The notes beneath the pieces were generated by a model that worked only from the letters and a program-made list of their open reading frames with translations, did no database searches and was not told the DNA's origin. Positions 1 to 64,000 of a stretch of 64,000 nucleotides of DNA are shown here, in pieces. Each line of letters starts with the position of its first letter. The stretch's first letter is position 1. The DNA comes from Alphaproteobacteria bacterium (GTDB taxonomy: Bacteria > Pseudomonadota > Alphaproteobacteria > RF32 > CAG-239). The stretch spans positions 424,687 to 488,686 of the forward strand of contig JAQWBS010000001.1 in the NCBI GenBank assembly GCA_028706255.1, written 5' to 3'. The translations under genes and the position numbers were made by a program.

Positions 1-503
1 AAAGATCTTTTCCAAAGCACTTGGAAAGCTCTTGCAGAAGAAATAATTGGGTAGTAGTAAACGCCAAATTTTGAAGCAATTTCACCAAGTTTATATGGCA
101 ATCCTGCGCCACAAGTTACACCGTTGATTAAGCCTTTGGCTTTTTCCAAAACGTTGTTCAAGATTTTTTCCGCACCGCCAGATTCCCAAAGCATATTCAT
201 ATGAATGCGGCCATTGCCATTTGAGGTTTCATAAGCAATTTGTGCTTGAGAAATGCAACCTCTGATAGCCTGTTCAATCATCTCTTGCTGACGTTCAGGT
301 CGAGTTCTGGTTAAAAATCTTTCTAAAATAACATTATTATTCTCATCGTAGCTATCAGGGGTGATGGCAGAAAATGTCCCTACACAATTTTCTTTCGCCC
401 ATGAACCACTACAAAAACCGTTGGTGGCATTGATACCTTTGCCACCTTCGATAATCGGCAAAACTTCCTTGCCGGAGATCATTATTGGTTTTAAGTTTTT
501 CAC
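1..503 (-). CDS. Nitronate monooxygenase / FabK-like FMN-dependent oxidoreductase, C-terminal part outside window (partial)
   Basis: Manual minus-strand translation from GTG at 503 (AAGGA upstream) gives VKNLKPIMISGKEVLPIIEGGKGINATNGFCSGSWAKENCVGTFSAITPDSYDENNNV...NGRIHMNMLWESGGAEKILNNVLEKAKGLINGVTCGAGLPYKLGEIASKFGVYYYPIISSARAFQVLWKRS, open to window edge. Confidence 0.7.
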   Translation of the reverse strand, partial: MKNLKPIMISGKEVLPIIEGGKGINATNGFCSGSWAKENCVGTFSAITPDSYDENNNVILERFLTRTRPERQQEMIEQAIRGCISQAQIAYETSNGNGRIHMNMLWESGGAEKILNNVLEKAKGLINGVTCGAGLPYKLGEIASKFGVYYYPIISSARAFQVLWKRS

Positions 504-591
504 TATTTTTTTTCCTTAAATGATTTTTTTATAAATTCACCGTCGGAAATTATAACAGAAAAATTTTAAATGAATATATTTTTTAATGTAT

Positions 592-2088
592 CTAAAAGAA
601 CAGGTTGAAAATTTCATTAGGGAAGTCATTCACCCAAATGAAAGCAATAATCATGCAAATTAAGGCGTAGATTTGCAACATTTGCGTAAGTCCCTTGTTT
701 TGTAAAGTTCTTGAATAAGGTTCAAATTTTTTAATTATCTTGTGAATAAATGTCATTATGAAGGTTATCATCAAAAATTGAAATGCAAAGCCAGTGGCTT
801 TAATTTTTTCAGGAAAAAAGTCTAAAATTTTATATAAAAACGTGAAAAAAGACATATAAGCCATAATAGCGACAATAGTGATATTTTGGATTTTATTGTC
901 TTTAATGATTTTCTCAATTTTATTTTTCTGCACATTTTCTGTGGAAAGTTCAGAAACCTCCACGCCACGCAATGTCATTGGCGCATCAATTTTCTTTTGG
1001 ATGTGAGAAATGTTGCCTTTAAATTTTTCTTCCATAAGACACATGCCACAGCCTTTTGAGGTGAAATAGACATGGTTATAGTCTTTTTTGCAGGTTTTAA
1101 GAGATTTAAGAAGCGACCAAATATGCTCCTTCCATTCCTTTGCTGTTGGGCGAGACTGGTGTTTTGTAAAAGCTCTTTCAAAAAACTCAAGTGTTGTCTT
1201 GTCGAAATATTCATGAATACTATAAGGGTGAGGGGCTTGATAAGTATCTGGCCAAAGCCCATAAGCATAATGATATGCTTCGATTCTTTCTTGAATGGAA
1301 AGCATTTTAGCATCAGTCTTCCTAGGCGTTCCTGAAAAAGGATGAATGCCATTGTTCAAGAGTTTAAAAATGATAACTGCTAGAGCAAACTTGTCCTGTT
1401 CTTCTCCCATATCACTGCAATTTTGACTCATACCTTCTGGGTAGATATATTCTTCACTGACAAATTCGGCTGTGTGACGGTCATTATATTCACCTTTGAT
1501 GGAAAAGCCGTCGCAGTCAAGCATGGCAACCATCATGGTTTCTTTATAAACATAGATATTGGAGGGTTTAAGGTCGACAACATAATGCCCTGCTTTGTGC
1601 AACGCATAAACCATTGAGGCAACATTATAGGCGGCATAAATACGGTAAGCATATTTTTCGGGGAGACTAAGTTTCTTACGAATGGCTTTTTGCATGAGGT
1701 GGTCGAGAGAAACCGCTTTTTTCATATCAATTAAGGGCATTAAATAACCCACACAAAAGCTCATCTCATCTTCAAGAATGGCAATTGGCCAAGCAATTTG
1801 AACATATTCCACTTCATCTTTAACCGCAGGTGGAAAAATTGGCGGATTATGAAGCATTGCTTCGAGTTTCTTACGATTTGAACTGCTATTCTGTTTATTG
1901 TGAAAAATTTTTGCAACGGTTTTAGGATTCGTCGCATTGAGATAAATTTTTCCCGCTGCACCACCACGATTGACCAATTCTCCAAGTTCAATTTTTTCGA
2001 AATGACCATCGGCATAAATTGCATTATAAGATGTTTTTGTTGCTTCATTCATATCACAAACACTTTGCCCAAAGAATTGTTTTGTCAT
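592..2088 (-). CDS. Ser/Thr protein kinase-like protein with C-terminal transmembrane helices
   Basis: Kinase motifs: Gly-rich NRGGAAGKIY, AKIF lysine, HYVVDLKPSNIYV catalytic loop, LDCDGF in place of DFG; C-terminal hydrophobic segments; overlaps PP2C gene. Confidence 0.85.
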   Translation of the reverse strand: MTKQFFGQSVCDMNEATKTSYNAIYADGHFEKIELGELVNRGGAAGKIYLNATNPKTVAKIFHNKQNSSSNRKKLEAMLHNPPIFPPAVKDEVEYVQIAWPIAILEDEMSFCVGYLMPLIDMKKAVSLDHLMQKAIRKKLSLPEKYAYRIYAAYNVASMVYALHKAGHYVVDLKPSNIYVYKETMMVAMLDCDGFSIKGEYNDRHTAEFVSEEYIYPEGMSQNCSDMGEEQDKFALAVIIFKLLNNGIHPFSGTPRKTDAKMLSIQERIEAYHYAYGLWPDTYQAPHPYSIHEYFDKTTLEFFERAFTKHQSRPTAKEWKEHIWSLLKSLKTCKKDYNHVYFTSKGCGMCLMEEKFKGNISHIQKKIDAPMTLRGVEVSELSTENVQKNKIEKIIKDNKIQNITIVAIMAYMSFFTFLYKILDFFPEKIKATGFAFQFLMITFIMTFIHKIIKKFEPYSRTLQNKGLTQMLQIYALICMIIAFIWVNDFPNEIFNLFF

Positions 2089-2797
2089 CTGGATTAATGC
2101 GTTCAGCTCTTGGATTGCTCAAAGTTTTATTCAAGGCATTCAAAGCACGATATTTCAAAGGTTCATTGCAGAGATATTGATTAATGGGTTGCAAGAAGCG
2201 TTTTTCAATTTCATTAAATTCCCCATTAAAAGAGAAGTTTGTTAGCCCATCACTCATCAAAACGAAAGTATTATGCCCTTTGAATGGAACAAATCTCAAA
2301 TTTTCTTTCCAGTTTTCCATGGTGTAAAAATAGGTCTCACAGCTAAACATTCCATTTTCAGGAGGTGATATGGTGAAGTTGTCATAATTTTCATCAGTGA
2401 AGGCCACAGCAGCACCGTCACCTATGTGAAAAAAGATTCCTTTGTTATTAGCAAATACAACCCCAACCAATGTTGCAGCAAAGTCATTCAAATTTTTTTT
2501 ATTGAGGCGATGAAGAGAAAGCTTTTGACGAGCAACTTTAATTGCTTCATAGGTTTTTTGCTTAATATCCTCAAATTTTTCATTTTTTAGTAAATCAACA
2601 AGGGTGTTGCAGACGATTCTCGCCCCAATTTTACCATATTTTGCTGAACCTGCTCCATCTGAAACAACTGCTACAAAATTTTTGCCATTTGTGGCGTGGC
2701 AAGAATGGTCTTGACAAGGTGCATTTCGATTGGCGTTTCTCAGCCCTTTAATACTTGTCGCCAAAACACGAATATTTCTTTTAGGCTTATTTTTCAT
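2054..2797 (-). CDS. PP2C-family protein phosphatase
   Basis: Motifs CQDHS, VVSDGAGSAKYGKIGARI, HIGDGAAVAF, LMSDGLTNF; start chosen at internal ATG (MKNKPKRNIRV) overlapping the VWA gene end. Confidence 0.85.
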   Translation of the reverse strand: MKNKPKRNIRVLATSIKGLRNANRNAPCQDHSCHATNGKNFVAVVSDGAGSAKYGKIGARIVCNTLVDLLKNEKFEDIKQKTYEAIKVARQKLSLHRLNKKNLNDFAATLVGVVFANNKGIFFHIGDGAAVAFTDENYDNFTISPPENGMFSCETYFYTMENWKENLRFVPFKGHNTFVLMSDGLTNFSFNGEFNEIEKRFLQPINQYLCNEPLKYRALNALNKTLSNPRAERINPDDKTILWAKCL

Positions 2798-3467
2798 CCC
2801 AAGAACCAGTGTCTTCAATGTAATCAATAGCATTTGGCGTTGCCTTGGAAATGCAAGAAACACTACGGCTGAGCCAGAGGAAAAACTCTGTGAACTTCAA
2901 GCCAGTAAGTCTTTTAGGTTGCATAAGAGAAAACTTAGCCAGTTTTTCTAAGTTAGCGCCTTGTGTTCCCACGGCATGAACGACCACTTTTTTGTTTTGT
3001 TGAGCAAAACGGCATCTTTCTGCCACAATTTCCCAATCATAATCTGTTGGCTCGCCATCACTGATAAGGAAAATCCATGGACGTTTAGAAGTAATGCCAC
3101 AACTATCGTAAAGACATTTTTGTTCTTCAATTTTCAGCAAAGCTAAATCCATGGCTTTGCCAAGAGGTGTAAGTCCATCTGCTTCCATGACGGGAGCTTC
3201 AAAATTCATTGCATCAATCCAGTCGGAAGCTGTTATAGCTTGGTCTTTGCCAAAAGCTTTGATGATGAGCAATTGCACACGAGAAGAAGCATCAATATCA
3301 TCTTTAAGCTCATTTTCAAGTGCTTTTAAGCCCATATTAAGTTGCTTAATTGGTTCGCCACGCATTGACCCTGAACAATCTAGCACTAACACACAAGGTG
3401 TTCTTTCGTTGGCATTATCGGCAAATTCGACATATGGGATAATATCATCTGAATATGAATGAGACAT
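2787..3467 (-). CDS. VWA-domain protein, TerY-like
   Basis: MIDAS motif VLVLDCSGSMRG, DGLTPLGKAM, FLISDGEPTD. Confidence 0.9.
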   Translation of the reverse strand: MSHSYSDDIIPYVEFADNANERTPCVLVLDCSGSMRGEPIKQLNMGLKALENELKDDIDASSRVQLLIIKAFGKDQAITASDWIDAMNFEAPVMEADGLTPLGKAMDLALLKIEEQKCLYDSCGITSKRPWIFLISDGEPTDYDWEIVAERCRFAQQNKKVVVHAVGTQGANLEKLAKFSLMQPKRLTGLKFTEFFLWLSRSVSCISKATPNAIDYIEDTGSWDEK

Positions 3468-3487
3468 AATGACCCTTCCTGAAATTT

Positions 3488-3634
3488 CTAATTATCTATT
3501 GGTTTTGGATATTGATGAGGATATCCGCTCCCTTCATATGGTTCGGGTGCGGAAATTTTTCCACATCCACTCATGCTGAACATGATAAGAGAGATTGTAT
3601 AAATAATTAGTAACTTTTTAAAATTCTTTTTCAT
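3488..3634 (-). CDS. Small LptM/YifL-like lipoprotein (48 aa), absent from supplied ORF track
   Basis: Manual translation MKKNFKKLLIIYTISLIMFSMSGCGKISAPEPYEGSGYPHQYPKPIDN; lipobox MSGC and CGK...P.P.YP..YPKP pattern typical of LptM-like lipoproteins. Confidence 0.6.
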   Translation of the reverse strand: MKKNFKKLLIIYTISLIMFSMSGCGKISAPEPYEGSGYPHQYPKPIDN

Positions 3635-3722
3635 TTTTATACCTTTTCGTTGTATAAAGCTTTACACTTGATTATAATAAATACAAGCGTTGGATTTAAC
3701 AATATAAAAATAAGTTATCAAT

Positions 3723-4247
3723 ATGAAGAAAAGTTTTTTGATTCTCTTTTTGCTGGTGTTTTTTTCACATAAGAATCTTTCGGCGCAAGAGGCTGTTAAT
3801 ATTTTCCCAAGGTCTAGGGAGGTTCCAAAAGAAGTTATCTATCACGAGTCTGGAAAGAGATATCGCCTAAACGAATTTAAGGGAAATTTCGTTTTGCTTG
3901 TTTTTTGGTCAAAAAAGTGTGCAGTATGTTTGAAAGAGTTTGATGATTTAAACAATTTCAGCAATATTGTTAAAAATAATGGCATCAAAGTTGTTTTGGT
4001 TTCGCCCTCAACAGAATGGCACAGCTTCGGGCAGACCCGTCGGTTTATGGATAGATTCGGAGCAAATGACTTAGATGTTTATTGGGACGAAAATGGCAAT
4101 TTGGCTTCTGCATTGGGCGTTTTTTCAACCCCGCATAATGTTTTAATTAACAAAGAGGGACGTGAAATTGGCAGAATTAGAGGTGGTGCAGATTGGGATA
4201 AACAAGAAATCATAGATTATATATATGAGTTAAAAGCAAAATATTAA
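3723..4247 (+). CDS. TlpA-like thioredoxin-fold / redoxin protein, exported
   Basis: N-terminal signal peptide; FWSKKCAVCLKEF active-site CxxC; GVFSTPHNVLINKEG. Confidence 0.8.
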   Translation: MKKSFLILFLLVFFSHKNLSAQEAVNIFPRSREVPKEVIYHESGKRYRLNEFKGNFVLLVFWSKKCAVCLKEFDDLNNFSNIVKNNGIKVVLVSPSTEWHSFGQTRRFMDRFGANDLDVYWDENGNLASALGVFSTPHNVLINKEGREIGRIRGGADWDKQEIIDYIYELKAKY

Positions 4248-4262
4248 TAAGGTAGGAGAATT

Positions 4263-4688
4263 ATGGATAAGCTTTATATCACATGGGATGACTTTCATCG
4301 AGATGCAAAAAGACTTTGCGACAAGATAAAAAAACTCGGCAAGTTTGATAGAATTATTGCAGTGAGCAGAGGAGGGTTGATTCCAGCAGGGATAATTTCT
4401 TATGAAATGGACATTAGAAATGTGGAAGCTGTGAGTGTTTCAAGTTATGATGGTGAAAATTTGAGAGATTTTGATGAGATAAAAATTTCAATTTCCGTTG
4501 ATAATGTTGATGAAAAGACACTTGTGATTGATGACTTAGCCGACACAGGCAACACATTCAAATTGTTGCGAAGCATTTTTCCTAAAGCAAAATATGTTTG
4601 TGTTTATGCAAAAGATGCTGGTAAGCCAGAGGCAGATGCTTATCAAGAAGAAATGCCAAACAAATGGATTGTTTTCCCTTGGGACTAA
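4263..4688 (+). CDS. gpt: Phosphoribosyltransferase, xanthine-guanine PRTase-like
   Basis: RIIAVSRGGLIPAGIISY and LVIDDLADTGNT PRPP-binding motif; C-term WIVFPWD. Confidence 0.8.
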   Translation: MDKLYITWDDFHRDAKRLCDKIKKLGKFDRIIAVSRGGLIPAGIISYEMDIRNVEAVSVSSYDGENLRDFDEIKISISVDNVDEKTLVIDDLADTGNTFKLLRSIFPKAKYVCVYAKDAGKPEADAYQEEMPNKWIVFPWD

Positions 4689-4737
4689 GTTCTTTCAGTT
4701 TTAAGTAATAAGGCAAGATTTCTCATTGTCAAAGACA

Positions 4738-5090
4738 ATTTCGAAATGACAATTTTTTTGTCATCTCAACTGAGCTCCCTTCCTGTCATCTCGACTGAGG
4801 GCTTTCTATTCTCTGTCATCTCAACTGAGCGAAGCGAACGGAGAGATATTGCCTTATTAAGATGGATTCCCGATTTCTCGGGAATGACACTGTTTTTGTC
4901 ATATTCGGGCTTGACCCGAATATCAATATTGTTCTTGTCTTTCTTCAAAGTAGATTCCCGATTTCTCGGGAATGACAATGATTCTTTGTTTGATTGGATT
5001 GCCACGCTTCGCTCGCAATGACAATACATAGTGTCATATTCGGGATGTTTTTTTAGGCGTCATATTCGGGCTTGACCCGAATATCTACAA
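4738..5090. repeat. Intergenic palindromic repeat cluster
   Basis: GATTCCCGATTTCTCGGGAATGACA at 4865-4889 and 4953-4977; GTCATATTCGGGCTTGACCCGAATATC at 4898-4924 and 5059-5085, partial copy about 5032-5044; GTCATCTCAACTGAG-type units at about 4760-4840. Confidence 0.85.
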
Positions 5091-5102
5091 ACATTCACAA
5101 AC

Positions 5103-6071
5103 TTAAAGGTCAGGGAAGATATTCATACCTCTTGCCATACGGGTCATTTGGGTTTCAATTGCCGTTGCAAGGTTGAGTTTTCCGCTTTTGATAATGCCTC
5201 GAACTTGGTCGCCTTTGGTTGTGTCTGGGTTGGCAAAAAGGTGGCTGACAAGTGGTTTCTTGACCCCCACACCAATCAACTGTTGGTGCATTACGCCGAG
5301 CATTCCACGAGAAAAGAGGTCATAAGCCAATTCTTCACTCATTGAGGTTGAAGAAGCATATTTAACCACAGAGTTGATGGCATCTGTCACGTTGTTTGCG
5401 TGAATTGTTGAGAGAATAAGGTGTCCTGAAGTTGCCGCACGCAAAACCTCACTTGCTGTTTCAGGGGTTCTGATTTCTCCCACAAGAATATATCTTGGTT
5501 TTGTACGCAAAGCAGATTTCAAAGCCGCACCCCAGTCACCACCAGGGGGAACAGTTTGTTTGCAGAGCCCAATTCCGCCAGCAACTGAGTTATATGTGCC
5601 GTCAAGGGGTTGTTCAGTTGGGTCTTCAATGGTATAGGCAAAACCACCTTCGGAGCTCAAAAATTCTTTAAGCAAGCTTGAAATTGTGGTTGTTTTACCT
5701 TGCCCCGTTGGACCAGAACACAGGATAAGTCCGTAAGCATCCCCTAAAGAGAGGAGGTGTCGAGAGAGTTCATTGCCAAAGCCAAGGCTTGAAAAAGGCG
5801 GAACTTTCACGGGCATACGACGGGCGCAATATTGTGTGCCATAAATTGTTTCACTTCGTTCAACACGGTAGAAAGATTTACTATATAAGACAGAATAGCT
5901 AGGGTTTTTTCCGTCCCAAGACTCAGAAACGAGTTTAAAAAACTCATCAAAATCATCAGCTTTCAGAATTTTCAAGCCATTGTTTGTGTTGTCATCTGGG
6001 ATATAAGCTGTTTTATCAGGTGTGATGTAAATGTCTGAGAAAGGGGTGGAATAAATAGTTGCGCCACTCAT
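5103..6071 (-). CDS. PilT/DotB-like secretion/retraction ATPase
   Basis: Walker A GPTGQGKTTT, Asp box TIEDPTEQ, Walker B ILVGEIRTPETA, His box GHLILSTIHANN; start at MSGATIYSTP with upstream AGGA. Confidence 0.85.
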   Translation of the reverse strand: MSGATIYSTPFSDIYITPDKTAYIPDDNTNNGLKILKADDFDEFFKLVSESWDGKNPSYSVLYSKSFYRVERSETIYGTQYCARRMPVKVPPFSSLGFGNELSRHLLSLGDAYGLILCSGPTGQGKTTTISSLLKEFLSSEGGFAYTIEDPTEQPLDGTYNSVAGGIGLCKQTVPPGGDWGAALKSALRTKPRYILVGEIRTPETASEVLRAATSGHLILSTIHANNVTDAINSVVKYASSTSMSEELAYDLFSRGMLGVMHQQLIGVGVKKPLVSHLFANPDTTKGDQVRGIIKSGKLNLATAIETQMTRMARGMNIFPDL

Positions 6072-6174
6072 CTTAAAAATCCTCTTAATTGAAATTAATA
6101 CGTTCTCATTATAGGAGAGCATTTATTAAAAGTATAGAGGAAAATGTTTTCAATTTTGTTAAATTTTTAAAAAA

Positions 6175-6786
6175 CTAGTAAAAAGTGAAACTAACAATGC
6201 AAGTGTTGGCTATTTCTTCATCTTGAGGATTACAAGCACATTCTTGATAGATTGTTTCCAAGGTCAGGGTTTCATTAAGATTATTTCCAGAATGGTATGA
6301 AAGAGTGCCTGTGGCTGTTCCTATGCCAACTCGAAGAATGTCTGATAGAGTTGTGCTGAAATTGTGCCTTGCTAAGAATTGACAATTATCTCTGCTAAGT
6401 TTGGTGATTTGAATTTCAAAAACAGTAGATTTAGTAACATTTGCGGGCAAGTCTTCAGGAGCACTAATGATTAAATTGCCTTTTTTAGCATGTTGAATGG
6501 TTTGCTTATCCCCATTTTGCATGGTGAGTGGAACGAGGGTATATTCTATGGCACGAGCATTGTCTAAGCCAGCGTAGTTCCCTTGGTTGGCATAAGCATT
6601 TCTGATGTCATTGGCAAGGGTTATTACTTCTTCCAAAATTGATTGACGTTCATATCTGTCTAAAAGGATGGGGAAGGCTTGAACTGCCATCATCGTCATC
6701 ACACTGAGAATGAGCAAAACAGCCATCAACTCTAACATCGTACGACCTTGTTGATTTGTTCTGTTCTTGTTTTTTCTTATTATCAC
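6175..6786 (-). CDS. Type IV pilin-like protein
   Basis: Prepilin motif QQGRTMLELMAVLLILSVMTMM; C-terminal Cys pair. Confidence 0.8.
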   Translation of the reverse strand: MIIRKNKNRTNQQGRTMLELMAVLLILSVMTMMAVQAFPILLDRYERQSILEEVITLANDIRNAYANQGNYAGLDNARAIEYTLVPLTMQNGDKQTIQHAKKGNLIISAPEDLPANVTKSTVFEIQITKLSRDNCQFLARHNFSTTLSDILRVGIGTATGTLSYHSGNNLNETLTLETIYQECACNPQDEEIANTCIVSFTFY

Positions 6787-6882
6787 GTGTATTGTCTTTC
6801 TCGAATTTGTTTTAAGATATCATATCTATATCTAAGATGTAAAGGGCAAAAGTTAATGAGTAGGTAGTATAAAAAGCCATAT

Positions 6883-6911
6883 AAAAAGAGCCTCAAAATG
6901 AGGCTCTTTTT
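6883..6911. terminator. Rho-independent terminator (bidirectional) after pilin gene
   Basis: AAAAAGAGCCTCAAAATGAGGCTCTTTTT hairpin with A/T flanks. Confidence 0.85.
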
Positions 6912-6927
6912 AGAAATTATTCTGGAA

Positions 6928-7500
6928 TTAGTAATAAGTCCATTCAACAACACAAGTGTTGTTGCTTGCGCCACAAGCGCCACAAGCAGTGTTTGCATCT
7001 TCCAAGCTGAATGGAAGAGCGCTACTTGCTTTTGATGTTCCACCCGCAGCATTAGAGCTGTGAGCTCTCATTGAATTCAAGCCCGCTGAACCAGAACCCC
7101 AGTCAGAAGTTGCAAGATACATACAAGATGATTTGTTAAGTCCTGTAAAGAGCAAAGTAAAGCCAAGGTTAGCAACGCCACCAACGTTTGCAGGAGCAAT
7201 TGTTACAGAGCCACCCATTGCATTATTCAAAGTTGCGCCAACGACCATGTCTGAAGGGGCAAAGCCATAAGTGATGACATTGGCAGAAGTGATGCCCGCA
7301 TAGCTTGATTGACTTGAATAAGCAGTTCTGATGTTTGCAGTTAAAGTTGAAACTTGGTCAGCAAGTTTTTGTTCTTTAAACTTACTCATTGCTTTTGAAT
7401 AGCCAGCGATACCAGCAACAGATAAGATACCAACAATCGCCAAAACGGCAAGCATTTCGACCATTGAACGACCAGATTGTTCAGATTTGTAATTTTTCAT
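6928..7500 (-). CDS. Type IVb major-pilin-like protein, copy 1
   Basis: SEQSGRSMVEMLAVLAIVGILSVAGIAGYSKAM prepilin motif; GLNKSSCMYLA...CGACGASNNTCVVEWTYY. Confidence 0.9.
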   Translation of the reverse strand: MKNYKSEQSGRSMVEMLAVLAIVGILSVAGIAGYSKAMSKFKEQKLADQVSTLTANIRTAYSSQSSYAGITSANVITYGFAPSDMVVGATLNNAMGGSVTIAPANVGGVANLGFTLLFTGLNKSSCMYLATSDWGSGSAGLNSMRAHSSNAAGGTSKASSALPFSLEDANTACGACGASNNTCVVEWTYY

Positions 7501-7650
7501 TTTGTTTCCCCTAATAGATTATTATAAATAATCAGTTGTTAATTTAACGATGAATACCCTATATCATATATTATAGTAATCTGAAAATTCCATCTATCAA
7601 GACTAACTTTCGTAACAAAAAATCACTTAAGCACTTGTAAAAAAGCATAA

Positions 7651-7690
7651 AACAAAACCTCCGCTAGAAAAATCTAGTGGAGGTTTTGTT
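7651..7690. terminator. Rho-independent terminator
   Basis: AACAAAACCTCCGCTAGAAAAATCTAGTGGAGGTTTTGTT hairpin just downstream of the 7749-8318 pilin gene. Confidence 0.8.
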
Positions 7691-7748
7691 CTGTTAACCA
7701 CGCTCAGAGCAATGTTTCAAACAAAAGCGCTCTGAAGTTGTTATAAGA

Positions 7749-8318
7749 TTAGAAGTAAATCCATTGAACAGAGCAAGTATTGTTGTTTGCACCACAATCA
7801 CCACAAGCTTCGTTTGCCGTCTCAAGGCTCATAGGAAGAGCACTGCTTGCTACAGAATCTCCTGCAGCAGCAGTAGAACTCGCATTCATTGAAGATAAAC
7901 CAGCTTGACCAGAACCCCAGTCAGAAGTTGCAAGATACATACAAGATGATTTGTTAAGACCTTGGAATTGCAGGCTGAATCCTAAATCAGCAACGCCACC
8001 AACATCTGCCGTAGTAATCGCTACAGAGCCACCCATTGCATTATTCAAAGTTTCACCAACAACCATGTCTGTAGGAGCAAGACCGTAGCTAATAATGTTT
8101 TCTTCAGAAATACCAGCATAGCTTGATTGGCTTGAATAAGCAGTTCTGATGTTTGCAGTTAAAGTTGAAACTTGGTCAGCAAGTTTTTGTTCTTTAAACT
8201 TGCTCATTGCTTTTGAATAGCCAGCGATACCGGCAACAGATAAGATACCCACGATTGCCAAGACGGCAAGCATTTCGACCATTGAACGACCAGATTGTTC
8301 AGATTTGTAAGATTTCAT
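7749..8318 (-). CDS. Type IVb major-pilin-like protein, copy 2 (paralogue of 6928-7500)
   Basis: N-terminal ~65 residues nearly identical to copy 1 (SEQSGRSMVEMLAVLAIVGILSVAGIAGYSKAMSKFKEQKLADQVSTLTANIRTAYSSQSSYAGI). Confidence 0.9.
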   Translation of the reverse strand: MKSYKSEQSGRSMVEMLAVLAIVGILSVAGIAGYSKAMSKFKEQKLADQVSTLTANIRTAYSSQSSYAGISEENIISYGLAPTDMVVGETLNNAMGGSVAITTADVGGVADLGFSLQFQGLNKSSCMYLATSDWGSGQAGLSSMNASSTAAAGDSVASSALPMSLETANEACGDCGANNNTCSVQWIYF

Positions 8319-8484
8319 TTTTTATTCCCCTAGATTTAATCTCAAATAATTAATTGATACCCAACATCTGTCACAATTACGCTTGTCAATCTGGACTTTA
8401 GTCATATATATAATTTAAATATTCAAAAAAATTTATTTTTAAATACGCAACTATACTTGTTAATTCCAACCTTAGTCATATATA

Positions 8485-9024
8485 TTATTCAAAAGTCCAT
8501 AAAATTTCGTTCTGAACATTTTCTTGACAAAGCTTCTTTGCCACATCTGTTGAAACAGGCAATTTGTTCTCTGCTCCCCAGCCAAACTCAATGACGTCTT
8601 CACCACGTTTGAGCTTGAGAGAAAGCAGGGAAACCGACTGTTCTTCGCTTAGCTTATAACTTAATAAAGCAACGCATTCTTCTTTATTAAGATTTTTATA
8701 AACAATATCAAAACTTCTTCCGCCAGGCATAACTTTATAGCCGTCGAAATCCGTTCCAATGACGATTTCCTTCCCAAATTCATTTAACATTTTATGCTGA
8801 TTAGATTTATTAATCAAGTTTTTTTCTGTAAAAAAATCCGAATTCAACCCCCAGTAGTCTGGACGGTTCTTAAAATGTTGTCTAACCTCTTGAGAAATAT
8901 GAAAAAGTTGTGCAATTGGTTTTTCTGCATTTATGCCAGATTTTAACCAAAAGATGAGGATTAAACCGCATACAACTAGCAAAAACGCTAGAAAAAAGCC
9001 AATTTTTTTCTTCATTCCATTCAT
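8485..9024 (-). CDS. Pilin-like membrane-anchored protein lacking an obvious prepilin peptidase site
   Basis: N-terminal TM segment then layout similar to the pilins (EVRQHFKNRPDYWGLN...FDIVYKNLNKEECVALL...LCQENVQNEILWTFE). Confidence 0.55.
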   Translation of the reverse strand: MNGMKKKIGFFLAFLLVVCGLILIFWLKSGINAEKPIAQLFHISQEVRQHFKNRPDYWGLNSDFFTEKNLINKSNQHKMLNEFGKEIVIGTDFDGYKVMPGGRSFDIVYKNLNKEECVALLSYKLSEEQSVSLLSLKLKRGEDVIEFGWGAENKLPVSTDVAKKLCQENVQNEILWTFE

Positions 9025-9027
9025 TTT

Positions 9028-10152
9028 TTACATTCCCATTGAAGCCGTAATCTGGTCTTGCATGGCAAACACGCCTAAAACAGCCCAAGCAATTACACCA
9101 CCCACGGAAAGCAAAGCAACCATGTTCAAAATTGAGGCTTTTTGTTCAATCATATACACACTTTCCTCAAGCCAGTTGTTTGCTAGGTTATCTAAGGCTT
9201 CTTCAAAGTTATCCAATTCGGAATAAATCTTAAGGTCAGCCACAATTTCTTTATCAGGAAAATTAAGCCCTGTTTTCATCAAAGATTGTCCTAAGTTGTC
9301 ACCATTATTGACGAAGACAAGCGTTTTGTCGATTCTTTCTTGCAAATAACGGCTAGAGTCTTTTCTTAAGGCACGCAAAGCTGTTGAAACTGGTGTGCCA
9401 CCTTTGATAAGTGCAGATAAAGCTAAGAGCCAACTAATGCCCACGAAAACTTTATAAAGCGACCAAGGTGGCATGTTGTCAACAAAGGCTCTGACCTTTC
9501 CTGTCCAAATCCCAATGGTGAAATAAATTGCTGACATTGCAATTGGTAAACTGGCAAAAGCAAATATCCAGTTTTTATCAATCCACACGGAAACATTATA
9601 TAATGAGGCAGCGCTTCCACGCCAATGCACCCCAGGGGCAGCTTCAACCATCGGCGGAACCATATAAACCCCAATTCCATAAATAATCAAAACAGACATC
9701 ATCGCCAAAAAGCTCGGATAAGCAACCGCTCCGATAATCGGACGAATCATTTTGGTTGACCCTTCTGTCACCTTAATAAGGTTTAAAATCGCACTTTCAA
9801 GGTCGGTCACGTCACCAACGGAAAGCATCAATCTTTCTCTATCTGGTGCCCAGCCTTTCAAAGCTTCTGAAAATGGCAAACCATTCTGCAAGGCTCTTGC
9901 CCAAGCGGCAACGGCAATTGCCATTGGCTCATTAGGGCTTTTTCCACCATTGGAAAATCCATCGTGGAGCATATCAAGAGAGTTCATTAAGGAAAATCGG
10001 TTGCTCATCAAAGCCGCAATTTTTTTGAAAACTTTTAGTCTGACAGCTCCAGAAAACAGGCAAATCATTCTTGCATAATACATTTCAACCTGATTAAGGC
10101 TGTTCACTGCCTTGTTCAGGGAAGTCGATCTGCGTTTTGGGTCTCTAGCCAT
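9028..10152 (-). CDS. pilR: Type IV pilus inner-membrane platform protein (GspF/PilC/PilR family)
   Basis: FPDKEIVADLKIYSELDNFEEALDNLANNWLEE, multiple TMs, position in pil cluster. Confidence 0.85.
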   Translation of the reverse strand: MARDPKRRSTSLNKAVNSLNQVEMYYARMICLFSGAVRLKVFKKIAALMSNRFSLMNSLDMLHDGFSNGGKSPNEPMAIAVAAWARALQNGLPFSEALKGWAPDRERLMLSVGDVTDLESAILNLIKVTEGSTKMIRPIIGAVAYPSFLAMMSVLIIYGIGVYMVPPMVEAAPGVHWRGSAASLYNVSVWIDKNWIFAFASLPIAMSAIYFTIGIWTGKVRAFVDNMPPWSLYKVFVGISWLLALSALIKGGTPVSTALRALRKDSSRYLQERIDKTLVFVNNGDNLGQSLMKTGLNFPDKEIVADLKIYSELDNFEEALDNLANNWLEESVYMIEQKASILNMVALLSVGGVIAWAVLGVFAMQDQITASMGM

Positions 10153-10163
10153 ATAAATTCTCC

Positions 10164-11810
10164 TTAGTATATTGGACGCTGATCAAGCAATCCGCACCAA
10201 CGTTCAATTTCTTCTAAATCAATATATCCCTTAAGCATACGCTCAATGGCAGCTTCCTTCAAGGTTCTGCCGTTCAAATCACTGGTCCAGTATTCAATGG
10301 CTTTTCTAGTTTCACCATTAATCATCAATTCCAAAAACATTGCATCAGGAAGAATAATCTCTGGCACAGATGTTCTGCCCTTAACCCCTTGACCATTACA
10401 AAACTTACAGCCCGGACCTTTGATGAAGGAATTTTCAATGCCAAAATCTCCCATGGCAACTTTTAGACGTTTCACAGCAGGGTCGTTATATTTTTCTTTC
10501 ACAGGAATGCGACAATGCGGACAAAGTTTTCTGAACAGACGTTGCGCAATTAAACCTTTCATAATTTCGGCATCATTCAACATATATGGTTCAACGCCCA
10601 TATCTCTCATACGAGTGATAATCGCTGGTGCACTGTTGGCGTGAAGTGTTGACCAAACCGAGTGACCTGAAAGGGCGCCCTTAAAGGTTAATTCTGCCGC
10701 AGCAAGTGTTCGAATTTCACCAACCATCAAAATGTCAGGGTCAGAACGAAGCGCTGCAGACAAGGCTTTTGTAAATTGCTCATCTTTTTCTTCTTCTGAG
10801 TTAGCATTCGTCACAGGCATTTGTCTTGCCCCAGGAATTGGATACTCAGGCGGATCTTCCACAGTAATGAGGTTAACTTCATAGTCTCTATCTTGCAAAA
10901 GCTTAATCATATTTCTTTGCAAGGTCGTACTTTTTCCTGAACCGGTTGGCCCTGAAATGATGTTCAGCCCAATTGGGTTAGCTCTTAAGCGGAAAAATAA
11001 ATCAAGTTCATATTTTCCAAAACCAAGCGTTTCCAAGTCACCACTGCCATCTGGGTTGTCATCAGCGTAAAGCAAACGCATAACTAAATATTGCGACCCA
11101 AAAGCAATTGGATTAAATTGTAAACGAATTGCCAAAACATTATGTGGCAACATCAGTTTACCTTTTGACCCTCTCAGAGGTGTTGATCCAAGCTTTTGTG
11201 CGCCTTGAAATTCGTTTTGAGCATAGTTTGAGTCGGAAATGTCGGCAGAGGCAAAGGCGGCACGCACAAAGGCTTCGCCCCATTCTTTGTTATATTCCAT
11301 TTCCTGAATCATCATACCGTTAATGCGGAAAAAAATCTGCGTGTTGCTTGCTGCAACAATGACGTGAACGTCGGAAACTTTTTGGCTGGCTGCTCTTGCG
11401 ACCACATTGACAAAGTCTTTCTGCATCTGCAAGCTTTCAACCGTGCCATCATTTGATTCAAGAGAAGCAAATTTTCGTTCAGCAATCGCATAAACAGTGT
11501 TGAGCTCGTTCATGGAAACATATTGTGGCTTCCTGATGTTAAGTCTTCTTTTGCGGGCTAAAACTTCAAAACTGAGCACACGTCCGTCAAATTTGTGGTT
11601 TTCAGAAACAATAAATTGTCCATCAGCAAAAAGAGCCAACAGACGTCTCGTATCATCATCAATTGTGAGAGATGAACCTTGAAGCGTTAAAAGTTTGTTT
11701 CCGTTCGCAAAGTAGGCATCAATTCTCTGTGTTGCCGTAACCACAGGAGATGGCGTTGCGCCATCTCCTTGATCAACTTGAGGGTTATTTGTAGTTTCTT
11801 CAACCATCAT
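10164..11810 (-). CDS. pilQ: Type IV pilus assembly ATPase (GspE/PilB/PilQ-R64 family)
   Basis: GPTGSGKSTTL, TVEDPPEYPI, DILMVGEIRTLAAAE, SGHSVWSTLHAN; CPHC...CKFCNGQG Zn motif. Confidence 0.95.
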   Translation of the reverse strand: MMVEETTNNPQVDQGDGATPSPVVTATQRIDAYFANGNKLLTLQGSSLTIDDDTRRLLALFADGQFIVSENHKFDGRVLSFEVLARKRRLNIRKPQYVSMNELNTVYAIAERKFASLESNDGTVESLQMQKDFVNVVARAASQKVSDVHVIVAASNTQIFFRINGMMIQEMEYNKEWGEAFVRAAFASADISDSNYAQNEFQGAQKLGSTPLRGSKGKLMLPHNVLAIRLQFNPIAFGSQYLVMRLLYADDNPDGSGDLETLGFGKYELDLFFRLRANPIGLNIISGPTGSGKSTTLQRNMIKLLQDRDYEVNLITVEDPPEYPIPGARQMPVTNANSEEEKDEQFTKALSAALRSDPDILMVGEIRTLAAAELTFKGALSGHSVWSTLHANSAPAIITRMRDMGVEPYMLNDAEIMKGLIAQRLFRKLCPHCRIPVKEKYNDPAVKRLKVAMGDFGIENSFIKGPGCKFCNGQGVKGRTSVPEIILPDAMFLELMINGETRKAIEYWTSDLNGRTLKEAAIERMLKGYIDLEEIERWCGLLDQRPIY

Positions 11811-11854
11811 AATACCTTGCTTATAAACAATTGTGTTTGATTAAAAAACACAAA

Positions 11855-13210
11855 CTATCTAACAAACATGCCTTTCATAAAGCTGTCTGGAACAAATTTA
11901 TCATCTTCTTTTTGAGAAGGTTTCATTACGCTTTCTGAACCCAAAGGAACAAGACTTTTCATTTTCAATTCTGCATCTGGTTCTTTATCAAGAATACCAC
12001 CAGCTGAGAAATAGATATAATCTTTTGCGCCAGCACGATCTGCTCTAATGAAAGTTGGAGCAATTTCTTCAATGATGTGTCCACTCTTCAATAAAGTTCC
12101 TTTTTGAATCAAGAAAGCTTCAGCACCGCTTTTATTAGAAATTTTAGCAATCATATTATCTCCTTTTCCTCTGATTTCAAGAATGATATATTCATCACTC
12201 AATTTCAGATTAGGATTATCACTCGTGCCAAATCCTGGTGTTGAGAATGGATTTTGGATGCCATCACCTTGCAAGGTGCTCATTGCTTTAATTTTAGCAT
12301 TCAAAATGGAAATTTGTGTTTGCAAACTTTCAATTTCTTTTGCATAATTTTCTTTTGCAGTAGTAGCTTCGCTAGAAATTTTCTTCGATAAAGTGGAAAG
12401 TTGAGTCATCTTATTTTTGAAGTCATTGATATAATCATCTCTTTCTTTTTCAACGGCTTGAGTCTTTTTATAAGCTGTTGAAAGTGCTTCAATCCACTTT
12501 TTGTTTTCAAGAAGCATATGAGACTTATAAGCTTTAAGAACTTTTTCTTGTCTTAGCTTTTCAAGTTTGATTTCATTTTCTTTCAACTTAGCCTGTTCAG
12601 CCAAAAGTTTTTTCTGTTGTTCAGCTTCCCAGTTGAGTTTTTCACGTCTTTTGCGTTCTTTTGCATCTTCTTCATCTTGAATAGATTTTTGTCTTTGCAT
12701 TCTAATTGCTTCGATTTCATTTTTGATTTTTTCTCTTCTGAGCTCTAAAGTCAACAAAGCTGTTTGTTTTTCCAAGTCTGACATTTGAGAAAACAAACGT
12801 TCATCCGTTTGTGATAAAAGAACTTCACCAAAAGCATTGCCTGCAGGCAACTGAGGCACAGAGCCTAAATCTGTTTCAGCCGTTTCTTTGGCTTTTACAA
12901 CATCTGTTGAAGAAGGTTCAAGACTACCAAAAAGGTTTTGAGGTGTTTCATCTTTCTTTTCAGTGAGGGTGACTTTCTCCGCAGAAATTTTTTCAGTTGG
13001 CTGAATCAACCCTGATGAAGCAGTCGTTTCTTCTTCAAAAAGGGAAACTTCATTAGGAATGCCGCTGTCAAAATCAAGGAAACCATCGTTTTGTTCAACA
13101 TCACTCGCAAGGGACACTGTTCCTTGAGCACGCACATCACTTATGCTCAATGAAGCAACAAGTAAAGTTAGTGTCGTTCCGCTCAATATTCTCTTTATAT
13201 TATAATACAT
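11855..13210 (-). CDS. pilP: Type IVb pilus PilP-like protein with central coiled coil
   Basis: Signal peptide, long coiled-coil, C-terminal DEYIILEIRGKGDNMIAKISNKSGAEAFLIQKGTLLKSGHIIEEI; gene order. Confidence 0.75.
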   Translation of the reverse strand: MYYNIKRILSGTTLTLLVASLSISDVRAQGTVSLASDVEQNDGFLDFDSGIPNEVSLFEEETTASSGLIQPTEKISAEKVTLTEKKDETPQNLFGSLEPSSTDVVKAKETAETDLGSVPQLPAGNAFGEVLLSQTDERLFSQMSDLEKQTALLTLELRREKIKNEIEAIRMQRQKSIQDEEDAKERKRREKLNWEAEQQKKLLAEQAKLKENEIKLEKLRQEKVLKAYKSHMLLENKKWIEALSTAYKKTQAVEKERDDYINDFKNKMTQLSTLSKKISSEATTAKENYAKEIESLQTQISILNAKIKAMSTLQGDGIQNPFSTPGFGTSDNPNLKLSDEYIILEIRGKGDNMIAKISNKSGAEAFLIQKGTLLKSGHIIEEIAPTFIRADRAGAKDYIYFSAGGILDKEPDAELKMKSLVPLGSESVMKPSQKEDDKFVPDSFMKGMFVR

Positions 13211-14498
13211 AGATAGCTCCTTCATAATCCCAAGTTTCATTACCAACATTATATTTTATCATTGTAATATCAAGTCCTGAAAATTTTGTTAACAAATCTC
13301 TCCAAACCAACGGATTACTGTTTGAGTTAAAGGTAAATTTAACTGAACGATAAGTGTTGTTTTGAGGTGACTTATATGAAAAACTTGTCAAAGTCACGGT
13401 TTGCCCTAGAGATTGGAAAATGTTGTTTAACATCACCTTCAAATCATAGTCATTCATTGTTGGAGGCGTTTCAATGCTTTTGATGTTATTGAAAGGCAGA
13501 GAAACAATCGCACTATTTCCGTTGTCAGAGATAGATTTTGCAGAAAAAGTGAGTCCAGACTGATCAAGAGATTTCTGCAGCCAAGAAATTCGACCAACAT
13601 CTCTTGTCCAGTCAGTTAAGATCGCTGATGGATTGCACACGATGTTGCCCATCTTCCAACCTGGAGGCATAATTTTCATCAAAGAAAGAACACCACCAAG
13701 GCATTGTTCCATGACTTGGCTTGGGTCTTTAATCTTTTCCCATGGTTTTGGCTCTGGTGGCGGAAGATCAGGCTGAATAATTTTTGGTGCCACTGGTGCA
13801 ATAATTGGTCTTTTTGGAGGTGTTAGGAAAATAGCATCCATAATGCTATAAAGCAACCACAGACCAACGACCGCAGAAATACCAACAATCGTCAAAAGTT
13901 TTGTGCCACGAAGTGCTTTAATTTTTTGGAGTTTAGCTGTTAGCCCACGTTCAAAAACATCTTCAATGTCAGGATAGGTTGTGTCATCAATTTCCCATTC
14001 AGTTGGAGCAATTTTATAACCCCAATCTGGAACAGCAAGCATTGACATAAATTGTTCTTTGGCCTCTTCTTCGTTTTTGAAGAGCATATCACCATCAGAG
14101 AGAATAATATCGTTTCTGACGCAAGTATACCACCAGCCTTCTTTAAGCTTGAAAACTGCGACAAAAGATGAAACATCTGAAAAAGAGGAAACTAACCTAA
14201 CTGCTGCAACTTCTTCGTTGTTTTTATATCCTTCATGAGAAACGCAAATACCAAACTGTGGAGCTTTACCTTTTTTGATACAAAAGAGGTCGGCACCTTC
14301 CAAAATTCCTTCACTTGCTTCTTCCACTTCAACATAAGGGTCATCAGCATTTTGGAGAGGTTGCCAGAACAAGCTAGTGGCATAGTTTAAGCCACCAATG
14401 CTCACTCTTGTTCCCCAAGCACGATCAGATTCAACCCCTAGTGGTTCGAAAGTGTCGTTGGAACTTGTTTCAATTATTTCATCAGTTTCATCTTGCAC
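13200..14498 (-). CDS. pilO: Type IVb pilus PilO2-like protein
   Basis: VSIGGLNYATSLFWQPLQNADD, FGICVSHEGYKN, GWWYTCVRNDIILSDGDMLFKNEEEAKEQF; central TM. Confidence 0.8.
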   Translation of the reverse strand: MQDETDEIIETSSNDTFEPLGVESDRAWGTRVSIGGLNYATSLFWQPLQNADDPYVEVEEASEGILEGADLFCIKKGKAPQFGICVSHEGYKNNEEVAAVRLVSSFSDVSSFVAVFKLKEGWWYTCVRNDIILSDGDMLFKNEEEAKEQFMSMLAVPDWGYKIAPTEWEIDDTTYPDIEDVFERGLTAKLQKIKALRGTKLLTIVGISAVVGLWLLYSIMDAIFLTPPKRPIIAPVAPKIIQPDLPPPEPKPWEKIKDPSQVMEQCLGGVLSLMKIMPPGWKMGNIVCNPSAILTDWTRDVGRISWLQKSLDQSGLTFSAKSISDNGNSAIVSLPFNNIKSIETPPTMNDYDLKVMLNNIFQSLGQTVTLTSFSYKSPQNNTYRSVKFTFNSNSNPLVWRDLLTKFSGLDITMIKYNVGNETWDYEGAIYVL

Positions 14499-14519
14499 GA
14501 TCTTAGCCCTTTATGCTGA

Positions 14520-16130
14520 TTACATATCTCTCATTCTAGATTCAGGTGTTAACGGAGATTCTAGAACAACAGGTGTCATAACAATAACCAAAATAGCCTT
14601 ATCTTTTTCAACGATAGTAGAACCACCGAAGAGTGTATTAGAAGCTTTGCCAACACCAGTTTTTTCAATGTTGTTGTCAACTTTTTCATAACCTGTCAAA
14701 ATGAGGGTTTCTCCGGATTTCATTGCGACTTCTTGCGTGAAACCACGAGACTCAATGACTGGGTTTTGAATGAATTGACCACTATCTTCTTCACCAATAT
14801 TAACTCTTTCAAGACTAACGAGGTCAGATAAAGTCAAGTTGAAAGAAACCATCAAGCGATTATGTTCCAAAATACGAGGTAAAACATCCATTGTAAAACC
14901 AGTTTCAATTTCGTCTGTTTCAACGGATAGGTCGACAAAGTTAGCATCGCCACCACTGTTTGTTTTTGTAATTTCAGAAATGTATTTCTGTTTGCTCACA
15001 ACTTGAATTGGAGCTGGTTTATTATTCAAGGTTGTAACAGTACCGCTTGTAACAAGATTTGCTGTTCCTTGGGTTGATAAAGCTTGAATAGAGGCATCAA
15101 GGCTCCAATTTGAAGGTTTAATTGCCATTGAAATATTCTTTGCCATATCATCGCCGAAAGCATTAGCAGGACTTAACAAAGTGAATTTTGTTTTTCCATC
15201 ATCAAAACCAGCATTAAGGTTTAGCCCATATTTGTCAGCATCTTTCAACGTGACTTGGAAAACTTTGACACTAATTGCCACTTGCTTTGCAAGTCTTTGG
15301 TTTTGTTCGTTAACAAACTTGGCAACTTTTTTGATGTCATTCGGATTTGCCGTTAACGTAATTGTTCCGTTTGTGGAATCAATGCTGAGTTTTGCTTCAG
15401 TATCAACCATTGAAGTGATAGATTTTTCAACGTTTGTCCAAAGCTCAATTTCTGCAGAGCTTGTTAAAGAGATAGATGATGTTCCGCCTCCTCCAGCACC
15501 TGTTGATTGTCCACCAACGTTTGCAGTGAGAGATTGTTTTGTTGGCAAGCTATAAAGCACAAATGTTTTTGTGACATATCTATAAAAATAAACTTGATTA
15601 TTTTCATATTTCCACCAAATACCAAAACGGGAAGAAACCTCATCAAGTAACCCACTTAAAGGTCCTTTATAGGAAACAAGCATTTTTGTTGGTTCAGCCC
15701 AGCCTAAATTCATATTATCTGTGGTTGGAGCGTTTTCAAGCGCAGCTGAAATAGCATCTTTCTCAAGAGCAGGTGCATATCTAACTTGAATTGAAGTCAC
15801 TTTATTAATCATATCGCCAATTTCATAAAGCGTAATTGGACGATTGCTCACCAAAGTGATACCGTCCTTTGCTTCAAGATAAGTTGGTAAAGGTTCGCCC
15901 TCATATTCAACAGTGCTTTTATCACCAAGCCAAATATCATTTTTAACACGGATAACATCTTCTGGTGCTACTTTACTTGGAGCCTTTGCTTTTTCCATCA
16001 AATTTGATGTAACCTGAACTTCTCTTTCTGCAGTCGCCTCTGTTTGAGGGGACACAGAACAAGAGATGATGAAAACACTTGCCACCATCCCTAAACAGAT
16101 TTTTAATAAATTAGTCATACGCATTTTCAT
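14520..16130 (-). CDS. pilN: Type IVb pilus secretin lipoprotein (PilN/BfpB-like)
   Basis: Lipobox FIISCS; secretin C-terminus (VTTLNNKPAPIQVVSKQKYIS, FTMDVLPRILEHNRLMVSFNLTLSDLVSL, SRGFTQEVAMKSGETLILTGYEK). Confidence 0.9.
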   Translation of the reverse strand: MKMRMTNLLKICLGMVASVFIISCSVSPQTEATAEREVQVTSNLMEKAKAPSKVAPEDVIRVKNDIWLGDKSTVEYEGEPLPTYLEAKDGITLVSNRPITLYEIGDMINKVTSIQVRYAPALEKDAISAALENAPTTDNMNLGWAEPTKMLVSYKGPLSGLLDEVSSRFGIWWKYENNQVYFYRYVTKTFVLYSLPTKQSLTANVGGQSTGAGGGGTSSISLTSSAEIELWTNVEKSITSMVDTEAKLSIDSTNGTITLTANPNDIKKVAKFVNEQNQRLAKQVAISVKVFQVTLKDADKYGLNLNAGFDDGKTKFTLLSPANAFGDDMAKNISMAIKPSNWSLDASIQALSTQGTANLVTSGTVTTLNNKPAPIQVVSKQKYISEITKTNSGGDANFVDLSVETDEIETGFTMDVLPRILEHNRLMVSFNLTLSDLVSLERVNIGEEDSGQFIQNPVIESRGFTQEVAMKSGETLILTGYEKVDNNIEKTGVGKASNTLFGGSTIVEKDKAILVIVMTPVVLESPLTPESRMRDM

Positions 16131-16812
16131 CCTCCAAGGTCTCAACAACTAAGACACGGTTACCTTTATAAAATGTTGCAATTGGTGCAGGTCTTGCTCT
16201 GGCAAAAGCTCTGATAAGTGCTGAGCTGACGTCGGCAAATCTGCCTCTAAACATTGCACCAGCAGTGATTTTATAGTTTCTGTTGGTGTTCCAGACAAGT
16301 CTCCATCCAGATTTATCACTCCATTCAGTGAGTGTTTGCTTAAGTGTTCCACCTTCTTCAGCGAGCCAATCTTCAACGGGATCTTCAGCACTAGCCTCAT
16401 CTGAGCTAGTTGAATTTCCGTCACTTGCCCCCTCTGAAACACTGATTTGTTCTTCATATTCCAACACTTCTTCTTCAATGGTTGGCGGAATAGACGCTGA
16501 TAGATTATTTCCTGCCCCAGCTTGAGTTAGGCGAACGTCGCGAGGGTTTCTCTCGCCATATTCTCTATAATCTGCAGCAACTTGGGTATAGTTAACAAAC
16601 TCAGTTTCTTCGTAACTTTGCACGCCACCTTGACAAGATGTGTTGTCGGAAGTTTGAGAGAAACTGTCGTCGCAAGAGGCTTCAACAGGAACTGTTTGTG
16701 CTGGTTCCATGATTGTTCCCGCACAGCCAGTCAATATAAATAGACACATAAAACCAAAAGCAAAGGACGATGCTTTTCTGATTTCTGCTATTTCGATATT
16801 ATATTTTTCCAT
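16111..16812 (-). CDS. pilL: TcpQ/PilL-like lipoprotein
   Basis: Lipobox ILTGC; C-terminal GTLKQTLTEWSDKSGWRLVWNTNRNYKITAGAMFRGRFADVSSALIRAF...VLVVE. Confidence 0.75.
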   Translation of the reverse strand: MEKYNIEIAEIRKASSFAFGFMCLFILTGCAGTIMEPAQTVPVEASCDDSFSQTSDNTSCQGGVQSYEETEFVNYTQVAADYREYGERNPRDVRLTQAGAGNNLSASIPPTIEEEVLEYEEQISVSEGASDGNSTSSDEASAEDPVEDWLAEEGGTLKQTLTEWSDKSGWRLVWNTNRNYKITAGAMFRGRFADVSSALIRAFARARPAPIATFYKGNRVLVVETLEDENAYD

Positions 16813-16856
16813 AGTTTTCTATCCATTTTTAGCGAGTTTCATAATATCAGAGAAAT

Positions 16857-18587
16857 CTACCAAGTTTGGTAATATTTCGAGAGATTATTAGCCTCTTTGT
16901 TGTTTTTATCAACCGTTTTGTCATCACGCACTGCTCTTATAATAAAAGAATTTGGCTCTCTTGTCGTAAAAACAGTGTTAATTTTGTTATACTCTACACC
17001 CTTATTAGTTAAAATATTATGTAAAAGTCTTAATCTTTTTTGTTGAAGCTCAAAAGAGCTTGTTCCATCAATCCGCACCTCAAGAAAAACAGAATTATCC
17101 TCTTTGACCTTGTTTGCAAAAGCTTCTAGCCATCTCAATGTTGGACCAGAAATTTCTGCACGGTTCGGTTGAAAGGATAGTTTAATCTCCGTTGGTAAAA
17201 TTTTAGTTACTTTATTGTCTTTTTTAGAAGCTTTCGTAAAACTTTTGTACAATTTGGTGCCAGGATCTTCTTCTTCAACGATTTTAGTTGTGCCAATGAT
17301 AGGTGTTTCACCAGAGAAAATAGAGCTTAAGCTGTCAAAAATGGTCTTTTTGGTTTTTTTATCACCCTTTGTTTCGTCTTTTTGCTCAGCATCGCTTCCT
17401 TCTTTATTTGTATCTGTTCCCTGTGCTTTTGAAAGCTGCTCCTTGCTTTTTCTCTCCTCAAGATTTTGTTCAATTTTTTCTTGAAGCTCTTTATTTTTCT
17501 GTGAAGAAATGAGTTGTGGCGTTACATTTCCCTCTTTAAGGATATCTTCAGGAATAGGAATAAGAATGTTTCTGACCATGTCAGCAACTTTTGTTTCGGC
17601 TTGCGATTTTTTGGGCTCAATGAATAAAGCACTTTCTGTTTGAGGTTCTAAGTTCTCAGAAGGTTGTTCAAGGTTCACGGTTGCTTGTGGAATGAAGTTA
17701 GAAGTGTCGCTTCTGCTTTTAGCCACAACCCATGGAGAACTCTCTTCGCTTTGTTGAGATGGAATAGATTTTGCTTTCTCTTGTTTAGAAACGCTTTCAA
17801 TTGGAATATTGCCCTTAGTCATTGCTACAGCATTTTCAGAAGATTTTGTCTTGATATTAATTTTGCCTCGGGAAACAGATTCATTTTGCTTTCTCTGGAT
17901 TGGAATGAAATCTTCTTCAAGCTCCTCCGTATGAGAAAGACTTGCAATTTTTAACTCTTTATCTATGCTTTCCTTTTCATCTAAAGCTTCGTTAACTTCG
18001 GAAAGAGAAACTGGCGTATCATTTTTTTCTAATCCAAACACATCAATTTTTTGAGGGGTTGGCTCAGCAAGTGCAAGCTTTTTTATATTCTCAGAAGACT
18101 CTTCTGGAAGGAAGGCTTCATCTGTTTGTTCATTAAGAGGGAGGGTATCGGCAAGAGCATATGACGTTTCACTGGGTTTGTCTTCTGAAAGTGCGATGTT
18201 AAGAGGTGCAGAAGATGCTTCTTCTGAAGGAAGAACCTTTTCTGCCACCATGTATGTGTCTGCAAAATAGCTGTCATCATCAGCATATAAAATAGGTGCT
18301 TCATCATTATAAACACCTGAAGATGTTTCTAAAAGGGACGCATATTCTTCAATTTCTTGTTCATTAGCGTTTCTGATAAGCTCTTCTTTGTCGACTTTAA
18401 GGGTTTCTGCGTATGCAATAATTGTAGGTTCTTCTTTAACAAAGAGCGTAATGTTGTTGCTTGTGATTTTAATTTCAGAATTTTTGTCTGTTTTTATTGG
18501 GCGAAAAAAATACTTATCTGCTAAAAAAATCGTAAGCAGAGATAATAAAAAACTACATATAAAGGTCTTCAACCCGTTTTTTCTCAT
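16857..18587 (-). CDS. Membrane-anchored long periplasmic protein with OmpA-like C-terminus
   Basis: N-terminal TM; low-complexity Glu/Ser-rich stalk; C-terminal LPTEIKLSFQPNRAEISGPTLRWLEAFANKVKEDNSVFLEVRIDGTSSFELQQKRLRLLHNIL resembling OmpA-type layout. Confidence 0.5.
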   Translation of the reverse strand: MRKNGLKTFICSFLLSLLTIFLADKYFFRPIKTDKNSEIKITSNNITLFVKEEPTIIAYAETLKVDKEELIRNANEQEIEEYASLLETSSGVYNDEAPILYADDDSYFADTYMVAEKVLPSEEASSAPLNIALSEDKPSETSYALADTLPLNEQTDEAFLPEESSENIKKLALAEPTPQKIDVFGLEKNDTPVSLSEVNEALDEKESIDKELKIASLSHTEELEEDFIPIQRKQNESVSRGKINIKTKSSENAVAMTKGNIPIESVSKQEKAKSIPSQQSEESSPWVVAKSRSDTSNFIPQATVNLEQPSENLEPQTESALFIEPKKSQAETKVADMVRNILIPIPEDILKEGNVTPQLISSQKNKELQEKIEQNLEERKSKEQLSKAQGTDTNKEGSDAEQKDETKGDKKTKKTIFDSLSSIFSGETPIIGTTKIVEEEDPGTKLYKSFTKASKKDNKVTKILPTEIKLSFQPNRAEISGPTLRWLEAFANKVKEDNSVFLEVRIDGTSSFELQQKRLRLLHNILTNKGVEYNKINTVFTTREPNSFIIRAVRDDKTVDKNNKEANNLSKYYQTW

Positions 18588-18970
18588 AAAAATCCTCTCT
18601 ATGCTCTTAAATAAAGCAAAATACTGATATTTGCAAGTATTTTCTAAAACCTAAACTGAGCATCATCACATATAATAAGGGAAATAGTTTTAAAGATTAA
18701 TTAATGTTCAGAATATTTTATAATGCAAAACATCAAAAGATTATCTGAGATGTTATGAAAAAATTTACCATTAACAGATATAAAATAAGTTGTTATTTTT
18801 GTTTGAATGATATTTTTTCACTGTGAAATTTTTGTTACACAAAAAAATATGTTGTAAAAACAATTGATTATCTCATAATACTAGACGAGAATATTACTAG
18901 CCAAAAAGCCAAAAATTGGCTATTCTATAATAGTACAGGGAGTTTTATATAAAATTTAAGGAGAAGTAAA
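18588..18970. promoter_or_regulatory. Divergent control region between pilus (-) and T4SS (+) operons
   Basis: ~380-bp AT-rich noncoding; TATAAT at 18926-18931 and hairpin AGCCAA-AAA-TTGGCT at 18907-18921 upstream of the first T4SS gene. Confidence 0.5.
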
Positions 18971-19312
18971 ATGCAATTTCTAAAGAAAAATATTTGGACA
19001 TTGAGCTGTATGGTTCTATTTGCAGTTATGGCAATGGCTGGTGATGCTGCCGCAGTAGATGGTAACTCGTTGATGGAAACCGCTCAAACCAAAGCAAAAA
19101 GTGTTTTCGTAAGTGTGAAAACAATTATCTTCATCGTAGGTGGTTTCGGTCTTGTCGGTTTAGCTTTCTCAGCTGTTTTCGGTAAGATGAAATGGACTTG
19201 GTTTGCTTCACTTGCAGTTGGTCTTGCAATCTTGGCTGCTGCCGGTGCGATTGTTGAATATGCAACAGGTGACAGACGTCCAAACTTAGAAACTACTTTT
19301 GGTGATATCTAA
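18971..19312 (+). CDS. virB2: VirB2-like pilin subunit 1
   Basis: Signal peptide + two hydrophobic helices; VGGFGLVGLAFSAVFGKMKWTWFASLAVGLAILAAAGAIVEY. Confidence 0.7.
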   Translation: MQFLKKNIWTLSCMVLFAVMAMAGDAAAVDGNSLMETAQTKAKSVFVSVKTIIFIVGGFGLVGLAFSAVFGKMKWTWFASLAVGLAILAAAGAIVEYATGDRRPNLETTFGDI

Positions 19313-19352
19313 TTTAACTGTTAGTGGTTGATTTTTGACAAAGGAGGGTGTT

Positions 19353-19913
19353 ATGAGAAATTTGATTAAACATAAATTATCATTACGCCCTCCTTTTGTT
19401 AAAAAAAATAATTTTTATACGAAGAAAAGTGGAGAGATGGGGATGTTGTACGTAAAATTAAAGAATATAACGAAGTTTTTTTTGTTGGCTGTTGTGTTTT
19501 CTTCAGTTTTATTTACAGCAAACACATGTTTGGCTGCCGAAGATACAGGCCTTTTTTCAAACCTATTAACAACTGGTTCAACAATTTTTACTGGAATGAG
19601 AGAGATTGTTTTTGCAGTTTCAGGTTTTGGAATTGTTGCTGTGGCAGTTGGTGCATTTTTTGGTAACTTGAACTGGAAATGGTTAAGTGCAATTATGATT
19701 GGTTTGGTGGTGATTTCGACCACAGCGGCAATCATTAATTATATGACAGAAGATGGTAACAACGGAAGTTTTCAACAAATTACTGATACGCTTGTTTATG
19801 GAAATGACTCTGGGATGTCTGCCTTGGATCAAAAGCATTGGAATGAAGCAAATGAAGCGGCAGCAAAGAAAGAAGACAGTAGTAGTAGAACAACGTCAAT
19901 TGTTGAAGAATGA
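19353..19913 (+). CDS. virB2: VirB2-like pilin subunit 2
   Basis: VSGFGIVAVAVGAFFGNLNWKWLSAIMIGLVVISTTAAIINY, same core; AAGGAGGGTGTTATG start context (alternative start 19437). Confidence 0.65.
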   Translation: MRNLIKHKLSLRPPFVKKNNFYTKKSGEMGMLYVKLKNITKFFLLAVVFSSVLFTANTCLAAEDTGLFSNLLTTGSTIFTGMREIVFAVSGFGIVAVAVGAFFGNLNWKWLSAIMIGLVVISTTAAIINYMTEDGNNGSFQQITDTLVYGNDSGMSALDQKHWNEANEAAAKKEDSSSRTTSIVEE

Positions 19914-19954
19914 TAAAAGTTATTACGCGTTTTAAGAATAGCGAGGAGGGTGTT

Positions 19955-22162
19955 ATGAAAAATTCAGTTAAGAAAATGTTGTCCATATTGATGATGGTGA
20001 TGTTTTGCTCTGTTTTTGGGAGTGGTATCGTTCTCGCAGAGGGTGTTACAGAATCAACTTTTAGCTATGGTTACTCACCTAAAGATTTTGAAAAAGTAAA
20101 AGCTAATGGTTGGGATGTTAGTGGATTTAAATTAGATGACAAAGGGTTCTATACAAAAAGCTTTGAAGGGTTAACAGAACAACAACAAGCTGAGTTTAAA
20201 CGTCAAGCTGAAGATGCAGTTATGAATGTAAATCCTGCAGCTTCAGGAAGTATGCCAGCAGTTACATCGTCAAATATTGAAATGGGCACGATGACATTTA
20301 GCTCTCCTGCAAGCTCATCTAATACGAGTTCAACGCCTGCCACAGCAAGTAGTTCAACCGCAGAAACAAATTCTGGAACAGTTGAAGAACAACCAGCAAG
20401 CAGTAATACAAGTAGCAGTGGGACAAGCACGGCTAGTGTTGGTGCTTCAGACAATTATAAAACCCCCGCTAATATTGGTAACGGAAAATGTGATGGAGCA
20501 GTAAATGTGTTTGAAACAGTTGCTTGTAAAATTGTTTTGACACTTGATGATTTGAGAATGGTTATTTATGTTCTCTCTGGTTTTGGGTTAATTGCATTTA
20601 CCTTTTCAGCAATCTTTGGAAAAATTAGTTGGAAACACTTGGCACAAATTGCTTTTGGCTTATTTTTAGTTTCCATGATGGCACCATTTATTGGATATTT
20701 TATTGGACCAGACAACACAAATAAAATGAAATATGGAGATTATTTGCCAGCAGGTTTTGCAATGGTCAGTGGAACAGACGGTGACGCATCAAAAGTGGAC
20801 TGTGTTGCAGGACAAGTTTGTCAAGATGATGAAGTGGCTACAAAGAAAAGTTGGTCATTATCAGACTTGAAGGGTTCTGTTCAGTCTGCAATTACAGCCG
20901 CTAAGGCTGTGCATAGTGGTGTGCAAGCTGTTAAATCAAATATTAAAACAACAAACGAACAAATTTCAAGAGTCACAAATGCAATTAAAAATATTGATGA
21001 CTTAGATAGTTTGATGACAGCAGCAAACACAGTTGCTGATGCAAAAAGTGTTATGGATAATAGCTCATATCAATTAATGAATAATTTGCAACATAATGTA
21101 GCAACAGCTGCAAATAGTGTTCAAGATGTTACATTAACAAATGAAGATAGAGCATTAAATGCTGAATTAAGAAGTCAAGGTGAGCAAACAAATGCACTGG
21201 CATTTAATATGCAGGGTGGTGTCTTGAAGGGTGATCATATGACCCAAGATAAAGATGGTAACTTCACAGATAAAGATGGAAATTATGTTGGTAAGTTTAA
21301 TGAACAAGGTGTATTTGTTAACGCAGCTGGACAAGAAATTAAAGGTGCTTCAGTAACAAAAGATGGTCTATTAAGTCTTAGCAATACAGTTATGACCTCT
21401 ATGGTTGCTGATGCAGAGGCAAGTCGTAATAAATCTGCTAAAACAGCAGCAGCAATTAGTTCTGCCACAAATGATGCGACTGTTATGAGAAATATTGCTG
21501 GCGGTGGAGTTCTTGGAACTGTTGCAGGGTTGGCAACCTTGGGAGCATCTGCAACAGGAAATGTTGTGGCATCAAATCAAGAAATCAAGGATAATGCTGC
21601 GGCTAAAGATAAGGCATTAAACCCACAGAATTATGCCGTAACAAATAGCAAGGTTCTAACGAGTACAACAGATAAGACAGGAAAAACCACAACTAAATAT
21701 GCTGATGGAACTGTTGAGGTGACAACTAAAGATGAATATAAGCGTGATGCGAGTGGAAACCTTGTGAAGGTTCTCGGTAAAAGCGTTGTAACAAAGTCGG
21801 ATGGTAGTGTGACGTCTACGAACACAGAAGGTGTTGTGACAACAACGCCAGCATCTTCATCAAGTTCTAGTGCTAGCTCAACGCCTACCACCGCAAGCTC
21901 AACGCCTGCCACAACATCAACAGGCACAATCAGTGCAGCAGATTTTGCTAAATATGGTATATCTGGAGCTCCTACTACAAGTAGTTCAGATGTAGATGCT
22001 GCGCTGAAAGCTCAGGGAGATGCTTCTCTTGCAAAAATGCAAGCTCAAGATGCTGTTCTTGCAGAGATTAAGAAACAAAATGGTGGACAAGTTGTTTTGA
22101 CACCAGAAAATATTGAAAAGATGAAAGCTGCTGGTTTTGATATGAGTCAATATGGCTTATAG
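19955..22162 (+). CDS. VirB2-like core embedded in a large low-complexity/coiled-coil protein
   Basis: LSGFGLIAFTFSAIFGKISWKHLAQIAFGLFLVSMMAPFIGYF at about 20570-20700; long Thr/Ser/Ala-rich extensions; GAGGAGGGTGTTATG start. Confidence 0.7.
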   Translation: MKNSVKKMLSILMMVMFCSVFGSGIVLAEGVTESTFSYGYSPKDFEKVKANGWDVSGFKLDDKGFYTKSFEGLTEQQQAEFKRQAEDAVMNVNPAASGSMPAVTSSNIEMGTMTFSSPASSSNTSSTPATASSSTAETNSGTVEEQPASSNTSSSGTSTASVGASDNYKTPANIGNGKCDGAVNVFETVACKIVLTLDDLRMVIYVLSGFGLIAFTFSAIFGKISWKHLAQIAFGLFLVSMMAPFIGYFIGPDNTNKMKYGDYLPAGFAMVSGTDGDASKVDCVAGQVCQDDEVATKKSWSLSDLKGSVQSAITAAKAVHSGVQAVKSNIKTTNEQISRVTNAIKNIDDLDSLMTAANTVADAKSVMDNSSYQLMNNLQHNVATAANSVQDVTLTNEDRALNAELRSQGEQTNALAFNMQGGVLKGDHMTQDKDGNFTDKDGNYVGKFNEQGVFVNAAGQEIKGASVTKDGLLSLSNTVMTSMVADAEASRNKSAKTAAAISSATNDATVMRNIAGGGVLGTVAGLATLGASATGNVVASNQEIKDNAAAKDKALNPQNYAVTNSKVLTSTTDKTGKTTTKYADGTVEVTTKDEYKRDASGNLVKVLGKSVVTKSDGSVTSTNTEGVVTTTPASSSSSSASSTPTTASSTPATTSTGTISAADFAKYGISGAPTTSSSDVDAALKAQGDASLAKMQAQDAVLAEIKKQNGGQVVLTPENIEKMKAAGFDMSQYGL

Positions 22163-22192
22163 AACAAAGTAAATCAATTAACTTAATTTTCA

Positions 22193-22225
22193 TAAAAAAG
22201 GTATACTGTAAAGTATGCCTTTTTT
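22193..22225 (+). terminator. Rho-independent terminator between the VirB2-like cluster and virB3
   Basis: AAAAAAGGTATACTGTAAAGTATGCCTTTTTTT. Confidence 0.75.
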
Positions 22226-22302
22226 TAAGGGATATTGCTTTTTTGTTGCATTAAAAAATCTTTGAGTTAGAATCAGGATAAAATCTGTAAGGGTGAGATA
22301 AA

Positions 22303-22593
22303 ATGAGAGAACCGATATTAAAAGCCGTGGCTAGTCCTCCAAAAATTTTATGGGGACCTTTTTTACCAACGTTGCTTAACCTCGGATTACAGTTTCCTTT
22401 TATGTTTATCAGCATTGCAATGATAGACATAAACCCTCTTGTGTTTGTTGTGAGTATTGTTATTGTTCATGGGTTAATTGTTTTGCTCGGCACAAAAGAG
22501 CCTCACATTTCTAGTATGATGCAAGCTTTCGGTCAAACACGTATTGTTTCCAACAATTTGTATAAAGAAAAGGGGAATAAATTTGCGCCCTGA
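22303..22593 (+). CDS. virB3: VirB3-like inner-membrane protein
   Basis: Small two-TM protein directly upstream of VirB4: REPILKAVASPPKILWGPFLPTLLNLGLQFPFMF. Confidence 0.7.
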   Translation: MREPILKAVASPPKILWGPFLPTLLNLGLQFPFMFISIAMIDINPLVFVVSIVIVHGLIVLLGTKEPHISSMMQAFGQTRIVSNNLYKEKGNKFAP

Positions 22594-25015
22594 TATTGAT
22601 ATGTTCAGCCTCTTTGTTGAAGGCTTAAGTAATTTTGAAGTTTTGGTTGCTGTTATTGGATTTGTCTCTGCGGCGGCTTTTATTGGTTTGTGGGCAACAA
22701 AATTGGGTCGACTTATTTTGCCTCAACCGCATGAGTCCAAAGTTTCTGATTTTTTACCGTTTAATCGCTTAATGTCTGATGGTATGACAATTCGTTGTCG
22801 TGACGGCTCTTTTGCACGTGTGTTTAAAGTTGATGGAGCAGATTTATCTTTTGTGACGGAAGAAAAAGATATTTCTATGGCAGAGGCTCGTAAGTCTTGG
22901 ATAGACAATATGTCAGATATGCAAATTATTTGCCGAGTTTTAACACTCCGTGACCGCATAGAAATGGATGCAACCGTTGATGACTTTAACAATCCTCTGC
23001 TTGAACAAATTTCCAACACTTGGAACCATAATCTAGATAGAATATATAGCAATAGTCACTATGTTGTCCTTTCAGTGATTAACAGAACTGATGCTTTGAA
23101 AGATTTGAACTATGCCTCACAATCTTTACTCGCTATCTTAAATGATTATGGTGTGAAAACGTTATATGAGAGTGAAGATAGTCCTGCTGATTTGAGTCCT
23201 CTTTCTGTTTTTTCGAGATTATGCAGTCCGATTTCAAAACCAAAACCAAAGGTGAGGGGGGCACAGGAAGTTGCCCTAAATGAAATGCTAACAACCGATC
23301 ATATTCATTTTACGGGTGAACAGGGCGTTATTAAATTTTTCTCTGGCGACAGAGAGATGTATGCTATCTCAATGGGAATTAGAAGTTCAGGCGATTATAT
23401 GGATGAGAATATGATTATCTCATTGCTTTCAATCGACTGCGAACTTGTCTTACTCCATAATGTGAAACCAATCTTTAAGCCAAATGCCAGAATGTTGTTG
23501 ATGCAACAAAAAAGAATGGCTGAAGTGACAAGTTTTTCTGCTGATGTGGTTGACCAATATTCCGTTGCTTTAGCAACCATTGAAGATAGTGATGCGGACT
23601 ACCAATCTTTGAGTGAATATGCAATGACCATTATTCTCAAAGGACATAGTGATGAAGAAATTGAGTTTGCCGAAGGTGAAGTTCAGAGAATTTGTCGTTT
23701 GTTTGGGGTGACACCAGTTCGAGAAGGTTGGGTAACACAAGCGACTTTCTTTAATCAGTTCCCAACTTATGAATCATATCCAAGAACATATAGATATCTT
23801 TCCAGAGTTGTTGCGTCAGCCGTAACTTTTGATAAGCCTTCAGAAGGGTTTAGAAAAAGCGACTGGGGTCCAGGAGCAATTACGGTTTTTAGAACAGCAA
23901 ACGGCTCAGCATATAATTTTCAATTCCATGTCTCTTCAGAAGAAGGTGCAGTGGCTCACTGTTGTATCATTGGTCCAACTGGTCAAGGTAAAACAACTTT
24001 GCTAACTTTCTTGGCAGGACAAGCAATGCGTAATGGCGATTTGAAAGTTTTCTTCTTTGATCGTCACCGTGGTGCAGAAATTTTTACCCGTGCAGTTAAA
24101 GGTGCATATATTGGGTTTGATGGGGATGAAAAAAATGTGTCCCTTAATCCGTTTGATACTAAAAATTCACCAGTGAACAAAGCTTTCTTAAGACGCTGGT
24201 TAAAATCAATTACAATGGTTGATGACGCTTTAGCAGAAAAAGAAATTGCTCGTGCTGTTACCACAGCTTTTGACTATCTTCGTCCTGAAGAAAGAGTAAT
24301 GAAAAACTTATATAAGAGTTGTTTCTCGCCAACAGGGAATATGAGAAGAGAACTTTATCGTTGGATTAATCCTGATCAATATGGCAACATTTTTAATGCA
24401 GAAAATGATAGTCTCGACTTGAAAACAAAACGTTTTATGGCGTTTGATTTTACACATATTTTTGAGGATGAAACTCTTGCACCAGCTGTAATTAGCTATA
24501 TTATGCACCGAATTCAAAGTGAAACAGGCGAAACAGGCGTGCCATCATTGATTATGATTGATGAGACTGCGCCAATGTTGAAACACCCAATGTTTAGAGA
24601 CTATTTCATTATCGGACTTCAAGAGGGACGTAAAAAACGTCAGGCATATTTATGTGCTTTCCAACAGCCAAACATCATTGATAAATTAGGTGTTGGTGAA
24701 GTTATTCGTGGTCAATGTCAAACGGTTATCTTCTTTAGAAACCCACAAGCAACCATTGAAGACTATGCAAACTGGAATCTAACCGACCGAGAGCTTGATT
24801 TCATTTTTGGTAAAACATATCGTGAATTTCCATATGCCATTTTGCTTTCTCGTCAAGCAACAGGAGAGTCTGTTATCCTTGATGTGAATTTAGGGGGGCT
24901 TGGACCATATTTGAAGCTTTATAACTCTGGAAGAAAGAATGTTTTGTTGGTTGAAGAGCTAATAAAAGAATATGGTGAAGATAACTTTGTTACAAAATAT
25001 TTAAATATTGCGTAA
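22583..25015 (+). CDS. virB4: VirB4-family T4SS ATPase
   Basis: GPTGQGKTTLLTFLAGQ Walker A, LIMIDETAPML Walker B, FDRHRGAEIF, AYLCAFQQP; TTG start at 22583 after AAGGGG. Confidence 0.9.
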   Translation: MRPDIDMFSLFVEGLSNFEVLVAVIGFVSAAAFIGLWATKLGRLILPQPHESKVSDFLPFNRLMSDGMTIRCRDGSFARVFKVDGADLSFVTEEKDISMAEARKSWIDNMSDMQIICRVLTLRDRIEMDATVDDFNNPLLEQISNTWNHNLDRIYSNSHYVVLSVINRTDALKDLNYASQSLLAILNDYGVKTLYESEDSPADLSPLSVFSRLCSPISKPKPKVRGAQEVALNEMLTTDHIHFTGEQGVIKFFSGDREMYAISMGIRSSGDYMDENMIISLLSIDCELVLLHNVKPIFKPNARMLLMQQKRMAEVTSFSADVVDQYSVALATIEDSDADYQSLSEYAMTIILKGHSDEEIEFAEGEVQRICRLFGVTPVREGWVTQATFFNQFPTYESYPRTYRYLSRVVASAVTFDKPSEGFRKSDWGPGAITVFRTANGSAYNFQFHVSSEEGAVAHCCIIGPTGQGKTTLLTFLAGQAMRNGDLKVFFFDRHRGAEIFTRAVKGAYIGFDGDEKNVSLNPFDTKNSPVNKAFLRRWLKSITMVDDALAEKEIARAVTTAFDYLRPEERVMKNLYKSCFSPTGNMRRELYRWINPDQYGNIFNAENDSLDLKTKRFMAFDFTHIFEDETLAPAVISYIMHRIQSETGETGVPSLIMIDETAPMLKHPMFRDYFIIGLQEGRKKRQAYLCAFQQPNIIDKLGVGEVIRGQCQTVIFFRNPQATIEDYANWNLTDRELDFIFGKTYREFPYAILLSRQATGESVILDVNLGGLGPYLKLYNSGRKNVLLVEELIKEYGEDNFVTKYLNIA

Positions 25016-25091
25016 TTCAGATAATAGCCATTTATAAATAGATATTTATTTGATATTATTAAATATAGGCATTTGTTTCTCGGAGGTTGTG

Positions 25092-26765
25092 ATGAAAATA
25101 TATAAACTTTGTTTCAAATATTTCATATTTGTATCTTTATTTGCGCTCTTTCCGGAAAATGCGAATGCTCTTTTTCCAACCGTTGATGTAAGTGCAATCA
25201 AAAACGGTATTGAGAAGAATGTTAATATCGTCAAACAAAGTAAAGAAATCCAAAATGTTAAAAAACTTTCTGGGAAAATCAACAGCAGCATAGGTTCTGC
25301 TGTTGAAAGTGTGTCAAAATTCAAAGAAGAAAAATTAGCAAAAGTTCAGGAAAAAGCAGCAAAGGTGCAAAAAGAAAAAGATAGAATTGAGAAGAAGCAA
25401 AGTAAACTTCAAAAGCTCAAGGCAGAGTATGAAGAGAAGAAAAAGCAATATGAGGAATATAAGAAACAAGCTGAATCATACAAACAACAATATGAAGATG
25501 CCAAAGCAGATATCAAAAAGCAATATGAGGAATATAAGAAACAAGCTGAATCATACAAACAACAATATGAAGATGCCAAAGCAGATATCAATGAAGTGAA
25601 GTCTGATATCAATGATGCAAAAGCTGAATATGAAAGCTATAAGAGTGATGTGGTAGATTTAAAAGATTCAGTTGGCGAAATGGCATCAGATGCAAAAGAA
25701 ACAGTCAATTCAAAGATTGATGATGCTAAAGAACAAATTCCAACAAGTTCTTTCGATACGTCTTCTCAAGAGTCAGACTATATAAATTCAGATGATAAGA
25801 CATATTCAACGCCTGTTGAGGAAGAAGCTGAAACAACAACGGGACGCTTACCTTTCACGCAGCCGACTGTGGAATTGCAAGAGGAAATTGATGCTACGGG
25901 AGAGAATATCATTGAGCCTGTCAATGCAGTTGAAGGGGTTGGGGAAGTAGAAGGTGTTGAAGAAACAATTTCTGAAACAGAAGAGGTTGTTGTTGGTGAA
26001 ACACCAGTGATTCCTGTTGAAGCAAGTGATGTAACGCCTGTCGATAATTTAGAAGCCACTTCTGTCGACAATGTGGTTGCCACGCCTGTTGAGGGAGTTG
26101 CCGCTAAAGAGGTTCGTCCAAGAAAAAATCTTTCTGAAACAAGCGATGTTACAACAACAGATGGAACCAAAACAAACATCCGTAGAAAACCTTTTGGTTT
26201 CAATCGATTGCAAAATGAAGAGAAACAATTAGAAGAGTTGCCTGAAAAACAATCTTATAGATTTTCAGAGAGTGTAGCTTTTGCGCAAATAGCAGCTCCG
26301 AGCTTTACCGTTTACAACAATTACATTGATGATAAATATGCACTTTCTGAAACATTAGTTGATAGATGTGAGAAAGATGCAAAAGAGTTTGCGGATATTA
26401 ATGTGGTTAATACGTGCATTAAAAGTTATGTTGAGCGTCTTCATAATGAAAACCAAACAATTGTTGATGCTGCAAGAGAAGAGCTCAATCAAGTTTTGAG
26501 TGAGCAATTACGTGCCTCATTAGCAACCGTAATGGATCGAAAAAATAAATCATCTAATTTCGATGAAACAGTGGTCGAAGATGTTTCTAAGCAAGCTGCG
26601 GCAGCAAAAGATGAAAGAGCAGATTTCACGGTGAGCGCAACAATTAATGAAGAGCTTATGAAAGTGATTAATGATACAAATGAGTTGCTTGCAATTCAAT
26701 CAATCTTACAATCTCTTGAAGGTATCAATTCAATGCGTGTTGAAGATTTTAGCGATGTGGAGTAA
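25092..26765 (+). CDS. Secreted coiled-coil-rich T4SS-linked protein
   Basis: Signal peptide; long KEKDRIEKKQSKLQKLKAEYEEKKKQ coiled coil; start at ATG after CGGAGG. Confidence 0.6.
   Translation: MKIYKLCFKYFIFVSLFALFPENANALFPTVDVSAIKNGIEKNVNIVKQSKEIQNVKKLSGKINSSIGSAVESVSKFKEEKLAKVQEKAAKVQKEKDRIEKKQSKLQKLKAEYEEKKKQYEEYKKQAESYKQQYEDAKADIKKQYEEYKKQAESYKQQYEDAKADINEVKSDINDAKAEYESYKSDVVDLKDSVGEMASDAKETVNSKIDDAKEQIPTSSFDTSSQESDYINSDDKTYSTPVEEEAETTTGRLPFTQPTVELQEEIDATGENIIEPVNAVEGVGEVEGVEETISETEEVVVGETPVIPVEASDVTPVDNLEATSVDNVVATPVEGVAAKEVRPRKNLSETSDVTTTDGTKTNIRRKPFGFNRLQNEEKQLEELPEKQSYRFSESVAFAQIAAPSFTVYNNYIDDKYALSETLVDRCEKDAKEFADINVVNTCIKSYVERLHNENQTIVDAAREELNQVLSEQLRASLATVMDRKNKSSNFDETVVEDVSKQAAAAKDERADFTVSATINEELMKVINDTNELLAIQSILQSLEGINSMRVEDFSDVE
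25440..25589 (+). repeat. Perfect 2 x 75-bp in-frame tandem repeat
   Basis: AAAAAGCAATATGAGGAATATAAGAAACAAGCTGAATCATACAAACAACAATATGAAGATGCCAAAGCAGATATC at 25440-25514 and 25515-25589 (25 aa unit). Confidence 0.95.
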
Positions 26766-26775
26766 AGGAGGCGTT

Positions 26776-27432
26776 ATGAAGAAATTTCTAAGCTTAATAA
26801 TTGCTTCTATATGCTTTGTCCTTCCGAACAAGGCTCAAGCTGACTATGATATCGCTGACGATGTTTTGCTTTATCTTGATATTTTCAATAAAGGGATAGA
26901 AGCAGGTGTAAAGGAGATTGATACAGAGCTTGAAAAGTATAGAGATTTAAGTAAGATGAATCCAGCAAATGTAATTGGTGTTAATGAATTCTATGAGATG
27001 ATGCCAAAAGTTCCTAAAGTTGATTTAACTATTCCAATGAGTTTAGAAGATTTAACAGACACTGAAAAAACGCTTGAAGATATTCAACTAAAACAAACTT
27101 CTCAAATTTCCTTGGAAACCAAGGATACCGCTCAAGCAGCCTTAAAAGAATATTATGACCACCAAACCCTTGTGCGTAAAAATTTTACAGATCTTTATGC
27201 AAAGGCTTTCACAACAAGAACAAATATTGCCAGAGAAAAAGAACCAGACTTGGAAAGAAAAACCACCCAGAGTATGCTGAAGAGCTCTTCTGTGGTTGAT
27301 AATCGCGTTATAACCAGACTAAATAATATTCGTCTTTTGAATTTGACTTATGCAGAATTCGTTTATAACAATAAATTATATGCATTACGTAACCCTGATG
27401 CTGGAACAACAAGCAGTGAAGGAGAGAAATAA
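26776..27432 (+). CDS. Secreted helical T4SS-linked protein of unknown function
   Basis: Start ATG after AAAGGAGGCG; MKKFLSLIIASICFVLPNKAQA signal peptide. Confidence 0.55.
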   Translation: MKKFLSLIIASICFVLPNKAQADYDIADDVLLYLDIFNKGIEAGVKEIDTELEKYRDLSKMNPANVIGVNEFYEMMPKVPKVDLTIPMSLEDLTDTEKTLEDIQLKQTSQISLETKDTAQAALKEYYDHQTLVRKNFTDLYAKAFTTRTNIAREKEPDLERKTTQSMLKSSSVVDNRVITRLNNIRLLNLTYAEFVYNNKLYALRNPDAGTTSSEGEK

Positions 27433-28586
27433 TGATGCGTATAAAAAAATATAAAATTTTCATTCTCATGCTTGTTTCTTTTCTGTTGGTGAATCAACAA
27501 GATGTTTTTGCTGGAATTCCAAAAGCAGATATTGGTAAAACAGCCGGTGACATCGTTGAAACGGTGGGAAACTTTGCCAGACAAGTTGGTGAAAAGCTCA
27601 AAGATGTTCAAAATAAACTTATGTCAAAATTGGTTGGAAAAATTGCTGAAGCCAAGGCTTTCGCTGCAGAACAACAAGCAAAATATGCAACACAAATAGC
27701 GCAGGCAAATGCTTATAAAAATGCTGCTGAAGATGCAAAAGATAAAGCAGAAGATTTTGCTGAAAAAAACAAAGAATATGCTGAATATGCAGCAGCACGT
27801 CAACAAAAAGCAAGTATAGAAAGTGCATATGAAGCTTCTGTTGAAGAAGCAGAAAGCACTTATCAGGCAGAAATTCAAAAGATTGATGAAAATATTGCAC
27901 AATATAATACGGAACTTGCTAAAAGTGGTGTTTCAGAGTCTCAAAAGAAAGCACTTGAAGATGCGATTGTTGATTTAAATTTGCTCAAAAAAGATGTTGC
28001 AGAACAAAAGGAAAGCACTATTTCAGCACTTTTTAATGAAAAAGAAGCTTCGCTCGTTCCTGTAAATGAAACAATTTCTGCTTTAGAAGATAAGATGAAA
28101 AATAAGGGAACTGACTGGCTGAATGAACAAGGAGATAAATATTCAGAAGAAGCTGGCAAGGCAATTGAAGAAGCTAAAGCCAAAGCTTTTGTGAAAGTTG
28201 AATCAACTGAAACAATCGCGGGTGTTAAGGAAAATAGACGTAAGAGCTATACGCAAGATTTAACAGCAAGTTTAAGCGATGCAATTCGGGTGCTTAATCA
28301 AGCAAATGAACAGAATGTTAAAGTTAGCGACCCTGACTCTGGAATTTCAGGAGGTATGTTCCTCTCTCAAGGGATAGCACCGGCCGCAAGCACCTCAAAT
28401 AATGTGAAAACAGAACAGATTAGAGCTTTGATGAGCTATAATAAACTTCTGATTCAGCAACTTAAGCTTAAGACGTCAAAATATTTAGCAGAATCAAGTA
28501 TCTATCAGATGAATGAAGCTGAAGATTTAGAGGGTTTTTCGCTTGATGATTACAACTATGCACAAAAATGTAAAGGAGTTGAGTGA
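27432..28586 (+). CDS. Secreted coiled-coil T4SS-linked protein
   Basis: Signal peptide; Ala/Glu/Lys-rich helices; translationally coupled to neighbours. Confidence 0.6.
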   Translation: MMRIKKYKIFILMLVSFLLVNQQDVFAGIPKADIGKTAGDIVETVGNFARQVGEKLKDVQNKLMSKLVGKIAEAKAFAAEQQAKYATQIAQANAYKNAAEDAKDKAEDFAEKNKEYAEYAAARQQKASIESAYEASVEEAESTYQAEIQKIDENIAQYNTELAKSGVSESQKKALEDAIVDLNLLKKDVAEQKESTISALFNEKEASLVPVNETISALEDKMKNKGTDWLNEQGDKYSEEAGKAIEEAKAKAFVKVESTETIAGVKENRRKSYTQDLTASLSDAIRVLNQANEQNVKVSDPDSGISGGMFLSQGIAPAASTSNNVKTEQIRALMSYNKLLIQQLKLKTSKYLAESSIYQMNEAEDLEGFSLDDYNYAQKCKGVE

Positions 28587-31500
28587 TGAAAAATATGAAA
28601 ACTGTTTTTTATAGCTTCTTTGCACTTGGTTTATTTGCTTTTATGAACCAAGCGAATGCTTTTATTAATCCGTTTAAAGGAGGAATTCCTTCTCTTGGAA
28701 TTCCAGATAAACCAGCCCTTGGAGTTGTTATTATTCAAGGTGGAACAATGTTGAATTCTGTTAACAAAAGTATCAATACGGTTAAAGATTTAGCATCAGG
28801 AGAAGGCATTAATATTGATAATTCAGGGGCGGTTGCTTCTGAAGTCAAAGGGTTAAACGTGACAGATGGTAATGAGAAAAAGCTTAATAAAACAGCCAAA
28901 AAACTTAAAAAGACGAAAGTTGCCGATATTTATGATGAAAAGTCTGTTTCTGATGCCCTTTATAAAATGTTTATGGTGCAGCCAAGTGATAATCGCAAGG
29001 CAGTCGAATGTTATGATTTACAGAGAGGAAACTTTTACAAAGATACTGTTATTGAACTTTATGCTGTTTCTAGAGAAATGGAAGCTTCTTTGCCTGATTT
29101 AGAAGCAGAACTCGAAAAAGTGATTGACGAAATAAACAATGGGGGTGGCTCTGTTGGTGAAATTTCGAGTAATGGTGATGCGCTTGATGCAAATTATCAA
29201 GCTTCCGAATTGTTAGATAGAGTGGCACGTATGACCGAAGAGCTGACGGCAATGAACATTCAAGTTGAAATGGTTACAAGCATGAGAGATGGCTTGCCTG
29301 CTTTCACGAAAAAAGAAGCTGAGGAAGTTAAAGAGCTTGCCAAAGAAACAAAGAAAACAAATAAAAGTTCTTCTCTCTTTTTGGGAAATAAATATGCCAA
29401 GACAACAGCCTTTGCTTTTGCTCAGCTCTCTGAAGATGAAGAAACCTTTAATGTGAATGATTTCACCACATATAATGAGGTTACTGCTCCAGATCCAAAA
29501 ATATATTCCCCTTTTGCGGGCAATGAAGAAAATCTTGATGCTGTGAAGAACCTTTCAATTTTAAGCGATGAACTTGATAAAGGCTTAAGTTTGCATAATT
29601 TAAGCACGCAACTATTGAGTTATCGTGATATTTTTGAAGAATATGAAAAGATGAAGAAACTTCATCAAAAAGCATTGGACATTTTGACAATATCTGACCA
29701 ATGCTCCATAAATTATATTGGGAAATATTATGAAGATCCTGAAAATGTTTGGGCGGGAGGACATCTTGGTTCAATGGTGAATAGTCCTGAGCTTCGTCAA
29801 GGCGTTTCTAAGTGGCTGATTGATAGTTATGATGTTGCAAAATCACAAATGACAGCAAGCACAACAATTGAAAATGTTGCCACAATGGCATCGGATAGCA
29901 CAATTGACCGTGAAGATATTGATAAGGGCACAGAAGGGGCAAAAAAAACAGCTTCCTCACAAGACTTGGAAAATTCTCTTAGTGAAACAGATTTGAAGAA
30001 AGAAGCGGCAGAAGGAAGAGATGTGGATATGCTTTCTTGGAAAATAGGGGCTGAACTTTCTAGAGATTTAGTCTCTGACCAATACGGTGAGAGTAAATGG
30101 GGTAAAATTAAATCTGAATTTCCATTATGGAATGACCAAAAAAAATATTATGACCTCTATATTGATGGGAAATATAATAACATTCTTGAGTATTTTACAA
30201 TTGCAGATTTGAGAGATGTCGAAGTTAGTTTGGCTCGTGCAATAAACCGTGAAAAAGGCGAGAATAATGAAAAAGAATATGCAGAAAAAGCACAGAAAGA
30301 AAATCCACTATGGAATAGCGATTTAAAGACTGCCATTTCTAAAGCTTCATATACAAAGAAGGAAGGACAAGAAGAGTGGCATGCTGAGGTAGATAAAGAA
30401 ATTCTTGGGATGGAAGCGCAACAAAAAACACTTGAAGCAAAAAGAAAAATGCTTGAAAAATTAGCTGTCAGACCTAAAGAACTTGATAATGTGATTGCGA
30501 ATGAAAGATGGTTAGCGTCTTTTAAAGAAGAAATGGAAAAAGTTTCGGCAAGTGAAGAGTTGAGTAAATATTTGCTTGAAGAGTTGAAAAAAGATCAAGA
30601 AGCAGTGGGCACGGTTGAATCTGAAACAAACAGTGTTTTTGCAATATATGATGAGAAAATTTTATCAATTAAAGCTGAAAAAGAAGCCGCAACTTTGGTA
30701 GATGAAAAAGCTTTGGAAAAAGCCAATGAAGATTTAAAGTTGGTTAAGGAAGATATTTCTAAATATAACAAAGCTATCAATATTGAAGAAGAAGCAAAAA
30801 TTGAAGCAGAGGAAGAAGGAACAACTTATAAAGCGGGAGTAGACACAAAGTTGCTCGCAAAAAGAGTTGAAACAGCCAAAAAAGAAAAGGCAAGGCTGGA
30901 AAAATTAATTCTTGAATTAGAAAATAAAATTACGGCAACGAAAAAAGAATATGATAAGAAAATTGCTGATGAGGAAGTTTCTTTCCAAAAACAACTTAAT
31001 GAGCTTGCTGAAGTGCATAGAAATAGAGAATATTCTCCATTAAGTGGTATGGTTTCGACAGCTGCAAAGACAGCAAATCTTGCTGGAGCTTCATCCACAT
31101 TATTATCAAGCCTTTCTCAGGCGACAAGTGTTATTAATGGGTTCAAGACTTACGCAACAGATGTTGTGATGAAAACAAGAAATGCTATTTTTGAACTTGG
31201 AGATGATTTATATTTTCAAAAAAGTAATGAAGTTGTAAATAAACAACATCAGGAGATGGTTCAAGCTTTGCGAGAAATTCCATATGAAAAATTTCTTGCT
31301 ATTTCAAATATGAATATCACCCAGTCAATTTTGACCGTTTTGAATGAAGTGATTGATAAATATATGTTGGTAAATGTGTGCGAAAATGACAGTTGTTTCA
31401 CGCCAGATGAGGAATATTTTCTTGGGCTTGTTGGAAAAGCTAGAGATTTTCAAGCACCAAAAGCGCCTTTCACAGATTATATGCCACCAATCAGAGAAAC

Positions 31501-32731
31501 TTTCTATTTTGATGAAGAAAATTATACGGCATTGTTTGATGAAAATAATTATGTCAAAGAAGAAATGCTTTGCGATGAGATGAAAAAGACAGGTGATATT
31601 GTGTCTGATGTGAAAGTGGAAGTGAGATATACGATTAATCTCATCACACGTATTCCTGAAAAGAAAGAATATTGCATCTTTAAGAAATATTACATTTCTA
31701 AAACTGCATTGCTTGATTCTGAAATTTATCTTCCAAATGTTTGGAGAATAGTTCTTGATAGTCGTCCATTTGTTGAAAAAAATATTGATTTGAAGGATTT
31801 TTTAAAGAGCGAAGATGATGCAGCAAATAGTGCTGCAAATGCAGATTTCTTAAGAGGAGGGATATATCCTTGTAAAACATCTGCTGCGATTATTGATGTT
31901 TCTGATGAGGCAAAATATATTATGGGCACAGAAGCGCTTGAAGAATTGCCTGAATGTCAATTGGTTGAAATTAGTAAAAAGTCGTACTATGCCACACTAA
32001 GAGATGTTGAGGAAAACCTTAGCGGTTCTGTTGGCGTTGGAAAAATGGCACCAAGATTTTCTTCAAGTGAATTAGGATTTATGTTCTCTTCAGATAATGA
32101 ACATCTCTTTTTCCGTAACACAGTTCATAGTGTTTTCAAAAGAATTTTAGAAATTCGAAAACAACAAGAGGAAGGCAAGAAAGAATATAAACCAACAATG
32201 ACAGATTTAATTTATGAAAGAGGTGTGTTAAAGAGAAGTCAGTTTGGGGATTTTATAGAAATGTCTCGCAGAGAAAGTGAACTACGTAAGAATGTGGAAG
32301 AGCTAAAAATTGAAGTTGATAAATCTAAAGAAGATCTCTTTGAAAGTTTAAAAGATGTTGGATTTGAGCCAAGCCCTGATCTGAATTTAGCAGACCAGTC
32401 TGATTTTGATTTAGTGAAAAAAACCTTGCATAATAAGAAATTTGAAATCATAAATGATGTATCAAGAAAGTTGAGTAATTATAGCACAATTCTAAATAGT
32501 GTTGTTCAGGAAAGAGTTGAGCAAGTTAAGAATTTGTCAAATGCTTTGATGAAAGATAGTGAAGAATTAATTTCAATGTCAAGATCTGAACAGAATTTAT
32601 CAGAATTAGAAGAAGATATAAAATCTGAAAAGGTTAATATTGAGGTTAGAGAAGGTTATAAAAAAACGGCTAATGAAGCTTTCGAAAAAGAGTTAAATGA
32701 AATGGTGAGGGCATACTGTGCTTCCTATTAG
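28586..32731 (+). CDS. Giant (about 1380 aa) secreted coiled-coil T4SS-linked protein
   Basis: Signal peptide (KTVFYSFFALGLFAFMNQANA); extended heptad-rich regions; overlaps preceding stop. Confidence 0.65.
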   Translation: MKNMKTVFYSFFALGLFAFMNQANAFINPFKGGIPSLGIPDKPALGVVIIQGGTMLNSVNKSINTVKDLASGEGINIDNSGAVASEVKGLNVTDGNEKKLNKTAKKLKKTKVADIYDEKSVSDALYKMFMVQPSDNRKAVECYDLQRGNFYKDTVIELYAVSREMEASLPDLEAELEKVIDEINNGGGSVGEISSNGDALDANYQASELLDRVARMTEELTAMNIQVEMVTSMRDGLPAFTKKEAEEVKELAKETKKTNKSSSLFLGNKYAKTTAFAFAQLSEDEETFNVNDFTTYNEVTAPDPKIYSPFAGNEENLDAVKNLSILSDELDKGLSLHNLSTQLLSYRDIFEEYEKMKKLHQKALDILTISDQCSINYIGKYYEDPENVWAGGHLGSMVNSPELRQGVSKWLIDSYDVAKSQMTASTTIENVATMASDSTIDREDIDKGTEGAKKTASSQDLENSLSETDLKKEAAEGRDVDMLSWKIGAELSRDLVSDQYGESKWGKIKSEFPLWNDQKKYYDLYIDGKYNNILEYFTIADLRDVEVSLARAINREKGENNEKEYAEKAQKENPLWNSDLKTAISKASYTKKEGQEEWHAEVDKEILGMEAQQKTLEAKRKMLEKLAVRPKELDNVIANERWLASFKEEMEKVSASEELSKYLLEELKKDQEAVGTVESETNSVFAIYDEKILSIKAEKEAATLVDEKALEKANEDLKLVKEDISKYNKAINIEEEAKIEAEEEGTTYKAGVDTKLLAKRVETAKKEKARLEKLILELENKITATKKEYDKKIADEEVSFQKQLNELAEVHRNREYSPLSGMVSTAAKTANLAGASSTLLSSLSQATSVINGFKTYATDVVMKTRNAIFELGDDLYFQKSNEVVNKQHQEMVQALREIPYEKFLAISNMNITQSILTVLNEVIDKYMLVNVCENDSCFTPDEEYFLGLVGKARDFQAPKAPFTDYMPPIRETFYFDEENYTALFDENNYVKEEMLCDEMKKTGDIVSDVKVEVRYTINLITRIPEKKEYCIFKKYYISKTALLDSEIYLPNVWRIVLDSRPFVEKNIDLKDFLKSEDDAANSAANADFLRGGIYPCKTSAAIIDVSDEAKYIMGTEALEELPECQLVEISKKSYYATLRDVEENLSGSVGVGKMAPRFSSSELGFMFSSDNEHLFFRNTVHSVFKRILEIRKQQEEGKKEYKPTMTDLIYERGVLKRSQFGDFIEMSRRESELRKNVEELKIEVDKSKEDLFESLKDVGFEPSPDLNLADQSDFDLVKKTLHNKKFEIINDVSRKLSNYSTILNSVVQERVEQVKNLSNALMKDSEELISMSRSEQNLSELEEDIKSEKVNIEVREGYKKTANEAFEKELNEMVRAYCASY

Positions 32732-32743
32732 AGAGAAAATTTG

Positions 32744-33502
32744 ATGTCAGATGAGAAAAAAAACATAAGTGGTTCTAAGATATATTCCCTTCCTAAAAGC
32801 GAGAAGGAAGAAGCTATTTCTTTCATTAGTGGGTTTAGAGAAGTTCAGTCCTCAAAAATGACTTATTATGTTTGGTTATCCCGTTTTTTCATTCTCTTGG
32901 CAACTATTTCTTTGATGCTTTTTGTAAGCGGGTCTTTGGTCATCTTTCATCTTGCACCTAAAGTTCAGGTTGAGCCTTTTTTGGTGATTAATCAGGATGC
33001 TTCTCGAGAAATTGTCAGAAATGAGGCAATCAGCCCTAATATGCCTTCAAAAAATCAATTGATGGAAGTCTTTATAAAACAATATGTTTTGCTTAGAAAC
33101 ACAATCATCAGTGACGAAAGAGAAATGCAAACAAGATGGTATCCTGGGGGAATGGTGAATATGTATTCTTCAGACATCATTTTTGCAGATTTTACGGTTT
33201 ATCGTGAAAATGTTTGGCAACTCATTAGAAATATTGGCATGTCTCGTGAAGTTGAAATCATTTCTGCAAGCAAAGTAGGCGGTGAAAATAGCAACGTTTG
33301 GAAAGTTGATTTTAAAACTTACGACTTAACCAATGATCGTCGTGATCCAAGAAGTAAAGCTATCATTGTCACCACCAGATATTGGACGGCTTCCATAACG
33401 GCATATTTTATTCCTGAACGCTTTTTTATGGGCTTAAGACTACTTAATCCTCTTGGTTTTACTGTTTTAAGATATTCTCAAACAGAGGTTGAAATCTTAT
33501 AG
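32744..33502 (+). CDS. virB8: VirB8-like protein, copy 1
   Basis: N-terminal TM then LAPKVQVEPFLVINQD...VFIKQYVLLRNTI...RYWTASITAYF...NPLGFTV. Confidence 0.8.
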   Translation: MSDEKKNISGSKIYSLPKSEKEEAISFISGFREVQSSKMTYYVWLSRFFILLATISLMLFVSGSLVIFHLAPKVQVEPFLVINQDASREIVRNEAISPNMPSKNQLMEVFIKQYVLLRNTIISDEREMQTRWYPGGMVNMYSSDIIFADFTVYRENVWQLIRNIGMSREVEIISASKVGGENSNVWKVDFKTYDLTNDRRDPRSKAIIVTTRYWTASITAYFIPERFFMGLRLLNPLGFTVLRYSQTEVEIL

Positions 33503-33699
33503 CTTTTTCTTCCAAGACTTCTTTCGTCTAATTTACTTTTAATTAATTCTTTATATTTTATAATAAACTAGAGATAGTTTATTAAGCAGGCTATGTTTTT
33601 AGGTTAATAAATTCATATTTTACAGTGTAAAATTAAAGTTTTCTTTGGAAATATTATAATTTTATATTATGCTGTTACATATTTAGATTGGGGGACGAA

Positions 33700-33882
33700 A
33701 TGAAATATGTGAGTTTGTTGTTGGTGTTGATGCTTTCTGCATGCAGTATTTTTGGTTCATATTATGAAGCAGAGCCAATTGGCGTTGGTAAGGGTGTGGA
33801 CGAATTGAAGCTCTCACCTTGTGCTTGTATGCACCTTGATTTACCTAAGGATTTGCCAGACTGGTTTGTCGACACAATTTAG
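33700..33882 (+). CDS. virB7: Small VirB7-like lipoprotein
   Basis: MKYVSLLLVLMLSACSIFGSYYEAEPIGVGKGVDELKLSPCACMHLDLPKDLPDWF: lipobox LSAC, position between virB8 copies. Confidence 0.6.
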   Translation: MKYVSLLLVLMLSACSIFGSYYEAEPIGVGKGVDELKLSPCACMHLDLPKDLPDWFVDTI

Positions 33883-33895
33883 TTAGGGAAAGAGA

Positions 33896-34621
33896 ATGGC
33901 TGAAAAACTAAACAGTGATAATGTGAATAGAAAGCTTCTGGGGGGCGGTTCTTTTGCGAGAACGTCTAATCTTGGGCAAGAAACAATCATTGTCAATGTT
34001 GCCGAAAAAAGATATTTATGGACAGCAAGAGCGTTTGCCATCATCACGGCAATAAGCCTGTGCTGTAATTTTGTTTTGCTTTTAGCAATTAGCCAGATTG
34101 TGCCACTTTACCGTGTTGAGCCTTTTCTTTTGACATTCCAAAACAAGGAAGAACAAGTTTATAATATCCGTCTTATTGGATCAACACTTGAAGATGAAAA
34201 GGCAATTACAGAAGTTTTTGTTAGGGAATATGTTTTGTTACGGTCAACTTTTGACACAGATATCCCTGAAATGGAAGCTAGATGGTCTGAGGGTGGTCCT
34301 TTGCAAGAAACGTCTGCTCCACTTGTTTATTCTGCATTTATTAAGGATACAGCAACGAAGGCTTTGCAAATTATTAAAACAAAAGGTTTGAAAAGAGATA
34401 TTCGTATTATCACAGTGAATGAATTGAGCCGTGGATTGTGGCAAGTTGAATATGAAAGTCAAGATTTATACCCATCCTCTGTGAAGCCTGAAGTGGGTTA
34501 TTGGACAGCCTCCTTAGAAGTTAGATATCGTAGCAAAACTGTCAAATATAGTGACAGAATGAAAAATCCAGTTGGGTTTACTGTTGAAAAATATTCATTA
34601 ACGAATAATAAAATTAATTAG
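33896..34621 (+). CDS. virB8: VirB8-like protein, copy 2
   Basis: VPLYRVEPFLLTFQN...VFVREYVLLRSTF...VGYWTASLEVRYRS...NPVGFTV. Confidence 0.8.
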   Translation: MAEKLNSDNVNRKLLGGGSFARTSNLGQETIIVNVAEKRYLWTARAFAIITAISLCCNFVLLLAISQIVPLYRVEPFLLTFQNKEEQVYNIRLIGSTLEDEKAITEVFVREYVLLRSTFDTDIPEMEARWSEGGPLQETSAPLVYSAFIKDTATKALQIIKTKGLKRDIRIITVNELSRGLWQVEYESQDLYPSSVKPEVGYWTASLEVRYRSKTVKYSDRMKNPVGFTVEKYSLTNNKIN

Positions 34622-34630
34622 GGTCGTAAA

Positions 34631-36277
34631 ATGTTAAAGTTAATCAAAATATTCACATGTCTGTTCCTTCTTATGAGTGTTAGCAAAAATGTTAATGCCC
34701 AAGCAACCATGAACAGCATGGATCAAAATGCCGATCAGAGTCAGGGAAACTATATGCCTATGGACATGGGATATGCTGGCTTTAACTCGCTGGGAATGAC
34801 TCAAAGTGCTTGGCTTGATCCTTTGCAAAACCTTGGTGAAGGGCAATCAAGACCGGCTTATTCAAAATATTATTGGTCACCAGATTTGGTCTTGCCTGTA
34901 AGACTGAGAGAAGGTATGTTGACTTTGCTTAACTTTCCTGATTGGGAATTAATTGAAGATATTTATATTGGTGATAATTCTACGTTTGACGGGCAAATTA
35001 GTGGCCCAAATACGCTTCTTCTTTATCCTCGAAAAGGCGCGCAAGTTGGCGTTGACACAAACATTATCGTTTTTGGACGTTCTGGTAATCGATATGTATT
35101 TTATGCAAAAAGCGAAGGCGTGAATACGGAAAGATTAACCAACTCTATCATTGATATTGATGTGATTAGCGAAGATGCTGGTGGCAATGGTGGTGGAAGT
35201 TTGGGTGGCTCTTCCATGGGAAAGGGCGGCGGCTCTGGCCGAGCCGGAGGTAAAGGCAATTCAGGAAAATCTTTAGATTCAACTTACACAAAAAGATTTC
35301 AAAAAGCAGATTGGATTAAACATATCCCGCTCGACCCAGAAAATATGAGATTTGATATTGAAGTTTATATTCCAAACCCAGATGATGTTGTTATCGCACC
35401 TGAAAGAGTTTGGAGAGATGATATTTTCACTTATATTGATTTGGGTGAGAAATCTCTTAATATGACGCAACGCCCTATTGTGACGTTGATTGTTGAACGA
35501 ATTGAAGTGCCAGTTGGATTTAGAGCAGCTGGTCCGAACAATCGTCTGATTGTTGTTGAAGCCATTGGGGATATGGTTTTGCGTAATGGAAAGAGAATTA
35601 TTTGTTTGAAAATGAGAAAGTCAGATTCACAAGGAATGCCGACTTTTGCAAGCGATCTTGAAAATCAAGAATGGAGTGTTCCTGCGCCATTACCAGATTT
35701 TTCACAAAATGGAAATGAAAATGGAGCTATGGGCTCAGGTGCAAATGGTATGGTTAATGCTACGGGAACAGATTTCGTTCCAGCTGTTGGCAGTCAGGGT
35801 GCTGCTGGTGGAAGAGGCATAAGATATAATGGTGGAGCAGGCTTCGGCAATGACTATGGCAATATTTCTAATGCGAGTGCTTTTGACAGTACAGATTATT
35901 CTAAGATGCAACGTATTAGTGGAGGCGGACAATCACTCCCTCAGGGCGTAAATGGAAAACAAGCTGGTGCAAGCTCAAATATGGGTGGTGGTTATGGAGC
36001 TGGATTTATGGATTCAGGATCAAGCATTTCCATTGAACTTGGCACAGATGCAAATGTGAATAATCTGGAGATTTTGTGGGGAACACTTTCCTCTAAATAT
36101 TCAGATGTTTTGTCTGTTTATGAACCTTTCTATTCCGTTGATGCTCCGGCGGATGGTCAAGGTAAAGAACTGTTCCACTTGAGAGTTGGACCTGTAAATA
36201 GTCTTAATGAAGGGGACACTGTCTGTGGAAAACTGGGAAGAAACGGAGTCTTTTGTAGCGTAGTAAGAACACAATGA
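34631..36277 (+). CDS. virB9: VirB9-like outer-membrane-complex protein with C-terminal SPOR-like domain
   Basis: LVLPVRLREGMLTLLNFPDWELIEDIYIGD, NIIVFGRSGNRYVFYAKSEG; C-term SISIELGTDANVNNLEILWGTLSSKYSDVL...LFHLRVGPVNSLNEGDTVCGKLGRNGVFCSVV. Confidence 0.75.
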   Translation: MLKLIKIFTCLFLLMSVSKNVNAQATMNSMDQNADQSQGNYMPMDMGYAGFNSLGMTQSAWLDPLQNLGEGQSRPAYSKYYWSPDLVLPVRLREGMLTLLNFPDWELIEDIYIGDNSTFDGQISGPNTLLLYPRKGAQVGVDTNIIVFGRSGNRYVFYAKSEGVNTERLTNSIIDIDVISEDAGGNGGGSLGGSSMGKGGGSGRAGGKGNSGKSLDSTYTKRFQKADWIKHIPLDPENMRFDIEVYIPNPDDVVIAPERVWRDDIFTYIDLGEKSLNMTQRPIVTLIVERIEVPVGFRAAGPNNRLIVVEAIGDMVLRNGKRIICLKMRKSDSQGMPTFASDLENQEWSVPAPLPDFSQNGNENGAMGSGANGMVNATGTDFVPAVGSQGAAGGRGIRYNGGAGFGNDYGNISNASAFDSTDYSKMQRISGGGQSLPQGVNGKQAGASSNMGGGYGAGFMDSGSSISIELGTDANVNNLEILWGTLSSKYSDVLSVYEPFYSVDAPADGQGKELFHLRVGPVNSLNEGDTVCGKLGRNGVFCSVVRTQ

Positions 36278-39200
36278 GTAAAGAAAATTTAACACATTCC
36301 GAAAACTATGTCAGAAAAACCAACCGCATTATTCTTGCGGTTGGTGTGATTTCTTTCTTGCTGTTTTTGTTTGGTGTTTATCTCTTAGTAAATAGTAAAA
36401 ATACTGGCAATGAATATGAAGAACCAGTCTTTACGGATAATGATGATGTGTTGAATATGGCTGACAATGTAAATCCTTTGCAGAGTGCAATTGAATTTGG
36501 AGAGCCTGAAGATAAAGTTATTCCTTTGACATTAACCCCTAATCCAGTACAAATGGGGCAAGTTGTTTTGGGGACTGAGGCAAAGAATGTTTTAACCCTT
36601 GGTACTAATGGAAAAAATTCGATTAAAATTTTAGCGATTAATTTGGCAGAACCTCCTGCAGATGGATTTGAGTTTAACCATACGTGTAATGGGAAAACAT
36701 TACGAGGCGAGGAGACTTGCCATATTACAATGAGTTGGGTTCCTGTCGTTGCGGGAAATGTTCAAAATAATTTCCTTATCACTTGGCATGAATCTAATCT
36801 TTCTCAAAGTAATGCAAAAGCAGAAAAAGTGCCAGTAGAAGGCAGTGCAATCAGAAAAGAAGATTGCAATTACTGTGAAACACCTTCTGGTGTTGCTGAG
36901 GGGGATAAAAAGGCTCAAAAATTAAGAGCGGTTATTGGTCCCGATGGAAATATCATTGGATATAGCGATGAAGAAGGTTTTATAAGAGATGATAAAGGCA
37001 ATATCATTGGGCGAATAAATGAAGCGGGCATGGCAATAGATTCTGAAGGCAATGTCATTGGGGTTGCTGAAAACCGCCGCGTCGTTTTAGATGAATTTGG
37101 AAATGTAATTGGCTATGTTAACCCAGACGGAACGGTTGTTGATCTAAATGGGAACGTCATTGGGCGTGTTTTGCCAGATGGTACGGTTGTTGATTTAAAC
37201 GGCAATGTCATCGGGAAAGCTTCTGATGCAGGTTATGTTTATGATAAAGATGGCAACATTATCGGACGTGTTTTGCCAGATGGCACAGTTGTTGATATGA
37301 ACGGAAATGTTATTGGACGTTTGAATGAAAAAGGTGAAGTTGTTGATGCTGATGGAAACATTATTGGTTATATAACGAAGCCGGGGCGTGTTGCAATTGA
37401 CAAAGACGGAAAAGTTCTTGGGGTCGTTATGCCAAATGGAGCGGTGGTAGATGCGGAAGGAAGAGTTGTCGGCTATTTAGATGAAAATGGCAATATCGTT
37501 GATGAACAAAAAATTGGAAAAATAGGACCAACACGCCGTCTTGCCTATGATAAAGACGGAAACGTAATTGGCTATATTGATGAGAATGGCAATGTTGTTG
37601 ATTTCAACGGAAATATCATCGGTAGAATGTTAGAAGACGGCACTTTGGTTGACTTAGAAGGCAATGTCATTGGAAAAGCTGGGGATTATGTTACTTTGGC
37701 GCTTGATGAAAATGGCAATGTGATTGGTTACGTTGGAAAAGACGGAAAAGTCTATGATAAAGATGGCAATGTGATTGGTTATGTTGGTGAAAATGGCGAA
37801 ATCTTCAGTAATATTCGACGTAAAGTTGGGTCAATTGTCGACGTGGATTTAATTCCAATTGGTCCTGATGGTAGTGTTTTAGGTGCTATAAAAAATAATG
37901 GCGAAGTGGTTGATACTGCAGGACAAAAAATTGGTAGAATTCTAGCAAGTGGACTTGTCAAAGATATGTCTGGCGCTAAAATTGTTGGTAAATTAGTCCG
38001 TGGTGGTTTGGTTGTTGGATATGGCTGTAAAAATGTTGGCTATTTGGAAAAAGATGGCAGAATTAGAAAAGAGAATAAAGAAACCACACATAAAGTTGCG
38101 GCGAATGGAATTATCCACGACGGAAATGGCAATTATATTGGCGAAGTTGTCAAATTAGGACGTGTTTTTGATAATAATTGTAATTTGCTTGGTGAAGTTG
38201 GCAACGATGGCATCGTGAGAAATACGAACGCAGGATATATTGGCTGTGTTAACCCTGACGGAACAGTCTTAAATGATAGGGGAGATGTTGTTGGCGGTGT
38301 GCTTCGAGAAGGAATTGCACTCTCTTATGACGGTAACTATCTCGGCAAAATTAGCCAAGACGGCATTGTGATGTCTGACGCTAAATTACCAATTGGCTGT
38401 GTGAGTGTTTATGGCGATGTTTTAGGTCGTAATGGAAGCTATATTGGTCGTGTTTTGGAAGAAAAATATGCTTTTGACTTAGACGGAAATTTCATCGGCG
38501 AAGTTGACGAAGATGGCAGAATTGATATCTCAGGGATTGGTCATGCGAAAATTTTTGCCAATAATTCTTTGGCAGATAATAATAATGATATTATTGGTCA
38601 GGTGATGCACGAAAAAACAATTATCATGGATTCAACAGGCATCAAAGGAAACCTATTTCCAGATGGCAATATATATAGTTACAGCGGAGCTTCGTTGGGA
38701 AAAATTCATGGGGATGGGCTAAGTTTTTATAATACTCAGATTGGCGTGCCATTGAAAAGAGGTCAAGTTGTTGACTTTAGCGGGAAGCTTATCGGTAAAA
38801 CAAATTATGACGGACGTGTGATTAATCGATTTGGAGAATATATCGGAGATATTGATGCTAAAGGCAGATTAATAACTTCAAAAGGCGAATATCGTGGAGA
38901 TGTCTTAAAACGTGGCGTAGCGATAGGATATGACGGTTCTTATATTGGTTATGTTCTAGCAGACGGACAAGTCATTAACTTAGACGGGAATAAAGAAGGA
39001 AGCGTGACTTCAGATGATAAGGTCTTAAGCAATCGAGGTGAAATTATTGGAGAAGTCATTCAGGAAGATATTTTAACAGATATCTGGGGAAATTATAAAG
39101 GCAGAATGAACTCTTTAGGCGATGTGATTGATTTGAAGAATGATATCATTACAGCAATTCTCCCAGGGGCTTCAACAGATAAAGGCTTGAGCATTTTGAA

Positions 39201-39690
39201 AAGAGGGGTTGTTGGTGATTTTGGCGGTAACATCATTGGCTATGTTTTGCCTGACGGTAGTGTTGCAGACACCAATAATGTTAAAATAGGACGTGTTTTG
39301 CCAGATGGAAATGTTATCAGTAATTCAGGAAAACTTGCTGGTGAACTTCTTGATGGAGATATCGTCATTGATAATGCCGATAAATTTGCGGGTTATGTCA
39401 GATTTGATGGAAAAGTTGTTGGACTTGATGGAAAAGCTGTTGGAAGTTTAATTTCTGGAGGTTTAGCAGTTGGAAATAATGAAACGATATTAGGTAAGGT
39501 TTATAAAATCGGTGCAACGATTTTAGGAAATGATGGAAGATATATCGGACGCCTTGCTGCAAATGGCACAGTTGTCGATATGAAAGGTAAAAACATTGGA
39601 TATCTAAAAAACAATGGTTCATTTGTTGATTTAGATAAAAAAGTTTCAGGTTATGCCTTGCAAGAAGTGGCTAAAAATCGGAGGAATTAA
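36274..39690 (+). CDS. Inner-membrane-anchored giant 17-residue-repeat protein (VirB10 N-terminal-like partner)
   Basis: N-terminal TM; Ig/HYDIN-like domain (LTLTPNPVQMGQVVLGTEAKNVLTL...CHITMSW); long repeat array GNVIGRVLPDGTVVDLN. Confidence 0.75.
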   Translation: MSKENLTHSENYVRKTNRIILAVGVISFLLFLFGVYLLVNSKNTGNEYEEPVFTDNDDVLNMADNVNPLQSAIEFGEPEDKVIPLTLTPNPVQMGQVVLGTEAKNVLTLGTNGKNSIKILAINLAEPPADGFEFNHTCNGKTLRGEETCHITMSWVPVVAGNVQNNFLITWHESNLSQSNAKAEKVPVEGSAIRKEDCNYCETPSGVAEGDKKAQKLRAVIGPDGNIIGYSDEEGFIRDDKGNIIGRINEAGMAIDSEGNVIGVAENRRVVLDEFGNVIGYVNPDGTVVDLNGNVIGRVLPDGTVVDLNGNVIGKASDAGYVYDKDGNIIGRVLPDGTVVDMNGNVIGRLNEKGEVVDADGNIIGYITKPGRVAIDKDGKVLGVVMPNGAVVDAEGRVVGYLDENGNIVDEQKIGKIGPTRRLAYDKDGNVIGYIDENGNVVDFNGNIIGRMLEDGTLVDLEGNVIGKAGDYVTLALDENGNVIGYVGKDGKVYDKDGNVIGYVGENGEIFSNIRRKVGSIVDVDLIPIGPDGSVLGAIKNNGEVVDTAGQKIGRILASGLVKDMSGAKIVGKLVRGGLVVGYGCKNVGYLEKDGRIRKENKETTHKVAANGIIHDGNGNYIGEVVKLGRVFDNNCNLLGEVGNDGIVRNTNAGYIGCVNPDGTVLNDRGDVVGGVLREGIALSYDGNYLGKISQDGIVMSDAKLPIGCVSVYGDVLGRNGSYIGRVLEEKYAFDLDGNFIGEVDEDGRIDISGIGHAKIFANNSLADNNNDIIGQVMHEKTIIMDSTGIKGNLFPDGNIYSYSGASLGKIHGDGLSFYNTQIGVPLKRGQVVDFSGKLIGKTNYDGRVINRFGEYIGDIDAKGRLITSKGEYRGDVLKRGVAIGYDGSYIGYVLADGQVINLDGNKEGSVTSDDKVLSNRGEIIGEVIQEDILTDIWGNYKGRMNSLGDVIDLKNDIITAILPGASTDKGLSILKRGVVGDFGGNIIGYVLPDGSVADTNNVKIGRVLPDGNVISNSGKLAGELLDGDIVIDNADKFAGYVRFDGKVVGLDGKAVGSLISGGLAVGNNETILGKVYKIGATILGNDGRYIGRLAANGTVVDMKGKNIGYLKNNGSFVDLDKKVSGYALQEVAKNRRN
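37099..37404 (+). repeat. In-phase 51-bp (17 aa) degenerate tandem repeat block, most regular part of a longer array
   Basis: Unit starts (GGN-AAY) at 37099, 37150, 37201, 37252, 37303, 37354: exact 51-bp spacing. Confidence 0.95.
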
Positions 39691-39692
39691 CG

Positions 39693-42600
39693 TTGAAAAA
39701 GCACTCTAAAACATTAACTCGTCTTTCACATAAATTCACTATGTTTTTATGTGTATTGACAGGTGTCTTTGTTCTTTCGACAAAAGGTCTTGCCGCTCAA
39801 GAAATTACGGCAATAGATTTTAATGGTGACTTAATCGGTAAGGTCATTCCAGATGGTAAGGTTGTGAATTTTGACAATCAATTAATTGGAAATATCAATG
39901 CAGATAGTTTGATTGTTGGGTTTAAAGGTGAGCTTTTAGGTGGAATTATCCCACAAGGAATTGCAATTGGCAACGATAATAAGTTTTTAGGAAAAGTGAG
40001 CAATGATGGAACAGTTCGTCTTGCTTCTGGTAAAATTATTGGTAAAGTTTTGCCAAATGGACTAGTTGTCGACGAAATCTACGATGTCATTGGGGCTGTT
40101 CTTTTCCCAGGGTTGATTTATTCAAATTATGGTGAAACAGTGGGACGCTTAACTGGTGATGGTAGTTACACAAATTTGCAGGGGCAAAAGATTGGTTTTG
40201 TTTCTTCAGATGGCTATGCTTATCGCCAAGTTGGCAATGAATATGTTTTAGATGGCAAGCTCATCTCTTCAAAAATGGTCATTTCAGATCAAGGAAAGTT
40301 TATTGGAAGTTTGGCTCCAGGGGGAGATGTAACAGACTTTGAGGCAAATATTATTGGTCGAATCAGAGCCAATGGTTATGTTTATGATGCCAATAATCGC
40401 GTCATAGGTCGTGTTGTTTCAACAGGATTTGCGGTTGGGAATGACGGAAAATATCTAGGATTCATCACTTATAACGGTGAAGTCATTTTGAATGAAAAAG
40501 TGGTTGGTAGATTGCTTGCGAATGATGATATTGTCAATGTTGAAGGCAGTGTCGTTGGTAAAAGAATTGATTTTTCAGCAACGTTCTCAAATGAAAAAGG
40601 AAAATATATTGGTCGTCTTATCCCAAATGGTGAAATTGTTAAAGCCAAAGAAGTTGTTGGAAAATTAGGGGTTGGCAATGCTGTTTTCAACGAAGAAAGA
40701 ATTTTAGGACATGAAGTTAAAACGGGACCTGTGTTTGATTATAAGGGAAGTCTTATTGGTCATGCGCTAAGAAATTCTGCGGTAATCTCCGTTTTAGGAA
40801 CACCTTTGGGAAATATGAAAGCCGATATGGCATATGATAAAAGTGGAAGATTTATTGGAAAAATATCTCAGACAAAACTTGTTATGGGGCTAGATAATAC
40901 CATTCAAGGATTGACAAATATTGATATGACCATTGGACGAGAAGAAGAAAAGAAAAGCGTTTCTCCTTTCGGATATGTCTTTTCAGCAGAAGGTGTTTTA
41001 GAAGGATTTGCAGTTAAACCTGCGCCAATATATAATTTATATGGCATTAAAGCAGCAGATTTGTCATTGAATGGACAGATTGAGAATCAGGGAAATGCCT
41101 ACACAGGCAAGATAACAACTTCTGGCATTCATATTGACGAAAGAAACCGTGTGCTTGGTGCTTTTATAAACCCTAAGCTTGTCGTGGATAAGGCAGAAGA
41201 ATCTTTATATCTCTCAGCATCAAATTTGGTTTATAATCTGAAGCAAAAAATTGTTGGAAAAATTACACCAAACAATAATATCATTGAAGCCTCTGCTGAA
41301 GGCTCAACAAACTTAATGCCAAAAATTGGACAGGCTTATCCTCACTCAATTGTATTGAATGTGACAGGAAATCTTGTTGGCTATGGTTCTGGAGAAAGAG
41401 TAAAAAATTCGGCAGATTCAAATATTGGAAAACTTATCGAAAGAGGCATTGCCATTGATAATAAGGGTGCTTTCTTGGGTGAACTTGCATCATATGAAAC
41501 TGTTGTTGATAATGCTTGCGCATTTATCGGAATTGTGACACCTCGTGGTGAAGTTAAAAATTATCGAGATACATATATTGGTAGACCACTTTTAAATGGA
41601 GAGGTCATTTCAGATAGTGGTGCAGTATTAGGACATGTGGTTAAGGCACTTCCAGTTATCGGAAATGCTGGAAATGTACTTGGTATTACGTCTGTTGATG
41701 GAAAAGTGATTAATTATAATAATGATAATTTGGGTTGTGTTGATGTTTATGGACGTTTGATGAATGTTGACGGATCAATTGTTGGGAGAACAGTTATTAA
41801 TGCGCCTGCAATTGATTTTGAAGGTGTAATCATCGGGCAAACAAACATAACTGGTGCAGTCATTAGTGATGAGAGTAAAACACTGGGTTATATGCAAGTT
41901 GATGAAAGCGTAAACTCTGGCACAGGAATTCCTCTCGGAACACTTTTTAAATATAAATATGCCTTTGATAATGGCAACAAGTTTATCGGAATTGTCAATG
42001 AAGAAGCAAGAGTGATTGGCTTTGACAAAAAAGAAATTGGATATGTTGATTTTTACGGCTATGTTAATAGCGGACGTGAAAAAATAGGATATGCTTTATA
42101 TGATTTATATGTTCATGGAGAAGAAGATTCACTCCAAGGATATATTGCAGCAGATGGAAATGTTTTAGCTTTTAGCGGGGCGAACATTGGGAAGTTAGAT
42201 AAAGGCTTTGTGCTAGATAAATCAGGAAAAGTTATTGCTAGAGGAAGTAGAGATTATAATATTCGTAATGATAAATATTATGTTTTAGGATACCTCAATT
42301 TTAATGGTGACGTCATTGCCAATAGTGGGGAACTCGCTGGAAAAATTGAGCTTAAAGAAGGCAATATTTACAATGCTGAAGAGCAATATATTGCGAAGGC
42401 TTATCCATTACAATATTACAACAACGTTGCCACTGCTAAGCCTGTTTATGGTGAAAATGGTGAAATTATTGGTTATGCCAAAGATGACGGTAGTGTGGTT
42501 GATGAAGATGGAAAACTCATTGCTTTGCTCAATGATGATGGGTTTGCAATTTCTGCAAATGGCGACATCATCGGCGGAACAGGAACAGATTGGTTCACAA

Positions 42601-44111
42601 AATCAACTCAAAGAAAAGTCAAAAAATATGATGTGCCAGAAGTTGGGGTGAGCGGGGAAATGACGGAACAGGCTCGCAAGTCTATGTCAATTGCTTTAAC
42701 AACAGATGGCGAATATTTGGGAAGAATTGGAGATGACGGACAAGTTACCGACGATTCTGGTAAAGTATTAGGCAGAAAAATGCCTGATGGATTGATTATA
42801 GATGATGGTGGTAATCTTATTGGTCTTGAAGAAACGGCTCAACCAGATACAAACGGAATTTTCATTCCAACAGGAACTTTTGGACAAGGTTCAGCTTATG
42901 GCGTTGGGGCTGGGGCAGGTGGAAACTTAGGCCCTGGAGGCGGTTATGGTCCTGGGGAAAGATATGACCCACAAAGATCAGCTGCTTTGAATGAAGCACA
43001 AAATCAACGTCGTCAAAATATTTCAGTCGGAAAAATCAGCACCAGTGTTAAAACGTCAAATTTTGATGGAATGCAAAAAAACTGGGATGAACAAGGCATT
43101 CAAAAAGCAATTTCTTCTTGGCGAGTTGACCTGAGTGAGATGATTCTTTCAGACAAACCAATTCCAGCGGTCATTGCGCGTTCAATTGATAGTAATAATC
43201 CAACACCAGTAACGGCATATGTTGAAAGAAACGTCTATTCAGAAGTTGGAAGAAATATTATCATTCCTGCTGGAAGTCGTGTTATGGGAACGCTTGGTGG
43301 CTTAACAGCAACCACAGAAGATACCTCTCAATCAGCTAAGGTTTCAATTACGTGGGAAAGACTCATTCGTCCAGATGGCTCAATTTTCGTGTTCCAAGGG
43401 CTTACGGGAGATGCGCAAGGTCGTGGGGGTGCTTTGGGATATTTGGATCAACAGTTATTCAAAAAATATACGCTTCCTGTGATGACAACAATGCTTAGTT
43501 CTGGGTTGACTTATATGATGGCAACGGATGATTCTGGTTCGAATGTTGAAAGTTCAAGACAGCAGGCAGCAAATGATGCTCGACAAAACTTTGAAAATTC
43601 TATGAATTCAATTTTCCAACAAATTTTGCAAGATAAAACGAATATTAGACCTTTAACTTATGTCCCTGCTGGTACAAGAATTATCATTTATCCTAATGTG
43701 GACTTATGGTTAAGAACCCCTGAAAGAGATGAGTTGGAAGCTAATGCTCAATTGAATAAGAAAGATGTCTTGATCGATGACCAACAGAAAGTTCGTGAGA
43801 GTAGGGAAGTTGAGTTAAGAAAGAAAATTAACCCATCAGGAAACACGGGTGGTGGTGGCGCCGACAGTTCATCTGTTGTTTATGCACCTGACCAAGATGG
43901 TGTTTCTGAAGCAACAGGTGACGCTCTGCTGATTTCTGATAGAAAGATTGTTGAAGATAGAAAGAAAATGGATGCAAGCAAAAAAGCAGCTAAGCAAAAC
44001 ACAAGTGTTGGCACACCGCCTCCACCTCCGCCATCTTCAGCATCGTCAGCCAGTAGCTCAAGCAAAGAAACAACGACGACGACAACAAATAGTATTCCGC
44101 AGTTGTTCTAG
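39693..44111 (+). CDS. virB10: Giant repeat protein with C-terminal VirB10/TrbI domain
   Basis: TTG start after GGAGG; signal peptide; same repeats; C-term SDKPIPAVIARSIDSNNPTPVTAYVERNVYSEVGRNIIIPAGSRVMGTLGG...NIRPLTYVPAGTRIIIYPNVDLWLR. Confidence 0.85.
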   Translation: MKKHSKTLTRLSHKFTMFLCVLTGVFVLSTKGLAAQEITAIDFNGDLIGKVIPDGKVVNFDNQLIGNINADSLIVGFKGELLGGIIPQGIAIGNDNKFLGKVSNDGTVRLASGKIIGKVLPNGLVVDEIYDVIGAVLFPGLIYSNYGETVGRLTGDGSYTNLQGQKIGFVSSDGYAYRQVGNEYVLDGKLISSKMVISDQGKFIGSLAPGGDVTDFEANIIGRIRANGYVYDANNRVIGRVVSTGFAVGNDGKYLGFITYNGEVILNEKVVGRLLANDDIVNVEGSVVGKRIDFSATFSNEKGKYIGRLIPNGEIVKAKEVVGKLGVGNAVFNEERILGHEVKTGPVFDYKGSLIGHALRNSAVISVLGTPLGNMKADMAYDKSGRFIGKISQTKLVMGLDNTIQGLTNIDMTIGREEEKKSVSPFGYVFSAEGVLEGFAVKPAPIYNLYGIKAADLSLNGQIENQGNAYTGKITTSGIHIDERNRVLGAFINPKLVVDKAEESLYLSASNLVYNLKQKIVGKITPNNNIIEASAEGSTNLMPKIGQAYPHSIVLNVTGNLVGYGSGERVKNSADSNIGKLIERGIAIDNKGAFLGELASYETVVDNACAFIGIVTPRGEVKNYRDTYIGRPLLNGEVISDSGAVLGHVVKALPVIGNAGNVLGITSVDGKVINYNNDNLGCVDVYGRLMNVDGSIVGRTVINAPAIDFEGVIIGQTNITGAVISDESKTLGYMQVDESVNSGTGIPLGTLFKYKYAFDNGNKFIGIVNEEARVIGFDKKEIGYVDFYGYVNSGREKIGYALYDLYVHGEEDSLQGYIAADGNVLAFSGANIGKLDKGFVLDKSGKVIARGSRDYNIRNDKYYVLGYLNFNGDVIANSGELAGKIELKEGNIYNAEEQYIAKAYPLQYYNNVATAKPVYGENGEIIGYAKDDGSVVDEDGKLIALLNDDGFAISANGDIIGGTGTDWFTKSTQRKVKKYDVPEVGVSGEMTEQARKSMSIALTTDGEYLGRIGDDGQVTDDSGKVLGRKMPDGLIIDDGGNLIGLEETAQPDTNGIFIPTGTFGQGSAYGVGAGAGGNLGPGGGYGPGERYDPQRSAALNEAQNQRRQNISVGKISTSVKTSNFDGMQKNWDEQGIQKAISSWRVDLSEMILSDKPIPAVIARSIDSNNPTPVTAYVERNVYSEVGRNIIIPAGSRVMGTLGGLTATTEDTSQSAKVSITWERLIRPDGSIFVFQGLTGDAQGRGGALGYLDQQLFKKYTLPVMTTMLSSGLTYMMATDDSGSNVESSRQQAANDARQNFENSMNSIFQQILQDKTNIRPLTYVPAGTRIIIYPNVDLWLRTPERDELEANAQLNKKDVLIDDQQKVRESREVELRKKINPSGNTGGGGADSSSVVYAPDQDGVSEATGDALLISDRKIVEDRKKMDASKKAAKQNTSVGTPPPPPPSSASSASSSSKETTTTTTNSIPQLF

Positions 44112-44123
44112 GGGAGAGGGAAA

Positions 44124-45092
44124 ATGTCTTTTAAGGTGCTAGAATCAGTTTTGCGACCGCTTGCTTATTGGTATAACCAAGATAATATCGAGGAAATTGC
44201 AATTAATCGCTCGAAGCAAGTTTGGTTGCGTCTGCGTGGGAAGAGGGCATATCCATGGGTGATGTATAAAGATGAAAAATTGACCAAAGAATATTTGACT
44301 GATTTGCTTTATCTGATTGCAAACACTTATGAAATTCCTTTTGACCCCGTTGAAGGGACACCGTTGGTTTATGCTGCAATTCCAGGGGAACATCGTTTTT
44401 CAGGAATCGCAGGAAAGAACGTGATGTATGATGAAGAAGACCTTACGGGTGGCGTTGCTTTAGCAATTCGTGTGCATAGTGATGATGTGGCATTTGGGCT
44501 GCAAGATTATGGCTTAAAACAAGGTCAGGGATTGCATAATATCAATCCAATTAAAGATTTGAAAGACCCTGAAGACCCATATGAGCGATTGCTTCTTAGT
44601 ATTAAGAGAGGCGACCACATTTTGGTTTCAGGTGCAACCTCGACAGGTAAGACGACGTTCTTGAATAATCTTTTGAAAATTTTAGATATCAATAAACGAA
44701 TTATCACCATTGAGGATACGAGAGAGTTGATTGTGCCACACAAGAACAGAGTTCACGTCGTGCTTTCCCGTACGGAACAAACCAACCAACTAAATTATAG
44801 TAAAATCATTGACTTGGTTGTGCGTTTCACACCAGATGCCATCATCGGCGGTGAAATTTCAACAGGAAACGCAGGCGCACTTTGGGAGCTTATGGGTTCA
44901 GGTCATGATAACTGCTTAGCAACAATCCACGCAGAAAGCTCAGAAGCCGCTTATAAAGCGTTTGTCGACAGAATTTTACACACCTATCCGACCATTGATA
45001 GAACGAAAACAATGGCAGAAATGCGTCAGAAACTTCGAGTGGTTCAAATCAATCGTGATGGTAACCTCAGAGCAGTTACAGAAGTGACCTAA
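44124..45092 (+). CDS. virB11: VirB11-family T4SS ATPase
   Basis: LVSGATSTGKTTFLNNLL, ITIEDTRELIVPHKNRVHV, DAIIGGEIS, LATIHAESSEAAY. Confidence 0.95.
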   Translation: MSFKVLESVLRPLAYWYNQDNIEEIAINRSKQVWLRLRGKRAYPWVMYKDEKLTKEYLTDLLYLIANTYEIPFDPVEGTPLVYAAIPGEHRFSGIAGKNVMYDEEDLTGGVALAIRVHSDDVAFGLQDYGLKQGQGLHNINPIKDLKDPEDPYERLLLSIKRGDHILVSGATSTGKTTFLNNLLKILDINKRIITIEDTRELIVPHKNRVHVVLSRTEQTNQLNYSKIIDLVVRFTPDAIIGGEISTGNAGALWELMGSGHDNCLATIHAESSEAAYKAFVDRILHTYPTIDRTKTMAEMRQKLRVVQINRDGNLRAVTEVT

Positions 45093-45604
45093 AGGAGGTT
45101 GCTTAAAGTTAGAAATTCTAGAATATGATGAGCCGTTTCTTCAGGAGATTGCTCATCATTTTTGATGAGAAAATCAGTTTCTTTAGGCTGGTGATAGTTT
45201 TGCTCATACATCTCTTTAATTCTGTTAATTTCCCACGTGTTTAATTCTCTTGTGCCTCTGTTTTTAAGACAGGTTTCAAGGGTTGGGGAAAGGGTGATAT
45301 AGCAAATCTTAGCCTGAGTATCGGCAAGTTTTTGCCATCGGTCATAATTACTTTTTACTAAAGGATAAGCAAAAATAATAACATCATAAGTTTTGCTCTG
45401 TTTTAGGTCTTCTATCTTACTATCGAGCCTATTTAAGCGTTCTAAAATACCTTCATGAAAAGAAAGGTTTTTAAATACCACTTCATCTTCTGAAATGAGT
45501 TCATCTACTTCAATAAAAAGAGCATTAGGAATTTTTGTTTGCAAAATTTTAGAAACAGTAGACTTACCGGAATTTATCGTTCCGTTTATGTTCAAAATAA
45601 GCAT
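45089..45604 (-). CDS. P-loop nucleotide kinase-like protein
   Basis: NINGTINSGKSTVSKIL Walker A; VIIFAYPLVKSNYDRW. Confidence 0.65.
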   Translation of the reverse strand: MLILNINGTINSGKSTVSKILQTKIPNALFIEVDELISEDEVVFKNLSFHEGILERLNRLDSKIEDLKQSKTYDVIIFAYPLVKSNYDRWQKLADTQAKICYITLSPTLETCLKNRGTRELNTWEINRIKEMYEQNYHQPKETDFLIKNDEQSPEETAHHILEFLTLSNLL

Positions 45605-45629
45605 TATCTGTCCTTTTTAAGAGAAGATA

Positions 45630-46277
45630 CTAAAGCGGCGGAATATTAAGTTGAGCAATTTCACCAGGCTTGATTTTAACATTAGAATATCTAATGTTTC
45701 CTGTTTCAATCACAAAGCGTTGTCTGCCCGTTAATTGGGAAGCCAAGTCATAAAAATCTCTAGCATTAAGCTCTTGACGTTGCGGATTCATTAGATATAA
45801 CACGCAACCTTGAGTTCTCTCTGTAAGGCCACATCTTGCTCTGCCACGAGGAATTTCGGAGTTGCTGATAACACCTTGAAGGCCATTACGCACAACTTTT
45901 TCATCCGAAAACAATGTTTTTGTAAAGATAAATCCAAGAAAAAGCCCAGCAATTGCCGCCAAGATAATAGAATAAGTTGTAAATAAATCACCTACCATGA
46001 ATTTGTTTGATTTATTATTTGCATATAAATCTTCATCTTTAATAAAATTAGGTTGTTTATCTTCTTCATCAAGATAAGAGTCTAGATTGAAAGCATCTTG
46101 ACTAACAGGCACGAAAGAATCTTGTTCGTCTTCAAAAGAGCTCAAAACCACAGCTTTTTGAGGTGTTGAGTTGTTTTCTGAAGCGTTCAAAGGTCGTTTA
46201 ACAGGTCTTTTAACCTTTTTAAGTCTAGGACGTTCAGGTGCTACATTGTTATTTTTATCTTCATCAAAGCCAGACAT
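45630..46277 (-). CDS. Single-TM membrane protein with basic cytoplasmic N-terminus, unknown
   Basis: RPRLKKVKRPVKRPLN N-term; TM TYSIILAAIAGLFLGFIF; conserved-looking periplasmic domain. Confidence 0.6.
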   Translation of the reverse strand: MSGFDEDKNNNVAPERPRLKKVKRPVKRPLNASENNSTPQKAVVLSSFEDEQDSFVPVSQDAFNLDSYLDEEDKQPNFIKDEDLYANNKSNKFMVGDLFTTYSIILAAIAGLFLGFIFTKTLFSDEKVVRNGLQGVISNSEIPRGRARCGLTERTQGCVLYLMNPQRQELNARDFYDLASQLTGRQRFVIETGNIRYSNVKIKPGEIAQLNIPPL

Positions 46278-46288
46278 CTGCCTACCCC

Positions 46289-47566
46289 TTATAAATTATT
46301 AATGATATTGCTGTTGGTTTTAACCGTGCGGATAATTCTTGGAACAATGAAAACCACAGTTTCAGATTTTGGTTTATCCACGCCAAAAATGCCATTTGGA
46401 ATACCAATAATTAGGAAGTTTTCTCCCAACTTGCTTCGCACATTAAATTGAGTAATCTGACCTTTTGTTGCTTCTAAAGTGATGTCAGAGTAAATTCTAT
46501 GTTTATCTTCCAGTGAAGATTTTGCCAAGATGGATAAATCTTGCTCAACCACATCTCTGCTGCCACATTTACCAATGTCAAATCTTGCAAACCATTGGTT
46601 TGGGACAACGAATTTTCCTTCTCCAACCGGCATAACCATAGCTTGTCCACCAAGGAAGTGTCTTAAAGTTGAAATGTTCAAGTCATTAGAAGTTGTTAGA
46701 ACTCTACCAATTACCCCTGTTTTAGCTGTTTTGATTGTGCCAAATTCAAATGTTTTGAGAAGTTCTTGCCAGTCTACATCATTTTTATGGTCATATGGAT
46801 AAATTCTGAACAAGCTAATGTCGTAAACGATTAAAGTTGGGTCGTTATCAAAGCTAGCAATGAGTTGCTGAATTTTGTTTCTTAATTCATAGTCAGCAGT
46901 AAAAGTAATTGAATATTCCGCCCAGTCAGTTGTAATATCTGTGATACCAGCACCACGTAAAACGTCTAAAAGCCCTAGCATAATTGGTCTTGATTTTGGC
47001 GCGTAAAGGCTAAAGCTAGCTTTATGACTAATGGTGAGTGTTTTTTTGTTATCATCATAGGAGTAATAAACATCAGCCGCTTCTGTAATCATATTAACAA
47101 CTTCTGAAAACTCTCCTCGTAGGTTTTCTGCCGCAATTTTAGCATATGGTCCATCTTTGGCAATCAGTTTTAGTCCTGCTTCTTTGGTGAGTTTTAACAA
47201 TGCTTTTTCAGCAGGCATTGTTTCAAAAGAAAAGCCTGTCACTTCAAATCTTGGCAACATATCATTGCGACCATTCTTTACCAAATTAAAGGTTTTAACG
47301 TTAAATGGCAAAGTGGTAATCATCTCTTGGGTTTTCCAGTTAACATTGCAACGCAATGGTGTTTCTAAGTCTAAGGAACTTGCCCCTTTTGAGGTCCTTA
47401 TAATTTCAGGAGATTGTGGAAAAATAACTTCCGCAGTAATTTGCTCTTCTTCAGGCAAAAAGCGAGGTTGCTCATTTTGGGCACAGCTTCCAAGGAAGAA
47501 AGTGATTAAGGAAAAAGCAATTAGATTTTTCAGTTTCATGGCATTCATAATTTTATCAAACCTCAT
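46289..47566 (-). CDS. Secretin-like lipoprotein (second in locus), short C-terminus
   Basis: Lipobox FFLGSC; FETMPAEKALLKLTKEAGLKLIAKDG...NLRGEFSEVVNMITEAADVYYSYDDNKKTLTI (STN/N0-like); C-term ETVVFIVPRIIR. Confidence 0.6.
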   Translation of the reverse strand: MRFDKIMNAMKLKNLIAFSLITFFLGSCAQNEQPRFLPEEEQITAEVIFPQSPEIIRTSKGASSLDLETPLRCNVNWKTQEMITTLPFNVKTFNLVKNGRNDMLPRFEVTGFSFETMPAEKALLKLTKEAGLKLIAKDGPYAKIAAENLRGEFSEVVNMITEAADVYYSYDDNKKTLTISHKASFSLYAPKSRPIMLGLLDVLRGAGITDITTDWAEYSITFTADYELRNKIQQLIASFDNDPTLIVYDISLFRIYPYDHKNDVDWQELLKTFEFGTIKTAKTGVIGRVLTTSNDLNISTLRHFLGGQAMVMPVGEGKFVVPNQWFARFDIGKCGSRDVVEQDLSILAKSSLEDKHRIYSDITLEATKGQITQFNVRSKLGENFLIIGIPNGIFGVDKPKSETVVFIVPRIIRTVKTNSNIINNL

Positions 47567-48116
47567 CTTTTGTCGGCAAATTTTGTCTGTTGGCTTCGTT
47601 CACTGGTTTCTTGATTTTGACAATTTTTCTATGTTCACTCATTTGTTTTTCTTTCATGAGCTTGTCAACAATTTCATCCATCTTCATTCCGGCACCTTCA
47701 GTTGGGTCAAAAAGTTTTTCATTATTTCCGCCTCCCAAAAGGTCTTTCATCTTTTCCAGCTCTTTATTGTCGTCTTTAATCATCTCTGGAGATGAATTAT
47801 GCATGAGCTCGTCTTTATATTCTTTTAAGTTCTTTTTAAGGGCAGCAAATCCACCAGCAATTTTCTTCTCAACAAGAGGGCGAAGGCTTTCACTATTTAC
47901 AACATAGTCACCAACTTCACAAATTTCTTCCAAAACGTCAAGAATATATCCATAAAAAGGATATTCCTCAATCGCAATATTTCCCTTGCGAATACATCTG
48001 GCGGCAATTCTTGAGATTGTTCTATCATAATAGTCTTTGAGCAAGATGTAATTGTTCAAATGCCAAAGATCTTCTTTGCTGACACTCTCATCACTCATTG
48101 TTGTTTTATCTTCCAT
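47556..48116 (-). CDS. Cytoplasmic protein of unknown function
   Basis: ORF overlapping next gene start; no TM or signal peptide seen. Confidence 0.5.
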   Translation of the reverse strand: MEDKTTMSDESVSKEDLWHLNNYILLKDYYDRTISRIAARCIRKGNIAIEEYPFYGYILDVLEEICEVGDYVVNSESLRPLVEKKIAGGFAALKKNLKEYKDELMHNSSPEMIKDDNKELEKMKDLLGGGNNEKLFDPTEGAGMKMDEIVDKLMKEKQMSEHRKIVKIKKPVNEANRQNLPTKDEV

Positions 48117-48198
48117 TGCTAAAACTCCCTTAAACCCAATTCTAGTTTAGGCTTACGTTTTTGTAAATTAATTTTTTGCAATTTACCCAATAATAAGC

Positions 48199-64000: not shown

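Follow-up and report, generated by a model that had tools for sequence, protein, structure and literature searches.

A VirB2-family protein with long, variable extensions in a Rickettsiales-like type IV secretion operon of Alphaproteobacteria

Results

The type IV secretion operon and its neighborhood

The window, that is, the whole stretch of 64,000 nucleotides of alphaproteobacterial DNA analyzed here, contains a type IV secretion system (T4SS) operon in which three genes encoding VirB2-type proteins, virB2a, virB2b, and virB2c, are followed by virB3 and virB4. The main genes, with the matches on which their assignments are based, are listed below.

18971..19312, + strand: VirB2a, a short constant pilin (Pfam TrbC, E = 1.2e-9, passing the cut-off; length constant in relatives)
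19362..19913, + strand: VirB2b, the second pilin (Pfam TrbC, E = 5.5e-6)
19955..22162, + strand: VirB2c, 735 aa (ribosome-binding site AGGAGG before the ATG at 19955)
22303..22593, + strand: VirB3 (Pfam E = 0.016, below the cut-off; conserved position)
22544..25015, + strand: VirB4 ATPase (TIGR00929, E = 6.8e-112, below its cut-off; CagE_TrbE_VirB, E = 2.8e-11)
32741..36277, + strand: two VirB8 proteins and VirB9 (CagX) (domain matches)
36274..39690, + strand: 1138-aa β-flower-type repeat protein, the stalk (Bflower_2, E = 6.5e-67; fold of a part)
39693..44111, + strand: VirB10 with the same repeats (Bflower_2, E = 4.4e-50; TrbI, E = 4.7e-35)
44124..45092, + strand: VirB11-type ATPase (T2SSE, E = 6e-21)

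Between virB4 and virB8 (25050-32731) the operon encodes four consecutive long, fast-evolving proteins with signal-peptide-like starts, whose median identity among relatives is 25-28%. The 1138-aa protein and VirB10 (36274-44111) are largely made of 17-aa β-flower-type repeats; the former has an N-terminal hydrophobic segment, whereas the latter starts with a signal peptide and ends with a TrbI domain, an arrangement that would fit a VirB10 stalk divided over two proteins. VirB6-like proteins of 433, 888, and 1016 aa and a 601-aa neighbor are encoded on the minus strand at 51775-60653, the 1016-aa protein containing an additional peptidase M23 domain, and VirD4-type genes are found elsewhere in the same genome. 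Directly upstream of the virB2 genes, a divergent type IVb pilus cluster (9028-16812, - strand) encodes TcpQ, a secretin, PilO, a T2SSE ATPase, and T2SSF; the place of its ATPase is kept in most related loci.

By gene content and layout, the system resembles the rvh T4SS of Anaplasma and other Rickettsiales (PMC2653234, PMC3556328). Several VirB2 proteins, several VirB6 proteins with long extensions, and two VirB8 proteins are present, and, as in rvh, the exposed parts are variable and the energy parts are conserved. VirB4 and VirB9, which are duplicated in the rvh type, were each seen once in the operon. However, the giant component of rvh is VirB6-4, its VirB2 proteins being small with two short hypervariable regions, whereas here the giant is VirB2; further, the stalk proteins of the window system bear β-flower-type repeats.

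VirB2c contains a VirB2-type core within two long extensions

Translation of 19955-22162 yields 735 aa. The ATG at 19955 is most plausibly the start, since a strong Shine-Dalgarno sequence (GCGAGGAGGGTGTTATG) lies upstream of it and the predicted signal peptide begins there. An earlier note on this DNA described a 750-aa protein; the open reading frame (ORF) is real, but that length counts from an alternative in-frame ATG at 19910, which overlaps the 3' end of the upstream gene. Residues are numbered by the 735-aa form throughout. The protein can be divided as follows.

19955..20038, + strand: signal peptide, residues 1-28, predicted (hydrophobic stretch 3-33; AlphaFold helix 2-21)
20054..20224, + strand: small N-terminal domain, residues 34-90, with the first copy of a 20-aa motif, SPKDFEKVKANGWDVSGFKL (pLDDT 74-95)
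20237..20479, + strand: Ser/Thr-rich linker, residues 95-175, predicted to be disordered (sequence; pLDDT below 50)
20504..20704, + strand: VirB2/TrbC core, residues 184-250, two hydrophobic helices and a basic loop (TrbC match, paralogs, orthologs, hydropathy, AlphaFold)
20858..21175, + strand: helical bundle, residues 302-407, conserved in near orthologs (phmmer E = 7.8e-15 to locus L061; AlphaFold helices)
21242..21349, + strand: stalk-like β module (DKDGN), residues 430-465 (similarity to stalk repeats; AlphaFold)
21491..21574, + strand: glycine-rich hydrophobic stretch, residues 513-540 (hydropathy; similar Gly-rich stretches in near orthologs)
21653..21823, + strand: second β-rich segment with xDG turns, residues 567-623 (AlphaFold)
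21983..22159, + strand: C-terminal helices, residues 677-735, ending with the second copy of the 20-aa motif (pLDDT 88-96)

The core sequence GFGLIAFTFSAIFGKISWKHLAQIAFGLFLV occupies residues 209-239, and residues 184-240 match the Pfam TrbC/VirB2 family with E = 4.8e-4, which is below the curated cut-off. When VirB2c was used as a query in its own genome, the two upstream proteins were matched with E = 4.4e-9 and 8.7e-9, and in a tree of the cores the c clade is joined with a and b. Since these own-genome paralogs match both TrbC and VirB2c, the assignment of the VirB2c core to the VirB2 family is firm at the level of sequence despite the sub-cut-off Pfam match. Thus the earlier claim that the core is common to the two small upstream proteins is borne out. 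The core also aligns with VirB2/TrbC models, the opposite of an outcome that the earlier note had named as refuting its reading, and the idea of a specialized (minor) pilin in which a VirB2-type core is embedded in a large protein gains support.

Like the VirB2/TrbC pilins (PF04956), VirB2c combines an alignable two-helix hydrophobic core, a conserved glycine with a basic loop, and a signal peptide, and its gene adjoins the downstream virB3-virB4 genes of a T4SS. Unlike these pilins, which typically have about 100-150 aa before processing, it is extended at both ends, and its orthologs have up to 2058 aa. Because of this size, we consider VirB2c a variant and not a standard member of the family.

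For the extensions, we used only the local secondary structure and not the domain arrangement, because the quality of the AlphaFold model is moderate overall (mean pLDDT 62.5, pTM 0.31). The two copies of the 20-aa end motif (20075-20134, and TPENIEKMKAAGFDMSQYGL at 22100-22159) are more alike than in any of 5000 shuffles; the motif was seen in VirB2c of the window alone, with no copy in relatives among the fetched ORFs. The small N-terminal domain likewise had no relative among the fetched ORFs, and DGS/DGT-rich tails are present also in VirB2c of loci L061 and L026. No adhesin or receptor-binding domain and no toxin, enzyme, or immunity-like domain was recognized in VirB2c by Pfam, NCBIfam, PHROGs, and fold searches. 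Matches of the extension to PDB sequences and folds (generic coiled coils, colicins, tape measures) were discarded, as none had a fold E-value of 0.001 or below.

The third VirB2 paralog varies extremely in length

A contig scan identified 75 loci, nearly all of them in metagenome-assembled genomes labeled as alphaproteobacterial or proteobacterial, many from animal guts; one is labeled Azospirillum sp. CAG:239. The locus from the same genus as the window (L070, contig JAISVX010000001.1) has a public title of Lactobacillaceae, and the operon clearly belongs to this alphaproteobacterial family; the genome title is apparently wrong.

The gene order virB2a-virB2b-virB2c-virB3-virB4 is kept in most of the 75 loci. 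In the core tree of 26 loci, the a, b, and c sequences each fall on one side of a branch, although the tree is built on only 83 columns, its branches are long, and the a group is weakly supported. Among 59 complete triplets, VirB2a has 110-182 aa (about 115 aa as a rule), VirB2b 109-310 aa, and VirB2c 128-2058 aa (median 669), a 16-fold range around the conserved two-helix core. The coefficient of variation of length is 0.68 for VirB2c, compared with 0.06 for VirB10 and 0.05 for the repeat protein (few complete copies). The median coverage of the best local alignment is 11% for VirB2c versus 98-100% for VirB4, VirB8b, VirB9, and VirB11. The lengths of VirB2b and VirB2c correlate in the 59 triplets (rho = 0.66, not corrected for phylogeny).

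The basic loop is present in all 72 VirB2c orthologs, and paired cysteines beside the core are found before it in 20 and after it in 31 of the 72. The shortest VirB2c proteins (128-186 aa) have almost no extension. Given the range of lengths and the low alignment coverage against a retained core and gene order, comparison of these sequences indicates that innovation is rapid in the third pilin, whose core and position in the operon are nevertheless maintained.

The DKDGN module is related to the stalk repeats and lineage-specific

Within the module, the string DKDGNFTDKDGNYVGKFNEQGVFVNAAGQEIKGA starts at residue 432 (DNA position 21248). In a search of 5369 ORFs with the 46-aa module, the top 15 single matches were all stalk repeats, the best being QDKDGNFTDKDGNYVGKFNEQGVFVNAAGQEI against KDKDGNLVDKDGNSVGKVLADGTIVDAEGNVI (20.9 bits, E = 1e-4). 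In the controls, 60 shuffled modules reached at most 10.1 bits, the reversed module 7.0, and the best non-stalk protein 6.5. With the whole VirB2c as a query, the stalk match scored 13.6 bits, the null maximum over 225 shuffled queries being 7.5. These shuffles rule out mere Gly/Asp composition, and the resemblance to the repeats of the 1138- and 1472-aa proteins suggested in the earlier note holds beyond it. An HMM of diverse 34-aa repeats scored VirB2c at 8.1 bits, a value reached by none of 3000 protein shuffles; over all ORFs the match has E = 9.8 and is not significant, and we rejected this HMM as a detector, its information content being too low.

Structural prediction agrees with the sequence similarity. 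In the single-sequence AlphaFold model of a part of the 1138-aa protein, a 3-residue strand, a 5-residue turn, a 5-residue strand, and a 4-residue turn follow one another in a regular register, and in the module short strands and turns are predicted (pLDDT about 87-89) at places matching this register. At the DNA level, the local score of the module against the stalk gene is 41, versus 23-25 in control regions, but was reached in 6 of 300 codon-matched randomizations; this excess is at most suggestive of a recent duplication from the stalk gene.

The module shares short strands and [DNEQ]xxG turns with the stalk and with β-flower domains (PF21784-PF21786; PMC10584680). However, β-flowers are closed by 4-6 hairpins, whereas the module comprises only some two units of 17 aa and, unlike the stalk proteins, matches none of the β-flower Pfam families. 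Searched alone against Pfam, it matches only DUF3659 (PF12396; E = 0.0021, below its cut-off).

The module is absent from the same-genus ortholog (L070, 417 aa) and from the nearest family orthologs (L061-L069, L071), which have helices at its place, while the two repeat proteins of the stalk were found in those family members, the same genus included, whose region was fetched. In a more distant clade, other D-x-x-G-N hairpins occupy the position of the module, so that this position seems to be one at which a hypervariable domain tolerates insertions. An HMM of 13 such VirB2c hairpins finds residues 406-486 of the window protein (16.7 bits; 0 of 3000 shuffles), although the flank and the hairpin scored only 0.8 and 5.2 bits when taken singly, a result that is supportive, but not proof, of the module being an ancestral feature of VirB2c retained in place.

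Solitary copies and independent extensions of VirB2

In one genome (G023), the operon keeps only virB2a (L143), and five further genes, three of them virB2b-like and enlarged and two of the virB2c type, are solitary among unrelated genes (L023, L024, L144, L145). One solitary virB2c is also found in locus L068.

Extended VirB2-type proteins were observed in other alphaproteobacterial families as well. For instance, a solitary 570-aa protein (L158, 972-2681, + strand) combines N-terminal DADGN β repeats with a TrbC core, and a 442-aa protein (L160, 2500-3825, - strand) a collagen-like Gly/Pro-rich stretch with a TrbC core; neither lies within a T4SS operon. VirB2 concatemers contain two (L163, 2450-3103, - strand) and three (L161, 1092-2084, + strand) TrbC cores per chain, and in one of these loci it is once more the third virB2 gene ahead of virB3-virB4 that is modified. 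Extension of VirB2 probably arose more than once.

Discussion

VirB2 is an inner-membrane protein that the VirB4/VirB11 machine feeds into the growing pilus at VirB6, and VirB5 forms the tip (PMC9259494, PMC12857230). In Anaplasma and Bartonella, the VirB2 copies differ from one another, which has been suggested to diversify the exposed surface (PMC3556328, PMC12857230). The system described here is similar to the Bartonella Trw T4SS, with its amplified VirB2 and VirB5 variants, in having several VirB2-type copies, which for Trw have been suggested to diversify the surface of the pilus in host binding; unlike Trw, where copies of small pilins vary, the variation here lies in the extensions of one dedicated paralog (PMC12857230).

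We propose, with a probability of roughly 0.55, that VirB2c is a specialized VirB2-family subunit of a Rickettsiales-like T4SS that displays a fast-evolving exported domain. The signal peptide would direct export of the N-terminus through the inner membrane, and the core helices would be inserted so that the short basic loop lies inside and both long extensions are periplasmic. The core could then be recruited in a pilin-like manner by the assembly machine of VirB3, VirB4, VirB6, and VirB11, and VirB2c would be built in small numbers into the filament, or into the first layer of it, together with the constant VirB2a. The extensions would be shown as a flexible exported domain composed of the linker, the helical bundle, and the β segments. 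Comparison of orthologs shows that modules are rapidly gained and lost in this domain, probably owing to contact with a variable partner, for example the surface of target cells, phages, or the immunity of the host. The DKDGN module would be one such cassette, built of the same β-hairpin unit as the stalk and lineage-specific among the sequences sampled, and assembly would have no need of it. We count in support of this model the homology of the core, the kept gene order, the three paralog clades, the variation of VirB2c in length and sequence beside conserved partner proteins, the basic loop and the paired cysteines of the orthologs, the retention of solitary virB2c genes, the separate extensions of VirB2 elsewhere, and the published recruitment of pilins at VirB6 and variation of VirB2 copies in other systems.

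On the sequence evidence, VirB2c is best read as a minor pilin or a pilus-base subunit, its export, incorporation into the pilus, and function being predictions. A role at the base or outside the filament is possible because the classical pilus lattice may lack room for such extensions, and, as the shortest VirB2c proteins have almost none, display would not be needed in every lineage. For the family as a whole in gut Alphaproteobacteria, we suggest more tentatively, at somewhat less than even odds, that a dedicated VirB2 paralog serves as an interchangeable display pilin, its conserved assembly core bearing ectodomains that are particular to each lineage and range from 0 to about 2000 residues, with the b and c genes able to duplicate and leave the operon, giving variable target recognition or antigenic variation.

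The main rival places VirB2c permanently in the envelope, with the core in the inner membrane and the extension serving the assembly platform as a scaffold or gate in the periplasm. The coiled-coil-like helical bundle, the correlated lengths of VirB2b and VirB2c, and the presence of several other long and variable signal-peptide proteins in the operon are all consistent with such a role. However, a periplasmic spacer should follow the depth of the envelope and the stalk, and stalk length hardly varies compared with the 16-fold range of VirB2c, which makes this explanation unlikely. It is still less probable that, as the earlier note had suggested, VirB2c is a tip, base, or cap pilin docking on the stalk through the stalk-like module; a hairpin added to an open repeat end would be one way to do so. 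The significant similarity to the stalk, the common strand and turn register, and the occurrence, in a different family, of a VirB2-type protein with DADGN repeats speak for docking, but the latter protein sits outside a T4SS operon, and the module comprises only about two repeat units. Moreover, if docking on the conserved stalk needed the module, both should be retained together, whereas the same-genus and nearest orthologs have the stalk and lack the module; thus the proposal finds no support here, and the module is probably not a docking device, or at least not generally. Finally, VirB2c could be a secreted or processed substrate that enters the machine by its VirB2-like hairpin and whose variable part acts elsewhere. 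The modular variable domain, the solitary copies away from the operon, and the glycine-rich hydrophobic stretch fit a substrate, yet the domain searches returned nothing toxin-, enzyme-, or immunity-like and the position as the third virB2 gene is conserved, so that we regard this as very improbable.

The core family and the T4SS layout are already known, and the length-hypervariable group of VirB2 orthologs is new as far as the literature searched, which left out most subscription papers: neither a description of a giant or fused VirB2 forming an ortholog group of 128-2058 aa nor a T4SS study on the gut alphaproteobacterial metagenome-assembled genomes bearing this system was found in it.

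T4SS pilins are regarded as tiny, tightly packed subunits. A pilin tolerating up to about 2,000 extra residues would imply that a minor subunit decorates the filament or its base, or else that the pilin fold has been adopted for a different purpose, and either would change models of filament assembly. Since the extensions range from almost none to about 2,000 aa between related species, the T4SS of these bacteria probably displays a fast-changing part, which could set which cells are contacted. VirB2c may be considered a specific candidate for target recognition by this machine.
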